From positions 3,472,001-3,536,000 of the forward strand of contig OX387607.1 of NCBI GenBank assembly GCA_947568835.1: a DNA stretch of 64,000 nt, read 5' to 3'. The stretch's first letter is position 1. Every line of letters begins with the position of its first letter. A model generated the notes under the pieces. That model was not told the origin of the DNA. It did no database searches and saw only the letters and a program-made list of their open reading frames with translations. Source of the stretch: Protonemura montana. Taxonomy: Eukaryota > Arthropoda > Insecta > Plecoptera > Nemouridae. The position numbers were made by a program, and so were the translations under genes. This document shows, piece by piece, positions 1-64,000 of this stretch.

Positions 1-543
1 GATATGTTAACTATTTTCACGGCAGGTTGATAGTGGATTCACTCCTGTTGAGATATCCAAGAAGAATTCGACACCCAAGCCAATTACTTCGTTGGCCACA
101 GCTGAGTTTTTTTGGAAATCTTAAATTGAACACAAATGCTGCCCAACTGCATTTAGTCAGAATATCCTGACTGGAAGAGAGGAGGAAAAACATTCCTCCA
201 ATACTGCAAGTTTCGTTTCTAACCAGAATCATAGCAGATGTTTCTGTCATTTCCGTTTAAATCCTAGAACAATGTCTCGCATGTTGAAATAGTCTGAACG
301 TTCTGTTCACATCAAAATACGGGTCATAAATGTGAAGTGTCAGTTTCTGTCTTTGGCCTTGAATTTCAGTCCATGACCTTGAGTTTCACTTACATTTTAA
401 ATAAAAACTATTATTTGTTTTCTTGTGCGTCCACCACAAAATCTCCCACTAGGAAACATAAGATCTGCCCTTGAGGACTCTGACATGTTCCAAAGCGCGC
501 AATTTTTCTCTAACGCTTGTTCCCCGCGTTGCCGTTCCTGCAG
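1..543 (+). other. Intron or upstream flank of the Flattop-like gene
   Basis: No coding exon can be supported here. The first recognisable exon of the Flattop-like gene begins at 544 behind a CAG acceptor and needs one base of a codon from an upstream exon. That exon is not visible in this stretch, so it should lie to the left of the window. Confidence 0.5.
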
Positions 544-3500
544 GCATCCCTCGGTCCAATCAGTCCCCGTGGGGTAACTTCAAGGGCACGTGGGATCTGC
601 CTCGCAAGATCACCCGGTGCGTCGCGACGAAGCTGTCCCACGAGCCCCGTCCCGAGCAGCTGACGGCGTGGGAGCGACGATGTGCCCACGTACCGCTGCC
701 CCAGAACCCGCCGCAGATCAAGTACCACCCGAAACAGAACAGGAACCGGAAGCACGACCCGGAGGTATGTCGGATTGACGAACCGTGCGCTGACAACATC
801 GATAACCGGGTCTGATTCCCAAAGCTACGGATCTTGTTTGTGATGTTGCCTTAGGGTACACGGTGGGTTGGTTTGTTCGCTTGCTAATGTGAACCCTACT
901 CCAGCAGAGAGTAATCAAACTTTTGCAGACTTTTACAATTTTCGAGTGGACCATTCACAAGTGTAATGAGCTGTTATTTTAGGTAGTAGCGCTAAAACAA
1001 ATATTCCTACTCGCACTTCGTGATCGTGTTTTCTCGCAACCCCCTCATGTACTCTGTATCCTGTCTCTCAAATTGAGGCAAGACGCAAAAAAAATCCTCA
1101 AATCCTCCTCAAATGCCATGACATGAAAAGCCGATGAGAGAGCTTTTTTGTAGCATCCAATTCGTACGTGGTATTGGTAAAAAAAGTATCCGCCAGCGAG
1201 CTCTGCAGTAAAGCGAAAACAGCTCGCAAAGCGGCGGGAAATGGCTGAGCGCCCTTGCCATGGCACGGCAACCTGAATTATTGCCCGTACCGTCGACAAG
1301 CGCTCGTTCAGGTTTATTTATTTCCCTGCTTCACAACTAAACATTTTCACAATGTTCTGTTCACAGAAAATGTGCCCGTACGACTGTAATCAGTTTCACT
1401 GCATAAAGTGGCCTACCCTCGAAGAATTAGAATTGGCCAGGAAACCATGAGAAGACTATAGCATGCAGTCTCGACTACAATCAATCACTCCTTCCTTATA
1501 GCTCAGAACAGAAGCAATCCATAACCGGCTCCAATACTTCCTGTACGTACTCGAAAAAATAAAAACAACCCCTTTGTTGCCTGACTGACTGGCTATGTTT
1601 TCGTATCATTTCCTTGTGTGTTGTATCAGACGGAATGCCACGTTTGACGTTAAATGGTTTATTTTGTGTGACCCGCAAGAAAATCCAGATACCAGTTTTA
1701 TTTCTTTTTTCCGGTAAGTTATTCACTTTGCTGCCCGCCTTGTTTTCCATTGCACACTTCCTCTGGCCTGGATAATAGTGGCGGTCTCATTCTAGCGGCC
1801 AGAGTCGAAGCATTCCGAGACCCCCGACGAGGATAAGGAGTTGAGCAATGGCCGCGTAAACGTCCCTATGAGGGCGAGATCTTCCCCCCATATGCCGACG
1901 TCAGCACCTTTGGAGGTGACGGGACACTCGGCGTCGAGGAGCACTTCGTCGTCCTCCAAAGGGTCGCGATCGCCCCGAAGGCACAGGTAGGTACACAAAG
2001 AACTCTTTGAATGCTACCAGCGCTACTTGGTGCTACCAGACATTTCTTATAACGTTTTAAGGCGCTTTTCTACGTGAAAAACCAGCTGAAGAGTCACATT
2101 GGAGTGACACTGGTATCCACCTATTCTCGTTTTTTCGTGGTGTTTTTCGTGTCGTAGCACGGCAAACGAATGCAGTAGTTTGCATCCCAAAGCATTGAAA
2201 TCTAAGACTTCCATGACCAACGGATCGTATTATTGCAGACACAGCGGTAAAGACACCCCGCACCCTGGCGGACCGTACGTCCCCGGCGAACTCCACCACC
2301 GAGAATACGACCGCAAGCCTCTCGTCTCCCCACCGACGCCACCCAACGTTCCCGGCTACCGTTACGTCACGACGCCGCCGCCAAAAGAGACCAAAAAGCA
2401 CCGTCGACCCCCCTCCGGGCCCCCGCTAGCCAACGCCTACAGTAACTTTGTAGTCGCCAAACAGTTCCATCAAGGGAACCTCCAACACCAGCCGCTGCCG
2501 GACACGGTGCAGGACGCGATGTACCGGAAGCTGCAGTCGCAGGGTGCCAAGTACCCGGGCTTGGCGCTGGACAACCAGCCGCAGACGACCGCAGTGGGGT
2601 GGAGGGGGTACGGGGCGCCGGGACCTACCCAGTGCAGCAAGCTCAGGGTGCATCGACCCAAAACGGCAGGGGTGATCCCAGACGTCGAGGGGCCTGATCC
2701 GCCGGTGGGTATTCTAATCTAAGAGTTTGTAAACTATGTTTTGATAAAAACACAGCTTCATAAGGCAGGTGGGTTGGGAACAGCAAGCAAATAGATTTGG
2801 AGTCAAGGGACGCGACTCAACAGTTCGAAGTTTGAAAAGTCACAAATGCCCTTTGCAATCCGAGCTCAGATTGGTATACCAAGAATAATTGTTACGGATA
2901 CAGAGCAAACTACGAAAAAGTGATTTCTATCTCAAAATGAGAGCTATCATCCTCTCTCAGAACCAGCCTTACCTTATGATACATACCAACCAAATAGAAA
3001 TCATCACACGGCTTGACACAGCGCCAGCTGCTTCAAGTTTAGGTAAATAACGTTTGTCATTTGGTTTGAAAACGAATATTGATCAGATAATCTACCACTG
3101 ATGCTACTACCCTTGAAAAAGTTCCTGGTATAAAAGTTACGAAACATTGGGGAAATAGTTTGGTATAACATAGTATTCAAAACCAAGTTTTTAAATAGTA
3201 ATTACTCGAGTAAAATGAATCGATTGCATCTTTTGGTTCTGCAGGAGCCTGGTCGGCCCAGCACGAGCGTGAAGCGCACCAAGCTGCGTCGACAGAGCCG
3301 TATCGGTAACATGGAGCTGGCCATCTGCTGGGACCTCCGACCGGCCGACCGGGATGACGAGCCAAAGCTTGCCGCACACATCGATGGGACCAATGAAAGC
3401 GCAGGGCCCGCGGTGTTCACCGTCGTACACCAGGTTAGACTCATAAAGAGCAACTCGAAAAAAATTCTTAGCTGGATTTTGAGTTCACCTTAATTTAGGA

Positions 3501-5675
3501 CCGAATTTTTAAGAACCTCAGATAGTCTAGCATTTACCAGCATTTTTAGCCTTGTATAGTTATTTATTAGTTTTAACTTTCAACTCTCTTCGTTACTTCA
3601 TTCATATGTAGCTCACATATAACTCTACCTGGAAAGTCATCGAAGGACGCAGCTAGAACTCATAGTGAGACTCAATCAATCACCAAACCTTGCTTAGTAT
3701 CGTTTAGACTTTAGGAGAAAATCACTCACAAAACAAGTGACCAACCCTAATACTTCCTCTAGGTACTTAACATAAAAATCCTCCTTTTTCTCTGACATAC
3801 GTCCAGTCAACGCATTGACATCGCTACCTAGTCAGGATTCACCAATTAAAGAGACAATATTATTTCTTCAAAAGAGTTCCCATTAGATGTGGTCGTGTGA
3901 TGTGACTCACGAATTTACGGTTGAGTTTGCACGCACCTAAAATTGCCATGCGTGATCGTGACACGCATGTTACACGTTGAGGATCCCCCGATTCAAATTC
4001 TTAAAAATGAGCATCGTTCTGCTGAGATGGGGATCATGAAAATTGGTGGGTGAGCTCGCAAAACAAAGTTCTGACACTGCTTAATGGTAACCTATCAATT
4101 TTCCCACAAAGATGTAGTTTTTTGTATAATTGTCCAAGTAGATTCGCAAATAGTGTCAATACACGAGATCTTTTTGGTTACGCACACCGCTAATGGTGAT
4201 GTCCACGATTATAATTGCCATAGTGAGCGCGCGCGTGAGCATGAATTGCTTAAAAAATGCGTGCGTGATTGTGTGTGACAAAAAATAATTTTTCGAGAGT
4301 CCCGACCTGACGTGGATGGATTTCCACTCACGCAACTACCTCTAGTTCCCATTTGATTTACAAGTGTAACTCACAGCCAGAATCTACAAGGCTAAGTGCA
4401 CAACAGAACCAAAGAATGTCCTGAATGGAGCTCTATGTTCGAAAGGTGGAGCAGCCAGACTGCCTGAAAGACGACGGAGAGGTAGCCAGACCGCAAGCAA
4501 CCCCAAGACCGCACACACACCATCACAAGCTTGCGTCGGTGGACAGCTTCAACTCGATGACACCTGAGACAGCGGCCAATCTGCGGTCGCGACCACGTAC
4601 GGCTTGGAGCAAGGAGCCCCATGTCTTGAACAACCAGCTCGAGAAGATCTCTTCCAAGGGACACGATCAGGTCTGTGCAGCATAGGGGATCATTTTCTCT
4701 TGATTCGTCGTGTGATGCTCTTTAGTTTCATTTCCTTTCCCTTGTTGATTTTTTCCATTCAGAAAACCAAAATACTCTTTATTAATTGTCATCACTCTGG
4801 AGGCAGAAATATCCTTTGCCAAGTGTGTCAAGTACATGCAACCTGCTTCAATATGCAGAGCTGTTTCAAACTTAGGTTAATTTGGCTTTTCTGTGTTTCT
4901 ACTGAATCTATTTCCCCCAAAATCTAATAAAGTTTGATCCTGATACAGTTTGCAGAGATTTTTTAAAATTCCCTGTCGACAGAACTTTTCATTTTAATAC
5001 AGAGACCATAGAAAGTAGGCTGCACCATTCTGAGTCGCCTTGCTAATCCAACAAATCCATCATCCCATCCAGGAAAACGCCAGTCCCAACCTCCGTGGGC
5101 CGTCAGCCTCACGCCGCAGCGGCAGCGTCGACCATTTCACCGACAAGATCAGCAGCATCCACTCATCAGCCCACGCCCATCTCCCCCGACCCACCCACAC
5201 TCACCACCGTAGCTCCCCGAACCTCCTAGCCGACCTCGAGATCAACAACAACAAGTACCACAACCACCGCAGCCCCAACCTGCCGCTAGTCAAGAGCAAG
5301 CTGCTGAACACGCGACCCTGTGTAGCTTGCGAGCTCAAGACCCCACCACCCGACCCTATGAAGCTGCTACGACGCCCCAAGTCCGAGTACAAGATGGCGT
5401 TCAAGGCTGGCAAGCCGACGAATAGCTTCGACAGCGGTTCTGGACCAAGTACGCGACCGACGACGGGGAAGCCGGTCAAGATGCCCAAACCGAGGCAGTT
5501 CACGAAGCGGAGCTACTCAATAGACACGTTAGCACCGCCGTTTTCACTCTGGCCTGGGAACAACGCGAGCAATCGCGATTATCCGGAACACTGGAGACTG
5601 GCGTCGGTATATCAACACGCGTACAAGCCAGTGGAAGCACGGAAAAAGCCGTTGTTAGCGAGTGTCTATCAGTGA
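544..5675 (+). CDS. Cfap126: Flattop (CFAP126)-like protein with long C-terminal extension, 5' end missing
   Basis: Flattop is a ciliary microtubule inner or basal-body protein. Proposed exons are 544-764, 1796-1986, 2239-2704, 3245-3433, 4446-4670 and 5073-5675; all phases join and give about 631 residues. The first exon carries the family signature, PRS followed by SPWGNFKGTWDLP and later KHDPE, which matches the PRS..NPWGSFMGTW and PHDPD region of vertebrate Flattop. Everything after it is low-complexity, rich in Pro, His, Ser and basic residues. The last exon repeats the hexapeptide LASVYQ twice near the stop. Vertebrate Flattop is only about 177 residues, so most of this protein is extra. 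The acceptor before 4446 (TTCGAAAG) is weak, but a stop at 4422-4424 forces a site close to it. The introns of 252 bp to 1.0 kb hold nothing recognisable. The N-terminal exon lies outside the window. The family call is fairly sure; the function of the tail is unknown. Confidence 0.72.
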
Positions 5676-5944
5676 GGGGGCGTGCAGTGCGGTGGAAAGG
5701 AATGAGAAGGAACTTTTAAATGTGTAACGGAATCTTTATGAGCAGCATTATTCTAAATATCAGTTCAGGCCAAAATGGTAGAGTAATCTTACCTTCAAAC
5801 TACATTCCAAACAGATAAATTAGAGCCACCAAGTTTTCCATTAAATGTATCAATGAAATATTTTGTAATAATGAAACTCGTGAGCTAGAATTTCACTTTT
5901 CAATCACAGCAATAGCTTGTAAGATATTTTAGATCAAAATGTAG

Positions 5945-5950
5945 ATTAAA
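5945..5950 (+). terminator. Candidate poly(A) signal ATTAAA of the Flattop-like gene
   Basis: ATTAAA lies 270 bp after the stop at 5675. It is the best variant signal before the opposing SMG9 gene, and no AATAAA was seen nearer. Confidence 0.4.
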
Positions 5951-5994
5951 TTTTCAATAAGAAACGTAGTTTACAAGTAGCAAAATATGTACGC

Positions 5995-6000
5995 TTTATT
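5995..6000 (-). terminator. Candidate poly(A) signal of SMG9
   Basis: TTTATT on the plus strand reads AATAAA on the minus strand, 60 bp after the SMG9 stop. The two convergent genes therefore end within about 100 bp of each other. Confidence 0.55.
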
Positions 6001-6059
6001 ATTGTAGAATACCTGTACAAAGCAGAAAGTAAATTGATTTCAGTTAGAGGCTGTTGTGG

Positions 6060-8363
6060 CTAAGGCAACAGCCGGCTGTACTCCATGAAGAATGAGCTCT
6101 TCTTGGTAATGGCTTCCCACACTTTTGCAGCATAGTGGAGCCAGTTTTTCTCGGTAAGCACGGAGTGGGTCAGCGGGTAACGAGGCACTCCCAGCAGCTG
6201 CTCCTGGATCAAGCAACAAGGATTCATTTAATATTTTACTCCTGCAGAATCAGGACAAACCAGAGGGAAGTGAATTACGGTACTGTGTCATGTTCTTCCC
6301 TGTAATCTTATACTTTTAACTTATTTTTTAATTACATTTACAAATCATTTTCTACTTTTCTTGATAGACATACGAAACCTAACCCTATCATTCATTTAAA
6401 ACAATTGCCATCTACTATGCAAAAAGAAAAATACTCTCTACCCCAGCTGAAACCGGCAATGACCACATTCAGTCGCACTCGAAATACTTCTCTCTAGCAT
6501 AACCTACGTATTAGATTGATATAAGATTGACTCCAAGCTGTACCTGCAAGCTCTGCACCAGTTCTCGCATGCCAGGATGTCCCTTGTAGTGTCCCTTGTC
6601 GATGGACTCTTCGATGTCCGCCAACAGGAAGAGGTTGATGGGTTCGCCACAAGTCTTTGGGGACAGAGTGCTGGCCACGCCACCCATCGCTAGGCCTAGC
6701 CCGCTCTGGATTTTCAGCTTCGACTGATCGAAAGACTTTCGGTACACGTTCTACAAGAATATGGAGCATTTTGTTTACGATTGTTATTTATCACACCTAG
6801 TTCTTATGATATGTTACATAAAATGATCTCATCAACCTAAAATGTCTTAACAGGTGAAGTGATAAAAATAATTTCGACACCAACAGCAACAGGCATTCTC
6901 AAAATTAGCTAGTTTTTCAATTTTTCTAAGTTGCGTTCCTTCTGTCCTCTTCTCTACAAGCACCATTCAAGAATAACTTTTTTAATCTCTACATTACTTA
7001 AATTAGTTAGAGTGTTCAATCACCTGCATAAGTTTTATTTGGCTCTGACTGAAATCAGATGTCTGCGCTTTATTCTGGACAAACATGATATGTGGAGAGT
7101 ATTCAATAATCTCCTCGTCTTGGGTAGTTGTAGGCGTGGATGGCTTCAGCATTTCCGCGGACTGAAGAAACCTAATGAGGTTTGGGTCGAAAAACCAGTC
7201 TTGTACAACCAATACTACGTGGCACACGGAGAGCATGAATGCTGCTATTTGAAGTGATTGAATCTCCATTGCATTCTCCGTTGAACTGAATTCTGGTGTG
7301 AGAAACTTCTTGGCTTCCAAGTTGATGAGACAATCCATTACCGATGCCGATAAGACTGGTCGAGTGTCCAAAAACATAACTCTGTTAGAGGTAACGTAGA
7401 GATCGATGCCACTGGTACAATGAGCTGCAGCTTCTTGATGTTCATACGATGCTGGACTAAATATCAACGGAGTTCTTGAAAGAAAATATCGGTACATTAA
7501 CTTCAATTGTATTAAAAAGCAAACATAAAATTGCATATTTTATTGCTAGTTTTACTTACTTGTTGATGTCACCCAAATCATTGCCAGCAAGAAGTGACAT
7601 GATTGTTGACTTCCCAACCCCTTGCAACCCAATGCATCCAATTACTAAAAACTCACTCTGATCCAATAAATATTCCAAGGATACTTCAGAGAATTGGAGC
7701 AAATCGTCGAGCAGCTTTACGCTGCCTTTCATTTCCAATGGAGGAGCCAATGGATTGGTATCTGCCAAGGAAAGAGTAAACACAGAAAGAATAAAATTAC
7801 TTTGAAAGCATCCAGGCGTGGAGAAAAATTTTGAAGTAAATGCCACTTACTATCACTGCCTGCATGCTTAGCCACCAACTGGTAGACCGGCATTTGGCCA
7901 TCTGAATCTTTTTTTGTGGAGGAAGGAAACCTGTTGCTTGGAGAAACTGCTCGATTTTCATTGTCTCTTGTCCGCAAGATGCTGATAGCTGGTGTTCGTT
8001 CCGAGCTAGCGGAAGTGCTGTTGATTTGACTCCTTGTGTCTCCAGTCTTGTCTTTTTCACGCTCTAAGTCCCGCTCGCGGTCTGGCTTGGCAAGTATGAT
8101 TGGTGTCCGTACGCTACCAGCCAGTGGAACATCGGTTTTTTCCAGTACCTAAAAGATTTAAATAATAGTTTTAGGTTAGTAGAGAAACCAAAGATGATAC
8201 AATATCTTTCAAAAATGAACGACGTTTGGGTTGGAATTTGGAAGCAAAATATTCCAAATTCTATGATGCAGGTTATGTGACATATCATCGTTGATCATAC
8301 TTTATTGGCACCAGCACCAAAATACTTCTTGTTTGGAGGAAATCTTGAATCTCTATCAGACAT
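6060..8363 (-). CDS. Smg9: SMG9, nonsense-mediated mRNA decay factor
   Basis: SMG9 joins SMG8 and the SMG1 kinase in the cytoplasmic complex that phosphorylates UPF1. Exons in transcript order are 8363-8301, 8148-7851, 7761-7560, 7474-7024, 6750-6544 and 6203-6060, which give 454 residues with every phase matching. A GTPase-like fold is indicated by a Walker A stretch, GLQGVGKST, at residues 165-173. It is followed by the family blocks TSGIDLYVTSNRVMFLDTRP, EMQ-type SLQIAAF, VVLVVQDWF and FLQSAEMLKPSTP. The C-terminus, HSVLTEKNWLHYAAKVWE and the final EYSRLL, matches the end of vertebrate SMG9. The short first exon starts at the ATG 8363-8361 and encodes 21 polar residues; residues 22-120 are low-complexity, as in the family. 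HR96 lies upstream on the same strand, with about 520 bp between the coding regions. Confidence 0.95.
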
Positions 8364-8462
8364 TGTTGTCTTAATAAAGCAAAAGAGATGTTCTACTTTT
8401 AATATGAATCTTATATTGCGCTTTAAGTTATGTTCTATCAACAACTGCTTGACAGATGTCTT

Positions 8463-8495
8463 GTCACTTCACTCGCCATGTGCTAGTGAAGTGAC
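8463..8495. repeat. Short inverted repeat (10-bp perfect arms)
   Basis: GTCACTTCAC at 8463-8472 is mirrored by GTGAAGTGAC at 8486-8495 with a 13-base loop. It lies in the SMG9 5' flank, between SMG9 and HR96. Its role is unknown. Confidence 0.6.
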
Positions 8496-8836
8496 TATTC
8501 GCACCAAAGATGTGCATTGGAGACATACCGTGCTGCCAAGCCCTACTAGTAGTGTGAATAGGGTGTGAAAAAGCGTGTAAAAAGGGTGCACACCCTTGAG
8601 CGAACTTTTTTTTTGTATGAACCAATTTTTCTGTGCTGGAATGAAAAAAAAACACACAGACATCTCCTCAATTCTGCTTGGTTATTTATATGTATTCAAA
8701 ATAAATAATGGAAATGTTTCAATGCTCTAAATGAATAACCTCTACAGTCTAGATGGATCACAAAATATGGGAATTCTTATATGCAGCTCAGAAAATAATA
8801 AGAACATGTACGTTGGTAAATGGGTACATAAAGTGT

Positions 8837-8842
8837 TTTATT
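8837..8842 (-). terminator. Candidate poly(A) signal of HR96
   Basis: TTTATT on the plus strand gives AATAAA on the minus strand, about 40 bp after the HR96 stop codon. Confidence 0.55.
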
Positions 8843-8881
8843 AGTTTGTAACAGGGTAAACGAGGTGAGTGGCCGGACGAG

Positions 8882-11800
8882 CTATTGCGGCCGCTCTAGA
8901 CTGAGGCTAGCTGCGTTAAGGTCGAATATCTCGATGAGAAGGGGTTCGACGTCGCGAGGATTCACGTCGAGGTAAACCTTGACGTGCTCATCGTTGAGAC
9001 GATGAAGCTCCGCGATCTTCTGGATCATCTTCAAAAACGTGGACCGTGCCTCACAGCCCTGAAACAAGAGTTAGCACTTTGAAATGACTTCAAGCCTCAA
9101 GTTCCCAGATATCTTAACTTGTAACGTCATAGACGTGAGAGATTTCAGCAGAAACTTTGGCTAAGTAAGCTCTAAATAGAAATATTTGCACATATGTTTC
9201 GTGTTTGCTTTGTAAGTATGTATGGTCAAACAGCTGTTCTAATGTACATTTAACTTGTTCAGTAGACCACTTCAAAATCTCCCAAGTCTCTCAATGGTTC
9301 CTACCTGGTATATGCTCTCTAGGTATCTCCTCAGTAAATAGTAGTATGCATTTTGCTCGAGTCGGATTACGTCGTGATGTACCACGCGAGGTCGGTCGGG
9401 CGTGAACAGTGTGATGGCACCAAGTATTAACATGATGTTCTCGTCCGTCCGCCAGCGCAGCTCAAAGGTACGCAGGAAGCGTTGGTGCTCTTCGTAGATG
9501 TTACCTCGCGCCTCTTTCAGTACGTCCACCTTGACATTTAGCCGCTCCTGAGTGTGTGGTATCTGGAAGGCAGACCAAAAGGCAAGGATCGCTGTCAGAA
9601 TTTGACAAAAACCTCTCAATCGTGATTTGTAATCAAGACAGGAGCCAAAAAGTTCACCTCAAGCTGAAGGACCAGGTTGGACTGTGTGGTAAACACAGTC
9701 ACTACCTGGGACCAGACTTCATAGCCCATCAAAATGGTTGAATCTTAAGTGTAAGATGGATGGATGAAGGCTACTCACATTCCAGGAATTCTTGTCAGGG
9801 TCGTAGGTCATGGCGCTGCGTAGTATGAGCATCTCGGTGCAGCCGCCTTTGAGCAGCGCTACCTGATCCTCCTGGCACATGTTCTTAAACGCGTTGATCT
9901 TCTTCGAGGTCTTGATCAGCCGGCGGATGGCGATCGCCGTCAAGTTGATTACGTCGAGCAAGTCGGGGTGCTGCTCTACGTTTGTCTGTGCGCGCAGGGA
10001 AGAAGGTACGATGAGGGCAGCTCACAATAAACGTTGGGTGAAGGGGATATAATCTAAAAGTTCCATTGGCACTAAATACGATTGATATGTTTGACTGAAG
10101 TCGTGGCCGGAGTTACAAGACAGCATATAACTCCAGCAGTAAGAGTGAATTTGATGAAATAACAAAAACAGGGACATGCTTAGTTGATGTTTCTACAATG
10201 GCAGCCACTCGGAATGAGTGAATGGACGATGGTGCCATTTTCAATCGACATAGCAATTTTGGCTTGGTCACCTTTTTTTAAAAGAAATGCTTATTAAATT
10301 AATTTTCCTACCGCTCACCTTGAAAAGGTTGCATTCGTCACCGACAAGCGTGGATAGGTCGTGGTCCAAGGGGTCATGCAAAGCCTTGTTGGCGACGATG
10401 AGTTCGTTGAGCTTTGCGCGCTCTGCGTCGTTGAGTTCCCGTGAGTTGTGTGGTGTCTTAGCTAGTGAACTGTATGCCTCGAACTCGAGCTTGATGGCCT
10501 CGCTCAGGATCGACTCGATCGAGTTAGCGGCCGAAGACGAGGACGAGGGGCCCCTGCAAAACGTAACAGTACTATTGAGAAAAATATGACAGCATGATTG
10601 TAAGAGAATCTGAATGTGATCTGCTGGTGGTGTATTTGGGAAGGCTGGAGGTAGGATATTGGAGATTTTGACAATGATGCAGTCATTAAATGTTGAAGTA
10701 TGATTAATACTTCAAATATCAGTAGGATTTTTGGTTTCTCTTGTGTTTTCGACATAAAAGCTCAAACAAGGAAGCAAATAATGGACGGGGCATAAGGCAT
10801 TTGTCCAACTATGCTGCTATGCTACAGATCTCAGTGGCCTCACCTCTGATTGGTGGCCTGCACGTCCATTAGTGTTTCATGAGCCGCCTCTTTGGTACTG
10901 CGGTAGTACGACGGAGCTGGCGGCAGTTCTTCGCTCTCCAACGAAGCAGCCATCGCGCTGGGAACCCGCGGAGGTGAAAGACGGTTCGGAGACATTGACT
11001 CTAGCTTTGGAACTTGCGTCACACTGAGTCCTGTCAATGGAAAATCACTCGGTCAGATGTTGACATTACGAGAACAAGGCAAAATAGCCAAAATTACATA
11101 ACACTAACAGCTTTTCTAACCTCGTAAATTGTATTCATTTTTGTTGGATATATCTTGAACTAGAGCCTTTCAGTTTAAGTAATCTACACCGTAGCAAACC
11201 GTAAAGAAAACCAAACTCTGCTTTTTAATAGCAACTGGGTAAACTATGTTGTACATAATTGTTGCAATGTGTCATTTAAATAACAAGGAACACACTGACA
11301 ATATCATATAAATGAACAAAAGGAAATAATAATATATTATTGTTGTTACTACCCTTTCAAAATTGTGTACCCAATGGGAATTGGGGATAGTGTTGAAAAC
11401 AATTAAAAGCTCTGCTCATTGCAATCATTCACATTTTACATAACCCAAGTTCACAAATGCTCTCATACCGTTTGGCATGCCAGTGATGAGAGATGCCAGC
11501 AACGGCGTGTCGCTCTTCCCGCCTGGTTTGGCAAGTATCGAGGCAGGTGTGATGGCGGGGGTAATGACTGAGACGGGGGTGGAGCCACGAGACGTCTGCT
11601 GGGTGACCATCTCCGCAGTGCGGCACGCCGCTGTCGCGGAGTCGGGCGGAGACGACGGGCTGGGAACACTGGCGGCACCCGCAGGGGATGGGAAACCCTC
11701 GGCCGTCTGGAACAGTCAATGCAAAACCTCAGCAGGAGATCGCAATGAAATGCCTTCTGACGTTGGTTTACAGTCGTTTTTTGTCAGATACCTGAGCTTG

Positions 11801-13306
11801 GTCGTTTAGAAATGTCATAAAATCTTATCATAAAAAGAAAAATGTCAAAACGGTATAAGATGAAACGATCCACGCAACTCCATCTATTTTTCGAGTTTCC
11901 GGTAAATTGCATTCTCCTTCTTTCTTTTCCTTCACCCAAACCAATAAATTTAAAAAGCACAAGAAAAAACAAGTGATTTCAACAGCACAAAATAAAATAA
12001 AAGTCTGTCAAGACTTGCAAGCTCTCTATGTATCACATTGCCTCAAAACTTTTTTATTACTATTTTTCGAGTCCATGTACCTTTCTAACTCTTTCCAAAC
12101 ATATCCTAACATATGCTACTTACTTCATCACAGTTTCACGTTTGTCTGACTCAACTTCAACATCCTTCGTATGGCACATTGGGAGGTACATGGTTTTTTT
12201 GCATTATGTAGCGTTTCATTCTCACAACCTTCCCATGGGGTTCATGATCCTTATCAATCGCAAAGTAAATGTTGTCAGACCCTTTTTTTATTGGCTATAA
12301 GTCATAGTGTTGCCGTAGCTCACCTCATGTGAATGTGATGTATTGGAATTAGGGGCAGGTGTGATGTTAGCTGAAACATCTTCGGCTTCTTCGTAGCTTT
12401 CTTCTAACGCTGAACTGCCCACCCAGATCTTGTGGTTAGGCTCAAGCAGGCCACGTAAAGTCCCATTCTCGTACATTTCGTGACTGCATTCGTCTTCTTC
12501 TTTGTAACTATGGAAAAATCAGATCAAATGTTATGCAATTGAAGCCAAACATATAATTCTTGCATTTTCTTAAATTGAGTTAAGCCGTTTGCTTTTATTT
12601 TTAACAAATAACAATCAAACAAGCATCAGAGATCTTTGCTGGGATGCTGGAGTAGATATCTACCTTGAGTGCTCTGCCGATGGTCGCTTCTTGGCTCGGT
12701 TCTGCTCGATCTTCTGCTTCTTGATAACTTTGTCTTCGTCGGTCATGATGTAGTCCTTTCTCATGCCGATATCGAGGCACTTGACCAGACGACATCGCTG
12801 GCAGAAGCGGCGAGTGACCAGTGTTATCTCACATTTTTCGCCGAAGGGGCAATGGAATTCCTGTTCAATTTATTTTTGGGTTAAAAACTTGGATACCATA
12901 ATAGTTAATAAATGCACTCAAAAGATAATATTTTGCATTTTCCAGCAATTTATTTTCTAATATTTGACTCGGCAAGAAGCTTAGTTCTTATTTGATGGCT
13001 AGAGTGGTGATAGATAAGTTGATTGTGTCATTGAACATTTATGCTGATCTAACATCATTCTGATGACAAAGCTGTTTCAGGCTACTTTTAAAATAATCAC
13101 ATTGAAAATACACTAGTAATATGACATTAAAGGAGCACTACCTTGTTCTTGAGCGCATTTCTGCGGAAGAACGCTTTGCATGACTCGCATGTGACCGCAT
13201 TGAAGTTGTATCCCAACGCCTTGTCACCACAAACACCGCAAACTTTAAGGTCGACTTTCGCTTGGGAAGAATTGTCGACGGCTGGCTCTTTTTGTTCACT
13301 ATCCAT
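8882..13306 (-). CDS. Hr96: Nuclear hormone receptor HR96 (NR1J family)
   Basis: In insects HR96 is a nuclear receptor that controls xenobiotic, sterol and lipid responses; it is related to vertebrate VDR, PXR and CAR. Exons in transcript order are 13306-13142, 12860-12664, 12507-12324, 11706-11469, 11030-10844, 10553-10319, 9985-9779, 9562-9305 and 9058-8882, giving 615 residues in phase. The DNA-binding domain spans about residues 22-90. Finger one reads [18 protein letters not shown], the P-box CESCKA is at 40-45 as in fly HR96, and finger two ends [16 protein letters not shown] Ser/Pro-rich hinge of about 230 residues follows. The ligand-binding domain runs from about 330 to the end and includes the block [19 protein letters not shown]. 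The AF-2 helix, PLLIEIFDL, lies near the C-terminus. The start was set at the ATG at 13306, 22 codons before the first zinc cysteine, behind a possible acceptor in the 5'UTR. SMG9 follows on the same strand. Confidence 0.95.
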
Positions 13307-14236
13307 GTAGACTTGAAGCTGGCAGTCCCGGGACCTTCGTAAAAAGATGTTTAGGGTTAATGGAGACACCGCTCAATTCGGAGCAGTATCACTATGCCCC
13401 ATTTGTTTCCTTTTGGTGCCAGTTTAGGTTAAAAACTTCAGATTGCGATAACGCAAATTTTCTGTATGATTTAGCTTCTGCTATCATTACATGAGTCATA
13501 GGTTAATCACGGATCAATTAGTAAGTGCACAGATTATCAAAATTAGCTCTTGAGAATATTCCAGGGTTGGGTCGCTGTCAGATTTTTAGTTATGTCTTAA
13601 GGAAAACTGTCGATGTTGTTCGAATAAGTAATCTTTACCTGAAATTTATCCCCTGGTACCATTACGTCAACAAACCATTCGCTGTCATTACCCTCATCGC
13701 GAAGATCACAGCCTAAATTCTCTTTCACGTTCACATTCAGATTTAATCAATATTACGTCACGAGTCCGACACGGCTGTCAACAAGTTGGCGGGAGTTTCG
13801 AGCCATTTCGAGCGGTCTCGTTTCTTGGGTCTCGTTCTCGCAAAATTATATGCGCCACACCGGGCCAACGAGGGATCACAGTACAATTTTCGATCTATAT
13901 CTTTGTTATTTATTTAATTTTACTAAATGTTTCTGAGGGTCTTTGGCCTTAAAAATGCACTTTTCAATAAAATCATCATACCATGATTTATTGCATCATT
14001 ACTTTTGTTGAATGTCATGCATATTTCCCTCGCATAACAAAAACACATGTAGTTTTGCCATTCCACAATTCTTTACTAACTGTGTGAACATCAAACCGTT
14101 GCTCATCAAAACGCAGTTACCTAACAGAGCCTGTTTACATGGCAAGTCAGCAAATTAATAAAATACACATGCCAAACAAAACAAGGGTCAGTTTATGTTT
14201 TTTCAATGTAAAGCTCGCGATCAGTTTCAAAATATC
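13307..14236. promoter_or_regulatory. Divergent promoter region between HR96 and the GH79-like gene
   Basis: This 0.9 kb gap separates two genes that point away from each other. A CpG-richer block at about 13740-13870 is a plausible HR96 promoter. Two copies of the CRE/ATF-like octamer TTACGTCA lie at 13662-13669 and 13753-13760. No coding exon is seen. The HR96 5'UTR probably starts within this gap. Confidence 0.4.
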
Positions 14237-14345
14237 TATAAGTAGTGTAGAAAGGCATACGAGCTGAAGAGTTCAGAAGGAAGAACCACATCCTGGAACT
14301 ACATTGAAGAAAGAACAAATTAATTAATCGGCTGCATTAGCTAAG
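14237..14345 (+). promoter_or_regulatory. TATA box and 5'UTR exon of the GH79-like gene
   Basis: TATAAG at 14237-14242 lies about 30 bp before a TCAG-type initiator near 14272. The presumed noncoding exon ends at 14345 with the donor AAG|GTAAGA. A matching acceptor, TCCCAG, ends at 14513, ten bases before the ATG. This is inferred from motif spacing only. Confidence 0.45.
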
Positions 14346-14523
14346 GTAAGACCAGGGACATCACCGATCAATAATAAACTATAATTTGTAGTATAATTGG
14401 TTGAATTCATCATCTCATAGATATTAATATACCGACGATAGACTAATTTAGAAATAAAATTCTACATAACTAATATTTTACATTTCTCAAATAACAAACG
14501 CATTCTGTCCCAGCCACCGCATT

Positions 14524-17500
14524 ATGGACGTGCAGGGCTTGATCAGACTGACTCTGCTTGCCGTAACGCTGGGCGTCGGGATGGCCGTCGGGCTAGACCA
14601 CGAGGACACGTCGGTGACGATCAGAACAAAGACGCCAAGCCACTCAGTCAGTGAGAGATTCATCAGCCTCTCCGTGGACCCAACGATTTTACTTCAGAAT
14701 GATTTCAGGTATGGCTTCAAACCAAGATAAAGACATACCAGCGACATGCGATAACGAGATCGTAAGACTGACGACGAATCTTAAATTTGCAGCCCTTCAC
14801 TCGCGAAAATAATCAGCTTCCTGCAAGGACTAAGCCCTGCGTACATCCGAATCGGGGGTCCTGGCACCAACAACTACAACTATTTGAGAGACAAAAGCGA
14901 CAAGAATCAAACAGTCATCACTGGTACGTAACCATCACCGACCCTAGCAACTGGCAAGTGGTTGAGTTTCAACCGTTCGGTACGAGTGTGCATGTGCACC
15001 ACAAAGGAAAGGGCACGGCACCAACGGGCCGTAGAAAAACTGCCCGGAAGTAAGAGGGTGTGCATTTTTGACCCTACTAGCCCAGTTGCTACGATTTGGA
15101 ACGAACCAGGAAAATATCAAAGACCCAATGCCTCCAAAGACGGTAGATTCGTCTTCAAATCGAGCCGGACATCTTCTATGTCTTACATGTTTTTGACTTT
15201 ACAGAAGCGCAATGGGTGATCTTCAACGAGTTCGCTAAGAACAACGGCCTGGAGCCCATCGTCTGCTTGAACGCCCTCGCTCGGTTGGATGGACACTGGG
15301 ACCCTACCAACGCCGTCGAGCTAATCGCTTTCTCGGCCAGGATGAAGTACAAGCTCGGCTGGCAGCTGGGATACGGTGAGAACCTGCCACGATTAGAAAA
15401 GCAAATATTTCGGTAGAAATACATACAATCAACAATCGATTTTTAATGATTCAAAGTTTTTAAGTCTCGCTGATATCGGGTTACTTGAAACCCATTATAG
15501 GGGGAATTATTAACGTGTCTCTTACTTTTGGAGACTTTAGAGTTTATAATTCCTGTGAAGTTTTGAGGAAACTTAATTACCACTCTCCCCCCCCCCCCCC
15601 TTCCAGGGTTACCTCTCAGTGAGCAGGACACTCATCCCATCTAGCCGAAGATACTGATAGTAAAGTCACCGAATCTTCCCTAACGTTCCTGACGTTCAGT
15701 TCCTGACATTTGCCGCATTCCCGTACAGAGCTGCAGTCGACTGGCACCCCGATCAGTGGCGTACAGTTCGGCAAAGACTACTCCAGTTTCCGCAGCATTC
15801 TGCGTACGTTCCCGAGCTACGCTGACGCCACCATCGTGGGACCCGACATGACTCGCTACCAAGAAGCACACGACGTCGACTTTTTAGCGACGCTCTTTGA
15901 CGAGGCCGGCGACGCCGTCTCCTCCGTAATCTGGCATCCGTGAGTCGCCATTTTAAAAAGGCTTTCTCCGCTTGAATAGTTCGGAATGGGGGTACTGTTT
16001 CGTTATCATGAAACTCGTTTTAGATTGTACTGGTCTTTGGTCTCACTTATATATTTTTTAATTAGCAGATGAAACAGATGTCCACAAGAAGAAGACAAGT
16101 AAACTAGCTTTTCTTCCTCCTTCAGCCCATTGGCCACAATAATAGTCATGCGTGCTTCACATTTCTTAACATGGCGAATCGCCTTCGCCTGTATCTTGGC
16201 CAACAAACTCAGATCTCGTGATCTCCTTTCAGCAACGCGCCCGCCGACACTGAAGGCAACTTGCAAACACTCGTCTCGGATATTTACAAGGAGAAGGAAT
16301 TGGTATCAAGACGTCTGGGCGACCTCCTAGCCGGCAAGGACGTGTGGATGGGTGAGAGCAACCATCATCACGCTATCGGCGAGGGTCGGCGATGGGTATA
16401 TACCACGCCAATCGAACCAAGCACTTGTTTTCTGACATTTTGTCTGCATTCCAGCTGAGAGCGAGGCCGAGAGGGACGCGTCCAAGGGGGAATACGCCGA
16501 CGCGCTGTCGTGGGCGTTGAAACTTGGGTCGGCGGCCAGCTTGGGCATCCAAGTGGTGCTCAAGCACCCCGGCATGGTGCACTTCCATCACCCCACGCCG
16601 GTATAAAGATTTCCGCCGGTCAAGATTTCGTTTACAGCTGTTTACAGCTGGCCTATCATTAGATTGACCGTGGAAAATTCGTTGCAATTTATACCAGGAA
16701 AAGTTTTGTAAGACAGATTTGCCCAAATCGGTCTAATCGAAAACAGATGAATAATAAATAATTCGCCATGTGGATTATGCGATATCAGAACATTGCCATG
16801 TCTCTTAAGAGAGACAGTTGCAACATGATTCCTCCTGTCTGTTCCAGGACTACTGGGTCTCGTTCCTGCACAAGTCTCTGGTCGGCCGAGTGGTCCTTGA
16901 GAACCGTATGAACGGCCCCGACAGTAGCGTCCAGTTGTACTCGCACTGCGCACGTACAGAAGGGGGCGTTTCACCGGCTCGGTACGCGTCCGGAGCAATG
17001 GCTCTGTTTGGCGTGAACACGTTGCAGCACAGGGTCAGTCTGGTGCTGCGGACAAGCACGTGGGAAGGGGCGAAACGCCACGGCGACGTCCACCAGTTCA
17101 CCATCACCTCCACAGACATGCAGGAGCCTCTCAAAGCCAAGTAAGAGCACGTTTCAGACTCGATATTATGGCAACACACATGAGATTCCTGTCTATTAGG
17201 AATGGAAATACGTTCAGAGAAGGTAAAGAGTGGGAAGCTCAAAGTTTGGACAAAGGTTTGGAGTCAATTGGTTCGATTTAAAGCAAATTATTTTCCGTTC
17301 AGTTCTCTTCTATCCTGCTACTCTCACCCCCCCCCCCCCCCCCCCCCTCTTTCACATCGCACACTCAAATAAAATAATGATCTTGGAGTCATCACCAAGG
17401 ATCATTAAGAGTCATTGAAAACAGTGACCATGGGGTTATGGTTTTTAGACTCGTGTCTCCTTAATCTAGCCTTGGCACTAGTTTTGACAAAAGCTTTTTC

Positions 17501-20500
17501 TCAAGTGACCAGGGTTACTGACAATCGTTTTTCCATGCTTCCAGAAATGTCGTCCTGAACGGCCACCTCTTGTCCATGGACAAGCTTGGCAACCTGCCGA
17601 CCCTTAGGCCAGAAGTTATCCCCTACGACGGTGACCTCACCCTGAATCTGCCCGGCCAGTCGGTTGTCTTCTGGGTCTTCCCCGATGCAAACGTCACCGC
17701 CTGCCTCGTCCACGACGCCGCCGACGCCATCGGCTCGACTCCCGCCTCGCTGCAAGCGCGCGCACTCGACGACGACGCCGAGAAGGTAGACGCCGTCGAA
17801 GACACTGAAGCCGAGATGAGCGAGGTGCAAGTCGACACAGAAAAATCTTCGGTGGAAACCGACGAAGACACGCCGACAGACGAACAAGTGTCAAACAGCT
17901 TCCAAGGCGTCGGCCGCCTGGACAAGAACAGCACTGTGAACGGGATGCTCCACGACATGCTGGAGTCCGCCAACCCCTTCCCGTTGACCTCGTCAGACGT
18001 CGTCAACGCGAACCACTCCGCAGCCAAGGTCATCACCGACAAGGACTGGGAAGATATCAAAGACAAGTATCTCATCTCCAAGTTCATGTTCGTCCTGAAA
18101 CGTGACCCGAAGACGTTGAGGGATCGCTCAACACCGCTCACCGATCAGGAGATCATCACGGTGTCCAACGACGAGACATTCGGTCAGCGCTTCTCGCGCG
18201 CCCTCGATGACGGTCTCTACACCATACCTGGGTTGGACTTGAAGCTCTATCAGCCGAGCAGTTTCAAGAATCCTTTGCAGGCCATGAAGGAGCCACTGGT
18301 CGAGTCACTTAAGGGTCCGCTGGAGTCGCTGAAGCGTCTGCGCGAGGAGCGCTGGGAGAAGCTGCAGATGAAGAAGCTGATGGACGACGCCGAGGAGGAA
18401 ACGGTGAGGGCGTCGCTCGCCGTCCCCGGGACATTGTTCGTCGCCGAGCGCCAGGTGGAGGCGACGACGCGACGCAACGACGAGTACGTGTACGTCGACG
18501 AGGCCGCGCCTCCAGAGGGAGACTACGACGACGACGAGGGGAAAGTGGGTCAAAAGTTTCCGGCGAACGGCCCTTGGGAGATCTACGAGGGACTCGGCAT
18601 GAAAACGAAGAAGACGAGGAATAAGGACAGGGATTACGGGGAGCTGTGGGCGGCGGAGGGCGTTTCGTCGGACAAAGGGAAGGTCGAGGAGAAAGAGGAG
18701 ACGGAAGTAATCGAGAAGCAAGAGATGACGCAGATGGAAGTCAAAGATGTGGCGCGCAAAGTGGCGAAGGCACATAAGAAGAAAGAGGACAAGAAGCGAG
18801 AAGAAGAAAGTAAAGGCGAAGAGTTAGTGAAACGGAAAGGAAATAGTGAAAAGAAATTTACAGAAGCGGCCGCCAAGGAAGGCGAGATGATTGACTCGAG
18901 CAAAGAAGCCTCGACGAAAGCGACCACCGAACGCCAGGAGGACGTTGAAACCGCCATGATCGAAGACGGAGAGTGGAAAGAAATGCAGGACGACAAGAGA
19001 GCGAAACTACGCCGACGTCGCGACTCACCGACGGACGACGTCGATGACCACAAAGAGTCCGAGCAGCTTTTTGAGGACATTTCCGTCCACTTCGACGACG
19101 AGGACACAACGCAGACTCAGCCGCCGCCACCACAAACCCTGGCCCCGCTCCCGCCCAATGACCACCTCTCGGTGATCAAGAGCCTCACCAGCATCCGCAA
19201 GGACGCTTCCAAGAGGGCGTGGATCGACAGCACGATGAAGGTAAACGCCCAGGACCCCGACACGCACGTAATGAACATCAACGAGTACAACGAGGCGCTA
19301 CGCGCGGCGAACGAGACCGAGAGGCTGATGGCACAGATTGCCGCCAACAGGAGCGACTTGATCGTCGGTGAGGAGTCGCAGGTTGCACACGTCACGCTCG
19401 AGGACCACTTCGACCCCTCGGCGGAAACCACGAAGAGGCCAGAGGACACGAAGCTGTTCGCCAAAGACTTCGGCAAGGAGTTTAGCAAGAAGCTCGAGGG
19501 AAGCGCCTTCATGCGTCGGCTGAAAGCGGACAAGAAGACGTTGACGGCATCGAAAGAGACAGATCAAACAGAAGGCAGCACGTCGGTGGAAGTCACAGAG
19601 ACAACGACGTCGCAGGCAACTACGGTGGGTGACGAAGAGACGGAGACGGCGCCGAAATTAACGACGCGAATGAGTCTTTTCAGCGCCCTTGGTGTGGCCA
19701 AAGCTTCCGGCAAGAAAGAGAAGATGGACGAGGAGTCTATTGGCTGGAAGCTGGACGAAGAGGTAGAGAACCAGTCGACGGCCAATGAACGCAACGTCCG
19801 GGAGAGCAAAGTGGTCGTCATGGAGACGGAAGACATCGACGCGAAGATTGTCGAGGAGGCCGACGTCGGCGCAATCGACAGGAACGTGCGTGAGGGTCGG
19901 GTGATAGCGACCAAGATCTCGCCGGACAAAACGCCGGCCGTCGAGGTCAAGACGATCTACATCCCGCGGCGGGCAAACGATCTGGACCTTGCGCCGTTCA
20001 GGTTGACTGGATTTGCCAAGCTACCGGGGATCGCCGACATGCCGTCGCCGAGGCTGCCGGAAATCCCGAAGTTTGCCGAAATTCCTCCGCTGCCGGCGGG
20101 CGCGGTGGACTTGCCGGAGAAAGTGAGCATCAACCAGCTGGGAGAGAGGTTTGGGGCGACGGCGAGGAAAGCGAAGGAAAATATGGAGGGCGCTGCGAAG
20201 AGGATGAGGGAAATGACCGAAGGAAAACTGACGAATGGGCGAATTTTCCAGGCGCGCAACAACGAGCAGAAACCGATTGCTAATAAAAATACACAGGCAG
20301 ACACGGTTGTAAATGAGTTAAGAAAATTCGAGAAATCTGCTTCCGAGTTTGCCAAATACAATAGGAAAGTACCAGTGGTGCCTGCGGCCGAAACTGCCCA
20401 GAAAGAACCCGTTTCACCGGAAATCTCGGGTGAGATCAAAAGGCTGAGGGAGAGAATTTTCAACATGTTTGACAAAAACAATCCGAAAGAAAGGAAGATG

Positions 20501-22345
20501 TTGCCGAAACTTGCGAAAGAGTTAGCGAACGTCGAGCAAAATCTGAAGAATAAAATCGCGCCACCCCCGAGATTCGAACTGCTACCAAACGCCGCGCCAG
20601 TGTTCCCGAAACTCCGCGAGATGATGGCACGGTCGATGAGCACTATCGCCCCGGCAAGGTTCCCTCTTACAGGACTGCGCAGGACACCTGAGCTGCCGCC
20701 CGCCGCCCCCCTGCCACAACCCTTCAAGAAGTTCTCGCTGACGAAAGTCGAGCCACTGACCACCCCGAAGCCTGCACCCAAGGAGGTCTTGCAGCAACAG
20801 GCCCGATCTTTCGCCTCAGACATAGAAGACTTTGCCGGCAAGGTGTCCAAACAGTTCCAAGAAATCCCCCAGATCGACAAAGTAGTGACGAAGACCAAAG
20901 ATTATATAGGCGATATGACCCAAGAACTGAAGAAGGACGTCAATGAGGTCGCGAACAAGTTTAAAGAAATCCCTGAATCGGTGGGCGAAAAGATCAAAGA
21001 CAACGCACAGATAAACGCGGCCGTATCAAAGACCAAAGAGTTGATTTCCAAGATCGACGAAGACCTCAAAAAATTCCGCTCGGCACCGACACCCGCGAGT
21101 GGCCCTGGACGGGCGAAAGAGGTGCAGAATCAGCTGGATGCGACCGAAGTTGATGTGAAGGACAAACTGGACGGCGTCGTGCGCCGCATGGAGGAGATCA
21201 ACACGAACCTTCGCGACGCTATCGTGCAGCGTAGGCCGAAGAGATCAGTCGGAGGACACTCGGCAAAGTCCAACCTATTAACCAACATTTTGCTAGACGA
21301 GGAAATTTACAACGCCAACTCGCACAACATGAAGAGGAACTTCCGCAAGAGCCTCCGGTACAATTCTTACGACGCCAGCAGCGAGAAGCACATTATCTCT
21401 CGGCGGGATGTGCTTCAAGATGATGCCAAACTCGTCAGCTATCTTATCTTGCACAAACCGATACCGGTTGATAAAGTGAAGAAGCCGATTGTCTATCGGT
21501 ACTCGTCAGAAAGCGATGACGAAGAGACAGAAAGGCTTCGCAATCAGCTGAAGACGATGAAGGAAAACAGGAAGAACGCCATTGACGAGTTGCTGAACGA
21601 AAGTCAGATGCCAAACGATTTTTCATCGTGGGATTCGAAAGGCCAATCTGAGTACAAGCATGGCAAGGAAGATTTTGCACCAACTTACGTGAACGCCTTC
21701 GGTGGAATGTATGACGACGCGTTTTACGACGCAGGCAACTTTGATCTGGAAAGAATGAAACGACAGATTTCTCAAAGGAGCGACAACAAAAACAAGGAGG
21801 TTTATGACGACCACTTGCCGCTCAATGGCGACAGCGACCGCAAATTTGTAGTGAAGCGAGGAATTTACGATAATCGAGTAGACGATGAGTCGGTTGAACG
21901 GCTTCCTGTCATGATCAAACCCAGCTTGGACAAAAGTAACTTAGACAACTTGCATTTTTTTAGTAAGATGGCCATCATGGCAGAACCGAAGACAAAACAT
22001 AGTAACGAGCAGCCAAGAGAAGTTCAACCAAGCCAAAGAGTAGTCAATCCTTTTCTTCGCTGGAACATGAACGTCTTCCCTGAGGAAACTGTTCATGACA
22101 TTACGATGAAAAAAAAGGACGTCGCATTACAGAGTCAGATCGTGCACAGCCTGGGAGTGGACTTCGCTCCGACTTCAGCGTCGCCGTTGAAGTTGAAAGA
22201 GAGTCAGATGGAACGTGGACAGGTCATCGCTATCGTAGATGCGACGGGCGAGGAAAAAAAGGAAACTCGAGGCATTTTCCGGCGGTTTGTCAACCGGCTG
22301 AAGAAATTCTTTGGTGATCCTGAGACCATTCATGTAGAGACGTAG
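14524..22345 (+). CDS. Secreted heparanase-like (GH79) protein fused to a ~1540-residue charged extension
   Basis: Heparanases are secreted or lysosomal GH79 endo-glucuronidases that cut heparan sulfate. Exons are 14524-14708, 14793-14923, 15205-15375, 15729-15939, 16233-16351, 16455-16600, 16848-17140 and 17545-22345, in phase for 2018 residues. Residues 1-23 are a signal peptide. The GH79 core covers about 25-474, with landmarks GLSPAYIRIGG, GLEPIVCLNAL, LGWQLGYE, SVIWHP, DVWMAESE, DYWVSFLHKSLVG and the C-terminal FWVFPDANVTACLV. Glutamates align with the human acid/base (E163) and nucleophile (E274), but neighbouring positions differ: N before E163 is Y, WHHYY is WHPN, and the MRQ..Y region is LKHP. 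Activity is therefore doubtful. From about 475 the single last exon continues for some 1540 residues, rich in Glu, Lys, Asp and Thr. It has helical segments and basic cleavage-like sites such as RRRR (908-911) and RPKRS (1649-1653). The core family is sure; the tail is unrecognised. Confidence 0.85.
15587..15600. repeat. C14 homopolymer in an intron
   Basis: An uninterrupted run of 14 C lies in the third coding intron of the GH79-like gene. It is a simple repeat whose length is prone to sequencing error. Confidence 0.9.
17327..17347. repeat. C21 homopolymer in an intron
   Basis: An uninterrupted run of 21 C lies in the last intron of the GH79-like gene, about 200 bp before the giant exon. 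The minus strand could form a G-quadruplex. Confidence 0.9.
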
Positions 22346-24827
22346 TGGCCCGATCCAGTTATTTATTTGTGTCTGTATATACGTATAGTTATTTATTTGT
22401 GACGCATTGTCCGTTGTTATTTATTATTGCATACTTTGATGTGTCAATACATTTGCGAGATTGTTATTTAAAGTTTTTTTGTATTATTTTATCAAATCTG
22501 GCTGAAAAACACCGAAAGATTCTTGCATTATTTAAACAGTTATATTGGTAATGTATGGTCTTTGGCAATGGCATGCTTCACATAAAATTGCAAAACTGTA
22601 GGTACATGTCCGCTGGCGCTCAACTAGATGCCGCTCATCTCGATTGATTCTTGACTAGCTATAATCTAGAATTCCCTTTCCACCCTGCGTCGGGACTTTG
22701 CATGACTTTTCTCCATTTAATCTTTCCCGAAAGAAAGTGCCTTTGCACATTTTAAAATGTCGATTTGGCTCTTGTCTTCTGTCAAAAGTTTAAAAATTAC
22801 CATGCTGAGTGTTTTGAGCAATGCGGCAGGGGTTGCAAATTTTGAACCTCACAGTTGCGGTGGGTGACACCACGTTTTTCGGCATACAATTTGGTATACA
22901 ATTTTCGCCTTCCTCAAGAACCAGTCTGTGGCTATGACACTGCCACTGTACACCACAACCGTCGTGGATTGTTTATATACTTTTAATTTGAGCAATTGTG
23001 CACCTGTAAACAATCCCTTAATGACCGATCGATTTCTTAATTTACGCGTGACACAATCAAATAACGATGACGTGCGGCGATTGTAGAAGGTAAAAAAAGG
23101 AAATCGGCAAGCTTGCAGAAATCCTGCCGTATATGGCATTACCACCGAGTTGACAATTAAGAATCCGCGAAAAATTTGCAACGACTACCGAACGCGATCA
23201 GCACATTTCACGGAGGATTCTATGGAGTAAGCGTTGTGCAAATTTACGGCTGAAGAATCGCTAGAAGCAATTGAGCTTGTTAGAACGATAGGACTGGAGT
23301 TACTGCTGCTTAGAGTCTGGAGATCTTCGACTAGTGCTACTGAGCGTTGAGCTCGTATCAAGAAAGGTAATTTAAATCGTATAAACACATGTATACTAGT
23401 TATTAAAGCACATATACTTTCTGTTACTGTTCGGTGACTTCTATTGAGAATACCACTTTGGAGACTCTCAAAGTCAAATTTAAATACCGGAAAGTTGAAT
23501 TAAGTTTAGGAACAGTATCGTTGTATATTATTTTTGCAAAATCGGCATCTATTTCTACAAATAGAACCACCACAGTTGAAATTTCCAATTTTATTGGCAA
23601 GAGCAAACGTAAATTTGGATATTTAGGTAACGTCAAAGGGTTTCAAAATTAAAAGTCATCAAGTAAATAGAATTAATTGCGTGAATGCCCTTTCGATGTT
23701 CTGATAGTTTGTATGGTATTTAATTTCACAAAGAAACCTAATCCACGTTTTTCGAAACATTTTCTGGTGTAAAAAAGTCTAAATCTTTTCACTCACCTAT
23801 ACATTTTAATCAATCGTAGACCAGACATTGAATTCTCTTCTTAGCAACACTGAGTGAGAGAAGCGCCAAGTGTGGCAGGTAACATTCTCTCCACACGAAA
23901 GTGACACTAGGAAATAAAACACACATTTGCGTACTTCTTTCTGGTAGTACTGCTAAGACATAATTGGGAGTCCAGTTGACCAAATGACACGCTCGTCTGC
24001 GAGTGGAAGGAGAGGTTGATTTTGATTTTGATTTCTGGGAGATTTGGGAAATCAAACCCGTGTCGAGCATTGGCTGATATCAATTGACATCTCAGCTGCG
24101 ATTCGCTTAATCAGTTCGTTATCAGATACAGGGTACATTTTTAGGACAGTTGCACCTGAGTCAGGCTGATAGTTATTTAAGTACCTAACATACAAGACCT
24201 ATAAAACATGTTTAAATGATAAATTAATTGTAAATAAATACTCTCTGTAGATAATATTAACATCAAACGCACGCGTGGTACTAATTTGGTAAAATACGAT
24301 ACGTTATTTTGAAAAATAACAATGAGCGTGGATTTACACCAAAATTATATTTTGAACTGTGATTATGGCTTGTCTGGAACGTGGAACGAAAAATGTATCT
24401 GCTCTTCATTGACGTTGTTTAATGATTTTAAACGAAAAATTAACGCTCCAGCGTACATGTAGGCCAGTTTATTACAAATACATTGCCTTCATCAACGGCC
24501 TACTCCGAGAATCTAGCCAACAATTGATTTCCAATAACAATTGGACACCAAACAATAGCAACTTCGTGGAGCAATTTGATTGCAATGGATTTACTTTCTT
24601 CTAATTTACCACCGAGTGGGCGCTTCAACAATATCTTGTTATTATTAAAACATTTCGATTCCAGAACAGAGTGAGATTTTAGAGCGGCGAGTATGGCAAA
24701 GATTTGTCAGTCACATTTTAGAATGTGATTTGGTTTCATCTGTGTTGGCGATGGCAGTGCAGTCCCTAGCATTAGTTTGTCTCTTCGTGTTTTCCAGACC
24801 TTATTAGGGCTGATCGAGAGCTGTGCC
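22346..24827. other. Intergenic region between two secreted-protein genes
   Basis: This 2.5 kb stretch is AT-rich. It should hold the 3'UTR of the GH79-like gene and the promoter of the next gene, but no clear AATAAA was found directly after the stop at 22345. Open frames at 22849-23388 on the minus strand show no known family and no splice support. A possible 5'UTR acceptor (TTTTCCAG ending at 24797) precedes the next ATG. Confidence 0.5.
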
Positions 24828-27800
24828 ATGGCACCGAAGACGAGGGTAGGTGTCCTCATCCTGGTGTTAGCTGCCCAAATTTCGGGACCATCAGCATTCT
24901 TATCGCAACGGGATCCAAGAAACAAGTAAGTGCCTTCAGTGTCAAACGTATCTGCAGCTGTTTTATCACTGATTATCACTTATTATCACTGACCTGCATC
25001 TTACGTTTCAGTGACTTGGCCACTGGAGTTCAAAATCGCGATGCGTCGGGTAGTGATGAGCTCAAGTCGGAAATCAGAGATTTTGTCAAGCATGAAAATC
25101 AGGATCACTTACGCATGAGAAACAGAGACAGAAAGTTCTACGAGGACGAAATCAAATTATTCAAGTCCTTGATGGGCTCCTCAGAGGATCAGGGCGAACA
25201 AAAACCAGGGAAGGGAAAAAAGAGTGGCTCGAAAACAAAAGAGTTCCCAAAAACTTATAACAAGGAACAGAGCGAGAAAACATTAACGCGAATCAAGAGA
25301 CAGGATGTAGAACAAAATGATTCTCATTTTATAATGCCTCGGAGTGCTTCTTATTCGACAGGCTACGTAAACCTTCAACCAAACGGACCCTTTCTGCACC
25401 ATGTAGCCGTGAATGTTCCTAATTTTCCTCACCACTCTCAAATGCAGCCCTTTCCTGCCCAGACCCCGGTGGCCTCTTATTCCCAAACGCTTCCCTATCA
25501 GAGTTTTTCTGTCAACAATAATCCTTCCCCGCTATCCCATGCCACATATCAGAGGTCCATTTTACCCAATTCTCGGGAAGTCAATCTTCAATTATTGAAA
25601 TCGGTCAACGGCGGAGATGACTTCGAAAGGGCCCCTCGAACTTTTGGCTTGGGGAGAAATACTGCACCATTCGGAAGAGCCGACTCTCCATCGAACCTTC
25701 TTGGAGAGCGCTTTCAAAGCATCGACAGCAGCTCTCCGTTTGGTAGCGGTTTAATGCAAAACAATCCCATCTTGGACAGCATTAGTCAGAATCTAGACCG
25801 AAGCCGCATCCAAATGCTGGAACAGCAGCTTCGCATTCGCGACGAGAGGTTGCGAAACCTCGAGCAGGAACTCATGCAGAACTGCAACCGACGGCCGGAC
25901 ATTTTCATGGGGGGGCGGCAAAATAACTTTGATGGCTTTCCAAGGATGCCAGACTTTGGTTCGCTAAGAGGGCGACCAAACATTATCCAGCAGTTGCCGA
26001 TGAGTGACCTGCAAGAATTTTCACAGCCTCGTCCTGCAATGGGGCCCATGTTTCAAGGCAGATCAAGGACAAAGGATCAAGAAGAACATTTTGTGCGACC
26101 TCCATCAGCTCGCTTTGACGAGGGGACAGAGCTAGACCAGATTCAGAAGGCAAAAGAGTTTGATTTTAATAAAGAACCCATCGGCTACAATAATGTGCAG
26201 GATCGAGGACTTGCTGGAATGATTCAGAAAGGGAGACCATCAATTTTTCAGCCAACAGATTCAAAAAAAGCAAGCTCATCTCCAATATCCATAAAAAATC
26301 CTGAAAAGCAAACAAATTTAGTGAATGCCCCTGAAAGAACTTTCCAGCCTAAGTCGGCCGACGCAAATAACGAGGCGCCAATTCCAAATGAAGTAGTTAA
26401 CGAGTCTGGGCAGTTTGTTGATGGCCAGTGGTTGCCGACAGCAAGGCAACAACTAAGAAACAACGAAGGAGTTCCGTTCTGCGTCCTACCTCCGGCTCCG
26501 GCTTCATCGCCAAGACAACAGAATAATGCTGAGCAAGAGATTCCTAGCAACGTGCAAGATTTGGACAAAGATCAACAACAACTTGTCCTCGAAACTTTAG
26601 AACAAGCCGTTAAGCCGTTGATGAAATCCATCGACTCAATCAAAGAAAACGGATTGGATACAGAAGAGCCAGTTGCAACAAGACCGATTCCAAAGCTGAA
26701 AGATCTATTGACGCCCAGAGCACTGCTGCCACCGCCTCGCATGCCTACATTCAGATCACGCAGTGAAGACGACGATGGACAAGCCACGGGCACCTTGGCA
26801 AACCCTGCAGGCCCAATTGAGCCGGAAGGCCCCAGAATTTTAACAAACTTGAGAGGTCTGGGAGATGACCAGACAAAAGCGACACCCAATATCTTCCTCG
26901 GCAAGCCACCAACTGAGCCACGTCCACTAAAAGATGCCCTTGAGAAGATGCGGTCGAATCGCATAGAGATCCTGCAGGATCTGGCCGAAAACCTCAAGCC
27001 TCTCGAGAGGCCAGGATTGCTGGGCCTGAAAAGACCCCTGATTCCACAAGATGTTTTCAGTACTGTTGCAGCTGAGCAATCGGTACCGCAGGTACAAAAC
27101 AATGAAGGCTTCCAGGTGCAGCCGCTAGAAGTGACTGAAGAAAGGTTGGGTCAAGAAGTTGGTTTGCCGATTTCAAAGCAACCTTTAATGACAAAATCAA
27201 CTTTTGAAGATGATCCTGTAGAAAATTCTGAAACCATCTCTTCTCCGAAGAAATTAGCAACAGAACTGATAATTACAAATGAAGAACCCGAGTCACCTAT
27301 CAATGAAAATCAAGGAAATGGATTATCAAGCCTTTCACCAACAATGAAAACAGTCGATGGTGCTTTGGATGCCAAACCTTCAAAGAAAACAATTCCTCGT
27401 CCCAAAACACATTCGAAGGCAGGAAAAGAACCTGCTTTGATGGGACTAGATTCGTTGCGAGGAGGAATGCCAATCAGTGAAACAGATAAATTGCTTCCAA
27501 AAATGGAAGAAAGCTCAACGGTCTCGCCAAGAGAAAACGAAAATAACTCAGATGAAAACTACGTTGATATGGAAACGGAAAATGATTCACCCACGGCAAG
27601 AAACAAAGAAGAGACAGCCGTCAAAGAAGCCCAGCCGTCAATCTGCCAGAAAATCATCAAAGAGATTGTGACTCGTGAGATGGAAAGTCACGCAAAGGAC
27701 ACAAACCCAGCAATGTTTATCAACAAGAACTTCACTAATGAACTAATGAAACGTGTCAACAGTGAGATAGCCAGGTATCGGGATGCTCATGCCACCGATG

Positions 27801-27973
27801 GCCTGGACTACACGGGAACATGTGACAACGCAGATATGAAGCTAGAAATTGTCAGTCAAGTCCTACTTATGCTGAACCACTGGATCCAGGAAGTGCCATC
27901 AGCAGCACAGGCAGGAGTAAACACATTGACAGAAGGCCAGATCAGCGAATTAAGAAATCTTCTTGGCAGTTAG
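24828..27973 (+). CDS. Unrecognised secreted protein of 1019 residues
   Basis: I do not recognise this gene. Two exons, 24828-24925 and 25012-27973, join in phase (AA|T, Asn33). The start ATG opens a clear signal peptide, with a basic MAPKTR start and then a hydrophobic core ending near GPSAF (about residue 24). A basic cleavage-like site, RIKRQ, sits near residue 126. Residues of about 295-328 form a short coiled coil rich in Gln, Glu and Arg (MLEQQLRIRDERLRNLEQEL). The middle is low-complexity, rich in Pro, Asn, Gln and Ser. The last 120 residues look more ordered: they start near PSICQKIIKEIV, contain two cysteines and end in a helix with LLMLNHWIQEV. No transmembrane helix follows the signal, so the product is probably secreted, perhaps structural or cuticular. 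It follows the GH79-like gene on the same strand after 2.5 kb. Confidence 0.8.
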
Positions 27974-28098
27974 AATGAACATAGATCGCAAATTATTTTT
28001 ATTTAGGTAAATCAATAACATTTATTCATGTTAATTTTACGAACTATTCAGTAGATTAGAAACTATCTAGTGTCAATTTGACCTTATTTAATTAATGT

Positions 28099-28104
28099 AA
28101 TAAA
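28099..28104 (+). terminator. Poly(A) signal AATAAA of the 1019-residue gene
   Basis: AATAAA lies 126 bp after the stop codon at 27973, in an AT-rich 3' region. RpL19 converges from the other side. Confidence 0.65.
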
Positions 28105-28310
28105 ATACCTTTTCCAAAAAAAAGTTCTTTCCTAAGTCTCGTTATATTACTTTAATTGCACCGACAATCAGTGCATACTACGCACAAACTTTTGTCATGT
28201 TGCGTTTAACTTACAGCAGTTTCCAATAAAGATATCAGAAAATACCCCCATACAGACAAGAACAGTAACAAACCAAATAAGACAAGAAAACAGGTTCATT
28301 TTTTCAGACC

Positions 28311-28316
28311 TTTATT
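28311..28316 (-). terminator. Poly(A) signal of RpL19
   Basis: TTTATT on the plus strand gives AATAAA on the minus strand, about 46 bp after the RpL19 stop. This short 3'UTR is typical of ribosomal protein genes. Confidence 0.7.
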
Positions 28317-28361
28317 ACATAAACAAAATTACAGCATGAACACTCGAGTTGTTGGTACGAG

Positions 28362-28961
28362 TTACTTCTTAGCTGCGGCAGCTTCATCCTCACGCTGGTA
28401 TGTGGCCTGAAGTTCCTGTTTCTTGATGGAAATCCTCTCCTCACGTCGCTTCTTGGCTTCCTTCACCTTCGCCCTGCGAGCATCAGCCTGGTCATTCAAC
28501 ATCTTGGACCTAGTCTTCTCGGCCTTCTTCTTGTGGATGAACTCCATCAGGACACGCTTGTTTTTGAACACGTTTCCCTTAACCTTCATGTACAGCTGGT
28601 GGTAAAGATGTCGGTCGATCTTCTTTGCCTCCCTATACTTTTTTAGCAAACGTCGAAGAACCCTCATCCGATTTACCCAAAGAGTTTTTTTGGGCATTCG
28701 AGCATTTGCAGTACCCTTCCTCTTACCGAACCCAGAGTGACGACCCTTACGTCTCGCTTCGGTGTTCTTGCGAGTTCGGGCACGGGAGTGGACGGCCACG
28801 GGCTTCTTGATGATCAAACCATCCTTGATCAGCTTGCGGATGTTCTGGCGGGAGTTGGTATTCGAGATCTCATTGATTTCGTTAGGATCCAACCAAACCT
28901 TCTTCTTACCACATCGCATCACCGAGGCAGCCAGCCTCTTCTGTAGTTTGAGTGAACTCAT
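28362..28961 (-). CDS. RpL19: 60S ribosomal protein L19 (eL19)
   Basis: This is a structural protein of the large cytoplasmic ribosomal subunit, near the exit of the peptide tunnel and at an intersubunit bridge. The coding region is one uninterrupted exon of 199 residues, the usual length for animals. The N-terminal block [14 protein letters not shown] is diagnostic, followed by [10 protein letters not shown] and the basic [18 protein letters not shown] long Lys/Arg/Glu-rich C-terminal helix ends in Ala and Lys. The ATG at 28961 lies 20 bp downstream of a likely 5'UTR acceptor (TTATTACAG, exon resuming at 28981), so at least one noncoding first exon is expected upstream. MAK16 starts 500 bp away on the other strand. 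Confidence 0.98.
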
Positions 28962-29461
28962 GGTGAATTCACTTCAATTGCCTGTAATAAACAACAAAAT
29001 TTATCAAAGCTTGTGCCATTTTGTTGCACACCATCATGAAATAGGCTGACGTAAAACGGCACGAGGCTTCGGAATTAGGATTAAGAAGCTGCTCACGAGA
29101 TGCTTAATAGAATAAATGGTAAACCCAATATATTGTTTTCTAATTACCTAATTAGAATCGAAGAATTAAGTTCCAAAAATTGGTATTTATGTTATCTTCA
29201 AGCCGAATAACATGTGGCTTCGGCCATCAACTAATTTCCTGAAGGCGGATGTACTACTTGCACAAATACAAGCTTCCGGCGAGTGGCGACGACCGAATTT
29301 ACGAACTACCACTTAAGTCATACTAGTGCTTGAAGCCTCCGTCTGTTCAGGCAATGTGCTGCGGCATTTAATAAATATACGGTGTTTTTCTTCACTTACA
29401 AACCGATTCTTGTTCCAGTACTTTTAAATTCACAACGTAAGGCTCGACGTAAAATTTCAAA
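28962..29461. promoter_or_regulatory. Divergent promoter region of RpL19 and MAK16
   Basis: About 500 bp separates the two start codons, so both genes probably use one bidirectional region. A TGACGTAA octamer, the reverse of TTACGTCA, lies at 29047-29054. The exact start sites were not resolved. Confidence 0.4.
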
Positions 29462-30886
29462 ATGCAGCAGGACGAGGTACGGCTTATTATATTTTATTTT
29501 AACAATCAGTTCCAATTGTAATGTCTAGATCCTAACCTCACATTTCTCTTAAAGGTGGTGTGGAGTATCATTAACAACTCATTCTGCTCGTTTAAAGTGA
29601 AGTAAGTGGACCAAGACTCTTTTTTTTTAGCTTGTTGTTCTTACCTCCATATTAATTACTTCTTATGATTTACAATTTATTGCAGCACTCTGAAACAAAA
29701 GTTCTGTCGTCATGAGTACAACTTGACGGGTCTGTGCGGCCGTAACACATGCCCATTAGCCAACAGCAGATATGCAACCATACGAGAAGAGAAGGGAATC
29801 ATATATTTGTACATGAAGACGACGGAAAGATCTGCATTTCCCAAAAAAACATGGGAGAGAGTAAAACTTTCACGAAATTTCGAAAAAGCTATCCAACAAA
29901 TAAACGAAAATCTCGTCTTCTGGCCTGGGCACATAAAAAGTAAATGCAAACAAAGGTTTCTGAGGATCACTCAGTACCTGATAAAAATGAGAAAGATTGT
30001 GCTTCGAAGAAACAAAAAGATTGTTCCTCTACAGCGAAAGATCGAGCGAAGGCTGAAGCGACGTGAAGAGAAAGCTTTAGTTGCTGCCCGTCTAGACAAC
30101 GCTATTGAAAAGCAACTGATTGACCGACTGCGAATGGGAGTCTACGGCGATATCTATAACTTCCCAGAAACTGCCTTCAACAAAGCTTTAGAGAAAGAGG
30201 AGATTGAGGGTGAAGATGAAAGCAATGAAGAAGATTTGGAAGATGAAGAGGTATAGATACACAGACATTTAATTGAAATGAATTACTATCTATGTGCCTG
30301 ATACATGCTTTAAACATGTGTAATTTTCTAGGAGGAACTCGAGATTGAAAAAGAGATGGAACACGAACTGGAAATCGACGACGATGTTCAGTTTGTTGAA
30401 GCGGATAGCGAAGTGGAAGATTCAGATTACGTATGTACCTCTATTAATAGATATTTTTGTACTTGAAAATGTAAAATCCCCAAAAGAAAACTTGCAGGTT
30501 TTTGTCTCTTAGTGTATGATCAAATTTTGTTAAACAATTTTTGATAAATTATTTTTATTTGCTATGAATTACAAATAAAAAATTTCCCATCCCTTGTGTT
30601 TCTGAGTACCCTTTCTCGACTATTTTCCTTACCTTCAATAATTGTATTGCTTGTTACGATGCTATTTATTCCCCAGGGAGACTCAGGTGCCGAGCGGACA
30701 ATGGGAGACAGCGATGAGTTTGACATCTCAGAGTCTGACGCTTCCGACATCGAGGACTCGGGACCGAGGGTCAAGAAAGCCAAGCCCGGCCCTGGCAAGG
30801 CTTCGAAACGGCCGACTCAGACCAAGAGACGGCCCAGAGTGGAGGTGGAATACGAGCATGAGGCCGATGGTCGACAACGTAACTGA
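29462..30886 (+). CDS. Mak16: MAK16 homolog, 60S ribosome biogenesis factor
   Basis: MAK16 is a nucleolar protein needed for early assembly of the large ribosomal subunit, working with RPF1 around 27S/28S pre-rRNA. Exons are 29462-29476, 29555-29601, 29686-30250, 30332-30430 and 30677-30886, in phase for 311 residues. The N-terminus holds the four-cysteine module ([23 protein letters not shown]). It is followed by [22 protein letters not shown] and the block [18 protein letters not shown] basic stretch and [16 protein letters not shown] follow. The last third is acidic (Glu/Asp runs) and ends with a basic segment and [10 protein letters not shown], as in other MAK16 proteins. The first coding exon is just five codons, a common gene structure. 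Confidence 0.97.
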
Positions 30887-31087
30887 GAGCAGTGTGGTTG
30901 CTTTGTTGAGCTACAGCAGAATTGTTTAACAATGTTGCCTGGATTTAGGACCCAACCACAATTTGATGTTCTGTGAAATTGTTGTTAACAACATTTTCCG
31001 AGTGCAAAGTAACAACCCTGCTTCATGAACCCAGGTCTGCTGAGATTCTGTAATTTTTCTCACAATGAAACAATGAGACCCTCCCTA

Positions 31088-31093
31088 AATAAA
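31088..31093 (+). terminator. Poly(A) signal AATAAA of MAK16
   Basis: AATAAA lies 200 bp after the MAK16 stop, the first good signal on this strand. Confidence 0.6.
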
Positions 31094-31351
31094 AGTGTTA
31101 AATCAAGTTTTGGAGAAATATTTTGCTTTTTTTTTCCCCTTGTTAATACTAAGTTAACCAATTTTTCATTTATTTTTTGGCAGGTCCTTGATATCCTTTT
31201 CAGTTCTTTGTTCACATGGTCTAGCTTCCAGGTGACGAGCAAGAAAAAAAGACCAATCAAAATAGTTGCAAAAACAACACAGAAATAACTTGATTGACGT
31301 AAGAAATTGTATTGTTGGTCCATTGCCAGTGAAAAACATTCCATAAAGTAG

Positions 31352-31357
31352 TTTATT
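31352..31357 (-). terminator. Candidate poly(A) signal of CFAP206
   Basis: TTTATT on the plus strand reads AATAAA on the minus strand, only 10 bp after the CFAP206 stop. A second TTTATT near 31168 is an alternative that would give a longer 3'UTR. Confidence 0.45.
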
Positions 31358-31367
31358 CTTGTGAAGG

Positions 31368-34300
31368 TCACTCGTGCACGGGGCGGGTTAGGTTGAAGAT
31401 GCCGGCGGCAGCGTCGTGTCCGTGGTACACCTGAAATTGAACCTGCAGGTGTAAACCCTGGCCGTTGCTGTTTGCAGCTTAACTCTTGGAGGTGCAGCAA
31501 AGCTAAAAGCAGCAGGAAAAATGTTTCTGCACTTCTGCAATCTTTACTGCTAATAATCATTCTAATACTTCTGAATTAAAAACGTGTTCGTTCTGTCAGC
31601 AAATATCAATATCTTTCAAGGTATTTGGGAAAAGGACAGAAGGAAACACAACTTGCTGAGATAGGAATGGCTGAAGAGAGGTCATGCAATGTTTCAGGTG
31701 ATAAATTCTTGCAAAGATTCTTGATACATTCTAGATCTGCTAAAATGTAGTGGTATATCTATTCATCTGCTGCAATCAACCATTTCTTCTTCAGTCAGTA
31801 ACCTTGATTGTGGTGAAGAGAGAAAGAGAGAGGGAGTGCAACTTGCCGGGAAATTTCTATAATTTCCGTGAATGAAGAATTTTTGCCGTGATTATTAGAG
31901 ATGTTACAATGGCTCTAACAATGACAAGGCATTGTGCCTAAATTTCTAAATTCTTGGAAATTCTAGAAATTTCCCAGCAATTGCACTACGATACGCCAAC
32001 TTTCTTCTCCGCTAAGTTGCGCTCCCTCTTTCTTTCCTTCTTCACCACAATCAATATCCATCCTCTTGGCACCCTATTTGTAACAGTCAGTGATTGTTGC
32101 TACCCCTATCAAGTTCAGTAAGGTGGCCATTGAGTGAGTCTAAATAATTAGCAACGGATATACGCACCCTGAGACCGTAGATGAAGTTCTGCAGCCGCGG
32201 GACGTTGGTGGAGTTGTCACGCATCGTCTGTGAAGCCTTGGACTTGTCGGGCTCGGCCTGCACCGAGATGCCACCGCGGAAGTTGGACAAGTGCGTCTGC
32301 GTGCTCACCGTCGTGCAACGACGCATGTTGGCCTAAAAATACCACGATCATATGGTTAGCAGGATCCAATGTGGTGCCATCTTTCACCCTGAACCTTTGA
32401 AATCTCTACTGCAGGCGTTGCTCTCAGAGAGAAATAATTGCAACTTTTTTCATTCTAGACTATCTTTCGAGCTCAAAAAATCATCAAATTAGTCACCTAC
32501 TCTCAGGTGAACAAGGCAAAGACCAAATTGTCGTAGTTTCTCTTTATTTCCTCCTTTCCGTCATTCAAAATTTTAATTCCTCCTTTCTTTGATCAATCTA
32601 AAATCTACATCTCCGACACTAACACTCTCCAAATACATTTTAATTGCGTTGATCAATTTCTGATGTTAAACAGTTCTTTACGGCAATGGGTTTATTTTTA
32701 TAAAACCGACTACTTGGCTACTTGGTGGTAGCAAATACAAATGTACTATGAAATGCTAATAAATCCAAATACAAATAGACTCACCAACGAGAGAGCTCGT
32801 CTCCTGAGGTCCCACTCGTTCCAGGAGTAGTCGGGGTCGATATAGCTGTCGATGGGATGCAGCTCAGTCTGGATGCCGATCTCCTGGCGAGTCACCTTTA
32901 AACCCGCGCTCTCCGCAGACCTAGACACTCCAAGTTCTCAATAAAAGATACTAATAGTATTAGCGCTTAGTGCAGGGATGGGTTTCAAGGGATGGGGGAT
33001 GGGATTGAACCATGATGATGTTGCTTGGGCCCTAGAGGTCTGTGACTAAGTAGGGCAACCAAAAATTAAGAATGAAAGGGAGAAAAATATGCCATAATTT
33101 TGCCCAAAGGATATTCTTGCATGCAAGAGCACCAAATTTTAGCAAAGAAGAGTGCATTATGAGATCCATACATGTGTTTTGTCTCAAAGATGCAGTACTT
33201 TGGACTTGTATAAATCGACTATTTTATGTGATTTCATGTTCTTTGTTGTGACAGTAATGTCATACCAATAGGAACTTAAGAAGTGTCTGCATCAGGTGCA
33301 GTGAAAATTTTATTGGTTGTTTCGTAATCCAAGTAAATATAGTCATCAGATCTTAGTAGGAACCCTTAGACCAAGCTTTACCATTTCAACTCAGACACAT
33401 CTCGGGGAAGGAATGATTGTGATACTCACGCCTCTCGACTAGACTTGGCCAGTGCTTCAATCTGCCCCTGCAGCTGCAGCAGTCCGATTAGCTCCGGCTT
33501 CTGGCGCGCAATCATCAGTGCACGGCGAACGAACCTGGGCACAAAAATCTGGTCAGCGCTGGAACATTGGGGGTTGAAGCTGTAGGTGCAACTGGCCCTC
33601 TCTACATCGACAGTTGTAATCGATAGTACTGTTGCAAGAAAAGTTGCTTCACACTTTATTTGTCAAAACCATTTGACATTTACACTGTATTTTCGGTTAT
33701 GATAATATGTTTGCCAGTCATTTTTATAATAATTTCCTGTAACCGTAGATTTTACACTACATGTGGACCTTTCTTTTCCAATTTTGCAAAGACTCAAGTC
33801 CAGTACTAAATGAGCACCTTACCCTCTCCCTTTCCAAGCTCCCAATATCTATAGCCTAGTGTCCCATTCATGAAAGAGTTTGAGAGCGAGTCACTGACTT
33901 GTCTGGCGTGGTACCCCACGCAACTCCGGCTGCGACCGTCGAGAACGCATAGTAGAGTCCCTTGTACTCGCAAACCCCCATGTTAGGGTTAGCAGGCACC
34001 AGAGCTCCTTTCTTTGTCACGAATGCCCATGCACAGAAGCCCAGATACTGCAACCGATAAGAGCGTCAATGAGCCTTAAGATCCAGGGTGTCAATTAATC
34101 ACACGGTGTTCTGTATCTTGAAACAGTCAGAATCAACGGTTTTCTTCCCAGAACAAATAGTTCTGACCCATGAATTACCAGAATTGCTGCAATCCTGTAA
34201 TCCCTTCCAAGGAACAGACTCATTGTTGCCGCCTTACAAAATTGGCTTTCAATGTTCTTTAAAATGTTTGCTGCCATTTTTGCAGAAACATGAAAATGTA

Positions 34301-37300
34301 TTTGATATGTATATGTATATGTAATGAAGCGCATTGCAAGCGTTTGCAATTTAAATCAGATTTCATCCTAATGAAAATGTATCTATGTAATTGAGTAAGA
34401 TTGAGTAAAATGTTTCAGAAAGTGAAGTTTCTTTTTTTTCATGACCGGAATATTAATTCACATGAGCTCATCCCAAGTCAGCAAGAGCAGAATAAATGTT
34501 CATCCCTTGGAACAACATGAACACACCCCAGCCAGCTCCAATACTCAGCGTTGATTGGCACTTCAAAGTTCAAATGGAGGTGGGGTCGAGTGTTGGGTCG
34601 AGTGATTAACCTGCCTCTAGCGGTAGTTCGTCAAAATGTCGCGTCCTGGCGGGAAAGACGACTTCGCACTTGAGTCCAAGCATGGGCAGCGTGTCGTCGG
34701 ACGTCGCCTCCAGCCGCTCGGCGTCGGTCAGCGCCGCCGTCTTGTCGACGGCCATCCTGTTCAGCGTCGGCGACACCACGTCCAGCGACTGCGAAATCAC
34801 TTGACTTCAATTATGTCAATACCACCACTGGAAACGTCGGGTCTCGTGAGATCAGGTTAAATAATATTCGCCAGTCGAGAGTTGGATGGGTTACTATGAC
34901 GCACATTGTCTGTTTTTATTTATAATGGGGTGCTAGGGATTAGAATTATAGCTCAGGTTACGTTATGTAACCAAAGTACACATTGCTAACTTCTTAACGT
35001 TGACTCCAAAAGTGAAGAGATGCAATGCAAGTATATTGCAAAACATGTTTGATATAGATTTGCCTATTGTTAGGCCAATGAGGATAGTCGGCTATCACGT
35101 GTGCTACGACATAGCAAATAAAGTAAAGACCTAGCCGCGAGGCTGACAATGGTTACCGTGCTGAAGGCTTGCAGGTTGCAGGCGATGCTGTTGATGACGC
35201 TCAAGACGACCATCACGTTTTGCAGCCCGGTCCACACCTCGGCCAGCTCGATAAACAGCGGCTGCAACAATCACACGAGCCATACACTTGCATGGAGATA
35301 GGAACACTCCATGGAAATACGTGTTGAGCGTTAGGGATTGCCGCAGCCATCTCAAAAGTTGAGCTAAGCTTTGCAATGTTATCTAATTTGCTGTTAATCA
35401 ACGTTTTAATACATTTTTTTCTGCAAAATCAACATATTCCAGTCATTTCAATTTTAGGTAACTGCAAGATTCGAAGATTCGAAGTTCGAAGTTTGCAAGA
35501 TAAAATGGTCCCTGGAATATGGCAAATTGGGTCCACACAAATTTCTAAATGAAGCCGTTCAAGTTTGACTGGACCTTTTGGCACCCTATACCTAACCCAA
35601 CCTCTCTGGCCAGAGCAAAATGTTCAGATTTTTGACAATCTACTTAGATATAGTGTTATAGTTTTGAAACATGAAGTGGCCGTAGCCGACCCCTTCTCTT
35701 CCTCAGTGATATGAAACGACTTCTCCCAAAATGCACTCACGAAGACTTGCTCGGTGGGTATTGCTGTGCGAAAACGCACGGTGGAGTGCAACTCCTGAAG
35801 CCGATCGCGCAGCTTCTCGGTGAGCGCGGTGACGTCGGTGTTGGCCATGTGCACCTCTTTCAGCAGCCGCCGTTCGTAGACCTCCATTAGCCGCGCCGCG
35901 GCCAGCGTGTCCACCACCAGCGTCTCCTGCACATTGCAAGGAGGGCACCTCAGGCATTTGGTACAGAAGGTAAAGGGAGCGCCTTGGAATGGAGTAGCGA
36001 CGGTCCCAAGGAATGGAACACCCAATCGGATTCGGTGTGCTTGAAAGCGGAAATCAATACTTTGTTTGTAAAAAGAGTTTTCCCTGGTTGATATGCTCGT
36101 GAATGCGATATGGTTTGTAGAAAAGATCACTAATTCGTTTGAAGAATCCAAAGGAAATTGAGAACAATGCGCGAAATTAACTAGGTAAAGCTTGTTCTTC
36201 AAATTAACTTGCAAAAATTGCCCCCAATATGGACGAAACATATGATTTTGTGGTTTTTTATTATTAGGAACATTACCACCCTCTCAAAAATTGATGCCCA
36301 AACGAAAATTAAGAGTGTAGTAGTGTTCCTAATAATAAAATACCCCGCTCATTGCAAGCGTTTGCAATTTAAATCATACTTCACATGATTTTGGGGTCTT
36401 TTTACACCGTCTCTCGATCAGCTAAAAGACACAACACGTTCGTTAGGTTGTTACGTAAGAAGCGTCGTGCCCCAGGATGATGACAGCGACGCTACTGAAG
36501 AACGTCTGTTATGTGCATACCTCCGATGCGAGTTCAACGTCGTCGTAGTCCTGGCCGTCCCCGTGCACCGCGACGGCGTCGGCGTCGGCTGGGAAGCCGT
36601 CCACGATGCCCGTCCACTTGTTGATGCGTCGCAGCAGCTTCTCGAGCGTCGTCTGCAGCGTCTCCTCGCTGTTGACGATCACTCGCGGCAAGAGGTCGGG
36701 CACTGAAACAGATCAGCGCATTGAAACCCGCCGTATTGTCCAAGTTCCTGACTTGAGCAACCTTGAATCATTGAAATCATCAACCATTGAAGAAGCAAGG
36801 TGCATGAAGCATTAGCCCTCAGAGACCCACAGAGTGAAAAGTCGAAACGTACCTTTGTATTGGAAAAAATAATTTTCTTGAAAGTCTTGGAGGTTACTTA
36901 CCACTACCTCAAATTACAGAAACGTATTTACATTTATCGTGGTGGCTCCTCTTTTTTGTTCTTTGGCTACTTTTATTATTTCTATCATCACTTGCCGGTA
37001 ACCTAGACCCCCTAGACATGACCCAGTCCTATCCCTATCATCCGGTTCCCCGTATAATCCAGCTAGATCTGTAATCCCTCCCAAATTATCCAAGATGAGT
37101 CCTCTCATATCACGAGCTGCAAGGGATGGTGTGCGGCTCACGGTCGTCGATGCCCTCGCCGCCTTTGTGACAGTCGCGGTTGAAGAGACGAATGCCCATC
37201 AGGATCTGCGTCAGCTCGGCGATCTGCTCCTCCTTCTCCTGGCGCGTGCACGTCACGAACTCGCCGAGGTCGCCGACGCGGAACACGCTGCCGAACGCGA

Positions 37301-39320
37301 CTGCCGCCGAGAGAAACAAAATCATTGGCAAACGGCTAACAAATTATGCGGTATCGAAAGACTCAGTCATTAGCAAAGACTCAGTTTGATTCTCCGGAAA
37401 AGAAACGAAATGGGTTGTGTTTTACTCTGATGTGTTCGCGTAACTGCCCGTAAAAAGTCCGAGCGTCGTCGCATAGACCGGCAGATGAGGCCTCAACTGC
37501 CGGGAGGAGCGTGTGTTGCCGGTCAGTGAAAAAGACTGAGAAAGGGATTTCAAAACAATGACAAAGTATTTAAAAAAAAAACGATATAAAAAAATATTTC
37601 TGCAAAAATAGTAAAAAACCTCGCCCCGTTAATAAAAAAAAAAAAAAATTGAGAATTTTCTTTATGGACACTATGTTATAAAGGCAATTATTATTTTTAA
37701 ATTTTTTTAGGGAAGTTGGTGCCGTGCCGGTTGCTCCCTACTGACCAGATTTTTATGTTATATTCAGAACACCGTCGAAACCTGTAATCTTAGATGCGTC
37801 CGACCACGCCGAACAATAGATTAGAGTCTTCAGGTTCACCCACTGGAGGCTTCACGTAGCACAGCTGGGTTGGTGGGGTTGCCGAGACCCGACAGCAAGA
37901 TCACAGCCACCGTCAGCTTCCGGTATAGTTTCTCGAGGTCCTCGGTCGAGTAGACCAACGCCGTCGTCTCGACGATCTCGCGCAACAACGCCGCTGTCTT
38001 GTACTTGACGTTTTCGCGGTGCTCGTCTATCAGCGTCTGCTTGCTGGCGAAATGTGCCTCGAAGTAGACCTAGGGCAGGTAACAAGTGGTCGCGACTTAA
38101 AAAGGACATGCTAACTTTCGAAGACCCTTGTTTGCCATTATTAAAACATTGTTGTTGAAGTGGGAGTCTATTTAATTTGTAGCATTTAACGAACCACTGT
38201 TTTGAGCAGGTATTGGTCGCGTTTCGCAGAGTCGTAGCGCAGAATAGCGCTATTTGGAGAGAGAGGGCGTTAAGGAGCCTTTACCTGCATCTTGATGGAC
38301 GCGAGCGATGGCGAGTACGTCTCGGCCAGTCGCGAAACGCACAGTGCTACCAACCTCTCGACATCATTGCGCAGAAGCGGTCTGTTCTGGTCGGATGCGA
38401 ACCCGTTCTTGGGGTTGATCACTGTCAATTTGATCTAGACACACGAATAACACTTTTTGTACTACCCTTGCCCATTCTTGCAGATAGGGCACATGCCCTA
38501 GTGCGTACCAGCTGCATCTGGTCTTATCACTGCTGAGACGAGAGGTAAACTTTGTAACGGGCAGTGGTTACGTTCCGAAAATATAATGAGTTCCCAATAT
38601 ACCAAATGTAATCCAGTATACAGGGTTTACTGTAAGAATGGGCGACAGATTGAGATTGGAGTTCAAGTCCTCGATTGGGTACCAATTTTTGAGAGGTTTT
38701 AAGTGCTCACAGTAATACAATATTGAATATTACGCCCATGACAAGAATTTGCAATTAAAATAAAATTTTCTAACCAAGGTTCTATTTCTTTTATTTGTTC
38801 ACTGGCCCAGATGATTCAGGAAGTTTTGGAACGCGACTAGTTTTGCCGATAAGACAGATGTACACTCTCATCTCGAGATGGTAATTTAATGGTAAAGAAT
38901 ACACGCTGAAGAGACTATTGGTTTAGTAGCGACTCGGTGCGATGCTAGAAATGTTGTGCAAGCACCGGTCACAAGCTTTTTGACAATCCAACCGGCGTAT
39001 TGATTTTCTAAACCAGGAAAGAACCGTGTGACAATGGGAATGAAAGCTTTGTTTCCAGTTACAATTCACGTACGGGTTTTGTTTCCTATTCAGTAAAAGA
39101 TTTTTGGAATTCAATGGGGATTTTTTACGGCAACAATACGACCAAAAATAACATCGAAAGCGAAAAAGATGCTATCACACAGGTTGAAAGAAGAATATAA
39201 AGTTCTTACGATGAAAGCAGCCAAAGATTCGTTCGTTTTGATTCCTTTCAAACCGCATTCTCTGATTATTTCCTTAACAATGTTCTTAATAACATTGTCA
39301 GTCTCCGTCCCTTTCAACAT
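31368..39320 (-). CDS. Cfap206: CFAP206, radial spoke-associated cilia and flagella protein
   Basis: CFAP206 sits at the base of radial spoke 2 in motile axonemes and is needed for sperm and cilia beating. Thirteen exons in transcript order are 39320-39210, 38434-38285, 38069-37844, 37300-37142, 36702-36521, 35926-35741, 35261-35157, 34788-34615, 34047-33899, 33534-33430, 32920-32785, 32332-32168 and 31430-31368. They join in phase for 636 residues, against 622 in human. Landmarks are VIKNIVKEIIRECGLKGI near the start, INPKNGF, ILMGIRLFNRDCHKGGEGID, TAIPTEQVF, YLGFCAWAFVTKKGALVPANP, WNEWDLRRRA, VPRLQNFIYGLR and a C-terminal FNLTR. The intron after exon 8 appears to use a GC donor (GAG|GCAGGT), because the nearby GT would break the frame. 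The introns carry several repeats. The family call is firm; the first exon is short but matches the family. Confidence 0.93.
31804..32054. mobile_element. Foldback-type element in the last CFAP206 intron
   Basis: Left and right ends are inverted copies of about 40 bp. TTGATTGTGGTGAAGAG at 31804 is mirrored by CTTCACCACAATCAA ending at 32054, followed by purine-rich stretches. A second inner pair built on GGGAAATTTCTA(T/G)AATTTCC is also inverted. There is no coding capacity. This looks like a nonautonomous MITE or foldback transposon. A target duplication could not be defined. Confidence 0.6.
34328..34372. repeat. Dispersed repeat end, copy 1
   Basis: GCATTGCAAGCGTTTGCAAT followed by TTAAATCAGATTTCATCCTAA matches the copies at about 36350 and 43985 and, inverted, at about 54025. 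It lies in the CFAP206 intron between 34048 and 34614. Confidence 0.65.
36258..36390. mobile_element. Inverted-repeat element, short copy, with dispersed repeat end (copy 2)
   Basis: ATTATTAGGAACATTACCACC near 36259 is mirrored by TAGTGTTCCTAATAAT near 36338. The inner part keeps only CTCTCAAAAATTGATGCCCA and lacks the tRNA-like core seen in the 43.7 kb copy. The GCAAGCGTTTGCAATTTAAATC end follows directly. It lies in a CFAP206 intron. Confidence 0.65.
38680..38726. repeat. Fragment of the inverted-repeat element
   Basis: CCAATTTTTGAGAGGTTTTA and the following AGTGCTCACAGTAAT resemble the ATCAATTTTTGAGAGGTTAT end of the elements at 36.3 and 43.7 kb. It is a degraded copy in the first CFAP206 intron. 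Confidence 0.4.
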
Positions 39321-41865
39321 TTTCAATCAGAAGTTCAAAAACCAGTATCAAAGAGTCGAACTGAAATCTAACCAAAAAAAAACTTGTCAAAATTCTAAAC
39401 AGTTGCAATTCTGGTATCCATGAACGCGATATGTCGATCAAACAACCCTGCTCCACAACCCATTGCTATCCGTAACCATGGCAAATAAACACAACGGAGG
39501 AAAATTCGCTTCAGAAAGGTGTCAGTAGATAGCAGCACAAAACTGAAAAGAAAATCACTTGAGCTTAGTTGTTCATGACATCAGGGTCTTCATGCGCAAT
39601 CATTGTTTCACACCAAACACTCCTTAAAATAACTATCTGCAGCACTCTAACCGACGCGTGCCAAGGATTTAACAACCACAAATCGTTTGATTAGACAGCC
39701 GGCTCTCAAGCTGTAAAAACCTAGGCTTCATTATGTTTGCCAGGGCAAGCTATTAGAATGTCGGTACGGCGGTTTCCCACCCCTTTGCCCCCCCTGAGCG
39801 AGACTTGGGCGCCCAGCGGACACATATATCGGATGACTCGCGTCCAATGGGGTTGGTAACACGACCCGAGCGCCACGAGGCATCGACTGCTGGTACATCA
39901 GTACTCATGCGGAGAAACAAACACAAATATGCGAAATTAAATGTGAGGTTGAGCAGATGTAACTACATGTCTTAGATGCTGTGAAGGAGATGTAATTAGA
40001 GACAAGATAAATGTTTGTTTGCGGGTTTTAGAAGTGTGGCCTCTTGTCAATTTGGCAGTTAGGAACTGCTGAACGAATTTCGATTGTATTTCAGAATGAC
40101 AAACAGTGTGTGGCATTTGAGATATGTGCCGGGTCCTATATCTTACCACCATAACTCTAATATCTGTCATTTCGAAAATTGACAACACATTACTAATTTA
40201 CCGACGAAGATGGAGGTTGCTGCTAAGTGGAGTCACCATATTTGCAGGTGTTAAGAAATGTTACTTTGAAATATCTCTCAGAATACTTGCATTTGAGACT
40301 GGCTTACGCTCAATGAATCTTTATTAATTCTAAACTCAACGATTGATGAACATCTATCGATATTTTGAGTCGCAATTATTTAATCGTAGACTTTTGTTAA
40401 AAATGACAGCCGCAAGTGCCATTGAGTGGCAGCTACCGTTACCAAGTGTTGCCGGCACGTTTGCTTAGCAGAACGTTTAACATTAACGCTAGCCTTCTGA
40501 GTAAATTATTTATAAACTCAATGCCTATATCCTTTAACCTATCTGTTAACCTAACCTTTATGCCTTTATCCTGGCCATATATCCATCATACACCTATTCC
40601 GAGGGTAGTCTACATTTTCCTGTAAGAGTTTACCATTTCAGAATACCGTTGAAACTATCGCCTTTTCGCCAAGAAGACCGTTGGCCTAATCTCCTGGTCT
40701 GATCCTGACGCAAGGATATGAAACTAATTGAAGTGGCATTAAGGATATCAATTACCCGTCGGTTGCCCACAAGTAATCCTGCCACCGCGGGATTACCGCG
40801 ATGAATTGCTAATAACGGCCAGGCACGTGGCGACGAGGAAGATTCCATTTCCCAGTCGGACATTTCACGTTCAGGAGATATGAACGTCAGGATAAAATCC
40901 ATGGGACGGGCGAGCGGCGGTACGTAAACTCCGTTTCAGGCGGAGAGGGAGAGTATGGATTTGGTTTGGATCTTGTAGAAAATAACCAACTGCTGTTGTT
41001 TGGATGAGCGTCGCGGAGCGAAGCAAAGCGAAGGCTCATTTCGGATTTTCTCATTTCGGAAAAAAACTACCATTCTGTTTGTTTGTTTGTTGGTTTGCAC
41101 GCTACTGACCAAACGACTGAACCGAATGACTGAATGAAATATGCAGACGATATTTAAAATCTCCTTCAACGCTTATCCTTCAACGCGATAAAGAGCATTC
41201 GTGAAGCTCTAGTTCGGCATAAATAACAGTTCCAAGGCATGCACTTCCCGAGTATGTATTTAAAAAAAATCGAATCTATTGGAAGTTTTGAATGTCTTGG
41301 TTCATCTCTTGAGCAAAGCGATCCAAGAGGCTTTCTGTGTTAATCATAAGAAACAAAATATTTGCTCCAAATTTCAGTGGGAAACTCAAAACTGACATCT
41401 CTCGTAGCAAAACATGGTTCTTTGAGAAAATAGAAATCAACTCCCATTTGTTCGGGGCAAGATGGCAGGGAGAAAAGCGTAGTATTTTTGTTATTTTGAG
41501 TGCATTTTTATTCACGCATAAGTTGCTTGATTCTAAGTTTATATTTTGAGAAGCTGATCAATAAGCCTCTCGAATAACACTTCGGCGCTGAAAACTCGAT
41601 TGAAACAATATTGAAATCAGACTCAGAACGCTGTTAAAAGATTTCAATATAAATACATACAGAGATTGATCATAGTACAACTCGGACTAATTGATTCCCG
41701 TAACATGTTCGTTGACTTTCAAGAATTCAGCAAACAAAACAAAACGCACCGTAAAGCTAGCCCCCGTAAACAAACTAGTAATTTAATTATCCCGTTCGCT
41801 CCCCCACCCCGTCAACAAGCACAGGCAGGGTAGTCCCACATAAAGACGCCGTCGTCGAGTGTAGC

Positions 41866-41902
41866 TACGACGACGACGACGATGACGACGACGACGACGA
41901 CG
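41866..41902. repeat. (CGA/GAC)n trinucleotide microsatellite
   Basis: About twelve ACG/GAC units occur with one GATGAC interruption, inside a GC-rich block. It is a simple repeat; minus-strand frames read Ser or Arg homopolymers. Confidence 0.85.
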
Positions 41903-43730
41903 GTGGAGGCGGTGGCAGGGGTTGGAGATGCCGTACAAATTCTGATGAGTTCCCTCTAGCCACCCCCGAGGAAGCCGCACAACTCGCGTTATTTCTGATG
42001 TGCACAGCTCGCCCCCGAACGAACTGACGCCGACGTTGGACGGCGCCGCGACGCTCACGATGGAGCGTCGATAACTCCGACGGCATCGGGACGACGTGAG
42101 AGGCGTCGGATTGCTGCGCAGAGAAACGGGCGAGATGCGAGTGAAGTATTGTGGGATTTTTTTAGGAGATTGACGATGGTTATTCATGGAGATAGAAAGA
42201 TTTTTGAAAATATATTTAAAAATGTATTTTAATTTTGTATCCTTCCGATTGTTTCTTGTGCTCGTCATTAAAATTCGAAACAACATCTTGTCTACAAAGC
42301 AGAGTTTAAGCTTAAATCCCATAAATCTGGAGTTAAAGTTATTATCATCATGATAACACTATATGGAAACACTATTGGCTGGTCATCTTTTAACTCCGAA
42401 TGGTAACTTAACCTGTTTAGTTTGTGGATCCACAAATAAGATTCGACATGTATTTGACTTTTTTTGTGTATTCAGTGCGATTTTGAACAAATCGAAGCAT
42501 TTTCACGGCGCACGCATAATACACTTGTGGCCGGCATCGGTAGGAACGGAGTAGGTATAACAGCATGCAATAGAGTTTGTGAAATGAAAAACTAGCAGAA
42601 GGAAAATAGAAAAAATAACGAAATCACATGGTTGGATTCCTTTTAATTCCCCGCATTTTGCACAGAGTGGAGGCAAAGGATTGAAATAAGTTGCAGTCTA
42701 TTTGCGCTTTCGAAGACGTTTCCGAGATGGCATGGCTTCTTCCGGGGATGAAACGGGAAGCGGTCTGCCAAGTCTGGAATTATGGGCAGAGTCATTCTCA
42801 GTCCAAGCTGCAATTGCCTTTGGGTTCGCGATCAACAATAAGCAACATAACATTCTTAAATTTTACACGGTTGCCACCCAGGAAACGAATGAATCCAGGT
42901 GATAAGCAGATTGGATCAATCACATTTATTTGACCAAACCGTGACTAAACAACCACCCAATCAAATAAATTGACAGTGTGACTTATGACTCCAGCTTGCA
43001 TGGATTAGCGATCCATTGACGTCCGAGAACAATTAAAAATAAAGAAGATGTTTACCTAATATCATGTAAAATATCACCCAAAGTCATCTGTCCGTCAGCT
43101 TCCATACACGTCCAGATTCCTCTGAGGCCACTCAGTCTACCGGTGCCGTTACGACGGAGCCAGCCGTGCATATGTCCGCTATCCCGCGTTCGGGGTATCC
43201 GATTCAACGGGTCGTCTCCGATGTCCCAATCGCTGGCTGACAGAGTCATCCCCCGAGCGCGGGTGTCCACCTGACTTGCATCGACGTCGTCCTTTGCAAC
43301 CTGGCCAGCCGGAAGTAGGTCTCGATCCGACGGAAAGACTCTGGCCACGCTAAGATTGAATGTCGCGATCGGACATGCCGTTTGGCTTGTTTTTGTTTTT
43401 GAAAAAAGGGTTTTTGAGTGCCATGTTTCGTGTTTCCGTTCGCGTTGCTACGTGTAATTGTGCTCGTTTATTGTAGATTTAGGTGCTGGTCGCTGATACA
43501 GATGTGTATTTTATTTATGTGCGATGATTCGATTGTATTTTGGTCGGCATTTTGGCAGTGACGAGTTGGGATGCTACCTTCTCTATCACGCTGGCTACAA
43601 TATAGAAGGAAAGTGGAGCTGCTACTTATATGGATCCAGGGTATCAATTGAGTTAAACCAAAAGTTTTAAAAACTGCAATACATGCCTTGTAGAAAATAA
43701 ATATGGAACTTTTTAAAACTTTGGCTCATT

Positions 43731-44018
43731 TTATTATTAGGAACACTAATAACCTCTCAAAAATTGATGACCAAACGGGGAATCGAACCACGATCTCTAC
43801 CTGTCGCGGGTGTTGCTCTCACCAATTGAACTACTTGGCCATGTCATTTTTGAGACGATTTTAGTGTATTTGATGCAAATGACGGATCTCCAAGGAGTAG
43901 AACCAAGAGGCTGTGAATACTCAATTCTAGTGAGGCATCAATTCTTAAGAGGTTAGTAGTGTTACTAATTATAAAAAAAACCCGCGCATTGCAAGCGTTT
44001 GCAATTTAAATTAGATTT
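43731..44018. mobile_element. tRNA-headed element bounded by ~40-bp inverted repeats, with dispersed repeat end (copy 3)
   Basis: The left end (TTATTAGGAACACTAATAACC plus CTCTCAAAAATTGATG) is mirrored by the right end, CATCAATTCTTAAGAGGTTA with AGTAGTGTTACTAATTATAA, near 43930-43972. Between them, 43769-43840 on the minus strand folds like a tRNA: acceptor pairs GGCCAAG with TTTGGTC, and a B-box GGTTCGATTCC is present. The repeat end GCAAGCGTTTGCAATTTAAAT follows. The element is nonautonomous, with no reading frame of its own. Confidence 0.65.
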
Positions 44019-45380
44019 CGCACATTCGGCTCATCCTCTTTTGACGATGCATAACCACTGAAAAAAATGAATTCAGAATTTACAACTATTTCGGTTAGAA
44101 TTTAAACCACCAAATCTCGAGTAGGTACCACACTGGAAACGAATACCAATCCTTTTCGTATTCTCTCTCCCACGGTTCTCAAAAAACACAACCCCGCCCA
44201 CAAAAACGCCATTGAAAAACTGCAAAAGACGACCGCTGTGCTAAACACTTAACAGATTGATGGGATCTCAGTGACAAAGATCGCCGTGCGCGATTATCTC
44301 CTGGCACACTTTGACAATGTAGCACACCATTACCCCCTCTCACTCCATACCATCGACGCCATAATGTGTAATAGTTTTGCCGGTAGCTTAATCCGGACCG
44401 CCGCACGTGCGACCGAGGGGTGCAAAAAAACCATCCCCTAAACGGGACCAGTCACAATGGGCGACACAATCACCTGTGTTTGCACCCTGATGTAATCAGA
44501 ATGGTTGTGGTGTGTGGTGGTTGTTGACAAATAGTCTTACAGGTAGAGATTTGTAGTGGGCTTCGCTGTGTAATGGTTGGTTTGATTGCTTGAGTCTTTT
44601 GGACTGGGTGGATGGGTTTTGATGATCGACATTGTTAGACAGGAGTATCAAGTTCCCGAGAATGGGGTGGAGTGGAAAGATTGGATCGGAACGATTCGGC
44701 GATGTGATATGGTATATAATCTGCGTGGTTGGGATTTGTAAAGAGAAACAATTTCACCTTGTGTAAACTATCTGTATGTAAATTGTGAATCGACGATAGA
44801 AATGTGAATGAAATAAAACTTAGCCACAATTTGATCAATATTTTTGACCTTATGGTCTATCAATTTCGTTGTTTTGTCTGTTTTTTTATTTATCTTCAGC
44901 CCAAAATGATTTCCTTGTCACTTGTAGACCAAAATAGTGCCATCGCCTCAGGTAGGATGTTAAGGAGAAGACGATTTGCAAAGGTTTTTTTGTGAATGAC
45001 AATCAGTTTTTGACAAGGTGTGAGAAACAGAAGCTCAGAAAATATAAAATACAGCGTAAAATATCACATAAAAAGAAAAAAATCAAGAAAATTAAGAAAC
45101 ACGCACAACCTCCCCAACTCTTCTAGTCGAAGCTGCCGATCCAATATCCGGAGCGCGGGAGACAAGTTTCAAGTTGATTACCCGGGGTGTCAGGTTGCCT
45201 CGCGTCTAAGAATGAGAAGGGGGGGGGGGAGGCACCCCGTGCACCCATCGCGCCTCGTGATCAACGGATGTGACGTGTGTGAAGGAGTGAGTCGTCCACA
45301 TGAACGACTCGCCGGGATGCTAACAGGATCAACCTCCGATGTCCAACCAACGACGACCGGCGTCCTGCCGAGGATATACA

Positions 45381-45413
45381 GGGAGGGGGGGGGGGGGGGG
45401 GGTGGGAGGGGGG
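45381..45413. repeat. G-rich homopolymer tract
   Basis: A near-continuous G run (18 G uninterrupted, plus flanking GGG groups) lies in the gene-poor region. A further G run lies near 45221. It could form a G-quadruplex on the plus strand. Confidence 0.9.
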
Positions 45414-47089
45414 TGTGTAAAAACAGATACATCGGCAGACACTTTTGCTGGATAGAGGTCGTCATGTGCCGATCGTGGTTGCGTTCGTGCGGGAGTTTTT
45501 TTTTGCGATCAGTGCGAGGGTTTAGCGTGTATGTAGCACGTAGACATGTGGCTGATTAGGCATGGATGGAATACAAGGTGGAAAATCGTGAGTTACCAAA
45601 ATCATTTTGTGATTTTTTGTGTTTGTGTTTGTGGTGATTCAAAGGTGGGGGTTGTCTTTTAAGTTTTGTGGAAATGAAGCTTCCAAATTTGTTGTCAATA
45701 AAGTATAAGGTAATGTTTATGCATTATTTATTTCTCTACTGATTGGCGACTTTCTCAGGTGAGTAATAACAATAATAGTTTAACAGTCAGTTGTTATTAT
45801 ATCTGATTAAAAATTTAACTGCCAATGAAAAACTAGATTGAGAAAAGCAACAGACGTATACATGGTTTTCACTGCAACTTGCAGTTATTTTTTTACTCGG
45901 TAACGTAGACAAAATGTAGTGTGTTTTACCTTCTTCTGTCTCCTAACTCTCGAGTGGTGTGATTCGTAACAACGATACCAACGTTTAATTTTAATAAAAT
46001 TACTGAATATATTTACGAGGCTTACGGAATCCCGGAGTCACGCAAGGAATAAGGAAGCTAACACATTATAAGTAACGATTGCTTGGTAGATTTCTTACTC
46101 AGTTAAAAGCCTGTCCCTAATTCAGATTCTTTCAAAGGACTACAATCAACGTGTCGTATTCACCACACCGCCTCGTACAGGAATTTCCCTCCCACACTTC
46201 CAACAAACCTAAAAGTGCTCGCAGTGAAAATATAGAAAAATGCACTTCTCCGAAATGCAAAAAGTCGCTTAGATTTTCCCGCCATTCAAAAATAAACCGA
46301 AGTCCGCAAAGTTACGAAGTCGCTCTTTACTGATACCTCAACGAAAACACAACTTTCTCTTTCAATTGACCGGCAGAGGGAGTCAGCGAGCATAAAGGGA
46401 AGCCATTTCACAATTCCCGGAAAACCCTGAACAGAAATGAGCGTTTTCTACATTTTGAGCTCAAAAAATGCTGGTCGGCAGAATTTCGGCAGGTGATGAC
46501 GCAATTTCCACACGAAGCACGTTAACTTCTCGGAACTTTCCATGGGCGCGAGTTTTCCGCGATGAATTTCCCAGACCAATAGGGAGCGATCGGGCGTCGT
46601 TGCTATGGTAACTACGTCCTGGGGGCGTCGGTTGGGAGCCAATGGCGTCGGGGTGGAAAGTTCGGGAGGGGGAGTCTCTGACTCGGCTGGGTTGGCCAGG
46701 CATCCCTTACCATATCGTGAAGGAGCGTTAAGATTTGAGATCGATGATGCAGCCAATGCATTCGGCAACGGGTTATTAGCAAGAAATTATGATCGAGATA
46801 TTGATATGCCATATGCTAAAACATTTAATACCTGTCTTCCCCGAAATATATGCTAGGAACAGATTCGTTCATCTTGGGTTAAACTAAATTTCCAACGGAC
46901 GAAGTATGAACGTTGAGGATGACAAAGGATGTGGTGGTCTGTGAAATTTAAAATATGTTTTAAAATTATTTTGAATAAACAATTGAGACGCGTACACCTT
47001 TTTAGTGTACATGAGCAATCAAGTTTGATGTCGGTATTACATTTTTTACATCGAATGCGCCAGGAATATTTCGTTGGAAACACTGACAA

Positions 47090-47256
47090 GGTGTTTTACT
47101 ATTATCAACGCTATAACCGTCTCAAAAATTGATGCCCAAACGGGGACTCGAACCCCGATCTCCACCTATCGCGGGTGTTGCTCTGAACCATTGAGCTACT
47201 TGGACACTGGCTTTTTGAGACGATTCTAGTGTATTTAGTGTATTTCATCCTAACTG
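47090..47256 (-). mobile_element. tRNA-headed repeat element, second copy
   Basis: Positions 47134-47206 on the minus strand fold as a near-complete tRNA-like cloverleaf. The seven acceptor pairs are GTCCAAG with TTTGGGC (two G-T). The D-arm is GCTC/GAGC, and the perfect T-arm CGGGG TTCGAGT CCCCG serves as B-box. The anticodon loop reads CGCGATA, lacking U33. The same flank as in the 43.7 kb copy (ATCAATTTTTGAGACGG on the minus strand) follows, so this is a SINE-like head rather than a working tRNA. Confidence 0.65.
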
Positions 47257-47597
47257 ACATTCGGTGCTTCACCGAAAATAAAGCGCACTAAAGTTAAAAC
47301 ACACCGAAGATCTATAAACACAGGACTCGGCCGCCGAACAAAATACATCTCCAGAAACTTCCTGTTCCGCGGGAGCAAATTTCCCAGCATCCTCATTCCA
47401 GCATCCCTTAATTAACAATCGAAGCCCCGCCAACGCCGCGTGCAGACTTGAGGTATACTTCGTGCCCCTTTGATGCGCCGCAAGCCCGTGTTCCGCTCAC
47501 GTACGGCTTCCCATACACCACAACAGACCCCAACTAATTACATCTCTAAACATTACATTTCGTATATTTCCCGATCAATTTTCCCCATATTTTCCAG

Positions 47598-50500
47598 ACG
47601 ATATCATAAAGTCGGGTGCGCTGCGCACCTCGACGACGCCTCCCTCGACGCCGACGCCGAGCTCGGCGAGATGGACGGATGCTACATCCCGAACAACCCA
47701 GCTCAGTATGGACTGGTCGAACTGTCGCCCGGTCACCTCCAGAGTTATCCCGGTTCGTCACGATATCACCCGCAGCCTCTGGGCAGCGCCGGGCAACAGT
47801 CGGGCAACGGGAAAGGGTACACGGGATACGGCCTCGGCTGCAACGGATTGTCGGAAAGTGGGAACAACTTGAACGCTGCGTCGAGTGGCGGGAACAATGG
47901 AAATGGAGGCGTTTACTGGTCTACGGACGACATGGGGTCGTTTTCTTTGCCGGGACTAGATCTGGACCCGTTGCCGAGTTTGTTCCCGTTTAGTCCGTGC
48001 TCGTCGACTAACTACAAGTGAGTAGAACTAGCGAAATTCCTTTAACTTAAGAATAATTTTTAAGGTTTTCTATTGGTATTCTTTTGATAACTCTATTAGA
48101 AGTGTGTAAAAGTGTGTCAAGTCAAACTATTGACTGGAAATCAGGAAGGTGTCATACCTCTAATCCAAAGGAAAACCAGACAAAGGCCCAAGTTTAAATA
48201 GCACGATCAGTACAAAATCTTGTCCCAATCGGAAGGGACGGAGAGGTTTTTGTGTGACAAAAATGATTTTTAAATTGAACGAGAGCGAAACGTAACTATC
48301 AAAATCAAGCTACACAATAAAGTTGCGTATGCTCGACTTTTATAATTAGCAAAATGGCGCACTCGCCATGTCTAGTTTATCGCAGATCGCTGTATGAGTT
48401 GGGTTTTGCGACCCCGCGACAGCTAAGACAGTTGGTTCCCCCATTAATAAATAACTTGAAGCATATCGCAGACCTCTCTGAGAGAAGACTAAGAATATGA
48501 TTGAAAGTTGAGAGAATATTTGACCTATTCGGAGTCACGAAGTGAGAAATAATTTCTCATAAACTTTATTAAAATATCCGGATAAAAGTATATCTGAGGG
48601 TTTAAGTGGTTACTCATCTCCTTGGGGACAGCCAATCAGATACTGCAATTTTCATCTTAACCTCACTTGTACTGACATAATACCGGGACATAATACCTAA
48701 TTCGAAAAAAATGTAATCACTTGGCATTGAGTGAGAAGATAATTGGATTTAAGATGTGATAACCTGAATGAAGTTATTACTTATTCGCACCCACTTTGTG
48801 ATCCAGATATTGGTTGGAATCAGCAGCAGCGATGATTTTATGAGCAGCAACGTTTCATCCCAAATACGACTCGGTTAACGAAAGGTTAATTACATCCATG
48901 GTTACAGACAAATCGATTATTCCACTTTTAACTTTTGCTGGATTGGAACCATGGCTCATTGCAGTACGGGCCTTTTTAGGGACGTCAAAACCAGCGTGAC
49001 TAGGCCCTGGTTGATTTTTCCTGGAGGGTCAACCTGACGTTCTAGAGAAAACCCCATTTACAATGGCAGGTCGGGCAATTATCGTAATTTCATGTGTTAT
49101 TATTGCTTTAAGATGGTAAAATTACTCTTATCTTGACCTAGAGTCAGTTTTGCAATGTACAGTATAAAAGATAGCTGCGGGTTGGACCCTTAGACCCAGT
49201 TTTACCATTCAACTTTTAGTTTCATTGCAGGTTATTAGAGGCGCCTTTTGGAGTATGCCTTATGTTCTTAAGAACTGACCCTTACGTACAGTATTACCTA
49301 AAGTATTACCAACTTAAAGAAATTTACGAGAAAGATCAGTTTCCAAGGGATTGGAAAGTTTCCAGGAAACTCGTCATAGAAAGTTGCCAAGTTGTATAAA
49401 GTCATTTTAATAGCGAATGTCTTTTAGTGTTCGTCCAGCTTTTGTATAAATACACAAAAATCGGCACTTTGGTTTCTCTCCAGTCCGAGCCGCGATTACA
49501 TCCCCTCGTCGTGCAAGGAGAAGCAACCCCACGACATGGCCGACGTGTTACTCTCACTGAAACACGCCATCGTGCACCCCGGCCAGACGGGGCCCATGTC
49601 CCCGGTCTTTCCAGGGTACGGCTCGGCGTCGGCATCGTTGACGTCGGGCGGACAGGCCGCCTACCAAGTGCCGTCGGCGTCACTCTCATATACCGTGCAT
49701 CCGCATCAGGTGAGGGAGGTCTGGGGTTGGGGATGCAGTTGCAATTACCTTGCATAGTTGTGGTTATAGGTCAAATGTGAATGATTGAACAATCCGCATT
49801 TTGTTATTTTACCACCAATGATCCATTTGATTCACAAGTAGAATTTTGGTCCAGTTCTCCAGGTCTCTTAGTCTGAAGGCTCTCGCTTCAAATGCGTTTG
49901 TATTTGTAAAAAAAAAAAAAAAAAAAACTTATTTCTAGGGCCAGATAAATATATTAAAAGAGAACTCATGGTCTCCCAGCCAAGGTTTTAATTCGACTAA
50001 CTTCAAGCCTTAGGAATTACAGGAATCATAGGAAAACGTTCGTAGTTTTTGTTATTCGAAACCCGATTTCAAACTGTGCTTTTCGACTTTGATCTAAGTC
50101 GATTCACACAAATCGAAAGGCTTACCGGGGATTAACCCCAAGAATATTATGGTTTTAATCCTTGTTTTGGGACAAAATCCATGTTTGAGCGTACATTTTG
50201 ATTTTTATGGTATTTATATACCTTGGCTCATTGGCAAAACCCAGAGCCCCGAGACAGTAGCCACGAAGTCAGCCTGCAGCTTGCGCAATTAATGTCGTCC
50301 CTGTTTTCAATTATGTCGCAAAGGTCTGTCCGTCCAAGGAGTCGAACTGCGGGCTCTTACAGTCGTGTGGCCGCGAGCCCAGTTAATGGACATCTAGGTC
50401 ATTCCTGTCATTCCTGTCACGTCCATTTAGTTCACAAGCTGACGGAAGCGGGACATTGGGAATGATCCTCTGAGTGAATTTACATTACATTTGATCAACT

Positions 50501-52865
50501 ATAACATAATCAATACGCATGGGAGATGACGGTGAATGATCCAAAAAGAGTGGGGTAATTGGTTGGGAATAAATGTGTGAAAAATTATAGCTAAATTAAT
50601 TTAGCGACATAAAACGGTGAAAACTAATTAAACAGCTTCTCGTTTTTATAAGACTGATTTTTGATAACATGTTTCTAACTTTTGTTTTGGGATTAATTAG
50701 AGATAATTTATAATATTGATCTTGTTTAACGACGGAATGATGGGCCAACGACACCTTAGCACTGCTAAAATGACGTCCGTTGAAGAAACTGAGACCAGTA
50801 TTTAACATTCCAGATGATGTCACCTGGAGGCGGCTATTCTTCCTCGCAGTACTGCGGAAACGGACAGGATCAGTACGGGGGCGGCGGGGGCGGCGGGGGC
50901 GGCGGGGGCGGCGGCCAACTGATTCATCACAACATGTTTCCGAGCATGAGCGTGAATGTTTCGATGAACATGACGATGCACGGGTACCCTGCCAATGTGG
51001 CGGACAACTTACAGCACCAGATGACTTGTCCACAGGTAAGAGGGAACACTTTTGTCCCCAAAGACATGCGAGCAGATGTCGACAAACAAATAAATTTTGA
51101 TTTTGAGTGGTGTGATACCCAAGCTATGTTTTTTGGGTATTTAGTATCTTCTGATTCGAAATACGATGCAAACGCAGAGCAGGCCAGTTCCATTTGTATA
51201 GTGGTTATCAAATGCCCATGTTATAGAATTTTCAAGGCCCATTTCTGGAAATACTATTCCTAAAATATTTGTATTCCATTGAGATAGCTATATAGCCAAA
51301 TTTCCAAGTTGTTGGTGTAGGTATACAGTTGGTGTATGAGGACCTAAAAATTTAAAAAATAAAATAGATGAGATTTCTTTAATTTACAATATAAAAAATG
51401 TACTAGTTTTGATCTTTTGAGTATTTGGGTAAACATTTCTTTAAAAGGCACAGAGCAGCACTGAAATTTTGGTATTCCCATGAGCTACGTGATTTTTGAC
51501 AGCTTTTAACATACTCGTTATCCCTTACCAGATGCAGTGGGCCGCTGCCCCACCAAACCTCTCCCCCGTTTACCCCCCACCTCAAGGGATGATGTCCCCG
51601 TCCTCGTACCCAAATGGCGCGACATACTCATTCACCGCCGACTTCCGCCCGCCACCCCCGCTGCTGACCGACCTGCCCATGTCGCCGCCACTGGCGAGCT
51701 ACAAGCAGAAGATGTCGCCGCTATATCAGGCCGCAGTGGTATCGCCGCTACGGTCATCAAAGCGTACGCCGAAACCTGTGCCGGTCGCCGTCATCGACGA
51801 ATCAGCGCGGCCAAACCTATGCCGGATTTGCGGCAAGACGTACGCCAGGCCAAGCACGCTCAAGACGCATCTGCGTACGCACTCAGGGGAGAAACCCTAT
51901 AGGTAACTGCTGTGTCTCACATGTTGCACTCTCTACTACTCTGATAACAGTCCAGTGGTCCTTGTCAAGTATGGTGCTCTGAGGTTGGAGGAGAGTGGAA
52001 CTGTGTAACCAATTGCTCCGTGTCTTTCCAAAATTAAAAAAAAAAAAATGTAGTAAGTAAAGGTTTACAAACTTTACTAAAAATCAGCGACCCAAACCAA
52101 AACAGGAATCGTTATAGGAACTGAAACGTTGATCTCAGAATCAGAATCCGAACCAAAAAAAAGCAGTTTACAAGAACTGGAACCAGAACCAAAATTCATC
52201 ATTTTTGAGAACCGGAGCCGGAACAGAATCGTTATCAATTATGTTTAGCAGCAAGATATTGCTGGATGTCAATATTTCTAGTTTTCATTAAAAGCAAATA
52301 GGAGATTTCCTAGCTTCATGCAGTAAGACTGGCTCCTTTCCTTTGGAATCAGTTTGATAACATAATATTCCTTCACAATCCACATTTTTTCCGAAATATT
52401 TCTCTACACTGGCAAGCACTAACATAGAAAAGTGACGTAGCATTACGCCAAATGTCAAGCTTCCGTTGACTGTAATAAATAGACCATTTCAGTACCATAA
52501 CTAATTACTTCCCATTTCTCAGATGCTGCGATTGCAACAAGACGTTCAGCCAGGCAGCCAACCTAACGGCACACGTACGCACGCATTCCGGCGAGAAACC
52601 GTTCCGGTGCCCGATCTGCGATCGCCGGTTCTCACAGTCCAGTTCCGTCACGACACACATGCGCACGCACTCGGGAGAACGTCCATACCGCTGCCGCATG
52701 TGCAAGAAAGCTTTCTCCGACTCGTCCACCTTAACCAAACATCTGCGAATACACAGCGGTGAAAAACCATACCAGTGCAAGCTGTGCCTGCTTCGATTTT
52801 CGCAGTCAGGTAACCTCAATCGGCACATGAGGGTCCATGGTGGCTCCGGCAACGGAACACCCTGA
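47598..52865 (+). CDS. gl: Glass, zinc-finger transcription factor of photoreceptor development (N-terminus incomplete)
   Basis: In flies, Glass is a nuclear C2H2 protein that drives photoreceptor identity. Exons are 47598-48017, 49484-49709, 50814-51035, 51532-51902 and 52523-52865, in phase for about 527 residues. Family blocks before the fingers include [57 protein letters not shown] and [13 protein letters not shown]. Five C-terminal fingers follow from [20 protein letters not shown] to [19 protein letters not shown], close to fly Glass. An intron splits the fingers after EKPYR. The third exon encodes a 14-Gly run from GGGGGC-type repeats. The first exon here starts with the last base of a codon after TTTTCCAG, so an upstream exon is expected. 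An in-frame ATG at 47473 without splicing is the alternative. The introns of 1.5, 1.1, 0.5 and 0.6 kb hold one tRNA-related repeat. Confidence 0.93.
50331..50400 (-). repeat. Possible tRNA-related SINE fragment in a Glass intron
   Basis: The minus strand reads AACTGGGCTCGCGGCCACAC and then GAGCCCGCAGTTCGACTCC, resembling A-box and B-box promoters of tRNA-derived SINEs. The cloverleaf is poor. It differs from the elements at 43.7 and 47.1 kb. Confidence 0.35.
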
Positions 52866-54283
52866 CAACAACAGGAGGACGCTAAGTGGCACCAGATCTA
52901 CGGTCGTCACGGAACTGCTTTCTGGTGAAACGGGATTTCTTGGATCGAGATTAGAGAAGAACGATGTGGCAACTCCTGTCAAAATACAAGTGGAGAATGG
53001 ACTTTGAAGACTGTGTGTTAACTAGTTACAATGCTATATTCTTAATAAATTGTGAAGACTATTTAATTATCCAGTCGCACCAATTCTTTATATTTTCGGC
53101 TGACATAGCCATTGCCAAAATGTTAAAACGAACTTCTCTTACTGAAATGAAACATTACGTATGTTTTGTTTTTATCAAAGAAGCCTCGACGGATTATTGA
53201 GACGTTTTTAAGACTTTTCTTCAAGCCAGAAAAATTAAGAAGTGCTGTAGAATTATTGCTACAAAAATCAAGAGAGGAAAAGCCAATGAACAATGCCAGT
53301 GAGCAAAAGTGTTTTGCATAAATTGAGCTATCATTTTCATTAGTCTTTCACAAATTGTTGTCTTTAAATCAACTACCAAAGCTCTAGTCGTTATTTATTT
53401 CCATGCCTGTCTATCTAGTCATTTTAAGTGATTTTTTTTTTTTTTTTTTAATAAAAATATTGTGAATATTATGAACTGAAAAGATCCTGTTGTGCTGAGG
53501 ACTGGTTTACTGTAACCCTATCCCACAACTTTAGAAGTGGAATTTACGCTAATGGTTTAATTATTACTAAACATAATACTAACTGCTAACTATGCATGCC
53601 AGTAGCCCATGCTCCAAGAAAAAAACAAGGAAGTAGATAGGTACTAATCTCAGAGCTCTAAACAATCCCTACAGGCAAATATTTCAAAAGCTCAAATTCA
53701 TCGAGAAGATTCAAAATTGTTTCAAAACTGACCGAACTGAGAGAGATAAGAAGAAAACCATACTGAAGAAGAAGCAACCGTTTGTAAAAGCTGACAAGAG
53801 GTGCAATTTTGGGCTATTAAGGTAGTGCTCGAAATAACCATCCCGGTTATTTGGACTTTTTGGAAATTTGCCTTAAACATCACATTTGTATTTTGCCTCT
53901 GGTGTTTGATTGTAGCAAGTGCAAGGCACAGTTAAACAAATTTTAAGTTTTACTGCTTATTTAATCAACCTTTTAGGACAAAAATCAGGAGACAGACATG
54001 ATTTCACTAACACTTTCCCCCGCCGTGAAATCCGATTTAAATTGCAAATACTTGCAATGGGCAAGGTTTTTATTATTAGTAAAATGGATAATAAAATACT
54101 GGTCCCCACCTTTAGAGGCAAGAATAATGACTTAAGTATTATATTGGTCATTGAAATTTGGACCAATCATTGGCCTTCATCAACAAATTGCTTTACTATG
54201 ACTCAAATTAGCCCAACAGTCTCCAGACAGCAAGCAAAGCTTAGCAGGATTGGAATATGCAACTCGATTGTCAAATAAATAAA
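52866..54283 (+). other. Glass 3'UTR with several poly(A) signals
   Basis: No reading frame of note follows the Glass stop. AATAAA occurs near 53036, at 53450-53455 (behind a T-run) and as an overlapping pair at 54274-54283, allowing 3'UTRs of about 0.2 to 1.4 kb. An inverted copy of the dispersed repeat end lies within it, at about 54025. Confidence 0.45.
54020..54076. repeat. Dispersed repeat end, inverted copy 4
   Basis: GATTTAAATTGCAAATACTT followed by GCAATGGGCAAGG and TTTTTATTATTAGTAA is the reverse complement of the repeat end plus inverted-repeat edge seen at 43955-44015 and 36325-36385. Confidence 0.6.
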
Positions 54284-54337
54284 GTGGTTAAGGATGGACA
54301 CAAAGACAAGTTCACAAACAAGAGGTTCATTACAAGA

Positions 54338-57300
54338 TTTTATTTCAAAGATTTTTTTCTCTGGAAGATCCAATAGCCCTACACAATTTTTTCATTTTTA
54401 TATTTTTAAAACTGCGACTAATGTTGATTTGTGTTGTCTGTTGTAACTAGCTACAATTTTATTTATACTGAATCTACATTTAACTTCAACTGAATTATTC
54501 TTGCGGAACAATATCAGAGACATTAGTTGTCCGTTCGTCGAAAGGCTGACATTTCGACACGAACGACACGTTCCGTCCAGCCAGCATTGGCGGCGATGTA
54601 GAAACGATATCAAATCATACAGAACGTCTCTCGAATGGAACCCAAATCATTTTTACGCAAATGACTATGTAAATGTTATCCACTTTTTTTTCTTTCATCT
54701 TCAATCGCATCGAAAGAAAAAAATCCATTGCCAACTTTTTTGTTCCTCTCGCTTAGTCATTCTCGTGACGCACAGAATTCAGCCGAGTCCATTATTCTAT
54801 TCACCGAGTAAACTTATCGAAAAGAACACAAAAAACATTTAGAGCAGTAAACGAAACATATTATATAAAATATAACTTTACAATATATGCAAAACAAGAG
54901 GTGATGTAAATTAGATTGTTGCAGAATTGTTCGTCTCAGACATGCTATTCGATTGGCTGGGAATCGTGAGGCAATCAGTCGCTAGATACGCACTTCGGTC
55001 CATTGTCCGTTCTTTGCCGCTGTCCCACTCGCAATCACACGTCTCGTCTCCCAGCCAACCACATTCATCTCGTTCTCCGACGAGAAGAAAAACGGAACTT
55101 AACTCTAAATATATAATTATAATGAAAGCAGTTTGAAATTATCGTGTAGTCGCTAAGTAAAACAAGTGGCGCTTGCTCCGGACAAGGCAGGCGACTTCGC
55201 AACACTACCAGATGCAAGGAAGAAATAAGATGCCTTGAGCCGCGTTCGCACGAGGAGAGCGACTCGGTCGCCGGTCTACTCTTGCGGACGCGATCGTTCG
55301 TGCCTCCAACGAGTCACAAAAACCGGGAGTAGGCAAAAAGTAGGCTAGACTTTATCAATAATTAGTTTCTAGAACCCACTCGACGCAGGCTAATCACACC
55401 CGCGGGAGAGTCACGCTAAAAAGTTACAGATGTTTTTAAGATTGAAACTTAAAAATCTTTTTGTGATGCTTCGATCATGTCAACTCTCGTTCTCTTCCGC
55501 TGCTACGGCTCTCGACGTTTCACTTCCTCTTTTAATCAATAAAAAAATACACAATCTCCAAAGCTGCCCCGCAATTTCGCCAGCCGCTCGTTCGAATTTG
55601 GCCGTCCCAATTCCTTTTCAACTAGAGTCGACCGAAAATCTACTGGAATGATTCCTTCGCCGATATGTTAGATTAATCCACATTTTTCTTTTATACAAAT
55701 TCAAACATTGAACAATTAAATTATGCGGTAGGTACATTTCTTTCTCAAACGGGATCAGAACAGTCGTAAATAATGCCAACGACGAAAACTACTTTAGCGT
55801 AGAAAATTTTTCTAGATCTTTCTCGTTACGAATGCACCGTTTACCACTCCATCGCAATGCAAGTGCGAAAAGACAGGGGGAGCACATGCACAATTTGGGT
55901 CCTCCCCCCGTGAGGGAATAAATGCATCGTAAAGCCGATTCCGGTCATTCTGTTGGCCGCTCATCGAGGTCAGCCATCCAACATCAAGTTAAATAAATTT
56001 AAGAGATGCTAGTCACTAGTCAGCGGTTCCCAGCGTTGGAACTAAAACGATTCGGGGACATCCGCACCCAGCCAAGGCTTGGACGGCGTTGAATGTCGGT
56101 GGTGCCTTCTAAAAAAAAACTTGTGGGGGTGGAGAAAATATCGAGAACAAAGTAATTACACGTCTTCTCCGAGACAAAACAGAATGCCTCGTGATAATCG
56201 TATTCTCGAGTTTAAAAAGACTAATTAAAATACGTATGCCCAATTATGTTAAATCATTCGTGCAACCAATTTCGGACTTTGTCAAGACGTACATCAAACG
56301 CAAATAATCCATGCGCTGTCGTCATCTTCAGAAAATTTTCTTTCTTTAGTCAAAATAAACTGTTTGTTTACCGCCACCAAAAATCCAGAATCGACACCGA
56401 CGACCTATTTCTTTTTCCCTTTTTTTTTAAATACACACACACTCACACACATTATCAAAAAGAGTTTATAATATAACAAGATATTATGATTTTTTGTTGC
56501 CTGGATGTGCCCAATTTCGCAAAAACGGGTGAAGCTAATCAAGGTTAGGCAGGCTCGACGAAGACAAAATCTGGAGCACGATATCTAGGCTAAACGTGTC
56601 GCTCGGAGGTTCGCTCGGAGGTCGTGAGTGGGAGGCGAGACGACGACGACCGCTGTCCAACCGACGAGATGTTTTGTACTTTTTCAATTAATATAGTCGC
56701 AGTAAAATAGTTCCGCCGTTGCAGCGTCGGAGCCGCGAATCGCGCTGCGGCGGTCGTCTTCTATTCGGGCGACGGACGCTCGGCGCCGTCTCGGTGTCTG
56801 TCGGTGATCGGCTGGCGGTGACCGGCGGTGCTCAGTTCGGTGTTAGTGGACTTCCGAAGACTCGGGCTTTTGAGAATGATGATTCGAGGGATCGGGGGTG
56901 CTGATCGGCTAGAAAAAAGCCATTTGTTTTATCAGCATCGCTCGGGGAAGTCTGTCGGGTTACGACGGTGGGCGTGGCATGCCGTTCGTCAAGGAGGAGT
57001 CTCTCGAGTTTCTCTGGATACCGCATGAAAAGATCCCGCAACGACCACCAGAAAGTGGCAGCATAGAATAGGAATAAGTCCACTCGTTTGCAGTGAAATC
57101 AAGAGCCACGTTTTCATCTCCCAACGTACATTTCATCATTAAATTGAACTGATTTCCCAATAAATAACTCTATTAAGAGCTCGAAACTGTAAGACCTATT
57201 CGCAACAAAGACAAGACAAGAGAAGTTACCAGCTTCCATCTGCAAGTGCAAAAGACATTTATGCTTCTCTAGGTGCCCAGCTGACCTCCCACCTCCAATA

Positions 57301-57878
57301 AAATTACTAATCCTCTTACTATTTGCTAAACTCAAACCATCACAATCTTTGAGATGCCTGCATTTTTGGAAGGGCAGCTTCGCTACGAGCTTGCAACCAT
57401 TCGCTCACTGTAAAAATGACGCCTCATTTCTCAAACCCACAACCGAACACTATTCCTAACCTACTAACCTAACCCCACTCCCTACTAAACTCCTAGCCAC
57501 TTCCACTGATGAACGCAGGCGATTGTTTCTGTAGATCAGAAGTGTTCATTCGGCTGGTGCAACATAGAGCCTGCGATCACTCTCCAGCTAATTAAATAAA
57601 ACCAATGTATTTGAAAAAAAAAAACCCATCTCTGCTATCAAAAGAGTATCAAAGTGTATTTCATCTTGGAAAGTAAAGTAGTCTGGCTAATGGAACAATT
57701 GCTAGTCCCCATATATTGAAAACCTCATTGCTAGTGTTGAGCTAACATACAAAGGCTTCCACGATTCAAAACATGTGCTGCACTTTAAGATATTAGATGC
57801 TTGTTTCAAGCAACGCAGCAGCAGCTTTTTAGCTTTCCCGACAACAAAATTTTCAGTAAGGATCCTTGACACGTGGAA
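54338..57878 (-). other. Possible long CtBP 3'UTR with poly(A) signal at its end
   Basis: No coding exon is supported between the CtBP stop (57879) and the AATAAA at 54343-54338 on the minus strand. That signal faces the last Glass signal 55 bp away, which suggests the two transcripts end back to back. A long 3'UTR is inferred, not shown; an unseen small gene or a shorter UTR remains possible. Confidence 0.35.

Positions 57879-64000
<6,122 letters not shown>

Follow-up and report, generated by a model that had tools for sequence, protein, structure and literature searches.

A GH79 heparanase-like head continued in frame by a 1545-residue cysteine-free extension in Protonemura montana

A gene in the analyzed window, a stretch of 64,000 nucleotides of Protonemura montana DNA, encodes a GH79 head that retains both catalytic glutamates and has lost most of the known active-site contacts of heparanase. 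Its last exon remains open, in the same frame, for a further 1545 codons. We favor, at roughly even odds (about 0.5), the reading that one gene yields one secreted protein, in which a linker-less, degraded GH79 head would dock the protein and the mostly disordered tail fused to it would serve as a spacer or contact part.

The spliced model, built with GT-AG junctions, consists of eight exons and seven introns on the + strand, and runs from the ATG at 14524 to the TAG at 22343-22345 (Table 1). A sequence-only reading had proposed that the last exon stays open past the C-terminal strand of the GH79 domain, and that the product has 2018 residues. Both points were confirmed by the model. In the PDB alignment, the C-terminus of vertebrate heparanase falls on L473, and the extension was therefore defined as starting at residue 474. 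Human heparanase has 543 residues. The figure of about 540 residues, at which the earlier reading placed the end of known heparanases, was corrected to 473 for this head, because the head lacks the 6-kDa linker in the PDB alignment.

Table 1. Coordinates of the gene model and of features in the extension (positions in the window)
Feature	Position	Strand	Basis and remarks
Exon 1	14524..14708	+	GT-AG model; start of the GH79 head, N-terminus signal-peptide-like by eye
Exon 2	14793..14923	+	GT-AG model, PDB alignment; lacks the 6-kDa linker between the heparanase subunits
Exon 3	15205..15375	+	GT-AG model, PDB alignment; Y162 replaces Asn224
Exon 4	15729..15939	+	GT-AG model
Exon 5	16233..16351	+	GT-AG model
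Exon 6	16455..16600	+	GT-AG model, alignment; E274 (Glu343, nucleophile) at 16457-16459
Exon 7	16848..17140	+	GT-AG model, PDB match; beta domain of the head
Exon 8	17545..22345	+	Final GH79 beta-domain strands (up to 17707), then the entire extension; stop at 22343
Extension	17708..22342	+	Residues 474-2018, 1545 aa; composition and periodicity
Amphipathic helical stretch, residues 1501-1632	20789..21184	+	Weak apolipoprotein/ApoLp-III-like match, helices predicted
RMKR, furin-like RX[KR]R	21752..21763	+	One of three; others at 19010-19021 and 21233-21244
Cationic amphipathic helix, residues 1995-2009	22271..22315	+	Near the C-terminus; predicted helix, helical moment

Neighboring exons in the window matched RPL19, MAK16, Smg8/Smg9, C2H2 zinc fingers and a 2-hydroxyacid dehydrogenase in Pfam. 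We take the dehydrogenase to be CtBP and the zinc fingers at 52479-52865 to be glass, and a nuclear receptor near 9272-13310 is presumably HR96. Neighbors resembling glass and HR96 point to an arthropod source. The next gene downstream (24828-27973) is secreted-looking and of low complexity.

The GH79 head and its active site

Judged from its homology, the head belongs to GH79: the barrel match, the beta domain and both catalytic glutamates were all found. PF03662 (Glyco_hydro_79n) was matched by residues 104-231 with 37.6 bits against a cutoff of 23.1. In the PDB search, residues 99-473 matched the 50-kDa chain of heparanase (E 3e-37) and residues 32-88 matched the 8-kDa chain (E 5e-4). Only about 10 residues separate the two matches, and the 6-kDa activation linker is absent. 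The part encoded by exons 7 and 8 matched heparanase separately (E 2.2e-12) and reached the last residue of the chain, so the C-terminal beta domain is present. Residues 133-472 also matched the hyaluronoglucuronidase 7eyo (E 1.9e-27), which, unlike the product of this gene, is a chain of 496 residues without a long tail.

The active site was compared with that of a PDB heparanase chain, presumably an engineered variant; the alignment is uncertain near loops. E163, whose codon is divided between exons 3 and 4, corresponds to the acid/base Glu225, and E274 to the nucleophile Glu343 (numbering by hand). H232 aligns with His296. Seven other positions are substituted (Asn224 to Tyr, Gln270 to Arg, Arg272 to Glu, Gly349 to Asp, Gln383 to His, Asn390 to His and Tyr391 to Phe), and three further ones (Lys231, Tyr298 and Gly350) are placed in alignment gaps. 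Thus, three of 13 active-site residues (E225, H296 and E343) are kept and 10 are changed or in gaps.

Compared with heparanase 1 (HPSE), the head matches both the 8-kDa and the 50-kDa subunit, shares their C-terminal end point and keeps both glutamates; most active-site residues of a functional HPSE1, including the Asn before the acid/base, are changed or in gaps, the 6-kDa linker is absent, and the 1545-residue tail is added. Heparanase 2 (HPSE2), as described in passages of a 2025 review, likewise combines the GH79 fold and a degenerate active site in a single unprocessed chain (PMC12406646). HPSE2 has lost the nucleophile and carries a lid helix over the cleft (PMC12406646); the present head, by comparison, retains the nucleophile and lacks the lid/linker region. 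According to the same passages, HPSE2c ends at Arg592 and HPSE2 is absent from Ecdysozoa (PMC12406646).

Based on these comparisons, we read the head as a GH79 protein whose cleft is degraded and which probably acts weakly or not at all on heparan sulfate. Since both catalytic glutamates remain, activity on another substrate is possible. On one rival reading, the head has remained a working endo-glycosidase of changed specificity, and the tail merely localises it. The 6-kDa linker blocks the cleft in human pro-heparanase, as the review passages describe (PMC12406646). Its loss would open the cleft. This reading is opposed by the state of the remaining active site, in which 10 of the 13 positions are changed or in gaps, and by the Tyr in place of the Asn that precedes the acid/base. 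That Asn is generally conserved in the clan to which GH79 belongs. We consider an active enzyme unlikely, and a degraded head remains the preferred reading.

Composition, motifs and relatives of the extension

The tail contains no cysteine and is rich in Glu (10.3%), Lys (10.0%), Asp (8.0%) and Pro (5.7%). FoldIndex was positive at 94% of head positions and at 29% of tail positions. AlphaFold runs on single sequences gave a mean pLDDT of 48 for a 600-residue piece (416 residues below 50) and of 42 for a 945-residue piece (694 below 50); single-sequence prediction is a poor method for such proteins and a poor test of disorder. Long helices were predicted by AlphaFold, such as those around residues 805-910 and 1498-1647, so the tail is not uniformly disordered. 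Residues 1431-1660 show a hydrophobic period of 3.5, and residues 1995-2009 have the highest helical moment among the tail windows listed. Furthermore, Lys or Arg stands four residues ahead of an acidic residue 61 times, against 45.5 expected (reached by 0.5% of shuffles), as in charged helices.

No tandem repeats were found in the tail, and its direct repeats comprise only eight families, short and imperfect. SxE motifs (11 against 10.3 expected) and N-glycosylation sites (6 against 8.0 expected) are not enriched. RGD is absent from the tail, and SG pairs occur three times; thus, nothing in these motifs directly indicates a matrix or proteoglycan function.

The tail might instead be a propeptide or polyprotein: a secreted precursor would be cut at basic sites, and the head and fragments of the tail, such as a cationic C-terminal peptide, would work independently. 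Three furin-like RX[KR]R motifs (residues 908, 1649 and 1822), mildly enriched [KR]R pairs (24 against 15.2 expected; reached by 1% of shuffles) and the cationic amphipathic helix near the C-terminus are consistent with such processing. However, three furin-like motifs against 0.93 expected is not a significant excess (reached by 6.7% of shuffles), and protein-level internal repeats were not detected, the full self match being the only result of self-BLASTP. Processing into separate pieces is therefore an improbable account of the tail.

The extension had been described as belonging to no recognised family, and this held in the searches performed. Nothing in Pfam or NCBIfam exceeded its cutoff, and the three NCBIfam matches were all far below it. 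Against the PDB, the tail reached a best E-value of 2 and its last 945 residues one of 0.16, the latter with the chain DerF7_binder2. Several candidate identities were rejected. Residues 1501-1632 share an amphipathic helix with exchangeable apolipoproteins and ApoLp-III, but the match is weak and far below the family cutoffs: apolipoprotein A1/A4/E (PF01442) scored 22.8 bits where 90 are required (E 8.1e-5), and ApoLp-III 16.1 against 36.3. Baculo_PEP_C gave an E-value of 0.01, and of 1.1e-4 for one piece. Since a 400-residue piece of the tail matched 33 families, many of them coiled-coil or helical and none above cutoff among the 25 listed, the apolipoprotein and Baculo_PEP_C signals reflect a generic amphipathic helix. 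Homology with the low-complexity gene downstream was likewise rejected (BLASTP E 0.16, the best among the matches listed). In viral contigs, a collection not expected to contain animal relatives, the tail gave 19 pattern matches, none confirmed, and the head gave no pattern match. In prokaryote genomes, from which animal relatives are likewise not expected, none of the 19 pattern matches to the tail was confirmed.

Coding nature and transcript structure

The extension is genuine coding sequence. By base composition, 1545 codons without a stop would arise by chance with a probability of about 1e-29; over the same stretch, stops number 78 and 53 in the two remaining sense frames. Fourier 3-periodicity is 82.4 in the extension, 11.9 in a neighboring long exon and 0.6 in 22346-24800; within the extension it weakens, the first block of 900 bases giving 25 and the fifth 12. 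The head has a GC3 of 0.755 and the tail one of 0.691, and the value does not drop at the junction. Codon preferences learned from the head, RPL19 and MAK16 ranked the tail frame first among the three sense frames in each of the six blocks; absolute scores peak over the first 300 tail residues and are about zero beyond the first block. Over the whole extension, one reverse frame ties (0.014) despite its 31 stops, so this measure alone is weak.

We infer that head and tail are joined in a single transcript. On a rival reading, which we rate somewhat below the active-enzyme and propeptide readings, the long frame would be part of a distinct or alternative transcript, and isoforms resembling heparanase would stop sooner through unseen splicing or polyadenylation. 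The AATAAA motifs in intron 6 (16753) and intron 7 (17368) and the AATAAA/ATTAAA motifs inside the tail exon (20282 and 20549) make short isoforms possible; past the stop, the first such motif lies more than 1 kb downstream, at 23402. In the splice scan, the best donor candidate near the end of the head (17786) scored 1.1, and two of the seven model donors score below it (-0.1 and -1.1), so the scan is compatible with alternative splicing. Within the tail exon, two donors score 5.0 (18404 and 20430) and the acceptors at 20673 (4.0) and 20820 (4.1) are ordinary, the median being 4.1 for model acceptors, six of seven of which score below 6. Splicing from 18404 to either acceptor would shift the frame. 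In contrast, the putative introns 20430-20672 (243 bases) and 20430-20819 (390 bases) keep it and would merely shorten the tail. The strong acceptor (8.1) found at 24798, immediately ahead of the ATG of the next gene, is most simply assigned to that gene. Moreover, the frame that completes the GH79 domain enters the tail without a stop or a stretch of non-coding composition, which argues against a separate transcript.

An assembly or base error that deleted a stop codon and merged two adjacent genes is compatible with evidence from one sequence, but it is very improbable: two genes require a 3′ UTR, a promoter and a 5′ UTR between them, of which the steady GC3 of 0.78-0.83 across the four 100-codon blocks of residues 401-800 gives no sign, the coding score peaks just past the junction, and no signal-peptide-like start was seen there by eye.

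Insect heparanases and a proposed role

According to passages of the 2025 review, insects and nematodes lack functional heparanase genes; the passages also mention divergent proteins of Drosophila and Capitella that carry a heparanase annotation (PMC12406646). In Bombus terrestris, a phosphoproteome reports phosphosite S551 in a 'Heparanase' (A0A6P3UBL9; PMC9604461). By this reported position, the bumblebee protein would continue past a head of 473-543 residues. As position 551 exceeds 543, tails may already exist in public insect proteomes. In the fire ant, a putative heparanase carries four nonsynonymous substitutions on the SB branch and eight on the Sb branch (PMC6279166). The bumblebee and fire ant passages describe no extension of heparanase (PMC9604461, PMC6279166). 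Among the titles and abstracts listed in literature searches, none described an arthropod heparanase with an extension; in some searches the listed papers, a small part of the matches, did not contain the word heparanase, and few subscription journals were covered, so this is weak evidence of absence. Taken together, these reports hint at the existence of heparanases in insects, possibly with tails, which lowers the claim to novelty.

The sequence-only reading had suggested a secreted structural protein built on a sugar-binding GH79 head. The GH79 head, the signal-peptide-like start (by eye) and the in-frame extension stand, and to that extent the suggestion is supported; a matrix or structural role and novelty among arthropods are conjectural, and sugar binding is made doubtful by the changed active-site residues. 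Under the favored reading of one secreted protein, the head would be a single chain lacking the activation linker and most known active-site contacts; it would be a weak enzyme at best, and more likely a glycan-binding or protein-binding module. It could dock the protein onto glycans, either heparan sulfate or another polysaccharide. The charged, cysteine-free tail, mostly disordered with long amphipathic helices, would then serve as an extended spacer, or as a self-associating or lipid-contacting part. The site of action may be the matrix, the cuticle or the haemolymph.

More tentatively, and with less confidence than in the favored reading itself, we suggest that an animal lineage has made heparanase into a secreted pseudoenzyme scaffold. 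The degraded GH79 head would anchor an undescribed family of very long, cysteine-free, helical and disordered tails, and the whole would be a matrix or haemolymph protein of a new type, tethered to glycans, in a clade reported to be without functional heparanases.

The gene is a clear GH79 member of different architecture in an insect, a group which passages of the review report to be without functional heparanase (PMC12406646). This different architecture could explain why such GH79 genes are overlooked. The protein also offers an independent case of the heparanase fold, in which the role of the fold without normal catalysis may be probed.

The gene 3′ of the GH79 gene

The next gene downstream encodes an N-terminus that, judged by eye, resembles a signal peptide, followed by a long low-complexity exon carrying an RIKRQ basic site. 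In a Pfam search of this gene, nothing was detected above the cutoff, and homology was not found when it was compared with the extension of the GH79/heparanase-like protein (residues 474-2018).

Other genes and repeats in the window

Pfam matches were detected in two exons, one of them to a domain of unknown function (DUF4812). The minus-strand frames adjoining the Smg8_Smg9 exon presumably form the remainder of an SMG9-like gene. A nuclear receptor gene is HR96-like in appearance, by our assumption; the Pfam search of one of its exons, 9272-9658 (-), gave no match. Two short, GC-rich tandem repeats encode polyglycine in open frames. The first lies close to a gene that we take to be glass-like (+), and the minus-strand frame of the second resembles what is presumably the C-terminal exon of a CtBP-like gene.

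Features in window coordinates
Feature	Position	Strand	Pfam E-value
DUF4812 exon	5034-5675	+	1.3e-29
Smg8_Smg9 exon	7003-7539	-	7.8e-6
HR96-like gene (presumed)	9272-13310	-	
Downstream gene	24828-27973	+	
First repeat, polyglycine frame	50876-50915	+	
Second repeat, polyglycine frame	58131-58171	-
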